39,568 bases of DNA. Origin: Cnuella takakiae (GTDB taxonomy: Bacteria > Bacteroidota > Bacteroidia > Chitinophagales > Chitinophagaceae). The DNA is taken from assembly GCF_001953305.1 (NCBI RefSeq), contig NZ_MTFE01000010.1, positions 3,930,946 to 3,970,513 of the forward strand, in the 5' to 3' direction. The notes beneath the pieces are model-generated. The model was not told the origin of the DNA. It did no database searches and was given only the letters and a program-made list of their open reading frames with translations. Shown here piece after piece: positions 1 through 39,568 of this stretch. A program made the translations under genes and the position numbers. The stretch's first letter is position 1. The number at the start of each line of letters is the position of its first letter.

Positions 1-15
1 AAATAAAGATGCACG

Positions 16-954
16 CTACACTAAGGCTACATCCTGTAGAAACCTTTCGCGGTAAACGCTGCTGATGCCTTCTTTGAGCGGAATAGATGCCTTCCACCCC
101 AAACCTGTCAGTTTGGAAACATCCATCAATTTACGTGGCGTACCATCGGGTTTAGAAGTATCGAAATGAAGCTCGCCCTGGTACCCTACAATCTCGCGGA
201 TCATTTCGGCCAGATTGCTGATCGGCAAGTCAGTGCCTACACCGATATTAACAAGTCCCGCTTCGTTGTAGTGCTCCATTAGGAAGGTACAGGCATCTGC
301 CAGGTCATCGGCATGCAGAAACTCGCGCAGCGGCTTGCCCGTTCCCCAAAGTTCCACGGCAGGTGCACCTGCGAGTTTGGCCTCATGCATTTTGCGCAGG
401 AGGGCAGGCAACACATGGCTGTTTTGCAGGTCGTAGTTATCGTTTGGACCATAAAGGTTGGTGGGCATTACCGAAATAAAGTTGCAGCCATACTGCGCCC
501 TATAAGCATCACACATCTTGATGCCTGCAATCTTTGCGATGGCATAAGGCTCATTGGTGGCCTCGAGGAGGCCGGTCAGCAGGTGCTCTTCTTTGAGCGG
601 CTGTGGCGCCATCTTTGGGTAAATACAGGAAGAACCGAGGAACATCAGCTTTTTCACCTCCTGCACATAGGCTTGGTGAATCACATTGTTCTGGATCATC
701 AGGTTCTCGTACAGGAAATCGGCGCGGTAAGTATTGTTGGCTACGATGCCTCCTACTTTAGCTGCTGCCAGAAAAACATACTCGGGTTTTTCCGCAGCAA
801 AAAAGTCGGCAACAGCCTGCTGATTTCGCAAGTCCAGTTCTTTGGAAGTGCGCAACACAAAGTTGCGGTATCCATCCTTTTGCAACTTGCGCAGGATAGC
901 TGACCCAACCATGCCACGGTGACCGGCGATGTAAATTTTAGCGTTTTGGTGCAT
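16..954 (-). CDS. fcl: GDP-L-fucose synthase
   Basis: Converts GDP-4-keto-6-deoxy-D-mannose to GDP-L-fucose by 3,5-epimerisation and NADPH reduction, using the product of the gmd gene just upstream. An extended-SDR fold is visible: the nucleotide motif AGHRGMVG (about residues 10-17), catalytic Ser in GSSCIYP (about 108), and Tyr137/Lys141 in YAIAK, almost the same numbering as E. coli Fcl. I start it at the ATG at 954 (312 aa; the family is about 320) because the sequence from there, [14 protein letters not shown], aligns with the family start. A longer reading from 999 would overlap gmd and adds a tail that looks non-homologous. It lies 37 bp after gmd in the same orientation, so the two are probably co-transcribed. 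No Shine-Dalgarno is seen. It is the last gene in the window and ends 15 bp from the edge. Confidence 0.95.
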
Positions 955-991
955 GAGGCTTGTAACGTTTACGATTGAAAAGTAACTGAAA

Positions 992-2101
992 TCATTCAAA
1001 CTGCTTTAATACTTTAAAGCCTTGTTGCTGCAACATCTGTTCCCGGCGAAACAGTTCAAGGTCTGCACGGACCATTTCAGCAATCATTTCAGGAAGACTG
1101 TAATGGGGTTGCCATCCTAACTCTTGCTGTGCTTTAGATGCATTTCCAATGAGTAAATCAACTTCTGTTGGCCGAAAGTATCGGGCATCAATGCGCACCA
1201 CGGTTTGCCCAACGGTAAAGGGGAAGGAACCATCACAAGCTTGAACCACCCCTACTTCTTCTACCCCGGCTCCTTCAAAGGACAAATTCACGCCTATTTG
1301 CTCAAAAGCCATCCTGATAAATTCGCGCACTGTTGTTGTGATACCAGTTGCTACCACATAGTCGCGGGGCGCATCTTGCTGTAACATCAGCCACATAGCT
1401 GCCACATAATCCTTAGCATGTCCCCAATCGCGTTGTGCGTCAAGGTTGCCGATGTACAAACACTTTTCCATGCCTAAAGCCATTTGTGCTACGGCTCGTG
1501 TAATCTTTCGGCTGACAAAAGTTTCACCACGTAATGGGCTTTCGTGGTTGAACAAGATACCATTGCATGCATACATACCATAAGCCTCGCGGTAGTTCAC
1601 CGTAATCCAGTAGCCATAGAGTTTTGCAACGCCATAGGGCGAGCGGGGATAAAAAGGCGTACGCTCACTTTGCGGTACTTCCTGCACCAACCCGTACAAC
1701 TCGGAGGTGGATGCCTGATAGATCCGCGTTTTATGAGAAAGCCCCAACAATCTAACTGCCTCGAGTATCCGCAAGGTGCCCAGGCCATCCACATTGGCGG
1801 TATACTCCGGTGTATCGAAGCTCACCTTTACATGGCTCATGGCGCCCAGGTTGTAAATTTCATCGGGCTGCACTTCCTGTATGATGCGAATCAGGTTGGT
1901 ACTGTCGGTAAGATCGCCATAATGCAGTACGAGATTACGGTGCTGCTCATGGGGGTCCTGGTATAGGTGGTCTATTCGGTTGGTATTAATCAGCGAGCTA
2001 CGGCGTTTGATGCCGTGCACCATATACCCCTTACCCAGGAGTAACTCGGTAAGATAGGCGCCGTCCTGCCCAGTGATGCCGGTGATGAGAGCGGTTTTCA
2101 T
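992..2101 (-). CDS. gmd: GDP-mannose 4,6-dehydratase
   Basis: Produces GDP-4-keto-6-deoxy-D-mannose from GDP-D-mannose, the first step to GDP-L-fucose, in the cytoplasm. The protein has 369 aa (E. coli Gmd has 373) from the ATG at 2101. The start is set by [17 protein letters not shown], with the NADP motif GITGQDG at residues 8-14. Catalytic Thr132/Glu134 lie in STSELYG and Tyr156/Lys160 in SPYGVAK. The family signature [12 protein letters not shown] is present. A reading from 2140 would add 13 residues with no family support. Just upstream is the decayed acyltransferase remnant, so gmd-fcl may be a separate insertion at the left end of the locus. No GDP-mannose-forming genes (manB/manC) are present here. 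An imperfect 7-bp hairpin near its 3' end has no U-tract. Confidence 0.96.
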
Positions 2102-2108
2102 GGTTTTA

Positions 2109-2429
2109 TTAACTAACTCTAGCAAAATAGTTGATTCCAATAACTATTATGAAAAAGGTGAAATGGAATGAATTTGTATGCTGTAAAACAATACGTGCAA
2201 ACAAGCTGTCCAAAAATCTCTGTTGGTTATTGCGCTAAACTCAAACTTCCGCTCATTATTTGAGCCCAGAATAAAGCCGCTGAGCATAAAAAAGAAACTC
2301 ACACCAACATACCTGTCAAGAAACCACTCCTCATAATTTTTTTTGAAATCCGAATTTGCAGAAAATAAAAGCAAATCAGAATGGCTCAAAAAAACAAAAA
2401 AAGCGCAATGATGTGAGTGGCTTTATCAT
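2109..2429 (-). pseudogene. Decayed N-terminal fragment of an acyltransferase-3 (OafA-like) gene
   Basis: The remnant starts at an ATG at 2429 reading MIKPLTSLR, then a run of seven T, a G and seven T breaks the frame. The next frame continues LSHSDLLLF, then RYVGVSFFFMLSGFIL and ITNRDFWTA. After FWTA the homology steps into another frame, reading LFARIVLQHTNSF, and stops at 2109 beside gmd. The order LTSLRFF / SHSD / VGVSFFFMLSGFIL / RDFW-AR-ARI is the classic N-terminus of membrane O-acetyltransferases of the acyltransferase-3 family, normally about 350 aa. Only about the first 100 residues remain, with at least two frameshifts and no C-terminal membrane domain. One frameshift sits in homopolymers and could be a read error, but the 3' loss could not. 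It probably once O-acetylated the polysaccharide. Confidence 0.72.
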
Positions 2430-2613
2430 GGTACGAATTATTGAAAGCCGTGTTTAATGATATCGGAGTGAATTTTCAGAACACAACTCCCTTAAAATGA
2501 AAATAGTTATAAACGAATGTCCTACCGGACTTCATAATGAAGATGTCTAAACCAAGATTTCAACATCATTTATAACACTAAGCTAACTTGCCCCATAATG
2601 ACGTCAATCGAAA

Positions 2614-3165
2614 TCAGTGTGCAACGCCTTTCCGGCCTGCTACATTAAAAAAGGTTTGCATCAGTATCTGGACATCAAAAAGAAAAGACCTGCGTTGAAG
2701 ATATTCTTTTTCATACCTCACCTTTTCTTCCAATGACAACTCATCCCGGCCATTTACCTGCGCCCAGCCGGTAATACCCGGTTTCAATGTATGAACGCCT
2801 GCATCAACCCGCATCTTCATCAGATCGTCCTGATTATACAATGCTGGTCTTGGACCGACAAAAACCATGTCCCCTTTGATGATGTTGATTAGGTTGGGTA
2901 GTTCATCCAAACTTGTCTTTCTTATAAATTTTCCTACCCGTAGCAGGTACTTCCCAGAATTGCCTAACAGGTGAGTTGCCACATTCGGCGTATCCTTACG
3001 CATACTTCTAAACTTATAGATATAGAAGAATGAATAGTTCAGGCCTACCCTCCTTTGCTTGAAGAATACCGGCAAACCATCTTCATACCAGATGAGGAAA
3101 CATACAACCAGAAATACCGGAATCAACAAAAGCAACAATAAAAACGCGAAAAACCTATTGAACAT
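2614..3165 (-). CDS. Initiating sugar-phosphate transferase, PglC-like (undecaprenyl-phosphate HexNAc-1-P transferase)
   Basis: Small monotopic phosphoglycosyltransferase of 183 aa that would load the first sugar of a repeat unit onto undecaprenyl phosphate at the inner membrane. An N-terminal re-entrant hydrophobic segment (residues 5-26) is followed by FKQRRVG, KFRSM, the catalytic Asp87-Glu88 pair in SLDELPN, GDMVFVGPRP (99-107) and [15 protein letters not shown]. It lacks the long N-terminal membrane region of WcaJ and matches the PglC/WreU size class. The ATG at 3165 is preferred; a TTG at 3171 is an alternative. It begins 6 bp after a 4-ketosugar reductase gene, which suggests the substrate is UDP-QuiNAc or a stereoisomer, as in the WreQ-WreU pair of Rhizobium etli. 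That substrate is inference. Confidence 0.92.
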   Translation of the reverse strand: MFNRFFAFLLLLLLIPVFLVVCFLIWYEDGLPVFFKQRRVGLNYSFFYIYKFRSMRKDTPNVATHLLGNSGKYLLRVGKFIRKTSLDELPNLINIIKGDMVFVGPRPALYNQDDLMKMRVDAGVHTLKPGITGWAQVNGRDELSLEEKVRYEKEYLQRRSFLFDVQILMQTFFNVAGRKGVAH

Positions 3166-3171
3166 GAACAA

Positions 3172-4062
3172 TTAGATTGAAATATTGCCAAGTACCGGCT
3201 TAGGGTTCCAGCCAAAAGCGTTACGAGCCTTTGAGTCATCAAAAGTAAGCGGAGCAAGAATCTTGTTTAGTTTAGAAGTGTTCAAAGGAAATCGTTCACC
3301 AACAAGATCACCAAAAAGTGCTGCCAACTTGGCGATCGTATACGGCATATTGTATACTTTAGTCCGCCCCACCTTGTTGGCCAGCACCGTACTTAATTCT
3401 TCAAACGACGGATGGATGCCGTCGGTAAGATTGTACGTGCCGGGAACCAGCGATGAAGGGATAATGGCATGCGCCACATCTGTGGCTAATACCATGCTTT
3501 TTCGGGCTTTACCTCCGGCTATATTAAAGTAAAATCCTTTCTTTATGGCAGCAATCATTGCACCCAGATTTCCCGGAGGATTGTCTCCTGCAATCAAAGG
3601 CAGCCTTAATACCGTACATTGAACTCCCTGTTGTTCAGCCCACTCCTTTACAAAAGCTTCTGTAATCACTTTACTTTTCCCGTATGGCTCAGTAGCTCCC
3701 AAGGCTGTTTCCTCATTAATCTGCATTCCCCTACTCAGGCCATATACTGCCACCGTGCTTATAAAAATAAACCTGCCTTTGAAGCCGCTCACTGTAAGAG
3801 CAGAACATAGGTTCTTTGTTCCGTTCAGGTTTGTGTCGAAGAATGCCTGTGCCTCAACAGCGGTGCGCGGCACCATATGTGCCTTACCGGCGCAATGCAC
3901 AACAAGATCAAAGAGTTCATCCAGGCGGGGCTGCTCTTTAGCCAGGTCACAAACTAAATCGCCTCTGCTCCTGCCCATGGATACCAACTTACCGTGCTGC
4001 TTCATCTCCAAGGCAATCTGCCTACCCAAAAACCCGTTACCACCCGTCAACAACGTTTTCAT
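3172..4062 (-). CDS. NAD-dependent epimerase/dehydratase, probable UDP-4-keto-6-deoxy-HexNAc 4-reductase (WbpV/WreQ-like)
   Basis: Extended SDR of 296 aa. The dinucleotide motif GGNGFLG is at residues 7-13, Ser102 is in FISTVAVYG, and Tyr127/Lys131 are in YGKSK. The overall pattern (CAGKAHM, STVAVYG, EPYGKSK, RLPL) is that of WbpV/WreQ-type reductases, which reduce UDP-2-acetamido-2,6-dideoxy-D-xylo-4-hexulose to UDP-QuiNAc or UDP-FucNAc. The required 4-keto precursor would come from the WbpM-like enzyme encoded at 33153-35066. The gene lies 3 bp after a GT2 gene and 6 bp before the PglC-like transferase, so reductase and transferase are probably made together. The family is solid; the exact stereochemistry of the product cannot be read from sequence. 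Confidence 0.85.
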   Translation of the reverse strand: MKTLLTGGNGFLGRQIALEMKQHGKLVSMGRSRGDLVCDLAKEQPRLDELFDLVVHCAGKAHMVPRTAVEAQAFFDTNLNGTKNLCSALTVSGFKGRFIFISTVAVYGLSRGMQINEETALGATEPYGKSKVITEAFVKEWAEQQGVQCTVLRLPLIAGDNPPGNLGAMIAAIKKGFYFNIAGGKARKSMVLATDVAHAIIPSSLVPGTYNLTDGIHPSFEELSTVLANKVGRTKVYNMPYTIAKLAALFGDLVGERFPLNTSKLNKILAPLTFDDSKARNAFGWNPKPVLGNISI

Positions 4063-4065
4063 GAC

Positions 4066-4893
4066 TCAAGACCTCGCAAATTTTTTATATACAAATTGCA
4101 TAAATAATTTAGGGAGGAGGCGCAACAACGACTTGGTAATGATTAAACCGGAGAACTGCAAATAATTGATATTCTTCAATCTTAAACTCGCCTTGTAAAA
4201 AGCAAATTCTTTTTGCAAGTAACTCCAGCCATGTCTGCGGCCGATCATATCATTGCCCACCCTGAAGTAAAGTAAAGAATCTCTGATGTTGGCAAACTTG
4301 TAGCCTTTCACCAACATCCTCACCCAAAGGAAGTAATCCTCGAATAAAGGCATATCCATGTAGGAACCACTTTCAAGGACTGCAGCCTTTCTGAACATAA
4401 CCGTAGGGTGTGAAATCGGGTTAAGAAAACGCGCCTTTCGTTTTATTTCCGGATGGCTTAAAGGCTGGACTTTAAACTTGCCATAATCACCTGGCATACT
4501 AACAAATTCTTCCATTGAAGAACCTAAAACCTCAATCTCGTTGTTTTCAAAATATGCTACCTGTTTTGCAAAACGATCCGGCTTACAAATGTCATCAGCA
4601 TCCATTCGGGCCACAAGGTCATATGAGCAATGCAATAAACCTTCCCGAAGTGCGATGCCAAGCCCCTGATTTTTGGGAAGAGAAACAATTTTGATATTGA
4701 TCTCAAAGTCTTGTTCCGCAGAATGCCTGAATGCTGATATTACTTCCTTGATGTTTACCCCCACTTCCCCGTCCAATACTATTACCACCTCGCTTGGCAG
4801 CAATTTTTGTTTGAGCAGGCTGTTCAAAGCCATGTCAAGGTGTGACTGGTCTGCTCCTTTATAAACAGAAATCAAAACACTAAACTGCGTCAT
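4066..4893 (-). CDS. Family 2 glycosyltransferase (AmsE/WcaA-like)
   Basis: GT-A fold transferase of 275 aa that adds one sugar of the repeat unit on the cytoplasmic face. The start MTQFSVLISVYKG is the usual GT2 first strand. The nucleotide-sugar motif NQGLGIALREGL is followed by the DxD metal site in ARMDADD (about residues 115-121). FEDYFLWVRM near 200 is the ED-x-x-xW acceptor/catalytic motif. The C-terminal 60 residues are basic and hydrophobic, consistent with membrane association. The ATG at 4893 overlaps the preceding gene by 14 nt, so translational coupling is likely. Similarity in order of motifs is to amylovoran AmsE-type enzymes; donor and linkage are unknown. Confidence 0.9.
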   Translation of the reverse strand: MTQFSVLISVYKGADQSHLDMALNSLLKQKLLPSEVVIVLDGEVGVNIKEVISAFRHSAEQDFEINIKIVSLPKNQGLGIALREGLLHCSYDLVARMDADDICKPDRFAKQVAYFENNEIEVLGSSMEEFVSMPGDYGKFKVQPLSHPEIKRKARFLNPISHPTVMFRKAAVLESGSYMDMPLFEDYFLWVRMLVKGYKFANIRDSLLYFRVGNDMIGRRHGWSYLQKEFAFYKASLRLKNINYLQFSGLIITKSLLRLLPKLFMQFVYKKFARS

Positions 4894-5827
4894 TTACAAA
4901 ATTTACAGATTGGGTTAAACGAACAGTGTTATCAACGTGAAGGATTTCGGGTAACTGGGCGGAAGCATTTGCCTGTCCACCCAGGAACCGACCGGCTAGG
5001 TTGCTCAGGCCCCGGGAAGCAAAAAGCAGCGATACAGTAGGCTTGGCCGATAGCAAGGTCAGGATCAAATTCTTTATAGTGCTATCACTATACTTTTTGT
5101 TGGTTGCTTCAACGATCGTGATCTGCAGGTTAGCCATGAGGAATATCTCACGCCATGTTGCGAAGACGCAGCGTTCTGCCGGTACACTCAAAACCATTGG
5201 TTGATCAAAAGGCTCTTTATCAGAACGGAGCAGGGTTGCAATATAATCTACAAGATGTTCAACTTGAATAAACACACCCGTCTTTGCTCCAGAAGAGGGC
5301 AGGTAAGCCGTCTTTACCGATCGCAACCTGTTCAAAAAAGCATCCCAATTGCCTCCTGAACCCAAAACGTTGGGAACCCTCAAAATCTTAAGGCCGGGAA
5401 TTTTTGTTGCAATCAGCTTTTTGTCGATCAGCAGTTTCAACCTGCCGTAATAAGAGGCAGGACTTGCCACATCCAGAATTTTCACTGCGCCTTCTTTCCC
5501 GTCCAGTACAGATATCGTACTCAAATGCAAACTACATTGAGGCTTGATAGCCTGTGCAAGCCGTATAAAACAACTCAGAATCTTCTTGTTCGCGAAGGGC
5601 TGTGCGCCGTCATAGGCACAATTAAGCATGCCAACTTTATTCCCCCTGCACCGTTCTATCAATTTAGTAAGGTCCGCATTATTATAGGTATAAACAGAAT
5701 GGTTCATACTGGGTGGCAAACGAAGTCCTGTGCTTGTTACCAGGTGATATTGAAAGGCAATGGAATTCAGCCGAATGAATTGCTGCGCAATAAAACTATT
5801 TGCTCCAAGAATTATAATGTGCTGCAT
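4880..5827 (-). CDS. Atypical NAD-dependent epimerase/dehydratase (SDR), partner of the GMC oxidoreductase
   Basis: Protein of 315 aa with an SDR-type Rossmann start MQHIIILGANSFIAQQFI. The third glycine of the usual GxxGxxG is replaced by Ala. Catalytic-type residues are still visible: Ser in HLSTISVLDG and YxxxK in YYGRLK, plus RVPNVLGSGGNWD in the substrate region. I use the ATG at 5827 because the Rossmann strand begins there, although this overlaps the GMC gene by 32 nt; the reading from 5869 would add unrelated residues. The C-terminal half is poorly conserved and I cannot name a substrate. Its overlap with the oxidoreductase gene suggests that the two proteins act in sequence on one sugar, for example oxidation and then reduction at the same carbon. 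That is inference. Confidence 0.78.
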   Translation of the reverse strand: MQHIIILGANSFIAQQFIRLNSIAFQYHLVTSTGLRLPPSMNHSVYTYNNADLTKLIERCRGNKVGMLNCAYDGAQPFANKKILSCFIRLAQAIKPQCSLHLSTISVLDGKEGAVKILDVASPASYYGRLKLLIDKKLIATKIPGLKILRVPNVLGSGGNWDAFLNRLRSVKTAYLPSSGAKTGVFIQVEHLVDYIATLLRSDKEPFDQPMVLSVPAERCVFATWREIFLMANLQITIVEATNKKYSDSTIKNLILTLLSAKPTVSLLFASRGLSNLAGRFLGGQANASAQLPEILHVDNTVRLTQSVNFVNDAV

Positions 5828-7313
5828 ACTGCATATTGATATGACCTGCGAGGCGTATTGCCAGAGCAATGATGGTTAACCCGGAATTTACATTTCCGGA
5901 AGTAGTGAAGACCGAACCGTCGGCTACATATAAATTACTGGTACCAAATGCAAGGCAATCTGCATCAACAACTGCGTCCGCAGCATTGACACCCATTCTA
6001 CAGGTACCAACATGGTGCGCCGCGCTGCTGAATATTTTTAGCCAGCGTTCCATCTCGAATCCTAAGGAGGTTGTAGCAAGGTCCGTATCAAAGCATTCAT
6101 CCACCAATGATACATATTTCCGCATACCTGCAATATCCTGGTCTGTAAGCTGCCAGTTTACCTTAGCTATGGGGTATCCCCATTGATCCTTGATTTGAGA
6201 AAGGGCAACACTGCTATCGAAGTTGGGCACCTGCTCAGACATTAGGAATAAGTCGGCATATTTGTAAACAACGTTGAAAGTGGTTTTATAAGCCAGAATT
6301 TGCCGGGCAAGATTTATATTGCTCATTATGGTATAAACCTGCTTCAAAGACACCTTGTAATCGCGCAATGATAAAAGCGAAAGCTTTACCTCCTCTGCTT
6401 TGTCATTGATCCCTTCCACAAACGACGGCCTGAGAAAGAAGTTGTGATTGGGCAGTTTTAATTGCCTTTGAGCTGATTCAGATAAGACCACACCGGCTTT
6501 GATTCTGGTGTTCGGTTTGTACCGGAAATCTGAAAACAGCCTTGCTTTGGTTGGGCGGCGAAACTTGAGCTGCTTGAAATTACCCATCGGATGATCCTGA
6601 AGGTAACGGCCGACATTTGCCACACCTTCCAGCGCGATGGTGGTTGAATTCAATAAAATACGGGGCGTTTCCAACGCGCCAGCACTCAAAACGATAACCC
6701 GTCCTTCGTAAAATTCAAATGCCCCGTTACGAAGTGAGAAGCATTTCACCCCTTTCATTTTCCTGCGGTCGTCTTCTGCACCACATACTTCCAAACATAC
6801 CGTATCAGTTAAGATAGTTACGTTGCTCAACCGGTTCAAGAAAGTCCGTACGCGGTATTGCGGCTCCGGTTGTTGAAAAATTTTGATCTCGAAAGCTTTT
6901 CCAAGCCGGATTGGGCTATGGTCATCAGCGAAACTCTTCTTTGCCTCCTCGGCATTAAAATACTTATAGTCGGAGATTCCCAGATCAGCTGCCGCTTTTT
7001 GATAAAAAGGCTCAAGATCATCACGGGTGATGGGCCACCCGCTCTTGGGTATCCATTCCCTTTTTCCAAAATCGACCGGATCGAGCGGCGACAAAACAGA
7101 ATGCCACAAATTTGAAGTACCTCCTAATTCAATAGAACGTGTTTCCGGCCAGTTAAAACTTCTGCCGTGCTCCTCAAAATTTACTACGTCTGATGACTTC
7201 TTTGTAGCGCCACCTGCTTCAATCAACAGGACCTTGAGTTGCGGATCAAGATACTTGGCGAGAAATGCGCCACCCAAACCACTTCCCACAATAATCATAT
7301 CATATGGTTCCAT
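5796..7313 (-). CDS. GMC-family FAD-dependent oxidoreductase
   Basis: Flavoprotein of 505 aa. The FAD-binding motif VGSGLGGAFLAKYL is at residues 8-21, then GGTSNLWH, the middle SAGALETPRILL motif, and a complete C-terminal GMC signature: HHVGTCRMG (His), VVDADCLAFGTSNLYVADGS and SGNVNSGLTIIALA (Asn). The His/Asn pair is the expected catalytic pair for alcohol or sugar hydroxyl oxidation. There is no signal peptide, so it should act in the cytoplasm, probably on a nucleotide- or lipid-linked sugar. The ATG at 7313 shares one nucleotide with the stop of the preceding gene (TGATG). The longer annotated start at 7316 is TTG and is less likely. GMC enzymes do not belong to the core O-antigen gene set, so this is an accessory sugar-modifying function of unknown product. 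Confidence 0.9.
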   Translation of the reverse strand: MEPYDMIIVGSGLGGAFLAKYLDPQLKVLLIEAGGATKKSSDVVNFEEHGRSFNWPETRSIELGGTSNLWHSVLSPLDPVDFGKREWIPKSGWPITRDDLEPFYQKAAADLGISDYKYFNAEEAKKSFADDHSPIRLGKAFEIKIFQQPEPQYRVRTFLNRLSNVTILTDTVCLEVCGAEDDRRKMKGVKCFSLRNGAFEFYEGRVIVLSAGALETPRILLNSTTIALEGVANVGRYLQDHPMGNFKQLKFRRPTKARLFSDFRYKPNTRIKAGVVLSESAQRQLKLPNHNFFLRPSFVEGINDKAEEVKLSLLSLRDYKVSLKQVYTIMSNINLARQILAYKTTFNVVYKYADLFLMSEQVPNFDSSVALSQIKDQWGYPIAKVNWQLTDQDIAGMRKYVSLVDECFDTDLATTSLGFEMERWLKIFSSAAHHVGTCRMGVNAADAVVDADCLAFGTSNLYVADGSVFTTSGNVNSGLTIIALAIRLAGHINMQYAAHYNSWSK

Positions 7314-8281
7314 CAAATACTACCTTTTAATGTTGCTAGATTCTGTTCAAAGGATGTTGGTATAAAGTTCCAGGCAGACGAATCTGCTATTCGTTGTGGC
7401 CGCTCACTGAACTGTGCAGATAAGAACAACTCCAGTTCCTCTTGGTTGTTATAAAATTGGATTCCGGTGTTCCCAAACAAAGGCCTGTAATTGGCGGCTC
7501 TGGGATAAATAGCCCGGGTCCTGTTTCGTAAAGATTCAAGCAATGAAAGCGGAAGGTTCTCTGCCGAACTAAAACTTATATGGAAGGCATAACGATGATA
7601 GGGAACAAAAGGAACATACCCCTTCAGCTGAACGTTAGGGAAAGACCCTAATTCGTCCGCCAGACTTTGCTCCACAATTTTACCATAGATGTCTATTTGC
7701 CATCGTTTCAGCTCTTTTCCCTGGTTCAAATACAACAGTAACAGGTTGTATTTTCTCCGATCAATATTGCCGACAGCTACTAGTGTTGCTTCTTTAGGAT
7801 CGACTGCCGCATACTCCTCATGCCAGACATTGGTAACCGGATTTATCAGTGTGAGGGTACTTCTACATAGAAAACCAAGTAACTTCTCAAAATAAGGATT
7901 TACAAAAATGACTTTCCTGCAAAACACAAACCCCATCAGGTACTGAGGAAAAAGATAAAGACCTTTTAAAAAATAAATCAAGGAAGCAAACATCAGTTTG
8001 GGCCAGTTGCCATGGTAGAACTGAAGTGTATTATGATTGCGAAAAAGCGGAGCAAAAATGGCATAATGGTCATCGAAGAATACCGCATCATAGTGATTTG
8101 ATCGCACTTGCAACAGTTGCTTAAAAAAGCGCCATCGTGAAAACAACTTCACATTGTGCTGATACAAGGCAATAAGGTCAACAGTGCTGCTTTTTTCGAG
8201 CGCCTGCCTATACTGCGAACTCACCCGGGTACCTCCGGTAAGCGAAGGCGACGCAATCTTAGTTACCCACAAAATCTTCAT
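7313..8281 (-). CDS. Glycosyltransferase, GT-B fold (GT4-like)
   Basis: Protein of 322 aa that starts MKILWVTKIASPSLTGGTR, the typical N-terminal strand and glycine-rich loop of GT4-like enzymes. The C-terminal half has VAVGNIDRRKYNLLLL (start of the donor domain) and SSAENLPLSLLESLRNR, a variant of the E-x7-E donor motif at about residues 250-262. A hydrophobic stretch around 115-145 could be a membrane-binding surface. The ATG at 8281 is chosen from the conserved start; it overlaps the preceding gene by 23 nt. The stop is joined to the GMC start as TGATG. Sequence is divergent, so donor and acceptor are unknown. Confidence 0.82.
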   Translation of the reverse strand: MKILWVTKIASPSLTGGTRVSSQYRQALEKSSTVDLIALYQHNVKLFSRWRFFKQLLQVRSNHYDAVFFDDHYAIFAPLFRNHNTLQFYHGNWPKLMFASLIYFLKGLYLFPQYLMGFVFCRKVIFVNPYFEKLLGFLCRSTLTLINPVTNVWHEEYAAVDPKEATLVAVGNIDRRKYNLLLLYLNQGKELKRWQIDIYGKIVEQSLADELGSFPNVQLKGYVPFVPYHRYAFHISFSSAENLPLSLLESLRNRTRAIYPRAANYRPLFGNTGIQFYNNQEELELFLSAQFSERPQRIADSSAWNFIPTSFEQNLATLKGSI

Positions 8282-9266
8282 GGAATAGGGATATATACCT
8301 TGACAAAACATGAACCGGCTCGTGGGTCGATGGATGCTGCACCGCACTTTCGTACTTACGATTGCATAATGCGGCTTCAATCTGCCTACTGATCTGGCTT
8401 ATGTTCTTGATGTCATTGACCAGAAAAATTCTGTCTCTCTTCACAAACTCATTATGCCCCCCGTGGGTCGCCAAAATACAGTTTAATCCAAAAGACGCAG
8501 CTTCCAATGATGTTAATCCAAACGGCTCTCCCTCGTTCAGTGAAATAAATGCATCAGCTCCTGCAAAAACCTTGTATTTCTTTTCCGTGTCTACAAAGCC
8601 ATAGAAAATGTTATCAGGATGGTTGAATCTAGCCTGAAAAGAGGCCAATTCTTTTCCGGTCCCCACTATATGAAAATTTATCCGGTAGGAGCTACTTTGG
8701 CGAAGTTGGTCAACTGCGTGTAGCATCTGGCCAAGATTCTTAGAAGCAACAACCCGACCAACATAAACTAAGTTTCGGATTCCTGAATTATCACCATTGA
8801 TCTTGAATGAAGCTACCGTTCTTGATGCATCCTCAACACCAACGGGGTAAGGATTATATATGACGGAATCTACCCGCAATCCAATATGATTTTCCCACAC
8901 ATACTTGGTCAGATTAGACACTGCTACCACTTTGTTGGAGAAAGCGCCAAAGAGGGCATGCCCCAGCACATTAACCCAGTATTTAAAGAAAGATAGGTGC
9001 CGGCGATAGGGATATCCGTGCAGGACAAATACAGATTTTTGGAAGAAAAAATTATAAACACCAAAATTCAATGAGGCAATCGAAACGTATTGTCGGGAAA
9101 GTGGCCAATTATTCCGGATAAACTTTCGGACTGCCCCATGGGTTTGCAAATAAAAAAAGGGGCGATTCTGCGCTTTCAACGCAGCTACCAATGCATCATT
9201 AACCTCCTGAACCCCCCCCTTAGCTTCAGGACCAAGAACAACAAAAACACAATCATCAGGAAGCAT
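8259..9266 (-). CDS. Family 4 glycosyltransferase
   Basis: Retaining GT-B enzyme of 335 aa. The N-terminal domain begins MLPDDCVFVVLGPEAKGGV, and the acceptor domain has SVFVLHGYPYRRHLS and KVVAVSNLTKYVW. The donor domain begins NLVYVGRVVASKNL (about residues 167-180) and carries the E-x7-E motif in NEGEPFGLTSLEAASFG. This is a clear GT4 pattern. The ATG at 9266 fits the conserved start and overlaps the polymerase gene by 11 nt. It sits between a polymerase and another GT-B gene in the tightly overlapping left block and would extend the lipid-linked repeat unit. Sugar specificity is not readable. Confidence 0.9.
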   Translation of the reverse strand: MLPDDCVFVVLGPEAKGGVQEVNDALVAALKAQNRPFFYLQTHGAVRKFIRNNWPLSRQYVSIASLNFGVYNFFFQKSVFVLHGYPYRRHLSFFKYWVNVLGHALFGAFSNKVVAVSNLTKYVWENHIGLRVDSVIYNPYPVGVEDASRTVASFKINGDNSGIRNLVYVGRVVASKNLGQMLHAVDQLRQSSSYRINFHIVGTGKELASFQARFNHPDNIFYGFVDTEKKYKVFAGADAFISLNEGEPFGLTSLEAASFGLNCILATHGGHNEFVKRDRIFLVNDIKNISQISRQIEAALCNRKYESAVQHPSTHEPVHVLSRYISLFHEDFVGN

Positions 9267-10167
9267 AGAACACTTTATAGAAAGAAAAAACACCCTCCAA
9301 CAGCACAAGCGAACAAAGGCATATATAACCCCACTTACCCTTTGGTACCGAGGCAGACCAAAACAAAAGCATCACCAGATAAACTATTGGCAGAATCCGC
9401 CCATGGAATGGTGTGAGGACAATAGCAACCAAGTATACCGTCAAAAGTAAAAGAAAATACAAACGTGATTGTCCCTTAAGGATTGTCAATCCCAGGTAAG
9501 CAAACACCGCGGTGCGCAATAAAGGAAAGGCAGTGCTCTCCTTTTCATCAGCATACACCATGAGGTCATTTGTATAATTCTCGTATCCGGATAAAGCGAG
9601 CACCTGAAGAATAAGCAAATCCTTCAAAACATAAAAAACGGCAAAGGTAATTAAGAGAATTAAGACCACTGGCTTCCAGTTTCGGATAGTGCGGTACATC
9701 AGCTGAAACCCGATGACTATAAAACTCAGTGAATGACTTGCCATACTGAACACGGCCTTCATGGAAAATTTCTTTGGCGGGTCGAAAAATGCTGGAACTA
9801 TCAAAAGAACGGCAGTTCCAAATCTGAAGTTCTGGAAGCAAAACCATGGAACGACAAACCCTATAGTAAACACTCCCAGCAGCAACAAAGCAGCAGGTGA
9901 CGGGTCCAACTTTGAATAAGCCTTAGCAAAACTATTGAATGAAAGCGCTAGCAAGAGCGCTACAAAGAACCAGAAAACGTGAAAACTTCCAAAGGCGAAT
10001 CCAATCGTCTTCCCCATGAGGCTGTACAGGCCATAGCCATCGGCCACTTCCGAAGGAAAACTTTCCCAGGTAGAAAAAAAGTCACGCCCAAGATTCTGAA
10101 AAGGAGGAAAGACCCTTATCAAAGTGGCTAAAAAAACCAGTACGCTTAACATCACTCGGGCAGGCAT
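9256..10167 (-). CDS. EpsG-family-like polysaccharide polymerase (Wzy function)
   Basis: Integral membrane protein of 303 aa with about eight to nine hydrophobic segments. The pattern resembles EpsG-type polymerases: an N-terminal segment, a polar loop GRDFFSTWESFPSEVADGYGLY, then PWFCFQNFRFGTAVLLIVPAFF (position of the Arg-containing motif, about residues 110-130) and SMASHSLSFIVIGFQL with the conserved His-Ser. It is slightly short for the family (about 350). It lies among glycosyltransferases in the block that also has its own Wzx, the usual setting for the repeat-unit polymerase. The ATG at 10167 overlaps the upstream stop as TGATG. The function is inferred from topology, motif and context, not from strong similarity. 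Confidence 0.75.
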   Translation of the reverse strand: MPARVMLSVLVFLATLIRVFPPFQNLGRDFFSTWESFPSEVADGYGLYSLMGKTIGFAFGSFHVFWFFVALLLALSFNSFAKAYSKLDPSPAALLLLGVFTIGFVVPWFCFQNFRFGTAVLLIVPAFFDPPKKFSMKAVFSMASHSLSFIVIGFQLMYRTIRNWKPVVLILLITFAVFYVLKDLLILQVLALSGYENYTNDLMVYADEKESTAFPLLRTAVFAYLGLTILKGQSRLYFLLLLTVYLVAIVLTPFHGRILPIVYLVMLLFWSASVPKGKWGYICLCSLVLLEGVFSFYKVFYAS

Positions 10168-11249
10168 CAAATTTCAACGTTGTTCCAAACAGACACAAAT
10201 TTCTCTGCAACATCAAGGCTGTTGTGATATTTCTGCACAAAGCGGCTGCCATTGCATTTCACCAGGTACATCAATCCTGGATCATTGACATACTTGCGCA
10301 CCACAGCCGCAATTGCAGCAGGGTCGGGAATAATGTTGACTAACGGCTCTTCTTTTATTCCAAAGCTGTCCATGAACTCCGGCTCACATCCCCCGAACAC
10401 CAAACGACCGTGCATCATGTTGATCAGGGCGTTCATACCCGGATCATAGCAATTAGCCTGATCAAAAATACCGTCGGCTTGTTTGATTAGGTGCAGGTAC
10501 TCTGTGAAAGGTAAATTCTCAACCGTTCTAAATTGCACTAAGCCCCTGGTTTCCTGCTCCAATAAAGATATTGCCTGGTCAATATACCAGCTTCCCTTAA
10601 AGCCATGGCGGCCAGATTGGCGGCCATGGATGAACAGCATTGGCGCAACTGATTGCCGGGGCTCGTCGAGCGTATCCCCAGGAAAATAAACCGGGAACGG
10701 GATATTGGCGAGGTATTTCGGATGACGCTGGTAAGCAATCTGGTAGCTTGCTGCACCGGTTATGATTCCCGATACATTTGCCTCTAGAAAAAGGGAATAC
10801 TCTTTGAACTTGCCGTACTCCCAAACACTTTGTTCTGCTTTATAATCGAATTTCAACGCATCGGCATGTGGTGAATACCGGAATGCTTTCTCACGAAAGG
10901 CCTGCCAATATCGGTAATCGTCACCAACAGCATACATGAACACCCGGGGGGCCCTTTTCAACAAGCTACGGAACGGATTGCGCAAATGAAACCGGGAAAA
11001 AATCCCAGGATTGACAATTTGGATAACATCAAACCCCTTTGCTGATCGCACAAAATGTTCCTCCAGTACGATACGCTCTAATCCGGCTAGGATTTTGTTT
11101 TGGACTTTCGGCTTAAGATCATACTCCCGCTGAAAATTTTTGAAGTTATCGCCTGTGCTTGCAACCACCACGTCATGTCCAAGCATCCGAAGTGCCTTTG
11201 CGAGATTACTATGAACAGCACTAAAATCTCCTACTAAAAGAACCCGCAT
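10167..11249 (-). CDS. Glycosyltransferase, GT-B fold (family 1/4-like)
   Basis: Protein of 360 aa beginning MRVLLVGDFSAVHSNLAKAL, a GT-B N-terminal Rossmann strand. The middle reads FIHGRQSGRHGFKGSWYI, the HGR-x-GxKG pattern seen at the start of the donor domain of many divergent O-antigen transferases. Downstream, IKQADGIFDQANCYDPGMNALINMMHGR occupies the position of the donor-binding motif. The usual Glu of E-x7-E is not obvious, so the family number is uncertain. No signal peptide or membrane segment is seen. The start and stop are both joined to neighbours by one-nucleotide TGATG overlaps, so it belongs to the same translationally coupled series. Confidence 0.78.
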   Translation of the reverse strand: MRVLLVGDFSAVHSNLAKALRMLGHDVVVASTGDNFKNFQREYDLKPKVQNKILAGLERIVLEEHFVRSAKGFDVIQIVNPGIFSRFHLRNPFRSLLKRAPRVFMYAVGDDYRYWQAFREKAFRYSPHADALKFDYKAEQSVWEYGKFKEYSLFLEANVSGIITGAASYQIAYQRHPKYLANIPFPVYFPGDTLDEPRQSVAPMLFIHGRQSGRHGFKGSWYIDQAISLLEQETRGLVQFRTVENLPFTEYLHLIKQADGIFDQANCYDPGMNALINMMHGRLVFGGCEPEFMDSFGIKEEPLVNIIPDPAAIAAVVRKYVNDPGLMYLVKCNGSRFVQKYHNSLDVAEKFVSVWNNVEI

Positions 11250-12703
11250 CAGGCATTATTTTTCCGTAAACTATTTCTAAACACGATTAACGAAAAGGCA
11301 ATTGCTGCAGCAATGAACACCCAGATCCAAACAAAGCTACCTGCTACTGCGAAGGTGAAATGCAACAGATACATGAACCCGTAAGTGATGACTGCTGCCA
11401 GCAGCAGCATTCCATTGAGTTTCGAAAGCCTGAATGTCACCAACCGATTAACAATGATATACATCTGGACGGCATAAACGGCATTTGCCAACACCAACGC
11501 GATTGCCAATCCCTCAAGTCCCAGCCAGTGATAGCAAAGGATGTTTATGATAACAGTGTATATACCAGCAATAAGCTCATTGACGAAATAGAACCGGGAA
11601 GAGCCTTTTGCAATCAGAAGGTAGGCCAAAGCCCACGACACCGACCTGAGTATGTTACTGAATCCGGCAATAACAATCATACGCTTCAAAACCAGGAAAT
11701 CTTCTGCATAGAGTAACCTGATCACCGTTTCGTGCAGGCCTGAAAAAACACACATCATTGGCAGCAGAATGAGTAGCGTGAACTCAATCTGTCTGTTTAC
11801 ATCGTCCCGCAAACCATTAGGGTTATTAACCTTCGAGGCGATGCGAGGAAAGAAATCTGTGGCCAGCACAGTAAAGAAAAGCCCGGTATAGGAATACGTA
11901 ATCGAATAAACCGCACTGTAGTAGCCCAGCTCAGATAAGGACCCTTCCTTTGTGATGTATAGTCTAATACAGTAAGCCACTACCTGGCCAATGAGTGATG
12001 CCAGGTTGAGTACAAAGCCAAGCTTCAGCATGGGCAAACTTGCTCTGAGCGTTTGCACCCAGGGCAGCTTTGCCGCAATGGTCTTATCAATCAATCGCTT
12101 TCTTCCAAGAAGGTGAATACTGAAAAATGAAGTGAAGGCCAATACAAGAAAGCTGATCGATATGCTGTCCGGACCGGCAAAGAAAAATATGGGCAAGGCT
12201 ACAGTTATACCTACAAGATTGCTGATTAAGCCGGCATAGGCGATAACCTTCAACGACCTTAGCCCCTGATGGATTGAATAAAGCGAATTGTAAAGCTGTG
12301 TAAAGAATATTGATCCGGCAAGGTATAGAAAGACCCTGTAGTTTGCAGTTCCATTGAGCAGTGTGCGATCAAGTACTCCGGAAAGTAAAACACAACAAAG
12401 CGTGGCAATCGAAGCAAGGACAATATTGAGCCCCTTGATTGACTGCAGCAAGGAACTGAGTCTGCCGCTTTCGTTTTCTTCCCGTGCAGCTGCGATCTCT
12501 TTCACGCCACTCACTGGCAATCCAAAACCAGAGATATTCAGAATTAGCTGCTGGGTACTTTGTAAAATGGTAAAAACCCCAAGACCCGATGCACCAAACA
12601 AAAGCGAAATTACCTTTGCCCTGATCACAGAGGACAACAAGCCCAGCACCTGTACAACGCCGAGAATCGAAGAAGTTTTGAAAAGCTCCTTGTACTTACT
12701 CAT
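11249..12703 (-). CDS. wzx: Wzx-type lipid-linked oligosaccharide flippase (MATE/MOP superfamily), first copy
   Basis: Polytopic membrane protein of 484 aa with about 12-14 hydrophobic segments spread through the whole length. It begins [21 protein letters not shown], with GASGLGVFTILQSTQQL and a conserved GLPVSGVKEI near the end of helix 2, typical of Wzx/RfbX. It would move the finished undecaprenyl-PP repeat unit to the periplasm. The ATG at 12703 overlaps the stop of the aminotransferase gene as TAATG. It is only distantly similar to the second Wzx at 28028-29269, so the two are not a recent duplication; each sits with its own polymerase. Confidence 0.92.
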   Translation of the reverse strand: MSKYKELFKTSSILGVVQVLGLLSSVIRAKVISLLFGASGLGVFTILQSTQQLILNISGFGLPVSGVKEIAAAREENESGRLSSLLQSIKGLNIVLASIATLCCVLLSGVLDRTLLNGTANYRVFLYLAGSIFFTQLYNSLYSIHQGLRSLKVIAYAGLISNLVGITVALPIFFFAGPDSISISFLVLAFTSFFSIHLLGRKRLIDKTIAAKLPWVQTLRASLPMLKLGFVLNLASLIGQVVAYCIRLYITKEGSLSELGYYSAVYSITYSYTGLFFTVLATDFFPRIASKVNNPNGLRDDVNRQIEFTLLILLPMMCVFSGLHETVIRLLYAEDFLVLKRMIVIAGFSNILRSVSWALAYLLIAKGSSRFYFVNELIAGIYTVIINILCYHWLGLEGLAIALVLANAVYAVQMYIIVNRLVTFRLSKLNGMLLLAAVITYGFMYLLHFTFAVAGSFVWIWVFIAAAIAFSLIVFRNSLRKNNA

Positions 12704-13818
12704 TACTTGTTGAAAAAAGCTTTGATAGCGGTGCTTACCTGGTTGGCCTGCTCAAAGGTCATCCCTGGAAACAGTGGCAGGCTCAAACAAGTACTCGCAA
12801 TTTCTTCTGCTATCGGAAAAGCACCTTTTGCATGGCCTAAGTGTTTGTAGGCCTCCTGCAGATGTGGCGGAATAGGATAATGAATCAGTGTACCGATTCC
12901 TTCCTGGGTAAGAAACTGTTGTAACGCATCTCTTTTTGTGGTTCGGACCACATAGAGGTGAAACACATGCGTAGCGTCGGGGTGCACATAAGGTAGAATC
13001 AAATCACCTACCCTGTTCAATAACTCGTTGTACCAGCTGGCAATCTCCTGACGCTGAACTGTCCACCTTTGCAGGTGACGCAACTTCACTTCAAGTATAC
13101 CGGCCTGCAGTTCATCCAGGCGCATGTTATGTCCAATCGTTTCGTTATGATACTTGACCTGGCTACCGTAATTGCGGAGCACCTTTACCTTCTTTGCAAT
13201 TTCAGCATCGCTTGTTGTAACAGCCCCGGCATCACCAAGTGCACCTAGGTTCTTTCCAGGATAAAAGCTGGTACCATTGGAATGACCCCAGCTCCCAGTT
13301 GGCTTGCCTGCGAAGGTGGCTGAATGCGCCTGGGCATTATCTTCCACTACTTTCAACCTATGGCGTTCGGCAATTTCCATAATAGCCGCCATTTCACAAC
13401 ATTGACCGTAAAGATGCACCGGCATAATCGCCTTGGTTTTGGCAGTTATGGCAGATTCAATCCGTAATGGATCGATGTTATAAGTGCGGGGATCCGGTTC
13501 TACAAATATAGGAGTAGCGCCGAGGTAAGAAACGGCAAGTGCAGTAGCAATATACGTATTTGAAGGCACGATAACTTCATCACCTTGGGTAATACCAAGT
13601 ACTTTCAAGGACAGGTAAAGCGCATCCAGACCATTACTTACACCAATTGCATAGGGAGTACTGTTGAACTGTGCATAAGCGCTTTCAAAAGCTGAAACAC
13701 GATTCCCAAGTACATACCAATTGCTATCGTAAACAGCGTTGAATGCCAGAGTTATTTCATCTTTAATTTCCGAATGGCTTGGCGAAAAGTCTAAGAAAGG
13801 AACCTTCATCATCGACAT
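12703..13818 (-). CDS. DegT/DnrJ/EryC1 sugar aminotransferase, FdtB/QdtB-like
   Basis: PLP-dependent enzyme of 371 aa that transfers an amino group from glutamate to a keto sugar nucleotide. Seen: KVPFLDF at the start, [13 protein letters not shown] (cofactor phosphate site), [11 protein letters not shown] with the PLP-ring Asp160, and the Schiff-base Lys189 in [17 protein letters not shown]. Together with [13 protein letters not shown], this motif set matches the subfamily that aminates C-3 of dTDP-3-keto-6-deoxyhexoses (FdtB/QdtB). Two 3,4-ketoisomerase-like genes in the same block supply such a substrate. Predicted product: dTDP-Fuc3N or dTDP-Qui3N. MSMMKVPF allows starts at 13818, 13812 or 13809; the last gives the family-standard MKVPFLDF. 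Confidence 0.92.
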
Positions 13819-13830
13819 AAGAATATTGAA

Positions 13831-14772
13831 CTAAACAAATTGAGCATTGGTAAGCACATGTACACACTTCCCGTATTTACAACCCAGTTTTTCATAGGAA
13901 TGTATTACTGCACGGTTCGTAGTGGCCGGGTGCATAAAGGCATAGTCAGCACCATTCTCATGAAGATGAAATGCCATTTCGCTGATCAGCTTGATGTACC
14001 AACCTTTGCAGGTTTCTCCAGACACGGCTGATAAAACCATCTTTGAAATCTTTGCGCCTATCGCACTCCATTGATCCGTCAGGTAATTGGCCGTTACAAA
14101 AGCGTCCGGCGGAAAACCCGGCTCATCGGGAACGATACAAACATCCGCAAACCCTTTAATTGATTCCTCAACATAAGTGGCAAGGAACTCATCAGCCCGT
14201 TCTTGAGAGAAGATCGTTTCCGCGTGGAACCGGTCATAGTCGTTCCGCATCATACGGGCAACGCGCTTCAGGTTCTCAGTATCATCCTGAGTTGCCTTTC
14301 GAACCAGATACCGCTCATGTTTGAAAGAAGGCAGATGCAGGTAATAAGTGAGTCGACTTTCTACCAGCTTGAAGCATGATTCTCCCAAAGCCTGAATCAG
14401 GACTATATCTTCGCTAGGAAGCTCACAAAAGAAATAGGCTTTCTTCCCGCGAACATAACCCGCACTATACTCCTCCACTGCACGTTTTAATATTGTATAG
14501 GAGTTGTGGTTGTACAGGACATAAAGTAACTTATAGGTAGTAATACCAAAGTAGTCAGAGTCCCACTTCAGAAACTTTGTGACAAAAACATGTGCATAAC
14601 CGTCGATTGAAACTTCAAAGAAGTCAACTGAGGCATCGCCTCTTAGCGCTTCAATGTGATGAATTACGGTTGCGTCAACAATCTTTTTCCGGTCTACTGC
14701 TGGTAGAAAACTGTATGGTGAATAATGAAAAAGGATCGGCGCTCGCGCAAAAAGCAGGTCATTTAAGCCCAT
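13831..14772 (-). CDS. GNAT-type N-acyltransferase (WecD-like), candidate aminosugar acyltransferase
   Basis: Protein of 313 aa with two parts. The first about 150 residues contain KFLKWDSDYFGITTYKL, the WDSxxFG signature at the start of WecD/RffC-type dTDP-aminosugar acetyltransferases. Residues 155-310 form a GNAT-like domain starting YLVRKATQDDTENLKRVA and ending NRAVIHSYEKLGCKYGK, the usual last strand-helix. The acyl-CoA loop (about 245-258, SGETCKGWYIKLI) lacks the full G-x-G-x-G/A pattern, which may reflect a different acyl donor. It lies between the aminotransferase and the SDR/KAS III pair. The natural idea is that it acylates the 3-amino group with the acyl chain those enzymes build; this is inference. 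The known enzymes for Fuc3N and Qui3N (FdtC/QdtC) are of a different, hexapeptide-repeat fold. Confidence 0.8.
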   Translation of the reverse strand: MGLNDLLFARAPILFHYSPYSFLPAVDRKKIVDATVIHHIEALRGDASVDFFEVSIDGYAHVFVTKFLKWDSDYFGITTYKLLYVLYNHNSYTILKRAVEEYSAGYVRGKKAYFFCELPSEDIVLIQALGESCFKLVESRLTYYLHLPSFKHERYLVRKATQDDTENLKRVARMMRNDYDRFHAETIFSQERADEFLATYVEESIKGFADVCIVPDEPGFPPDAFVTANYLTDQWSAIGAKISKMVLSAVSGETCKGWYIKLISEMAFHLHENGADYAFMHPATTNRAVIHSYEKLGCKYGKCVHVLTNAQFV

Positions 14773-15458
14773 CAGATTATGCCCCCGTTTAAGTTAATGT
14801 TTGTACCAGTTAAATATTCGCTTTTCCGGATATATTCAACGGTGTTGAAAATATCTTCCTGTGCGCATAGCTTGCCAATGGGTATTTTCTTGAGGATGGC
14901 ATTAAGGTATTCCTGAGGCACCTGACTAATCATACCCAGCTCAGAATATCCGAGGTTGATATTATTGATGGTTATGCCCTTACCTGCATTCTCCACCGCA
15001 ATCGACTTAACAAGTCCGGTTAAGGCAGATTTTGAAGCGGCATAAGCACTGATGCCTGGCGAAGGCAATTCCGATACCACTGAACCAAAGTTGATGATAC
15101 GACCATAGGATTGGTCGCGCATTAAAGGAAGAAAGGCTAGGATGACTTTGAAAGTACCTATCACATTGACGTTGATAACTTCTGCCCATTTCTCGATGTC
15201 AGATTTATGTGCAAAAGAGTTGTAGTTGATAGCGGCACAATTAACAATTGTGATTCTACTGAGCCGTTCAGCATTCTGTTTGACCCATCCTGCCAGTGCA
15301 ACATGATCACAGATATCCATCCGGACAAACTCACCATCCTTACCTTCACTTTCAACAATTGTATTGTTGAAAAAGCCTATTACCTCTTCGCCTTTGTTAA
15401 TGTATTCGGTCATCAGATAATGACCAATTCCTTTTGATGCACCAGTTATGATAATCAT
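14772..15458 (-). CDS. SDR-family ketoreductase, FabG-like
   Basis: Classical short-chain dehydrogenase of 228 aa. The cofactor motif TGASKGIG is at residues 5-12, NCAA at 73-76, Ser126 in NFGSVVS, and Tyr139/Lys143 in YAASK; the C-terminal end is SEYLTGTNINLNGG, as in FabG (YITGQ-x-x-VDGG). The ATG at 15458 is placed on the Rossmann strand MIIITGASKGIG, 10 bp after the KAS III gene; a reading from 15509 would overlap that gene with unrelated residues. Beside a FabH-like condensing enzyme it probably reduces the 3-ketoacyl product to a 3-hydroxyacyl chain. The alternative is a sugar ketoreductase. Its stop is joined to the acyltransferase start as TGATG. Confidence 0.86.
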   Translation of the reverse strand: MIIITGASKGIGHYLMTEYINKGEEVIGFFNNTIVESEGKDGEFVRMDICDHVALAGWVKQNAERLSRITIVNCAAINYNSFAHKSDIEKWAEVINVNVIGTFKVILAFLPLMRDQSYGRIINFGSVVSELPSPGISAYAASKSALTGLVKSIAVENAGKGITINNINLGYSELGMISQVPQEYLNAILKKIPIGKLCAQEDIFNTVEYIRKSEYLTGTNINLNGGII

Positions 15459-15468
15459 GCTATTGTGT

Positions 15469-16461
15469 TTACGCCCACTTGATGAGTGCAGCACCATATG
15501 TCCAGCCACTACCTACAGCAGCAAAGAGAATAGTTGAGCCAGAATGAATTTTGCCGGCTTTTAATGTTTCGTGCAGAATAATGGGAATAGTAGCGCCTGA
15601 AGTATTTGCATAACGATCCATGTTGGTCATTACTTTCTCAAAAGGCAGGTTGATCAATTCAGCAGTTTTTTGAAGAATTCTTACGCTGGGTTGATGAGGA
15701 ATCAATAGATCAATATTTTCAATAGTCATCCCTGCATCTTCAAGCACCTGCCAGATAGCTTTGGGAAGCACTTCAGTTGCAGTTTCGTAGACTGCACGTC
15801 CGTTCATTCTAAATGTATGCAAATTCTGCTCTAGTGTATTGTGATTTGTAGGTGACTCAGAGCCACCACCAGGAATTGTAAACTCAAATTTGCCTTTACC
15901 ATCCGTGTACAATCGGTAGGCTAAAAATCCGGTTTGTTCGCAGGCAGCAGAAAGTATCGCTGCTCCAGCGCCATCACCAAAGAAAACGGCATCCCGTCTT
16001 GTCCAGTCCGTAATTTTAGAAAACGTATCTGCTCCAATAACCAAAACATTGTTATATACGCCGCTAGCTATATATTGGGATGCCACAGACATTGCAAAAA
16101 GGAAACCGCTACATACAGCAGATATATCAAAGGCAGCAGCATTCACAGCCCCAATTTTATCGTGCACAATTGCTGCGGTAGAAGGTGCAAGCCGGTCAGG
16201 AGTTGCTGTTGCTAGAATTATAAGTTCGATATCCGCTACTTTCAAACCAGCATCTTCAATTGCGTCCAATGCAGCTTGAGCTGCAAGGTCACTGGTGGCT
16301 TGTTCAGCGCTGCTTATGCGCCTTTCTTTTATACCCAAGTTCTGTCTGATCCATTCATCGGTTGTTTGTAAACGTGACGCTAACTCTGCATTTGTAAGCA
16401 CAGTTTCCGGCACACACATACCTGTTCCAATGATCTTAGCGTTGCGTACAATCTGTTTCAT
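15469..16461 (-). CDS. 3-oxoacyl-ACP synthase III family (FabH-like) enzyme
   Basis: Condensing enzyme of 330 aa with the complete KAS III triad: Cys117 in ISAVCSGF, His256 in IPHQPSVRI and Asn286 in YANTSGATIP. The Gly-rich FGDGAGAAIL and C-terminal LFAAVGSGWTYGAALIKW are also typical. KAS III joins a short acyl-CoA to malonyl-ACP. Located inside an aminosugar operon, it is unlikely to be the housekeeping copy. With the SDR that follows it could make a short 3-hydroxyacyl group (for example 3-hydroxybutyryl) for the GNAT enzyme to attach. No acyl carrier protein gene is seen, so the cellular AcpP would have to serve. The ATG at 16461 overlaps the upstream stop as TGATG. Confidence 0.93.
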   Translation of the reverse strand: MKQIVRNAKIIGTGMCVPETVLTNAELASRLQTTDEWIRQNLGIKERRISSAEQATSDLAAQAALDAIEDAGLKVADIELIILATATPDRLAPSTAAIVHDKIGAVNAAAFDISAVCSGFLFAMSVASQYIASGVYNNVLVIGADTFSKITDWTRRDAVFFGDGAGAAILSAACEQTGFLAYRLYTDGKGKFEFTIPGGGSESPTNHNTLEQNLHTFRMNGRAVYETATEVLPKAIWQVLEDAGMTIENIDLLIPHQPSVRILQKTAELINLPFEKVMTNMDRYANTSGATIPIILHETLKAGKIHSGSTILFAAVGSGWTYGAALIKWA

Positions 16462-16868
16462 CAGCTATTTACAAAATTTACATAATCAGTATACTCACGG
16501 ATATAATCCGATTCGCTATAAACGTGAGAAGCAAGGACAAGACAAATGGAACCACTTGAGAAATTGATTTCAGACGCCCAAATACCAGGTGGAATATGCA
16601 AACCCAGATTAGGTCTATTGAGTAATACCTGACGACGGGTGCGACCATCGTCCAATAAAACTTCGAATGCACCACTTGCTGCAATAAGAAACTGGTGACA
16701 CTCTTTATGTGCATGAGCACCTCTTGATTCTCCTCCCGGGATATCGTATAAATAAAATATCCTATTGATAGCGAATGGAAAATTGCGGTTACCCTCTACT
16801 GCTGTTATATTGCCGTTCCGATTGCCAATTTGAGGTAGGAACAATAAATTACAATCGTAAACTGTCAT
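16461..16868 (-). CDS. WxcM/FdtA/QdtA-like cupin: dTDP-4-keto-6-deoxy-glucose 3,4-ketoisomerase (second of two tandem copies)
   Basis: Double-stranded beta-helix (cupin) protein of 135 aa. The family core INRIFYLYDIPGGESRGAHAHK has both active-site histidines (His52 and His54), followed by Gln59 at the usual conserved position. LNRPNLGLHIPPGIWASEINFSSGSICLVLAS and SESDYIREY complete the match. Enzymes of this family move the keto group of dTDP-4-keto-6-deoxy-D-glucose from C-4 to C-3, giving the gluco (QdtA) or galacto (FdtA) isomer. The substrate requires RmlA/RmlB, which are not in this window. It overlaps the first copy by 4 nt (ATGA). Which isomer it makes cannot be told from sequence. 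Confidence 0.9.
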   Translation of the reverse strand: MTVYDCNLLFLPQIGNRNGNITAVEGNRNFPFAINRIFYLYDIPGGESRGAHAHKECHQFLIAASGAFEVLLDDGRTRRQVLLNRPNLGLHIPPGIWASEINFSSGSICLVLASHVYSESDYIREYTDYVNFVNS

Positions 16869-17266
16869 TGCTTGTAATTAAGATATTGGTCGAGGTCACG
16901 AATATAATCCTGCTCCAAATATTCTGTACTGCTTAAATGGAGGCCTAAGGCATTTGTTGAGAAATTTTCCATATGTCTCCAAGTACCTGCAGGCAAATAC
17001 AAGCCATAATAAGAGCGATTCAATGAAAACTTCTGAGTGTAGCCGTTTGAAAGCATTATTTGTACATCAAAGCTTCCACTTAACGCAACTATAATCTCTT
17101 GTTGGGTCTTGTAAGCATGACCACCTCGCATTTCGCCACCAGGGACATCATAGGTCCAAAATACACGTTTGATAACGAAAGGAACTTGCTGAGGGCTTTG
17201 TAAAAAGGTGAGGTTACCTCTTGGATCAAAAATTTTGGGGAATTCTAAAAGTTTCGGTTTATCCAT
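16865..17266 (-). CDS. WxcM/FdtA/QdtA-like cupin, first tandem copy, with altered active-site motif
   Basis: Cupin of 133 aa, clearly paralogous to the following gene: IKRVFWTYDVPGGEMRGGHAYK, LNRSYYGLYLPAGTWRHMENFS, LHLSSTEYLEQDYIRD. The strongly conserved HAHK is HAYK here (His50 kept, second His replaced by Tyr52), and the Gln five residues on is Glu. Since both histidines matter for catalysis in characterised FdtA/QdtA enzymes, this copy may have a different specificity, a changed mechanism, or a role as a subunit partner of the intact copy. The ATG at 17266 is the first gene of the left block, after a 487-bp gap with a candidate promoter. It ends in an ATGA overlap with its paralogue. Confidence 0.88.
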   Translation of the reverse strand: MDKPKLLEFPKIFDPRGNLTFLQSPQQVPFVIKRVFWTYDVPGGEMRGGHAYKTQQEIIVALSGSFDVQIMLSNGYTQKFSLNRSYYGLYLPAGTWRHMENFSTNALGLHLSSTEYLEQDYIRDLDQYLNYKQ

Positions 17267-17661
17267 GCTTTGTCGGATTAAGGATATTCAGATTACATGC
17301 TAAATAAAACAGAAAGCTATAAGTGCTTACGTCCTGCGCTATTTCATAAACAACATTTGTGCATTTCAAATTTTAAAAGGTAATGAAGATCACATCAAAT
17401 TTCCTACTCCAGGATCTTAATCTTTTATTGAATTCCCCCAAAATGAAGTTTAGAGATTAGTGCTGCTAAAATGATAAATTACAACACAACCACACAACTT
17501 TTCTTGGAATAAATACATTAAAAAGCATTTTCTTGTTACCTCCATGTAAACTAATAAAACATTACTATTCCTTCTACCCCACTTACTTATGAAAGGACTA
17601 AGTAAAACAGCAATAGCATGAATAATTACTTGCCAGGTAGGTTTGAAAATCAATAATGGCG

Positions 17662-17693
17662 CAAAACTAGTTTAAAAAAAGATGTATTACCAA
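17662..17693 (-). promoter_or_regulatory. Candidate Bacteroidota-type promoter of the left block
   Basis: On the minus strand a perfect TAnnTTTG element (TAGTTTTG, 17669-17662) is preceded by TTG at 17693-17691 with about 21 nt between them. This matches the -33/-7 arrangement of the Bacteroidota primary sigma factor. Transcription would start near 17655. The motif is short, so a chance match in AT-rich DNA is possible. Its position directly after the palindrome that follows the preceding gene supports it. Confidence 0.45.
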
Positions 17694-17717
17694 GCTAGAT
17701 AAATTTTATTTTTATAA

Positions 17718-17741
17718 CAGAAAGAATACTTATTCTTTCTG
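17718..17741 (-). terminator. Perfect 11-bp palindrome after the right block, possible terminator
   Basis: CAGAAAGAATA (17718-17728), two bases, then TATTCTTTCTG (17731-17741). It lies 13 bp downstream of the stop of the Wzz-like gene, the place expected for a terminator. The following minus-strand sequence is A/T-rich but not a clean U-tract, so it is either a weak intrinsic terminator or an mRNA 3'-end stabilising hairpin. Confidence 0.5.
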
Positions 17742-17753
17742 CATTGTTATGAA

Positions 17754-18830
17754 CTAACTTTTGTAACCAATAAAAATAGAAAGAACGAACAATGTTACTG
17801 CCGCCACCAATAGTGCCGTCATTCCCATTATCAATATCAATGGAGCTTTATTCTTCTTCAACGGCAACTCCGGCTCATCCACCACCTGCACCGTAGGGGT
17901 TTCCTGTATCAGCGCCGTACGGCTGATCTCCAGGTTTTTCATTACCTCGGCGTAGATGGCCGATTGCACAGCTTTGTCGCGACCCGAAATTTCAGCTACC
18001 GCATCAGGAGTTGTGTACACAGGATTCAGATCGAGCAGCATTTTCCCACTGGCGGCAGCCGAGTAGGTTTTGCGGTTCAGTACCCTTTCCAAGGTATCTG
18101 CTTTTCCTTGCAGACGGGCCACATTTGTAGATAATCGGCGGGTACGCGTATCTATAAAAAAATCGATCGCTGTTTTGAGCAGGCGCCTGCTGAATTGTTC
18201 TGCAAGCAGTTCGTCACGCATGGTGACATTGAGTTCAAAAAAGCCCAGCTTACGGTCAGGTTTCGCCACCGATAAGTCTTCTTCCACCACATGTTTGATG
18301 ATTACCTGGAGCAGGCTATCTTCTACCCTACCCTTTTGCTTTCCGGGCATAAACTTTACAGCATATCCAACCTTCTTGCTTTTGGCCCATTTTTCCTGCC
18401 AGTGTTTGCTGCTGGCATAGCGGTCGGCGAGGGTTTCCATACTGCTGCTGTCAGTGCGTGTCAATAAGGTCTTCTTGATCAACGATCGGCTTTTAAGCAG
18501 TTCCAATACGTTATCGCCGGCCAATACGCCACTGCCACCACCTGCCATACTGCCTACATCAAATCCAAACTGACCGGCAATGGCTGAAAGCATGCCGCCC
18601 GATGATTTAGTATCTTCCACCACAAAGGTGGTGCGGGCAACGTAGGTAACTGGCTTGAGGTAGGCATAAGTTGCTCCTATTACCATTCCCAACAAGGCGG
18701 CCGAACCCCACCATTTCCACTGCCTTAGGGCAAAGCGCAATCGCTTTCCTTTGGCTGCCAGATCTTCCCGGAACGAGTAGTCATCGTCCGCGTCGGTGGC
18801 CATTACAGTAGATACATTATGCTGGTTCAT
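17754..18830 (-). CDS. Wzz/PCP-type chain-length and co-polymerase protein without kinase domain
   Basis: Inner-membrane protein of 358 aa. A cytoplasmic N-terminus of about 40 residues precedes TM1 (GSAALLGMVIGATYAYL, about 42-58), then comes a large periplasmic domain starting VARTTFVVEDTK with a Gly-rich GGMLSAIAGQFGFDVG segment. The motif ETPTVQVVDEPELPLKKNK precedes TM2 (about 330-350), the usual Pro-rich end of PCP proteins. No Walker A or Tyr-rich tail follows, so a BY-kinase partner would have to be encoded elsewhere. It follows the Wza-like gene by 18 bp; the pair controls polymer length and export. It is a clear paralogue of the protein at 35381-36433, with nearly the same motif order. 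Confidence 0.92.
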   Translation of the reverse strand: MNQHNVSTVMATDADDDYSFREDLAAKGKRLRFALRQWKWWGSAALLGMVIGATYAYLKPVTYVARTTFVVEDTKSSGGMLSAIAGQFGFDVGSMAGGGSGVLAGDNVLELLKSRSLIKKTLLTRTDSSSMETLADRYASSKHWQEKWAKSKKVGYAVKFMPGKQKGRVEDSLLQVIIKHVVEEDLSVAKPDRKLGFFELNVTMRDELLAEQFSRRLLKTAIDFFIDTRTRRLSTNVARLQGKADTLERVLNRKTYSAAASGKMLLDLNPVYTTPDAVAEISGRDKAVQSAIYAEVMKNLEISRTALIQETPTVQVVDEPELPLKKNKAPLILIMGMTALLVAAVTLFVLSIFIGYKS

Positions 18831-18848
18831 GGAAACCTTCTAATTAAA

Positions 18849-21140
18849 TTAATTACGCAGTACCGAGATCAGGCTGATCAGGGCGGTTAGCATTCCAGTT
18901 ACTGCCGACACTTCCAGGAAGTTTACTCCCCGACGGCCACCCAAGGGTGCTTCCGGGACAATGATCCGGGAACCCGGCCTGACAGAAGGATAGTTCCGGA
19001 AAAATAGGAAGCGTCGCGTTTTACGGTTGATGCCATTGCTGTACTGCACATAGGCTTTTTTGAGGTTGCCGCCATCTGTAGCCCCACCTGCGGCCGATAT
19101 ATACGACATAAACCGCCGTCCCTGATAACTTACGATCTGGGGATTGAACACCTGCCCCATCACTTCAACAAAAGGATCGTTGCGCGGAATAAAAACACTG
19201 TCCGAGGGCAGCAACAGGAAGGCCTGTTCTTTTCCTTGAAACAAGTTGGTACCAACCCGCAGTCCGTTGCGGTAAACCTGTACATTGGAAGCCGAGGCAA
19301 GCGGGGTAATGCCGCCAGCGCGGGACAGGAGTTCCTGAACCGTTTCGTTGCGGCGTTCCAGCACATAGTCGCCGGGGTAAAGCACCTCACCGCGCAGCCT
19401 TACCGAACCTAGGCTATGATAATTGAGCAGGCGGGGCACAAAAATATGATCAAGCGGTTGCAGGGTATGGGCAGCAGCCTGTCCGCCGGGTTGCAGGGTA
19501 CTGTCCACCTGAAGCGCAATTACCTGCATCAGTTGGTTGGCCAGGGTATCGGCTTCATTGCGCACCAGCCGTGACACTTCAACGCGATGCAGGGCCGCAT
19601 CGGGCAGGTAGCCACCTGCCATCAGGATTGCGTCTTCTACTGTCATTCCCGGGTGATAAGTTACGGACCGGGGCTGTTGTACACTGCCGGCTATCGTTAT
19701 CACCTGCATCACTTGCAGATTGTCTTTAGACGCTATAAAAACGGAATCGTCTTTTTGTAACCTGATATCTCCCTGTCCACGCATTACCTGTGCTGGATTG
19801 AAAGGAATCAAGCTTCTTTCGGTTTCAGCACCATTCCGGCGCCTGATAAAGGCACGGGTGGTAAATGCATCTTCCCGCAACCCATTGGCCCTTTCCAATA
19901 ATGCTTTTACAGTAAGATTGTCTGTCAACTCAAAATCTCCGGGCCGGGCAACAGCCCCCTGCAGGTGAATGCGGTTGGCGAAGCGCACCTGCAATTTTTC
20001 AAAATAAACGGAGTCGGCATTGCGTGGTATAAAATAGGCAAAATCAGCCTGCGCAACATCGCGGAACCGGCGCTCCGACTGATTTAACTGCGCAACCTTG
20101 GCAACAGTTTCTTGTGCCGAGTCGGCGGTGCCGCCAGCATAGGCCAGCAGGTCGGAAAGGGTTTCCTTTTCCAGCAGCTCGTAAATAGCAGGTCGCTTTA
20201 CCGCACCTGAAAGTGCCACTCTTTTTGTATAAACGGGGAAACGAATAACATCCTGATCTTCCAGGCGAATATTGTTATTCAGGATACCTTTTGCAAGGAA
20301 ACTGTAGAAGTCAATCTCGGCCACTACCCTATTGCCCCTGATCAGTTCAATGCGGCGCAACGAGCCATTAGTGGTGGGGCCACCTGCCAAGTATAAAATA
20401 TTAAAAAGACTGGAAAGCCCGGAAACACGGTAAGTACCCGGGTTAGCGGCTTCACCAATCACGGTAATCCCAATAGAGCGCACATTGCCCAGGCTAACAT
20501 TTAGCTGGGTACGGCCGCTGGCCAGTGCAGGATATACATTCAGCAACTTGCTTCGGATGCGCTGGCGGGCAGCATCCACGCTTAGGCCATTCAGTTGTAA
20601 AAAACCGGCATGGGGTATTTCCACCCTTCCGTCGCGGTCTACCACCCGGCTTATAGACCGTTCGTTCATCCCTGTTACATCGATATTGAGTTCATCGCCT
20701 GGGCCTAAAACATAGTTTCCGGGAGTGCTGGTATTAAAAGCCGGTTCGTAACTAACACCAGTGCGGCTGAAAAACTCGTAACCAAAATAAGGATTGGGTT
20801 TGCGGGGAATAGGCACCTCTTTCACCCAGTTGCTGTCGCGTTCAAAACGTGCGGTATCGGCATTGCGGATGGCATTGGGATTATTCACCCGTGCCCCACC
20901 CTGCAAACCGCTGAGTCTTTTTTTCAGGGCACTTATCTCTGTAGCCGACATGCCCCGCTGCACCAGCAGGTTCATAATATCAGCTTCCGACATGCCTGCG
21001 CTTTGCCCCTGTTTTACCAGTTGCATCAGCTGATCGTCGGAGAGGTTAAGGTTATTGCCGCGCTGTGCGCCTCCAGCCAGCTGTATCAACAGCAAGCAGG
21101 CCAAAACAAGGAAGCGCAGCAATGAGGTATTGAATTTCAT
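18849..21140 (-). CDS. Wza-like outer-membrane polysaccharide export protein with six SLBB-type repeats
   Basis: Secreted protein of 763 aa, about twice the length of E. coli Wza. The ATG at 21140 starts a signal peptide (about 25 residues, ending near LAGGAQ); the longer start is TTG. A helical region (about 30-80) has two similar units, GMSEADIMNLLVQRGMSATEIS. The Poly_export domain begins at YVLGPGDELNIDVTG (about 145). Six SLBB-like turns follow: GEAANPGTY, GAVKRPAIY, GAVARPGDF, GSVQQPRSV, GEVLYPGDY and GQVFNPQIV. A hydrophobic C-terminal helix (VSAVTGMLTALISLISVLRN) occupies the place of the Wza barrel helix. No lipobox Cys is seen. It lies 45 bp after the WcaJ-like gene and 18 bp before the PCP partner. 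Confidence 0.93.
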   Translation of the reverse strand: MKFNTSLLRFLVLACLLLIQLAGGAQRGNNLNLSDDQLMQLVKQGQSAGMSEADIMNLLVQRGMSATEISALKKRLSGLQGGARVNNPNAIRNADTARFERDSNWVKEVPIPRKPNPYFGYEFFSRTGVSYEPAFNTSTPGNYVLGPGDELNIDVTGMNERSISRVVDRDGRVEIPHAGFLQLNGLSVDAARQRIRSKLLNVYPALASGRTQLNVSLGNVRSIGITVIGEAANPGTYRVSGLSSLFNILYLAGGPTTNGSLRRIELIRGNRVVAEIDFYSFLAKGILNNNIRLEDQDVIRFPVYTKRVALSGAVKRPAIYELLEKETLSDLLAYAGGTADSAQETVAKVAQLNQSERRFRDVAQADFAYFIPRNADSVYFEKLQVRFANRIHLQGAVARPGDFELTDNLTVKALLERANGLREDAFTTRAFIRRRNGAETERSLIPFNPAQVMRGQGDIRLQKDDSVFIASKDNLQVMQVITIAGSVQQPRSVTYHPGMTVEDAILMAGGYLPDAALHRVEVSRLVRNEADTLANQLMQVIALQVDSTLQPGGQAAAHTLQPLDHIFVPRLLNYHSLGSVRLRGEVLYPGDYVLERRNETVQELLSRAGGITPLASASNVQVYRNGLRVGTNLFQGKEQAFLLLPSDSVFIPRNDPFVEVMGQVFNPQIVSYQGRRFMSYISAAGGATDGGNLKKAYVQYSNGINRKTRRFLFFRNYPSVRPGSRIIVPEAPLGGRRGVNFLEVSAVTGMLTALISLISVLRN

Positions 21141-21185
21141 ATTGTTCAAAGGGACAAAAGAGGCGCAAATATCGGTATTACCGGG

Positions 21186-22586
21186 TTAATAAGCGTTCTG
21201 GTCACCCCTCAAAATATTAATAACAGTTTGTAATATGATCTGGCAGTCAAACCAAAACGTCCACCGGTGGATATAGTACAGGTCATAGTCCACCCGCTGC
21301 TGCATGGCGCCGGCCCTGCGGGTTTCGCCTCGGCAGCCGTTTACCTGGGCCCAACCGGTAATGCCGGGCCGCACAATATGGCGGAGCATATAATTATCTA
21401 CCGTGTGCATGGAATCTAAATTGAGTTGAGTAGGATGCGGCCGGGGGCCTACAACGCTCATAGAGCCCAGCAGCACGTTCCAGAACTGGGGCAGCTCGTC
21501 CATATTGGTTTTGCGCAGCAGTTTACCAATTTCCGTTACCCTGGGGTCATCTTTAGTAGCCTGCTGGTATTCGCCCTGCGCATTCACCTCGGTTGCGCCC
21601 GTAGCCATGGTGCGAAACTTATAACAGGTGATTTTTTTGTTGTTTACGCCCCACCGTTCCTGCTTGAATATTACGGGGCCACTTGAAGTGAGTTTAATCA
21701 GCAGTGCAATCAGGGGCATGAGCCAGCTGCCTACAAACAAAAAGAAAAAGGTGGCAAAAAACACATCGAAGATCCTTTTCAACAGCTGGTTTTCATATTT
21801 ATCCAGTGGCAGCTCGCGGATGGAAATCACCGGCTGCAGCCCGATATTGTTTACTGTAGCAGCTGCGGAGCCCAAGTGCTGCATATCGGGAATGATGCGG
21901 GCCTTGGTGCGGTATTGGTCGCATACATCCACGCAGTCGCGGATCTTTTCGTGTTCAAAATCGGGAAGCGCAATGACCACTTCGTCTACCTGCTGTTTTG
22001 CCAGCACGGAACCCAGTCCTTTTACGCCTCCTTTATAGGCACATCCGTTGAGGGCTACCGCATGGTCATCGAGGTAGCCCACACATTTATACCCATAATA
22101 ATAATACTGCTTGATGGTATCGTAAAAGTGGCGAGCCGAAGGGGTAGCGCCTACAATCAGCAGGTTTTCGTGGAGCTTGCCATGGAAAATAGCGGCATGC
22201 ACCATTTTGCGTAGCAGGTATTTTTGGATGGTTACCAGCACAAAAAGCAAGGCGGTCATCAGGGCCAGGAAACGGGCATTTAGCGGCAGGCTATAGCGGA
22301 AATAAAATGCCAGCGCACTTAATGCAAAAAGGTAAACCACAAGGGTGTACAATATAAAGACGATCTCTTCAGCAAATTTATTGGACCTGCGGTCCCGGTA
22401 CAGGTGGGTCAGCGAACCAATGATGTACCACAAAAGGGTAGCAAAGAACAGGAAAAGGACACTGCTCCAGAAATAGGCTTCCTGGTGCCCCCAGCAGAGG
22501 AGCGCAAGCAGAAATGCCATACTTACCATGGGTAAGTCCAGCACGTACTTCAGCAGTTTAAATCCTTTAAGTGTCTTCACCATCAT
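21186..22586 (-). CDS. WcaJ/GumD-like undecaprenyl-phosphate hexose-1-phosphate transferase
   Basis: Polytopic initiating transferase of 466 aa. Four or five membrane segments (residues 15-125) are followed by a CoA-binding-like Rossmann domain starting [15 protein letters not shown] (about 140). The catalytic PGT domain follows: [16 protein letters not shown], the catalytic Asp-Glu in [21 protein letters not shown] and [18 protein letters not shown]. The ending GCRGET is typical of the group that transfers glucose- or galactose-1-phosphate, unlike the PglC-like enzyme at 2614-3165, which has GRDE. Start codons ATG-ATG lie at 22586 and 22583. It follows a WecG/TagA/CpsF gene by 4 bp, the same pair type as GumD-GumM of xanthan synthesis. 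Confidence 0.95.
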
Positions 22587-22590
22587 GGCA

Positions 22591-23361
22591 TCAGCTCGCT
22601 TGCTTTCCTAATCTTTGTTTCAGGAGCATGGGTACAATCCGGGGTGCTTCCACCAGGTAGCGCCGCCACATCCTTTTGGGTTCCTTTTGCAACCTGTAAA
22701 ACCATTCGGCACCCGCTTTTTGCATCCATTCGGGTGCCCGCTCTATCATGCCGGCAGTCACTTCAAATGCGCCTCCAACACCCACCATCACTTTGGCGTT
22801 CAGGCGGTGGAAATTTTCGGCAATCCAAAAATCCTGCTTGGGCGCTGTAAGGCTCACCCATAAAATATCAGGCGCCGCTGCGTTGACGGCAGCAATCATT
22901 TTATCATTTTCTTCCGCACTAAAGCGGCTCATCATTGGGGGCACATAGATACCACAAATTTGGGTACCCGGGTTTGTGGCCTCCAGATGGCGGGCAAGGC
23001 TGGCTCCTACCCCTTCCTTTGCGCCCAGCAAAAACATCCGGTGGCCTTTTGTAGCGGCACGGGCAGCATACTGGGGCAAAAGGTCGAGCCCGGTAACCCG
23101 GCCTTTTAATTTTTTACCTAAAAAACGGGCAGACCACAACAGCGGTACGCCATCACAAAGGGTGAGGTCGGCTTCATTATAAATACGACGGAGCGCTGCA
23201 TCGGTGTTGGCCCAAACCACACAGTTCACCGGCGTAACACAAACCCTTTTCTTTTGGCCACTGGCAATCCACTGGTCAAATAGATCCATGGTTTCGGCCA
23301 GCGAAACATTGCTGATGCCCGTACCGGCAATCAAAATTTTGGGTGCGGTGGTTTCGTTCAT
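22591..23361 (-). CDS. WecG/TagA/CpsF family glycosyltransferase (GT26)
   Basis: Cytoplasmic, membrane-associated transferase of 256 aa. The N-terminal half contains VTPVNCVVWANTD and LTLCDGVPLLWSARF (the conserved Asp-Gly-x-Pro), then GHRMFLLGAKEGV. The C-terminal half has DILWVSLTAPKQDFWI, VGVGGAFEVTAG and RAPEWMQKAGAEWFYRL-EPKRMWRRY, the family signature. GT26 enzymes add the second sugar of lipid-linked intermediates: ManNAc in TagA, ManNAcA in WecG, glucose in GumM. Next to a WcaJ/GumD-like initiator the GumM-type role (second hexose) is the more likely one; this is inference. The ATG overlaps the preceding stop by 4 nt (ATGA). Confidence 0.94.
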   Translation of the reverse strand: MNETTAPKILIAGTGISNVSLAETMDLFDQWIASGQKKRVCVTPVNCVVWANTDAALRRIYNEADLTLCDGVPLLWSARFLGKKLKGRVTGLDLLPQYAARAATKGHRMFLLGAKEGVGASLARHLEATNPGTQICGIYVPPMMSRFSAEENDKMIAAVNAAAPDILWVSLTAPKQDFWIAENFHRLNAKVMVGVGGAFEVTAGMIERAPEWMQKAGAEWFYRLQKEPKRMWRRYLVEAPRIVPMLLKQRLGKQAS

Positions 23362-24575
23362 GGTGTAAGCGAGGGTAGCCTTTTGCTGGGAGCACCGGCT
23401 TGGGTGTTTAGGTTCATCTGGTACACTTCACTAATGTGCTGCAAGTGCGGAAGTACAGAAAAATGGGTTTCGTAGTACCTGCGGGCTGCCATAGACAAGG
23501 TATTGCGTTCCTCGAGGGACATTTGCTCCAGCAGCTCTACCTTGTCAGCAAGGGTGTTACCAGGTTGGTCATCCCGATACAAAAACCCAGTGATGCCATC
23601 TTGTATTAACTGGCGGGTAGCTACCGATTCCTGGGCTATGCAAATAAGGCCTGAAGCTATCGCCTCCAGAATACTCAGCGGCATGCCTTCTTTCCAATGC
23701 GAAGTAAAAACCAGGGCCCTGCAATTGCTTAACTGAAACTTCATATCACCGGGACTGAGCAAACCCAGGTAAGAAATAGACCCAACGGCTGAGCGCTTAA
23801 CCAAATCCTGCAGCGAACCGGCACCTGCAATATGCAAGGGTGCAGTAATATCCTTCCATGCCTTCAACAAACCAGCTATGCCTTTTTCAGGCTCCAGCCT
23901 GCAGGCAGCCAAGTAATGACGGCCCCTAAGTTCATAGCCTTTATAAGCAGTATCGGAAATGAAGTTGGGCTTAAAATAAATTTTTGCAGCATCAATACCC
24001 TGATGCAACAGGTATTCCCGCATCAGCGGGTTGATAATAACAAACTGGTCCACGGCCTTTTGCCAGGAGCCCAATAACCGGTGTAGCCGCAGCGATGCAG
24101 CCAGTAGAGCCGACTTCATCCGCGACTGCTGAAAACACCGATGCCGGATACCGGCTTTGAACGATTGCTGGTCATCGCACACCGTGCAGGTAACACCATC
24201 GCGGAAAAAAAGGGCGTTCAAACAAAACAAACGGTAGTTGTGGATGGTAGCCACTACCCTTGCTCCCGCATGGCGGGCAGCCCAGAGTACCGAAGGTGAT
24301 GCCTGGTAAAAACTATTGTGCACATGCACTACCCGGATATTATGTTGCCGGATGGTGCGGAAAACCTTTAGGTAGGCTTTGCAGTTGAACAGGAGCCCGG
24401 AAAGGAGTTTCCATCCTTTAAAAGGATCCCGTTCTTTGGAAGGATTGTGAAAGTATAACTCCTTAACCATGGCACCTGCCTGCCGCAAGGCAGCCACTTC
24501 GTGCTGTACCACGGCGTCCTCGCCCCCGCGAAGGCGATAATAGTTGTGTATGATCAGGATGTTCTGTTGGTTCAT
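23358..24575 (-). CDS. Family 4 glycosyltransferase
   Basis: GT-B enzyme of 405 aa. It begins MNQQNILIIHNYYRLRGGEDAVV, the glycine loop of the acceptor domain, and continues IRVVHVHNSFYQASPSVL and VVATIHNYRLFCLN. A Cys-containing insertion (VTCTVCDDQQSF, CFQQ) is common in this subgroup. The donor domain starts near YLAACRLEPEKGI (about 225) and has the E-x7-E motif in KEGMPLSILEAIASG. It lies 3 bp after another GT4 gene. It adds one sugar to the repeat unit of the right-hand pathway; the specific sugar is unknown. Confidence 0.93.
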   Translation of the reverse strand: MNQQNILIIHNYYRLRGGEDAVVQHEVAALRQAGAMVKELYFHNPSKERDPFKGWKLLSGLLFNCKAYLKVFRTIRQHNIRVVHVHNSFYQASPSVLWAARHAGARVVATIHNYRLFCLNALFFRDGVTCTVCDDQQSFKAGIRHRCFQQSRMKSALLAASLRLHRLLGSWQKAVDQFVIINPLMREYLLHQGIDAAKIYFKPNFISDTAYKGYELRGRHYLAACRLEPEKGIAGLLKAWKDITAPLHIAGAGSLQDLVKRSAVGSISYLGLLSPGDMKFQLSNCRALVFTSHWKEGMPLSILEAIASGLICIAQESVATRQLIQDGITGFLYRDDQPGNTLADKVELLEQMSLEERNTLSMAARRYYETHFSVLPHLQHISEVYQMNLNTQAGAPSKRLPSLTP

Positions 24576-24578
24576 AAG

Positions 24579-25709
24579 TCAGGCAATACTCCTGAACAAT
24601 TCCGCCAGTTCGCCGGCGGCCTTCTGCCAGGAGAAATGCGAAAGCCGGGCCTTGCCGGCCTGTTTCATCTTTTCTGCCAAGGCAGGGTTCGAAAGTACAG
24701 TAGATATTTGGTCCGCCAACGCATCTGTGTCTTTAGGGTTAAAGGTCAGCACCGCATCTCCGCCAATTTCAGGCAGGCAGGAATTATCGGCCACCAGCAC
24801 CGGCACACCATGGGCAAATGCTTCCAGCACCGGGATGCCAAACCCTTCGTTCAGCGATGGGAAGACATAAAGGGAAGCATGGCCGTAAAGCAGGGACAGA
24901 TCGGCATCGGGCACATAACCGGTTAGCACAATCCTTTGGGTAAAAGGCGACAGTCTTATGGCGGCAAGTATCTGCTCCCGATCGTTAATATGTTCTTTAT
25001 CGTTGAGGCTGCCTGCCAGTACCAGGCGCATATCGGGAAAGCGGCTGGCCACCTGGTTGAAAGCACCTATCAGTAATGGGATATTCTTCCTTTTATTGAG
25101 CATCCCAACATGGAGGATATAAGGATGTTGTCTAATGCCCCAATCTGTCAGTTTGCGGGTAATTTCTTCCGGCGAAAAGGAACTTTTTGGAATCGATTTT
25201 GGGGCTTCGTAAACCGGTACCAGCTTCTGTGCCGGCAGCTGCAGCCATTGCTCCAGCTTTTTTTGTACATGGATTGAAGGCACTACAATATGGCTGCACT
25301 TTTTTGCCGCCGGAACAGTTACCCGGTGAAAAAACTTCAGGAACAATGGGCTGTAATGTTCCGGGTCTTCAAAAAAGAAGGCGTCGTGAAAAACGGTTAC
25401 TGTTTTAAAACCGGGGCGGAAAAAAGGCACATGGTAGTCGGTAGTAAACAATACATCGCAGCGGCGCCACCAGGCTTTCAGGGGCAACACCACCTGCTTC
25501 CAAAAATGCAGGTTCAGGTGCTCGGCAAGGCGCAGGTACCGGTGGTTGCCGAGGTAAGCAGGCACCCTGGTGTCCAGCAGTACCAGCTCAATATCTGCTT
25601 TCTGTCTATTTTTAAAAGCCCTGACCAGCTCCTCCAGGTAAGTTTTCTGGCCGCTGATGGCGGTTCTTAAATCCCTCGTATCAATACCCAACCGCAATGG
25701 CTTCCGCAT
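24579..25709 (-). CDS. Family 4 glycosyltransferase, mannosyltransferase-like
   Basis: GT-B enzyme of 376 aa. Start region RLGIDTRDLRTAISGQKTYL, then LFTTDYHVPFFRPG and KTVTVFHDAFFF. The donor domain starts YILHVGMLNKRKNIPLLI (about 195-212), with LTGYVPDADLSLLYGHASLYVFPSLNEGFGIPVLEAFAHGVPVL holding the E-x7-E motif, the pattern typical of mannosyl/rhamnosyl GT4 enzymes. The ATG at 25709 is preferred over a GTG at 25715. Either start overlaps the polymerase gene by about 30 nt, and no later start leaves the first strand intact. Confidence 0.93.
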   Translation of the reverse strand: MRKPLRLGIDTRDLRTAISGQKTYLEELVRAFKNRQKADIELVLLDTRVPAYLGNHRYLRLAEHLNLHFWKQVVLPLKAWWRRCDVLFTTDYHVPFFRPGFKTVTVFHDAFFFEDPEHYSPLFLKFFHRVTVPAAKKCSHIVVPSIHVQKKLEQWLQLPAQKLVPVYEAPKSIPKSSFSPEEITRKLTDWGIRQHPYILHVGMLNKRKNIPLLIGAFNQVASRFPDMRLVLAGSLNDKEHINDREQILAAIRLSPFTQRIVLTGYVPDADLSLLYGHASLYVFPSLNEGFGIPVLEAFAHGVPVLVADNSCLPEIGGDAVLTFNPKDTDALADQISTVLSNPALAEKMKQAGKARLSHFSWQKAAGELAELFRSIA

Positions 25710-27066
25710 GTACACGCTTCGTTTTAACCTGCATATTTACCAACAATCCCGACAAAAACCATAACAGGTAACTAATGTATATGTAGGACTCCACTTCTGA
25801 AGTAAAAAGCGGAATGATCAGGCCCACCCGCGACAAAAACAACATCAGTCCAAGTCGGGCTTCCTTCCCGTTACTGTTGCGAAAGGCAAGAATCCCGTTC
25901 CAAATAACTGTTACGTAAGCAGCAGCATACAACGCCACCCCCACAAATCCTAACTGAACGCCAATGATAATCAACTGGTTTTCGCCACCGATATTTTCAC
26001 CAAATGCGCCGGAAACGCGTCCTGAGGTACCAAGTCCCAAACCAAAAGGGTTGGCAATCATGGCCTGAATGCCATCAATCCATTCCAGCAGGTGGCTCAT
26101 GCTGGAAGTATCGGCAAACTGGATGGTTTCCAGAACCCAACCGAGGATGTCGCCCTTGATCCAAACCATCCAGGCCAACACCCCAACGCCTATCATGGCA
26201 TTGATGCCCATTAGCCAGCTGCGCTTTCCTGCGGCAAAGGCATATACGTACAACATGATAAAATAGCCGACAAAGGATGCCCTTGAAAGTGCAAAAGCAA
26301 TAGACAGCAGGGTTGCCAATGCAGTCACGATCAGCAAGGGAGAAAGCCTGAACCTACCCAAGCGCTTGTAGCTGAGGGCAAAAATAGCCGATGCTGAAAT
26401 AAGGGTTGCAGCAGCATGTTCCAGCGGCATGGAATAAAAGCTGGCAAATCGTTTATGACCGGACCCTGTTTCAAAGGTCCAGGTAAGTCCGAAATTACCT
26501 GCAGGCTCCATGTTGAAGAAGTTCAGGTTGTAGTCAGCATACCCGGTATGTTGCTGCAGGTGTTCGCCCGAAAGTGCTTCATATGCCACCAGGGCACCAG
26601 CGACAATGGTTACCACACAAATATAAGACAGCCATTTGCGCAGGTTTATTTGGCCAGGATCCACCAGCCTTCCGGCAAAATAGACGACCGGGAAAAAAGC
26701 CAACCCTTTGAAGGCCAATAACCGCTCCTTGAAACTAAATCCCGATGGCACAAAAAGGTACAGCGCAGCATACGCCACATACAGGATCAGAATCCAGTCG
26801 GTAGTTGTTGGCTTAAACCGGCGGTTTAGTTGCCATACAATAACAGCCAAAGCCACCACAACCATTAGCTCTTTGGTAGCCTGCAGCACCGGGATATAAG
26901 TTCCCAGCCCCAGCATATAGCTAACAGAAAGGCTGGTAAAGTAAAGCGGAAGGGCAAAAACGATGAAGGCCATCAGCCCTGCGGCATTGCCCCGCAGCAA
27001 CTGCCGGAGGCCTGCAACAAAAGCACTGGCAAAAAAAAAGGGGAATATGGCCACCAGTAACTCCAT
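25681..27066 (-). CDS. wzy: O-antigen polymerase/ligase family (Wzy_C) membrane protein, probable repeat-unit polymerase
   Basis: Polytopic protein of 461 aa with about 11-12 hydrophobic segments. The Wzy_C core is visible: a long periplasmic loop (about 175-220, with FGLTWTFETGSGHKRFASFY), then AFALSRASFVGYFIMLYVYAF with the conserved Arg, a second loop with NPFGLGLGTSGR and GENQLIIIGVQLGFVG. Polymerases and the WaaL ligase share this fold. Its place among GT genes beside a Wzx favours polymerase. It is a different type from the EpsG-like candidate at 9256-10167, so the two pathways have unrelated polymerases. Confidence 0.9.
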   Translation of the reverse strand: MELLVAIFPFFFASAFVAGLRQLLRGNAAGLMAFIVFALPLYFTSLSVSYMLGLGTYIPVLQATKELMVVVALAVIVWQLNRRFKPTTTDWILILYVAYAALYLFVPSGFSFKERLLAFKGLAFFPVVYFAGRLVDPGQINLRKWLSYICVVTIVAGALVAYEALSGEHLQQHTGYADYNLNFFNMEPAGNFGLTWTFETGSGHKRFASFYSMPLEHAAATLISASAIFALSYKRLGRFRLSPLLIVTALATLLSIAFALSRASFVGYFIMLYVYAFAAGKRSWLMGINAMIGVGVLAWMVWIKGDILGWVLETIQFADTSSMSHLLEWIDGIQAMIANPFGLGLGTSGRVSGAFGENIGGENQLIIIGVQLGFVGVALYAAAYVTVIWNGILAFRNSNGKEARLGLMLFLSRVGLIIPLFTSEVESYIYISYLLWFLSGLLVNMQVKTKRVHAEAIAVGY

Positions 27067-27069
27067 TGC

Positions 27070-28038
27070 TTAAGCCAATCCAGCCTCCTCGTGCGGAGCC
27101 GCCACCCGCAGATAGCTTACTCCTGATGGGTCTTGTATTTGACCTTTGATGCCATCCTTCATGGCACGAAGCACAGCCCTGAATTTAGGCGTGCGGCCCC
27201 GGAGCAGGAAATAGCCCATCAGCGCAAAGATGTATGCGCCATTTGCCAGCACTACGGTTGGCAACAGGTACCAGGCGCTATACTTCTTCAACATCCAAAT
27301 CCTGTTGCGTAGATTATAATAATACACAAAGGGCTGCACCGTATTTTTTTGTCCTTCTTTTTTACCCGAAGCTCCTGCAATATGGTAAATAGCCGAAGCC
27401 GGCACATAGGCCAGCCTGTATCCCAACTTCCTTAAACGGAACGACAGGTCTACATCTTCAAAGTAAAGAAACATGTTAGGGGCAAAAAGCCCGGTGCGCC
27501 GCAACACGCTGGTGCGTATCAGCATCGCGCAACCTGAAATCCAATCGACCGCACAAGGCTGCTGAAAGGCAGGTTGATCTTTTTTGTTCAACCCGCGGGT
27601 ATAGGTAAAACCCAAAACCTGGTTGTAATACGAACCGGCACTCCACAACAGTTGGGGGTCATGGTGAAAATATATTTTTGGCTGCACCGCGGCCGTTTCA
27701 GGGTGGGTATCTAGGTACCGGACCAAAAGATTCAAAAACCCATTCGCTACATAAGTATCGTTATTCAGGAGCAACACCATTTCATAGCCCTGCTCTAGTG
27801 CGTATACCAGCCCCAGGTTGTTGCCCCCTGTAAAGCCTGTATTTACCTCCGAACGTAGTACCACTGCCTCCGGGTGGGCAGCCTCCAACTGCTCACCAGA
27901 GCCATCGGAAGAACCATTGTCTACCAGCACTACATCAAAATCGGTACACCCGCTGGCCTGCAGGGAAAGCAGGCAGTGGTGGGTAACCTCAAAACCATGC
28001 AGGTGGATGACAATAATAGCAACACGTTTAAGCGGCAA
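27070..28038 (-). CDS. Family 2 glycosyltransferase, WbbL/rhamnosyltransferase-like
   Basis: GT-A enzyme of 322 aa. Seen: VAIIVIHLHGFE, FDVVLVDNGSSDGSGEQL (nucleotide site), VNTGFTGGNNLGL, the DxD-type site in LLLNNDTYVANGFL, and MFLYFEDVDLSFRLRKLGY with the catalytic ED-x-D motif; C-terminal hydrophobic segment near 275-295. The motif set is that of WbbL-type rhamnosyltransferases. I start it at the TTG at 28038: it stands six bases after GGAGG in a strong Shine-Dalgarno (28043-28054), and the fold begins directly after it. The longer reading from 28122 would overlap Wzx by 95 nt with unrelated residues. Overlap with Wzx is then 11 nt. Confidence 0.9.
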   Translation of the reverse strand: MPLKRVAIIVIHLHGFEVTHHCLLSLQASGCTDFDVVLVDNGSSDGSGEQLEAAHPEAVVLRSEVNTGFTGGNNLGLVYALEQGYEMVLLLNNDTYVANGFLNLLVRYLDTHPETAAVQPKIYFHHDPQLLWSAGSYYNQVLGFTYTRGLNKKDQPAFQQPCAVDWISGCAMLIRTSVLRRTGLFAPNMFLYFEDVDLSFRLRKLGYRLAYVPASAIYHIAGASGKKEGQKNTVQPFVYYYNLRNRIWMLKKYSAWYLLPTVVLANGAYIFALMGYFLLRGRTPKFRAVLRAMKDGIKGQIQDPSGVSYLRVAAPHEEAGLA

Positions 28039-29269
28039 GACGCACCTCCTTCTTGTTGCGGTACAGAAAAAATGTATAGAAACCCAATGCGGCGGCTTCA
28101 ACAATAAAGGGGTACCAGCCAATGTAGTTGGTACCCGCTACTTTAATGATCAGAAGGGATGCAGTTATGGTAACCAGGGTTAACAGGATTGCGATCCGGA
28201 AAATCTGGTTGTAACGGTGCTGCACCAGCATTTCCAAAACATTTAAGGTATTGAGTGCAGCCAGCAGCGGCACCCAGCAAATTGCCTTTACCAGGGAAGC
28301 AGACCGGGGTTCGGCAGTACCCGAAAATACCCACACCACCTGGGATGGGAAAAGGTATAGCACAAGGGCAACCAAGGTAAACAGTACGGTGAGCAAGGTA
28401 TTGATTTGCTTTTTGCGCTGGCGCGCTATAGCTGGGTCCACTATAGCTATTTGAACGGCCCTTGGAAAAAGCGCATTGGAAAATGCAATCAGCACCAGGC
28501 GAAAACCCCAGATAATTTTATCAATAATGGCATATCCAGCCAATACCAGTGGGCTAGCTGCTGCCGATAACACGAACAAGAAAAAAGACTGTTGGAGCTG
28601 AACCGCGAGGTTGTTACCGGTCAGAGGCATGTTTTTACGCAACATTTGCCACATGCCAGCAACTCCCTGCCATTGCCAATGTAACTGGTATTGTCGGAAC
28701 AAAACTATATTCAGAACCATATAGGCCAACAGAGCCGGAAGGCCAAGCAGCAGATTAACCAAGGGTGCATCGGCAGCGCCATTGACAAACACCAAAACTA
28801 ATAAGGCTGATACCAGTTTCGCAGCCAGGTTCGCCATATTGAATGGAAGCAGGTTTTCCTGTCCATTGAAAAAGTACAATGGGTTGAGCGCTTCCGCAAC
28901 CACCAGCACAAAGGCAGGAAGAATGTACGTAAAATATGGTGGCGCCAGCAGGTATACCATAGGCAGGCAGCCAACAACGGGCAGCAACAACAGCAGGCGC
29001 AGCAGCATGGTTTGGGTGAAGAGCACCGAAAGAGCATGGCGATCACCTCTTAAAGATGTCACAGCCTGGACGCCGGAAATGCTTGTACCAAAGTTGACCA
29101 GCAGGCCAGCAAGGGCCGCAAAGGAGTTGGCCACCACCACTAGCCCAAAGGCTTCCAGGCCGGTATTGCGGATGATGAGCGGAAACAGCAGGAGTTGCAA
29201 CAAGGCATTGGACACCTGAATCATGCCCAGATGCAGAAAATTGGTTGCAATACTTTTAGCTTTTACCAT
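28028..29269 (-). CDS. wzx: Wzx-type lipid-linked oligosaccharide flippase, second copy
   Basis: Polytopic membrane protein of 413 aa with about 12 hydrophobic segments across its length. The start reads MVKAKSIATNFLHLGMIQVSNALLQLLLFPLIIRNTGLEAFGLVV, the typical first two helices of Wzx, and FNGQENLLPFNMANL follows. Starts at 29290 (ATG-ATG) or 29269 are both possible; the second fits the family better. The basic C-terminus (YRNKKEVRLAA) overlaps the next GT2 gene. It belongs to the right-hand pathway, next to its own Wzy. The left block has a separate flippase at 11249-12703. Confidence 0.92.
   Translation of the reverse strand: MVKAKSIATNFLHLGMIQVSNALLQLLLFPLIIRNTGLEAFGLVVVANSFAALAGLLVNFGTSISGVQAVTSLRGDRHALSVLFTQTMLLRLLLLLPVVGCLPMVYLLAPPYFTYILPAFVLVVAEALNPLYFFNGQENLLPFNMANLAAKLVSALLVLVFVNGAADAPLVNLLLGLPALLAYMVLNIVLFRQYQLHWQWQGVAGMWQMLRKNMPLTGNNLAVQLQQSFFLFVLSAAASPLVLAGYAIIDKIIWGFRLVLIAFSNALFPRAVQIAIVDPAIARQRKKQINTLLTVLFTLVALVLYLFPSQVVWVFSGTAEPRSASLVKAICWVPLLAALNTLNVLEMLVQHRYNQIFRIAILLTLVTITASLLIIKVAGTNYIGWYPFIVEAAALGFYTFFLYRNKKEVRLAA
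28043..28054 (-). promoter_or_regulatory. Shine-Dalgarno sequence that fixes a TTG start
   Basis: Minus-strand AAGAAGGAGGTG, with GGAGG six bases before the TTG at 28038. It lies inside the 3' end of the upstream Wzx gene, where it also encodes Lys-Lys-Glu-Val. Strong Shine-Dalgarno sites are rare in this window, so its use is likely but could be coincidental. Confidence 0.5.
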
Positions 29270-29313
29270 TGAAGCCGAACGCCACATCATCTGCCGTTTT
29301 CTCTGGGGAAAGC

Positions 29314-29973
29314 TTATTTAAACTCCATAGCAGTTACCCGCACATTGTCAATCGACCAGCTTTTTTCGCACAGCGGCAGTTCCAAACGCATCTGGTCGGT
29401 GAAGGATACGCGGGCCCTGTGAAAATTATGGAAATGGAAAAGATCCACTTTATACAAGGTGGTACCATTCCCCGATGCTGCCGGGGTGCAGGCACCCGGA
29501 AGCCCTATTACCCAGGAATTTCCCTTTGCGGGAAAAGGATTAACACCTGCCTCATAATTCAGCGGAAAGCTTTGGGGCAGACCCGCAATATTGGAAAAGG
29601 TGGTAAAGATGGGATAAGAACCATCCACCTCCAAAACCCAATAATCGGGCAGGCTATGTCCAGGAGGTATTTGGTTACCTGTCCAGTTATCATGAATATA
29701 AAGGTCAAACTCAATCTTGATGCGATTATGCAGGGGCATTGTATCAATGGTAAACTGCACATACTTACCATTGTTGAATGGGCCCAGCACCTTATTGCCA
29801 TTGTAAGTGGTGATCTGGTTGGAGCTAACCCTTCCGCTGCGGTCCGAAATTTCAATATCCAGCAGGTTGCCGCTTTCAAAATCATTGAAATAAACCGGCT
29901 TACGCTCTGTCAGGTTCTTAGTGCAGGAGAACAAAAACAGCAAGGCAGCAATTGGGAAAACTAGTTTTTGCAT
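29314..29973 (-). CDS. Lipoprotein, probable beta-sandwich carbohydrate-binding type, function unknown
   Basis: Protein of 219 aa from the ATG at 29973, with a lipoprotein signal: Lys3, a hydrophobic core and the lipobox LFSC with Cys17. The mature part is rich in alternating beta-strand-like stretches: PVYFNDFESGN near the start, KYVQFTIDTM, KIEFDLYIHDNWTGNQ, DYWVLEVDG, and SWSIDNVRVTAMEF at the end. That start and end pattern is common in jelly-roll (LamG-like or lyase-like) domains. I see no catalytic motif. It lies between the tandem Wzi genes and Wzx, 4 bp from the former, so a surface role in holding, sensing or trimming the polymer is plausible. I do not recognise the family with certainty. 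Confidence 0.75.
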   Translation of the reverse strand: MQKLVFPIAALLFLFSCTKNLTERKPVYFNDFESGNLLDIEISDRSGRVSSNQITTYNGNKVLGPFNNGKYVQFTIDTMPLHNRIKIEFDLYIHDNWTGNQIPPGHSLPDYWVLEVDGSYPIFTTFSNIAGLPQSFPLNYEAGVNPFPAKGNSWVIGLPGACTPAASGNGTTLYKVDLFHFHNFHRARVSFTDQMRLELPLCEKSWSIDNVRVTAMEFK

Positions 29974-29977
29974 ACAA

Positions 29978-31612
29978 TCAGAACCGGTAGCGAACACTGA
30001 GCTGGCTGGCAATATTGAGGTATTCGTTGCCTGCTGCGAAATAATAGTTGGGACGGGCTTCTACCACAATCCACTGGTGGTTGAGGCTGCGGATCATACC
30101 TAAATTACCATGCAGGCTAATGGGACCAAAATCCCAATCTGCTTTAAGGGTAGTGCCTATTTGCACCCAGTGGCGGCGGAAATCACCGAGGTAGGTCATG
30201 GCGGCGTAGTAGTAGTCGGAATTGTGTTTCAACCGTTCAAGTTGAATACCAACTCTTTTTTGTTTTTTAATCCAGCTAATATCAATTATTTGGCTATTGC
30301 CGCCTGGCCCGATACCAGCGCCAAGGGATTTGCCCAAATGGGTGTAGCCTTGTAGTACATGGGAATGTGTGTACCAACTGGCGCCTGGGGCAAGCAAGTC
30401 AGCCCGGTTGAGCTGTAGTTGCGTGATCTCTGCTCCCAACATGATAGCACCGGCATGTGGATTGATGGGCTGCAACTTACGCAGGCCCAAAACAAAGCCA
30501 GAGCGCTGTGGCTTATTATCGAGTGCGTTCCAAGGCATGGCAGCCTTGTTTTGACGGCCATATTCCAGGTAAACTTCAGCCTGCTCTTTATTCAATAAGT
30601 ATCGCAAAGAAAAGCTTCCTAAAGACGCCTTCAAGCCTTTCCTTTCAGCACCGGTAAGCTCAGCTCCCAAGATCCCTTGCAGGGGCAGAATGTCCAACGG
30701 TGATAGGATATCGGAAGGGTACAGATAGGATGCCTTGGCTATTCCCAGGCTGATTCCTTTAACCCACCGGGGTTGCCATTGCAGGGTTATACCGGTGATG
30801 TAACGGTTTTGAAGATTTTTATCCAGATATAAGAACTGTCCATCAAAAGCCGTATACCGCCTGGGAGGCATTACACCAGATTCCGCTAATACTCCGGATA
30901 TGAACTCGCCTTCGATTTTACCCCACCTGGTTTGTATGGCCTTGTTGGTAGCAACCGAAAAGTGCAGAAATCCTGGTGCATTGCTACTCAGAACCAAAGC
31001 ATTGCGATATCCTGGGCCCCACCACTTGCTTTCGGTGGAAATGCTAAAGTTGAGGTTTGCTTTGGAGTATCTCAAATAAGACTGCCCGGGTAAAAACTTT
31101 CGGTATGGCGTTGCAGCCATACGCTCCGGAATGTCGGTAACGTTATACTTAAAAAGAAAATAGTCGCGCCATAGTTGTGGATTCAACTCCTGGCTCATGG
31201 TTTCAAATGGCTGGTTCTGGGCCCCTACCCATTCGGGCATCAATTTTAGCTGAACACCGCTTTTATGCGTTATCCTAAAGCCGCCACTTACCTGGTACTG
31301 CATTCCTTTTGCCGGCACCATCGATCCCAAATTATAATCAAATGGCAGTTCGCTGTTGTGATGGTAAGTAAGCGTTACCGGCATCAATGCCAATTCAAAC
31401 CCATTTCGCCTGATGCTGCTACTGACCTTGCGTGGTGTATCTGAATACAATAAAGCTGTATGCGCATTTACCAAACCTGCACTGGCTATCGAATCAGCAC
31501 CAACTAACTGCTGATAACGTGATAGCTCTTGAAACCTAGCAATAAGTGCTGATTGAGCCTTTGCTGCAGATGTAAAAAAAAGAAGGGAATAAAAACAAAG
31601 AAGGCGAACCAA
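29978..31612 (-). CDS. Capsule assembly Wzi family outer-membrane protein (first of tandem pair by position)
   Basis: Outer-membrane beta-barrel protein of 544 aa with a signal peptide (VRLLCFYSLLFFTSAAKAQ). The Wzi pattern is visible: GSMVPAKGMQYQVSGGF, VQLKLMPEWVGAQNQPF, then STESKWWGPGYRNALVLSSNAPGFLHF at about residue 190, and a C-terminal strand ending in Phe (SVRYRF). Wzi binds exported polysaccharide at the cell surface. The reading begins at TTG (31612); there is no ATG or GTG that leaves the signal peptide intact. It lies 6 bp after the second Wzi gene, with shared motif order but much divergence, so the duplication is old. Confidence 0.9.
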   Translation of the reverse strand: MVRLLCFYSLLFFTSAAKAQSALIARFQELSRYQQLVGADSIASAGLVNAHTALLYSDTPRKVSSSIRRNGFELALMPVTLTYHHNSELPFDYNLGSMVPAKGMQYQVSGGFRITHKSGVQLKLMPEWVGAQNQPFETMSQELNPQLWRDYFLFKYNVTDIPERMAATPYRKFLPGQSYLRYSKANLNFSISTESKWWGPGYRNALVLSSNAPGFLHFSVATNKAIQTRWGKIEGEFISGVLAESGVMPPRRYTAFDGQFLYLDKNLQNRYITGITLQWQPRWVKGISLGIAKASYLYPSDILSPLDILPLQGILGAELTGAERKGLKASLGSFSLRYLLNKEQAEVYLEYGRQNKAAMPWNALDNKPQRSGFVLGLRKLQPINPHAGAIMLGAEITQLQLNRADLLAPGASWYTHSHVLQGYTHLGKSLGAGIGPGGNSQIIDISWIKKQKRVGIQLERLKHNSDYYYAAMTYLGDFRRHWVQIGTTLKADWDFGPISLHGNLGMIRSLNHQWIVVEARPNYYFAAGNEYLNIASQLSVRYRF

Positions 31613-31618
31613 GGATTT

Positions 31619-33142
31619 TTAATTAAAATTGTAATGTATGCCCGTAGCTAACAGCAGCTGGGTAACATTTTGGCCGTGTTCCCAGCCGTAATTCATGCTG
31701 CGTACTATTTGAACCTGGCCAAACAAGTATAGCTGGCGAAACAACCTGCCATGCCTGGCAGTTAATTGGTAATCGTTCCAATAGATGTTTTGAAAAAGCG
31801 GATACCGTTGAGCCTGTTGGAAAAGGAAGCTGGTTCGTTGGAGGCCTTTTTGAAAGGCGACCTGTAAGGTTTGGGTATTGGAAGCAAATGCACTTCCCAT
31901 CACCTGGTTTTGATGGGTGTATCCCTCAAATATGCCACCATGCTCATACCAATTTCCAGCTCCCCTGACAAGGCGGTCGGGAGATTCAGAAAGTTGCGCA
32001 ACCTCAAAACCGATTTCCAGTAATGTACTATCGGATAACACAAATCCTTTCCGGAAGCCCACAAGGTATGCTGCTGCATGGGGCAAATTGAGCACAAAAT
32101 CACGGGTATTGGCTTTATAATCGTTATAACCAAACTCAGAATATACTTCAGCCTTAGCTTTCCGAAACTGCCACCTGAAAAATATTGAAGCCAGTTGGTC
32201 GGTGTTCATAAGGTCATCATCAGATGCATTATTCTTTTTGGCTGCCTTAAGTAAAATGGGCAGATACTTGTTCAGGAAATTACCGCTTGAAGCAGAAACA
32301 TCCTTTTTATATTGCTGTATGGCCCGGGTCACCCCTACGCTCAACCCTTTTATGAACTTAGGCTGGTAACTAAATACGTAACCATTCAGGTATCTATCCG
32401 CAGGCATATGGGTTTGGTACTGCAACCATTCGTTGTCAAACGGACGTGTGGAATCGCTAGACAGAATTCCCCCGATCAAACTAAATTCAAAACTCCCGAT
32501 TGGCGTTTTGAAAGGCCTTGTAGTGTGCAATTTTGCATGTAAAAATCCTGGAGCCTGATTGGTCATCAGCAAGGAGCCATGAACACCTGGCCCCCACCAC
32601 AAATTTTCAGTTGACACACTTACCGCAAATGGACCTGCGTGAAGTCCGGCATCGGATTGCCCGGCAAATATTTTACGGTAGTTGCCTTTCGTTGCCCCCC
32701 CAAAAAACGGTGCATTTTTATAAGGCGGATTACCGGCATAAACAAATTCGGGGTTTAGTTGCACCTGCAAGGGGCCCAATCTGCCATACAAACCTGCAGA
32801 AAGCATGGTTTGATAACCTTTAGCAGGTATCATAGCGCCATCATTGGCGAAAATTGGATGATGGGTAACTTCCTGTTGCTTCCATGCTATCGGAAGTAAA
32901 CCAAAGTATATGTTGCGGCTACGCGATAACCTGAAGTTGCCAAGAACAAGACTGCGTAAAGTTTCGGAAGAATCAAGGGATGCCAACCCAAGTGGACGGC
33001 TTACCATGTTACTGCTGTCCTTGCTTTGATTGGTAATTTGCGCTGTTCGCAATAGCTGCTCACCCCAAGAACCTACAGGCAAAGTTTGCCCCCAGGCGGT
33101 ACCACAGATCAAAAAAGAAAAGCCTAAAAGCAGTCCCTTCAC
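31619..33142 (-). CDS. Capsule assembly Wzi family outer-membrane protein (upstream tandem copy)
   Basis: Wzi-type barrel protein of about 507 aa. Motifs in order: GAMIPAKGYQTMLSAGLYG, VQLNPEFVYAGNPPY, STENLWWGPGVHGSLLMTNQAPGFLHAKL, and a final strand ATGIHYNFN. The signal peptide VKGLLLGFSFLICGTAWGQ suggests a GTG start at 33142, 10 bp after the dehydratase gene. An ATG at 33226 would add 28 residues and overlap that gene by 74 nt. I prefer 33142 but cannot exclude the longer form. Together with its neighbour and the lipoprotein it forms a three-gene surface module. Confidence 0.88.
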   Translation of the reverse strand: MKGLLLGFSFLICGTAWGQTLPVGSWGEQLLRTAQITNQSKDSSNMVSRPLGLASLDSSETLRSLVLGNFRLSRSRNIYFGLLPIAWKQQEVTHHPIFANDGAMIPAKGYQTMLSAGLYGRLGPLQVQLNPEFVYAGNPPYKNAPFFGGATKGNYRKIFAGQSDAGLHAGPFAVSVSTENLWWGPGVHGSLLMTNQAPGFLHAKLHTTRPFKTPIGSFEFSLIGGILSSDSTRPFDNEWLQYQTHMPADRYLNGYVFSYQPKFIKGLSVGVTRAIQQYKKDVSASSGNFLNKYLPILLKAAKKNNASDDDLMNTDQLASIFFRWQFRKAKAEVYSEFGYNDYKANTRDFVLNLPHAAAYLVGFRKGFVLSDSTLLEIGFEVAQLSESPDRLVRGAGNWYEHGGIFEGYTHQNQVMGSAFASNTQTLQVAFQKGLQRTSFLFQQAQRYPLFQNIYWNDYQLTARHGRLFRQLYLFGQVQIVRSMNYGWEHGQNVTQLLLATGIHYNFN

Positions 33143-33152
33143 AAAATGTTGC

Positions 33153-35066
33153 TTAATTGATTTTGGCTTTAGCCCTTTGATCAATGAGTTCAAACGGTGA
33201 ATTATTACTGATAAATTCCGGAACAAGCAATTTCATCCGCGATACTACTTCAAGTTCAGACCCCATTTCGGCAGCTACAGTAATAAGTTCATCTATGATT
33301 CGCTTACTGTATTCATAATCCAACTGCCGGGTTTTTGCAATCATTATTTTATCATGATAAGTGGGCAGAGTATTTTCGGCATTACAGAGCAATTCTTCGT
33401 AAAGTTTTTCGCCAGGACGCAGACCAGTAAAACAAATCTCAATATCCTTGTCTGGTTGAAAACCACTGAGTTTGATCATTTTTCGGGCCAGGTCCAAAAT
33501 TTTCACGGGACGGCCCATATCAAATACAAAAATTTCGCCCCCTTTGCCCATAATAGCCGCTTCCATTACCAACTGGGAGGCTTCTGGAATAGTCATAAAG
33601 TAGCGGGTAATTTCCGGATGGGTAATGGTGATAGGCCCACCAGAAGCAATTTGTTGCTTAAAACGAGGAATCACCGAACCGTTGGAACCAAGTACATTGC
33701 CAAACCGGGTTGTAATAAAACGGGTTCGCGAATGCCGATGATACTGGCAAAGCGATTGAACATAGATTTCGGCAATTCGCTTTGAAGCCCCCATCACATT
33801 AGTTGGGTTAACAGCCTTATCTGTAGAAACCATAATAAAGCGTTTTACACCATGCCGCAGCGATTCGTCGGCCAGGAGGCAGGTGCCTTTAACGTTGGTC
33901 AAAATAGCTTCCGATGGATTGTTTTCCATTAAAGGCACATGCTTGTAAGCGGCAGCATGAAAAACTATTTCGGGACTGTAATTAGTAAAGAGGTGTTGAA
34001 GCCTGCTTGCATTGCGTACATCACCGATACAACATATAAAATCATGAAAAGCAAATTTCTCTTTGAGCTCAAGAGAAAATTCATGCAAAGGCGATTCAGC
34101 AATATCCAACAATATTAATTTAGAAGGATTAAACTTGAGTATTTGCCTTACAAGCTCACTACCAATTGATCCGGCAGCCCCGGTAACCAAGATTACTTTT
34201 CCGTGCAATTCCAGTGAAAGAAGATCATTTTTCACTTCGATGGCCTCCCGCTCCAGTAGGTCTTCAATGTTCAACTCCCGGATATCGGCAGCTTTCAACT
34301 CACCGGTGCCCACACCATTCACCATCTGCACGCCCATTGTTTTTACACCCAGTTGCAAACAATCTTCCATTATTTGCTGCTTCCGCTCTACCGACAATTT
34401 TGGAAGCGCCAAAACCAAGGTATCGATGTGGTGCGCCTCAATAAGCTCGTTTAGTTGCGAACTGTGAAACACAGGTACACCATCTAATTTCCGTCCTACC
34501 TTATAATGGTTGTCGTCAATAAAGCCAGATACATGCGCAGAAAGATTTTTATTAGAGGACAAAATGCGCTTGGCTGCAATTCCTGTTTCAGAAGCACCAT
34601 ACACGAGTGCTTTGCGGCTGGCATTAGGCCGGCTGCTCAGGTAAGAAAAAGATGATTTAACCGAAAGTCGATAGCTTATGAGCAGGAAGTTGGCAATAAA
34701 AAAATTTATAAATAGCACTGATACCGAAACATCACCAATATTCATGGATTGATAAACCCAGCCAAAACAATGGGCAATAGTCACAGCGGCAGTAATTCTT
34801 AATGCATCCTGTAAACCAGTAAACCGCACCATGCCGGCATAGGTTTTCATCACCAAGAAAGTAACTATGTGCCCCAAGAGGTAATACCCAACAACCTGGT
34901 TAAATTGTTCAATCCATATAGCTTCCACCTTCAGGTTAAAACGAAGAAAATAAGAGACAAGAAGTGATATCAGCAGTATGCCTATATCAAGCAACATAAT
35001 CACCCACCTTGGAATGATCCGCTCTTCAATCAAGCTATATACCCAGTATTCAACTCTTTGTTTCAT
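33153..35066 (-). CDS. WbpM/FlaA1/CapD-type UDP-GlcNAc C4,6-dehydratase (membrane-bound, large form)
   Basis: Membrane enzyme of 637 aa. Four hydrophobic segments lie in residues 20-135, then a first Rossmann domain with VYGASETGIAAKRIL (about 156-169), and a catalytic extended-SDR domain from about 288 with VTGAAGSIGSELV. The active site reads MVSTDKAVNPTNVMGASKR: Ser414, Asp416/Lys417, Met425 and Lys429, with Met in place of the usual Tyr, a hallmark of this family. It makes UDP-2-acetamido-2,6-dideoxy-D-xylo-4-hexulose from UDP-GlcNAc. The product would feed the 4-reductase at 3172-4062. The ATG at 35066 is preferred over a TTG at 35072. It is the first gene of the right block, after a 314-bp gap. 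Confidence 0.95.
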   Translation of the reverse strand: MKQRVEYWVYSLIEERIIPRWVIMLLDIGILLISLLVSYFLRFNLKVEAIWIEQFNQVVGYYLLGHIVTFLVMKTYAGMVRFTGLQDALRITAAVTIAHCFGWVYQSMNIGDVSVSVLFINFFIANFLLISYRLSVKSSFSYLSSRPNASRKALVYGASETGIAAKRILSSNKNLSAHVSGFIDDNHYKVGRKLDGVPVFHSSQLNELIEAHHIDTLVLALPKLSVERKQQIMEDCLQLGVKTMGVQMVNGVGTGELKAADIRELNIEDLLEREAIEVKNDLLSLELHGKVILVTGAAGSIGSELVRQILKFNPSKLILLDIAESPLHEFSLELKEKFAFHDFICCIGDVRNASRLQHLFTNYSPEIVFHAAAYKHVPLMENNPSEAILTNVKGTCLLADESLRHGVKRFIMVSTDKAVNPTNVMGASKRIAEIYVQSLCQYHRHSRTRFITTRFGNVLGSNGSVIPRFKQQIASGGPITITHPEITRYFMTIPEASQLVMEAAIMGKGGEIFVFDMGRPVKILDLARKMIKLSGFQPDKDIEICFTGLRPGEKLYEELLCNAENTLPTYHDKIMIAKTRQLDYEYSKRIIDELITVAAEMGSELEVVSRMKLLVPEFISNNSPFELIDQRAKAKIN

Positions 35067-35380
35067 AAACAAGGGTCTTTATCTTAAGAACGATTTATAT
35101 TCGGAAGTGAGGTTTAAAAATTAGCTCAAAATCCAGTTGGCAAATCGTACCTTATTAAGTGAATTGGTTCCTATCAGCTTTAATAAACACAGGAGTTCAG
35201 GTCCGGTAATTTAAATGCTGCAAATACCAGTTTCGAGTTTTGAGAAGAAAGGAGGATAGATTAAGCATCATTAACAGTCAGTTTAGTTTGGTTATTTCAT
35301 TTGGTTCGTACTATAATACATTATGAAACTCAAGCCCATTTACGCCTGTGTAGCGCTTTTATGGTCTTTGTTTTGTAAAC
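35067..35380. other. Intergenic region before the WbpM-like gene (314 bp)
   Basis: AT-rich gap between the stop of the Wzz-like gene (35381) and the dehydratase start (35066). No clean TAnnTTTG element in the minus direction was found; CAAATCGTA on the plus strand (35141-35149) is a near-match with one extra base. No hairpin with a U-tract was seen. A short plus-strand frame at 35323-35424 (33 codons) resembles a signal peptide and runs into the antisense of the Wzz-like gene; it is discussed as a finding. Confidence 0.5.
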
Positions 35381-36433
35381 CTATGCTACTTGGCGCCACC
35401 AATGGCGTGCAAGCAAAATTATGATAAAAAAGAAGGAAGCTAAAAATGCTCCTATCACCATCCAAACAATTTTGCTGGGTTTATCCTGAACCAATGGGTA
35501 ACTACTATGATCAACAATTTCAATAGTTGGCGTTTCCTGGTTAAGGATTGTTTTTGAAAGTTCTAGGTTTTTAACTACTTCAGTGTATATGGCAGTGACT
35601 GTTGCTTTTTCCCGGGTTTTTATTTCAGGAGCAGCGGTGGCAGCTCGTAAACCGGGGTTGATGTCGAGCAATGATTGTTGACTTGCAGCAGCATTATAAG
35701 TGCGCACGTTCAGTAAACCTTCCAAACTATCAGCTCTTTTCTGAAGGCTTCTGACATTGGCAGCCTTTAATTTAACCTTCGAGCTGACATATTTTTGGAT
35801 TGCTAATGCTACAAGCCGGTCATTAAATACTTGGCACAGTTCTTCATCCCGCATTACCGCCCTGACTTCTACAAAGGTTGCTTTTTTATCTGGGCGTGTT
35901 ACTGAAAGTTCATTCTTAACTACTCCTTCTGCAATCTTTTGCAACAGGCTATCGGCCACCCGATCTGACTTTTGTGTATCGGTAGTATCAAAAAGGACTT
36001 CTCGTCCATTAAATTTCTTCTTCCATTTGTCCTTTAAACCGTACACCTGTGCATACCGGTCAGCTAAGGTTTGGTTTCCGTCACCATAGTTTGATAGTAA
36101 GGTTTCCTGAACCAGACTCTGACTCCTTAAAAACAGAAGAATATTATCACCAGAAAAAACCCCTCCACCCGAAGATCCCCCAAGGTCTACACCAAACTGC
36201 CCTGCAAGGGAGGCTAGCCCGCCACCTCCGCTTTTACTTTCCTCTACAACAAAAGTTGTTCGGGAAATATATTTTGTTGTTTTAAAATAAGCCAGTGTAA
36301 AGCCTAAACCTGCACCAATAAAACCAACTAGGAATATTTTAAACCAGTGTTTTCCCAAATATCGGACCGTGCTACCTATTTGCGTTAGTATTTCTTTCAA
36401 ACTTATTTCTGACGCCTTTCCCTGATTTTCCAT
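35381..36433 (-). CDS. Wzz/PCP-type chain-length protein without kinase domain, second copy
   Basis: Inner-membrane protein of about 350 aa. TM1 (about 34-52) contains IFLVGFIGAGLGFTLAYF. The periplasmic domain has ISRTTFVVEESKSGGGGLASLAGQFGVDLG and TYNAAASQQSLLDINPG; ETPTIEIVDHSSYPL precedes TM2 (IVWMVIGAFLASFFFIIILL). Its motif order matches the paralogue at 17754-18830 closely (AAAS...LLDLNP, ETPT), so the two are paralogues. It ends in a short cytoplasmic tail without Walker motifs. The ATG at 36433 (MENQGK) is preferred; one at 36448 is possible. It follows the Wza-like gene by about 200 bp. Confidence 0.92.
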   Translation of the reverse strand: MENQGKASEISLKEILTQIGSTVRYLGKHWFKIFLVGFIGAGLGFTLAYFKTTKYISRTTFVVEESKSGGGGLASLAGQFGVDLGGSSGGGVFSGDNILLFLRSQSLVQETLLSNYGDGNQTLADRYAQVYGLKDKWKKKFNGREVLFDTTDTQKSDRVADSLLQKIAEGVVKNELSVTRPDKKATFVEVRAVMRDEELCQVFNDRLVALAIQKYVSSKVKLKAANVRSLQKRADSLEGLLNVRTYNAAASQQSLLDINPGLRAATAAPEIKTREKATVTAIYTEVVKNLELSKTILNQETPTIEIVDHSSYPLVQDKPSKIVWMVIGAFLASFFFIIILLARHWWRQVA

Positions 36434-36637
36434 AAACAAAGGATGCATGAAATTATGGACATGCAGTCCGGCCTTTTCTTTTGTCTAAATTAATATAACA
36501 GTTAATCTTAGGCAGAGCTTCGCCACCTGAGCCCCAAAATGCTAGGCCGCCGGAAGTGATTTGCTTCCGCTTAAAGCAAAAACTTAATTGACCAATAGCA
36601 AAAAAAGCCAATAGCTCCCATAAAGCAAAAACCAAAA

Positions 36638-39064
36638 TTACCGGGAGATCAGCGAAAAGGCTGTAACCATTGCAGTTAATGCAGAGATCAACACCCCTGC
36701 CTTTGCTAGATCAAAACCTTTCCTTTCTGGTTTTGCCGGAACAAATACCTGTGAACCAGGTGTTACTTTTGGATAGTTGGGAAAGAGTCCGAGTACCATC
36801 CTGCGCTTGGCCGAACTGCCATTGGGATAAATTACAAAAGTGCGCGCCTTTTTACCATTGGCAGTTACACCGCCGGCATCATCGATATAATCCCGCATGC
36901 TTTTACCCCGCTCATACATAATATCGAGGGGCTTGAACACCTCGCCTGCTACCCGCACAGTATTATTGATTCGCGGTATGATAAGTTCATCGCCTTCTTC
37001 AAGGGTAATATCATCGGCACTTCCCGGGTGTTTTAAAATAAACCCTAGGTTGATGGCTACTTCGGTGGTTCGTTTATCAGTAATGTTCCTATCATCAACG
37101 GTTGTATCTTTAGATACCGACTGAAACAACCTTTTGATCTCAGCCGTATCAACCTTCTCCTTCCTCATGCGAACAAGTTTTGCACCATCTACATTGGCGG
37201 TGTACAACAAGCCTCCCGACCGGTTAATGAGCGAACTCAGCCGCTCCTCCCTGCTTTGCAGCGTGTAAACAGCAGGCATCAGCACTTCGCCGCTTACCGT
37301 TACGCTGATTTGCTTCTTGTAAAATGGATCTTCTTTGATAGTTACGATGTCGAAAGGCTGGAGGATCACATCCTGAGAACCCTTGCTGAGCTCCTTGGTA
37401 TCATCAATGCGGATGATTTCAACAATAGAAGCGCCGGGTTTTACAACATCCATATCACGCTTGCGGCGGGAAACTTCTATACCCATGCCTGTTGCGTTTT
37501 CTGAAAAGCCATCGGCTTTCAGGATGAGTGACTTCAGCGAGAGGCTGTCTTCAAAACGGAAGGTACCGGGTTTGCGTACCGCACCATTGATGGTTACGGT
37601 AGCGGAGTCGCGCAGATCGAAAATGCTGGCGATCCGGATACTATCCTCCCGCTGCAGTTGCAGGCCGTCACTCAATCCATTCATGATGGGTTTGAGTTCG
37701 ACATCTATATATTGCTTTGAAAGATCAGGGCGGGTGCGCACCAGGATGGCGCGACCTGTAAATACGTCTTCCTTCAAACCCTGTGCTTTTTCAATGAGTT
37801 GTCTCAGGTTCATGCCATTGCTGAGGGCATAAGGACCGGGCTTGAATACAGCACCGCTGATCACCACGCGGTTCTGGTACCGGCTGATTACGGAATCGAT
37901 AAAAAACTCATCGCCATTGAAAGGCTGGAAAGTTTTCAAAGAATCGCCTGCAACGTCCACTACCATGCGCTCCAGTTCAGCAATGCGCGTACCGGTAATA
38001 CGGCCCCTGAAGGCAGCGCTCTTAAAACCACCTGCAAACTGAAGTGCATCGTAAAGGCTTTCCCTTTGCTTCATTTCAAAAATGCCCGGCCGGTTTACCA
38101 GGCCATTAATGGTTACCAGTGTTTCGGCAAATGGCACGCGGATCACATCATTGTCTTCCAAACGCACATTGCCACTAAGGTCACCCTTTACAAGAAAATC
38201 ATACAGGTCTGCATTGGCAACCTTCTTATTTCCCCTGATCAGTTCAATATTGCGGAGCGACCCGTTTTCCGCAGGGCCACCGCTAACATACAAAGCATTG
38301 AATAGGCTTGCAAGAGAGGGCAAAGTATAGGTGCCCGGACGTTTGATGGCACCAATCATAATCACCCGGATGCTGCGAATACTGCCAAGCGACAAATTAA
38401 GCTTGGTAGCACCGGAATTAAGCCCGGGATAATACCGCACTAGGCGGCTGCGAATGCTGGCAGCGGCGGCTTCTACGGTAAGGCCGTTTACATACACCAC
38501 ACCTGCATACTTCACGTTTACGGTACCATCTGGCGAAACCTTCAGGGTTTGTTGCGACATATTGAGTCCGTAAACATTCAGAATCAGTTCATCGTCAGGA
38601 CCAACTATGTAATTTTTAGGCGTAGCCATCCGCATGTCCGGCTCAAAGGAAAGATCCTGACTGGTAAACAGTTCAGCGCCAAAAAGCTTTGATTTGGTGG
38701 CAAAATATCCTTCCTTCTCAAAGTCGGGTTGTTTTACTTTGGGAGCAGTGCGCTTGGTATTCGTTGGCTTTTTTTCCTCTACCTCAGAATCCTCTTCCTG
38801 CTGGCTTGTTCCACCCTCCAACTCTGCAGCCCTTTGTTTCAGGATGGCCAGTTCAGATTGCGGAAAACCACGGCGCAGCATTTCGTTGCCGATTTCATCA
38901 ATGGTGTAATTGCTTTGCTTTGCCTGTGCCAGCAACTGGCGCAATTGGGTATCTGAAATCTGACTTGCCGTATAGTTACTTAAATCAGCAGGAAGTTGTT
39001 GTGCCTGTGCAGCAGAAAGAAAAAAACATAAGATTACCAGTAGAAAGCTCTTGAGCATATTCAT
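36638..39064 (-). CDS. Wza-like outer-membrane polysaccharide export protein with six SLBB-type repeats, second copy
   Basis: Protein of 808 aa with a signal peptide ending near SAAQAQ (residue 22). The helical region (about 30-85, with QISDTQLRQLLAQAKQSNYTIDEI) is followed by an acidic/basic linker. The Poly_export domain begins YIVGPDDELILNVYG (about 153). Six SLBB-like turns are visible: GAIKRPGTY, GLVNRPGIF, GAVFKPGPY, GAVRKPGTF, GEVLMPAVY, GEVFKPLDI. The C-terminal hydrophobic segment KAGVLISALTAMVTAFSLISR would form the outer-membrane helix. It is paralogous along its full length to the protein at 18849-21140. It is the first protein gene after the tRNA, with a candidate promoter about 115 bp upstream. 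Confidence 0.93.
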   Translation of the reverse strand: MNMLKSFLLVILCFFLSAAQAQQLPADLSNYTASQISDTQLRQLLAQAKQSNYTIDEIGNEMLRRGFPQSELAILKQRAAELEGGTSQQEEDSEVEEKKPTNTKRTAPKVKQPDFEKEGYFATKSKLFGAELFTSQDLSFEPDMRMATPKNYIVGPDDELILNVYGLNMSQQTLKVSPDGTVNVKYAGVVYVNGLTVEAAAASIRSRLVRYYPGLNSGATKLNLSLGSIRSIRVIMIGAIKRPGTYTLPSLASLFNALYVSGGPAENGSLRNIELIRGNKKVANADLYDFLVKGDLSGNVRLEDNDVIRVPFAETLVTINGLVNRPGIFEMKQRESLYDALQFAGGFKSAAFRGRITGTRIAELERMVVDVAGDSLKTFQPFNGDEFFIDSVISRYQNRVVISGAVFKPGPYALSNGMNLRQLIEKAQGLKEDVFTGRAILVRTRPDLSKQYIDVELKPIMNGLSDGLQLQREDSIRIASIFDLRDSATVTINGAVRKPGTFRFEDSLSLKSLILKADGFSENATGMGIEVSRRKRDMDVVKPGASIVEIIRIDDTKELSKGSQDVILQPFDIVTIKEDPFYKKQISVTVSGEVLMPAVYTLQSREERLSSLINRSGGLLYTANVDGAKLVRMRKEKVDTAEIKRLFQSVSKDTTVDDRNITDKRTTEVAINLGFILKHPGSADDITLEEGDELIIPRINNTVRVAGEVFKPLDIMYERGKSMRDYIDDAGGVTANGKKARTFVIYPNGSSAKRRMVLGLFPNYPKVTPGSQVFVPAKPERKGFDLAKAGVLISALTAMVTAFSLISR

Positions 39065-39475
39065 ATTCCAATGGATTTTTTATCCATTAACCACCAGCTG
39101 GCTTCTTTTTTTAGTCCAGTTTTGGCTAAGTGATGTAAACACAAGGAACCGGGAAAAGGCCAGCATACCCTTGGGCCGCAAAGGTAATGGTTCAAGGCAA
39201 ATAAGCTTCATATATAAAATTACTAATCAGCATACTATCGCTCAGGAAGCACATCCTGCCGTTGAACTATCACATCTGCCTGTTTAAACAAATTCACCTT
39301 TAATCAATCTGGTGTATTGGCCTAAAGACCATGCAGCGGTGGAAATGGGCATCGGTCTAAAAAGCAAAGTACTTTCCTCAGGGTTACTTATATGATTTTA
39401 CCTAGGCCGTTTGTAGGATAAGAGGTAGGGAAAAGAACGCATGGTTGCAAAATCATTGGCCTTGTGTAGGGGCAT
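39065..39475 (-). other. Intergenic region between tRNA-Lys and the first export gene
   Basis: About 410 bp without a gene. It contains the candidate promoter at 39179-39186 and, near 39366-39375, a perfect 10-bp palindrome AAAGTACTTT of unknown meaning. No integrase, att-like repeat of the tRNA 3' end or insertion-sequence end was found by eye. Confidence 0.5.
39179..39186 (-). promoter_or_regulatory. Candidate -7 element of the Wza/Wzz operon promoter
   Basis: Minus-strand TACCTTTG is a perfect TAnnTTTG element of the Bacteroidota housekeeping sigma factor. Transcription would start near 39172, about 110 nt before the Wza-like start. The -33 TTTG is not found at the usual distance (a TTTG lies at 39201-39198, too close), so support is partial. 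Confidence 0.4.
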
Positions 39476-39507
39476 AAAAAAAGCCTCTGAAATTCAGAAG
39501 CTTTTTT
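39476..39507 (-). terminator. Intrinsic terminator of tRNA-Lys
   Basis: Minus-strand stem GCTTCTGA (39501-39494), loop ATT, stem TCAGAGGC (39490-39483), with one G-T pair, preceded by A6 and followed by T7. It starts directly after the tRNA 3' end and separates the tRNA transcript from the polysaccharide locus. Confidence 0.88.
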
Positions 39508-39508
39508 G

Positions 39509-39568
39509 TGATCCGGCTGGGACTCGAACCCAGGGCCCATACATTAAAAGTGTATTGCTCTACCAACT
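39509..39568 (-). tRNA. tRNA-Lys (anticodon TTT), 5' end beyond the window
   Basis: Read on the minus strand: D-arm TTGGTAGAGCA, anticodon stem ATACA/TGTAT around the loop CTTTTAA (anticodon TTT, Lys), T-arm CTGGG-TTCGAGT-CCCAG, the 3' half of the acceptor stem CCGGATC and discriminator A at 39509. The first acceptor half and part of the D-arm lie outside the window. CCA is not encoded. The gene marks the right border of the polysaccharide locus. Confidence 0.95.

Follow-up and report, generated by a model that had tools for sequence, protein, structure and literature searches.

A six-gene module of Cnuella takakiae predicted to build an N-acylated 3-amino-3,6-dideoxyhexose

Organization of the module

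The window analysed here is a stretch of 39,568 nt of Cnuella takakiae DNA (contig NZ_MTFE01000010.1). Six reading frames are open on its minus strand within 12703..17266 (Table 1), placed and spaced as a preliminary description, made from the letters alone, had said: in gene order the junctions are an overlap of 4 nt, an overlap of 1 nt, a gap of 10 nt, an overlap of 1 nt and a gap of 12 nt, with no gap above 12 nt. RmlA (482 bits) and two RmlB-like copies are encoded elsewhere in the genome.

Table 1. Features of the module and its flanks
Feature	Position	Strand	Basis and remarks
FdtA-like protein a	16865..17266	-	first gene; PF05523 143.4 bits; HAY replaces HAH
FdtA-like protein b	16461..16868	-	PF05523 173.7 bits; intact HAH
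KAS III (FabH type)	15469..16461	-	TIGR00747 332.2 bits; Cys117-His256-Asn286; PDB FabH matches
SDR (FabG/PhaB-like)	14772..15458	-	adh_short 124.6 bits; Ser-Tyr-Lys
WecD-like GNAT with N-terminal extension	13831..14772	-	predicted fold and sub-threshold WecD matches
QdtB-like PLP aminotransferase (sugar 3-aminotransferase)	12703..13818	-	DegT_DnrJ 390.2 bits; lysine 189
Wzx-type flippase	11249..12703	-	next gene of the run; PF13440 and PF01943
487-bp gap upstream of the module	17267..17753	-	ORF coordinates; expected promoter place

The FdtA-like pair and the aminotransferase

Both proteins of the pair exceed the cut-off of 23 bits for the FdtA domain. The HxH motif is catalytic in FdtA/QdtA ketoisomerases; it is intact in protein b, and the 12 PDB sequences matched by this protein are of the FdtA/QdtA/WxcM type. 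Judged by its sequence, protein b is a probable TDP-4-keto-6-deoxyglucose 3,4-ketoisomerase. Protein a lacks the second histidine of the motif. The pair had been described as two QdtA/FdtA-like ketoisomerases; the family assignment stands for both, but because a reads HAY where b reads HAH it is doubtful that both have the function, and a is probably a partner subunit or an altered isomerase. In all 34 of the 34 tandem FdtA pairs examined, the second histidine is absent from the first gene. Among the papers listed by a search of the open-licence literature, judged by title and abstract opening, none was seen to deal with FdtA tandems in which a histidine is missing, which is weak evidence of absence. 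The pairing poses a directly testable question, namely the role of the histidine-less partner.

The aminotransferase was also correctly recognised as FdtB-like: it carries the PLP lysine (Lys189), and its best PDB match is QdtB (3frk, 415 bits; the next match scores 365 bits). This match gives only a weak lean on the C4 stereochemistry of the sugar (Qui3N or Fuc3N). With its counterpart in the six-gene relatives described below, the enzyme shares just 49% identity.

The acyl-building enzymes

The KAS III is a full-length FabH match above the curated cut-off of TIGR00747 (292.1 bits), and the catalytic residues that had been reported for it and for the SDR could be located in both sequences: the KAS III triad is intact and the SDR has Ser143, Tyr156 and Lys160. 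The SDR probably starts at residue 18 of its longest ORF, an ATG at 15458, and among PDB entries it matches 3-oxoacyl-ACP and acetoacetyl-CoA reductases best. On these grounds the KAS III is a probable acetoacetyl-thioester synthase and the SDR a probable 3-ketoacyl-thioester reductase.

Relatives of the two enzymes occur in other settings. At L081, a 6.2-kb contig with a different polysaccharide cluster, the KAS III (71% identity) and SDR (56%) recur beside a different GNAT and a flippase, and neither an FdtA nor a QdtB gene was detected there; an ORF at L081:385-1338 considered as an aminotransferase was dropped, having no Pfam, NCBIfam or PDB match. KAS III relatives at 57-61% identity lie at L082-L085. 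Three of these four adjoin a fabI-like gene (L083 by Pfam reductase family, L084 and L085 by eye) and are taken as fatty-acid context; near L082, neither an SDR nor an FdtA of the window's type was found. A search at the stringent threshold of E 1e-128 across 388 genomes from the family of G631 recovered the KAS III in G631 alone. Resolution in the KAS III tree is poor, with two of 12 inner branches starred and a support of 59/89 for the cassette group.

We also looked for a dedicated acyl carrier. The window gave no ACP match at E 1, and L012, L013, L028 and L081 gave none better than E 0.6. The genome has one PF00550 match, on the same contig but at a distance of about 2.8 Mb.

The GNAT acyltransferase

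The GNAT has no Pfam match and scores below the cut-offs of the curated WecD models (TIGR02382, 31.4 versus 195.1 bits; PRK10975, 44.6 versus 219 bits). Its predicted structure nevertheless has the fold of WecD across the whole domain, and the nearest known structure is that of this TDP-fucosamine acetyltransferase; the two proteins share 16% identity, and the GNAT has about 60 extra N-terminal residues. WecD acts on a 4-aminosugar, whereas the GNAT here stands in a 3-aminosugar context; it is a probable N-(3-hydroxyacyl)transferase for the TDP-3-aminosugar. That a GNAT takes the place of the hexapeptide acyltransferase of known pathways, as had been proposed, is supported by the predicted fold and by the comparison of loci. 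VioB, the acyltransferase of the viosamine island, is of another family than this GNAT, that of the hexapeptide acyltransferases.

The acyl-CoA loop had been called degenerate, and this was said to suit an ACP-bound donor. Gly257 is present in 37 of 37 alignment rows, the next residues being W and Y or H in most of them, and the same loop is found in family members without KAS III; being family-wide, it offers no argument for an ACP donor, and that argument was dropped. The SDR alone or the MaoC hydratase of relatives would fit CoA equally well.

The GNATs of the KAS III group form one clade (99/97), sister to the GNAT of the SDR-only locus (100/99). His281-Pro282-Ala283 is common to these five proteins, while all 32 others (32/32) have Thr282-Gln283, including the GNAT of the MaoC locus L030. 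Since the change to His-Pro-Ala is a single event on the tree, it may reflect inheritance rather than specificity.

An interchangeable slot for acyl-building genes

We compared 62 loci with the same acyltransferase and 29 loci drawn by the first FdtA-like protein. Co-occurrence of the six families, proposed earlier as a check, was seen: an identical six-gene order is found in L012, L013 and L028 (L013 and L028 being near-copies), so this is not a chance neighbourhood. A flippase 33% identical to that of the window also follows the module in L012. KAS III and SDR together are present in only three of the 62 GNAT loci, two of them near-copies. The position between FdtA b and the acyltransferase holds KAS III and SDR in the group of the window; it is empty in L009 and L022, holds an SDR alone in L015 and a MaoC hydratase (90.1 bits) in L030, and in other relatives contains lyases plus MaoC, or KAS III with an ACP.

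Acyl-building genes (KAS III, SDR, MaoC, ACP, HpcH/CitE lyase or AMP ligase) come after 11 of the 34 tandem FdtA pairs. In nine of these 11 the genes lie between FdtA b and the aminotransferase; in the other two (L147, L150) the fetched DNA ends before an aminotransferase. Several slots beside FdtA pairs (L152, L153, L154, L157) are unresolved. Hexapeptide proteins at the pair loci were flagged by pattern, a part of them with a Pfam check, and of two FemAB-like proteins checked, one scores below the Pfam cut-off of 22 bits (L135, 16.6) and one above it (L156, 29.9).

The comparison supports, as had been suggested, a 3-aminosugar core in which the two FdtA-like proteins, the acyltransferase and the QdtB-like aminotransferase would build an N-acylated TDP-3-amino-3,6-dideoxyhexose. 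The exchange of slot genes and their recurrence in relatives likewise support the earlier idea that KAS III and SDR furnish a hydroxyacyl donor, acting as a plug-in for a 3-hydroxyacyl group, most simply 3-hydroxybutyryl. Among the papers listed by the same literature search, none was seen to deal with KAS III and SDR beside a WecD-like GNAT, again weak evidence of absence.

Proposed pathway and alternatives

We consider it fairly likely that the product of the module is a TDP-3-amino-3,6-dideoxyhexose with a short 3-hydroxyacyl group in amide linkage, in the simplest case 3-hydroxybutyryl, and that this sugar is destined for a surface polysaccharide of the Wzx/Wzy type. Its reactions, chain length, carrier (CoA or ACP) and C4 stereochemistry are those we infer from the genes. 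RmlA and RmlB would supply TDP-4-keto-6-deoxyglucose; the FdtA-like pair, with b catalytic and a an unequal partner, would move the keto group to C3, and the QdtB-like enzyme would transaminate the C3 keto sugar. For the acyl group, the KAS III would condense malonyl-ACP or malonyl-CoA with an acyl-CoA, probably acetyl-CoA; reduction by the SDR would then give a 3-hydroxyacyl thioester, from which the GNAT would transfer the acyl group to the 3-amino group of the sugar. For this module we found neither an enzyme assay nor a structure of the polysaccharide.

An amide with a branched or longer hydroxyacyl chain is unlikely, though the most probable of the alternatives. It would arise if the KAS III starts from a branched or longer acyl-CoA, or if housekeeping FAS enzymes extend the chain; the choice of starter is not readable from present data, and in Flavobacterium psychrophilum a 3,5-dihydroxyhexanoyl group goes with two ketosynthases and one ketoreductase (PMC6519341, seen in part). 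The module has one KAS and one reductase, however, with no dehydratase or second KAS found, and relatives with only SDR or only MaoC would fit a C4 unit drawn from common metabolism.

It is rather improbable that the GNAT transfers acetyl, like WecD, while KAS III and SDR serve a lipid or another polysaccharide decoration. In 57 of the 62 loci, some on short contigs, the stretch between FdtA and GNAT showed no KAS III, SDR or MaoC, so the basic donor of the GNAT family may be acetyl-CoA. Against this, KAS III and SDR sit inside the four-gene core, their junctions in the window spanning a few bases, three further loci keep this order, and different acyl-building genes fill the same slot elsewhere.

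CerJ-like KAS III proteins are reported to act as acyltransferases on sugars, and the location beside sugar genes would formally fit such a role, but it is very unlikely here given the intact triad, the full-length FabH match above cut-off, the 57-59% identity to three KAS III genes adjoining fabI-like genes and the separate GNAT already in the module. Reduction of a sugar, such as a keto intermediate, by the SDR is the most remote alternative: L015 does have an SDR without KAS III, yet only four of the 62 loci showed an SDR of the window's type beside the GNAT, it travels with KAS III to L081, away from any FdtA or QdtB found, and its best matches, like those of the L015 SDR, are ketoacyl reductases.

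Returning to the hydroxyacylated aminosugar, two features are of greatest interest: the asymmetry of the FdtA pair and the exchangeable content of the acyl slot. A joint reading, which we put forward only tentatively, is that many members of the phylum share a two-subunit TDP-sugar ketoisomerase, a catalytic FdtA with an always-upstream, histidine-lost partner in a new role, wired to an interchangeable slot that writes the N-acyl group. The partner could form an obligate heteromer, or it could catalyse another proton transfer and so lead to an unusual sugar. The slot could specify acetyl-type groups, 3-hydroxyacyl groups (by SDR, MaoC or KAS III with SDR), malyl-like groups (by CitE-type lyases) or ACP-loaded acids (by AMP ligases). 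If true, a slot readable from the genome would predict a chemical decoration of surface polysaccharides that is usually solved by NMR strain by strain, and the natural variants (empty, SDR only, MaoC, KAS III and SDR, lyases, ACP plus ligase) would be a ready-made swap experiment on the evolution of acyl groups.

Comparison with known systems

Three published systems, as far as the parts of the sources seen extend, come close. In the FdtA/FdtB/FdhC and QdtA/QdtB/QdhC pathways of E. coli O103, Acinetobacter and Hafnia alvei, a ketoisomerase and an aminotransferase likewise give TDP-Fuc3N or Qui3N, which is then N-acylated with (R)-3-hydroxybutyryl; they differ from the module in that a single 3-hydroxybutanoyltransferase is named, with no KAS III, reductase or second ketoisomerase named alongside in the part seen (PMC4869667).

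The viosamine island of Pseudomonas syringae pv. tabaci 6605 (vioA, vioB, vioS, vioR, acp) shares with the proposed module a TDP-aminosugar with a 3-hydroxybutyryl amide and the grouping of a dedicated KAS III with a ketoacyl reductase, an aminotransferase and an acyltransferase (PMC3927599, in part). This gene set is present in one run in the window. In contrast, the island makes a 4-amino sugar for flagellin, not polysaccharide, shows no ketoisomerase among its seven named genes and has its own ACP (PMC3927599, in part), a dedicated gene of a kind not found in the window. A vioR mutant there lacked the modified sugar, a precedent that comes from a mutant and from mass spectrometry (PMC3927599, in part).

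In the O-polysaccharide genes wfpC-wfpG of F. psychrophilum, whose roles are predictions, ketosynthases and a reductase adjoin a sugar N-acyltransferase, again for a surface polysaccharide and in a related group, and the acyl group named above was seen by NMR; here the differences are UDP-Qui2NAc4N, two ketosynthases, an own ACP and a PglD-like acyltransferase (PMC6519341, in part). The view that such an assembly line is little described therefore holds only in part, since lines of KAS III, reductase and acyltransferase of the same kind have been published (PMC3927599, PMC6519341, both seen in part). Altogether, the module appears to combine parts of a known assembly-line type differently, and may show how decorations are swapped in evolution.

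The module within its polysaccharide cluster

The six-gene module (two FdtA-like proteins, a and b, a KAS III, an SDR, a WecD-like GNAT and a QdtB-like aminotransferase) lies in a 5.7-Mb genome, surrounded by sugar transferases, a flippase, an EpsG-like protein and two Poly_export proteins. A check of ORFs and residues confirmed the module coordinates, gene spacing and catalytic residues of the preliminary description. G+C at the module (0.39–0.46) resembles that of the 2–12 kb stretch and is below that at 18–30 kb (0.48–0.52). Two separate pairs of a Wzz-like and an SLBB/Poly_export protein occur in this one cluster, as might result from a second export system or from duplication of the cluster edge; the Wzz-like proteins were called by eye and had no Pfam match. 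To our knowledge, the GMC oxidoreductase is an unusual neighbour for polysaccharide genes. About one gene past the aminosugar module, the window and two loci from other genomes (L012 and L022) encode a ~360-residue protein, possibly an undescribed glycosyltransferase family; a Pfam search with the window and L012 copies gave no match.

Features of the window, of own-genome loci (L086, L087) and of loci fetched from other genomes (other L-numbers)
Feature	Location	Remarks
Six-gene module	window 12703-17266	minus strand; inside long polysaccharide cluster
GMC oxidoreductase gene	window 5796-7316	PF05199, PF00732; within glycosyltransferase region
Wzz-like + SLBB/Poly_export pairs	window 17754-21149, 35381-39064	
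~360-residue protein	window 10167-11249; L012:12519-13613; L022:12330-13445	alike by eye across the three loci
Two RmlB-like genes	L087:1354-2190, L086:1435-2268 (G000:C1:4658869, G000:C1:1815568)	near-identical by eye
KAS III + SDR	window, L012, L013, L028	after FdtA b
SDR	L015	after FdtA b
MaoC	L030	after FdtA b
Two HpcH/CitE lyases + mesaconyl-CoA-hydratase-like MaoC + NeuD/PglB/VioB-like acyltransferase (below cut-off)	L133:1491-4354	after FdtA pair
MaoC + LpxA-like hexapeptide protein + KAS III + weak ACP-like stretch	L136	after FdtA b
Hexapeptide protein + KAS III + ACP	L142	after FdtA b
ACP + AMP ligase + hexapeptide protein	L147	after FdtA b
SDR + KAS III + MaoC-SDR fusion	L150	after FdtA b

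KAS III and SDR as probable additions to a four-gene core

The GNAT is rare; with the own genome included, it is encoded by 2 of the 394 family genomes and 3 of the 395 phylum genomes. A four-sequence alignment, scanned against a named genome collection, picked up 62 GNAT loci (L012–L073), whose gene content was scored with the window proteins as queries. KAS III and SDR are present in three (L012 and the near-copies L013 and L028), in exactly the gene order of the window. In the same slot, L015 carries the SDR alone and L030 a MaoC hydratase (90.1 bits); at L022 and L026 (the latter the same place as L009) FdtA b directly precedes the GNAT and the slot is empty. A MaoC gene lies ~2.7 kb past the aminotransferase of L020, and an SDR more than 3 kb from the GNAT of L029. 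Many other GNAT loci, mainly from Hymenobacter, have one FdtA with GNAT and aminotransferase, the last being more distant or not seen in some. Since the four-gene core (both FdtA proteins, GNAT and aminotransferase) is found without KAS III and SDR, these two appear to be a supplier that was added to it.

A tree of 37 GNAT sequences (17 of its 34 inner branches starred and 12 open) groups the four rows with KAS III and SDR in a single clade (99/97), whose sister is the SDR-only L015 (100/99). These five share His281-Pro282-Ala283; all 32 others have Thr282-Gln283, the MaoC-bearing L030 among them. Positions 281–283 are presumably near the acyl group, judging by how GNAT proteins are generally built. 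Because all five belong to a single clade, the change represents a single event and is not proof of specificity.

Five phylum genomes besides our own, among 395, contain a KAS III at E 1e-90 or better. At L081, KAS III (71%) and SDR (56%) form a pair that follows a GNAT (sub-threshold PseH match) and precedes a flippase; neither FdtA nor QdtB was found within its 6.2-kb contig. Three of the other KAS III relatives adjoin a fabI-like gene (Pfam basis for L083 only). The KAS III tree had weak support. The KAS III proteins of L136, L142 and L150 are just 29–31% identical to that of the window, so that KAS III was probably recruited to the slot more than once.

An unequal FdtA pair

The conserved unequal FdtA pair is the most surprising observation. 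The motif reads HAY in protein a and HAH in protein b; in FdtA variants in PDB alignments, Asn replaces one or other of these two histidines, which we take to be catalytic. At E 1e-33, a search with protein a hit 41 of the 395 phylum genomes, the own one included, and regions around 29 of the 48 other match places were examined (L133–L161). A script run over 94 sources (part of the window, L009–L073 minus L026, and L133–L161) found 34 tandem pairs, counts that are not independent because the query behind 29 of the loci was protein a itself and some of the loci are closely related. The second histidine is absent from all 34 first genes (18 HAY, 11 HAF, 4 HSY, 1 HAK), and the second genes have HAH (30), HSH (2), HGH (1) and one motif scored HIT. 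The HIT, in L139, came from a faulty pattern match, since RGAHAHK is present in that protein. Unpaired FdtA domains have HAH in 65 of 66 cases; the exception (L157, HAF) has a HAH protein ~800 bases off. Thus, where two ketoisomerases had been proposed, b keeps its motif and a is doubtful; we consider an unequal partner subunit the most likely role of the histidine-less protein.

Different acyl-building genes in the same slot

Acyl-building genes follow FdtA b in 11 of the 34 tandem pairs, in two of which (L147 and L150) the fetched stretch ends before the aminotransferase; the slots of L152, L153, L154 and L157 are not among the resolved contents. Some pair loci have a lone hexapeptide or FemAB-like acyltransferase (by Pfam for L148 and L156, by pattern or eye for others), and L155 and L160 carry acyl-building genes outside the slot. 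The convergence of different acyl-building genes on the slot is the best evidence that its genes make the acyl donor. The L133 genes could possibly form a malyl-like amide pathway on a 3-aminosugar. A MaoC and a lyase similar to those of L133 lie nearby at L155. An asparagine-synthase-like protein (by eye) also stands beside the FdtA pair at L147:2-5137, with the ACP, AMP ligase and hexapeptide protein; this set points to another kind of amide chemistry at that slot.

An ACP gene adjoins KAS III at L142. No ACP match was found in the window and nothing better than E 0.6 in L012, L013, L028 or L081; the own genome has one PF00550 match, far from the module. An ACP-bound donor had been argued from the degenerate acyl-CoA loop of the GNAT, an argument left without support by the occurrence of that loop throughout the family, also where KAS III is absent, and by the SDR-only and MaoC-only variants. 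Given these variants, CoA and housekeeping ACP are both still candidate carriers. As for precursors, the own genome has an RmlA gene elsewhere (482 bits, above cut-off) and two RmlB-like genes, each broken by a short run of N. Neither attains the curated score, probably because of these runs, which themselves probably arose when duplicated sequence was assembled.

Comparison with known systems

The comparative evidence supports the main proposal of the preliminary description, that the module would make a 3-aminosugar N-acylated with a 3-hydroxyacyl group supplied through KAS III and SDR. The combination of a 3-aminosugar, a WecD-like GNAT, KAS III and SDR without ACP, and an unequal FdtA pair did not appear among the titles and abstract openings listed by the literature searches. 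Excerpts of published accounts describe a viosamine island with KAS III, ketoacyl reductase, ACP and acyltransferase for an N-(3-hydroxy-1-oxobutyl) sugar, for which mutants were characterised by mass spectrometry (PMC3927599); a pair of ketosynthases with a reductase, an ACP and a PglD-like enzyme, all of predicted roles, in F. psychrophilum, where a 3,5-dihydroxyhexanoyl group was detected by NMR (PMC6519341); the single transferases FdhC and QdhC for Fuc3N and Qui3N with (R)-3-hydroxybutyryl (PMC4869667); and fatty-acid genes in flagellar glycan islands (PMC4875605, PMC7874193). With these precedents, the kind of system is already known.
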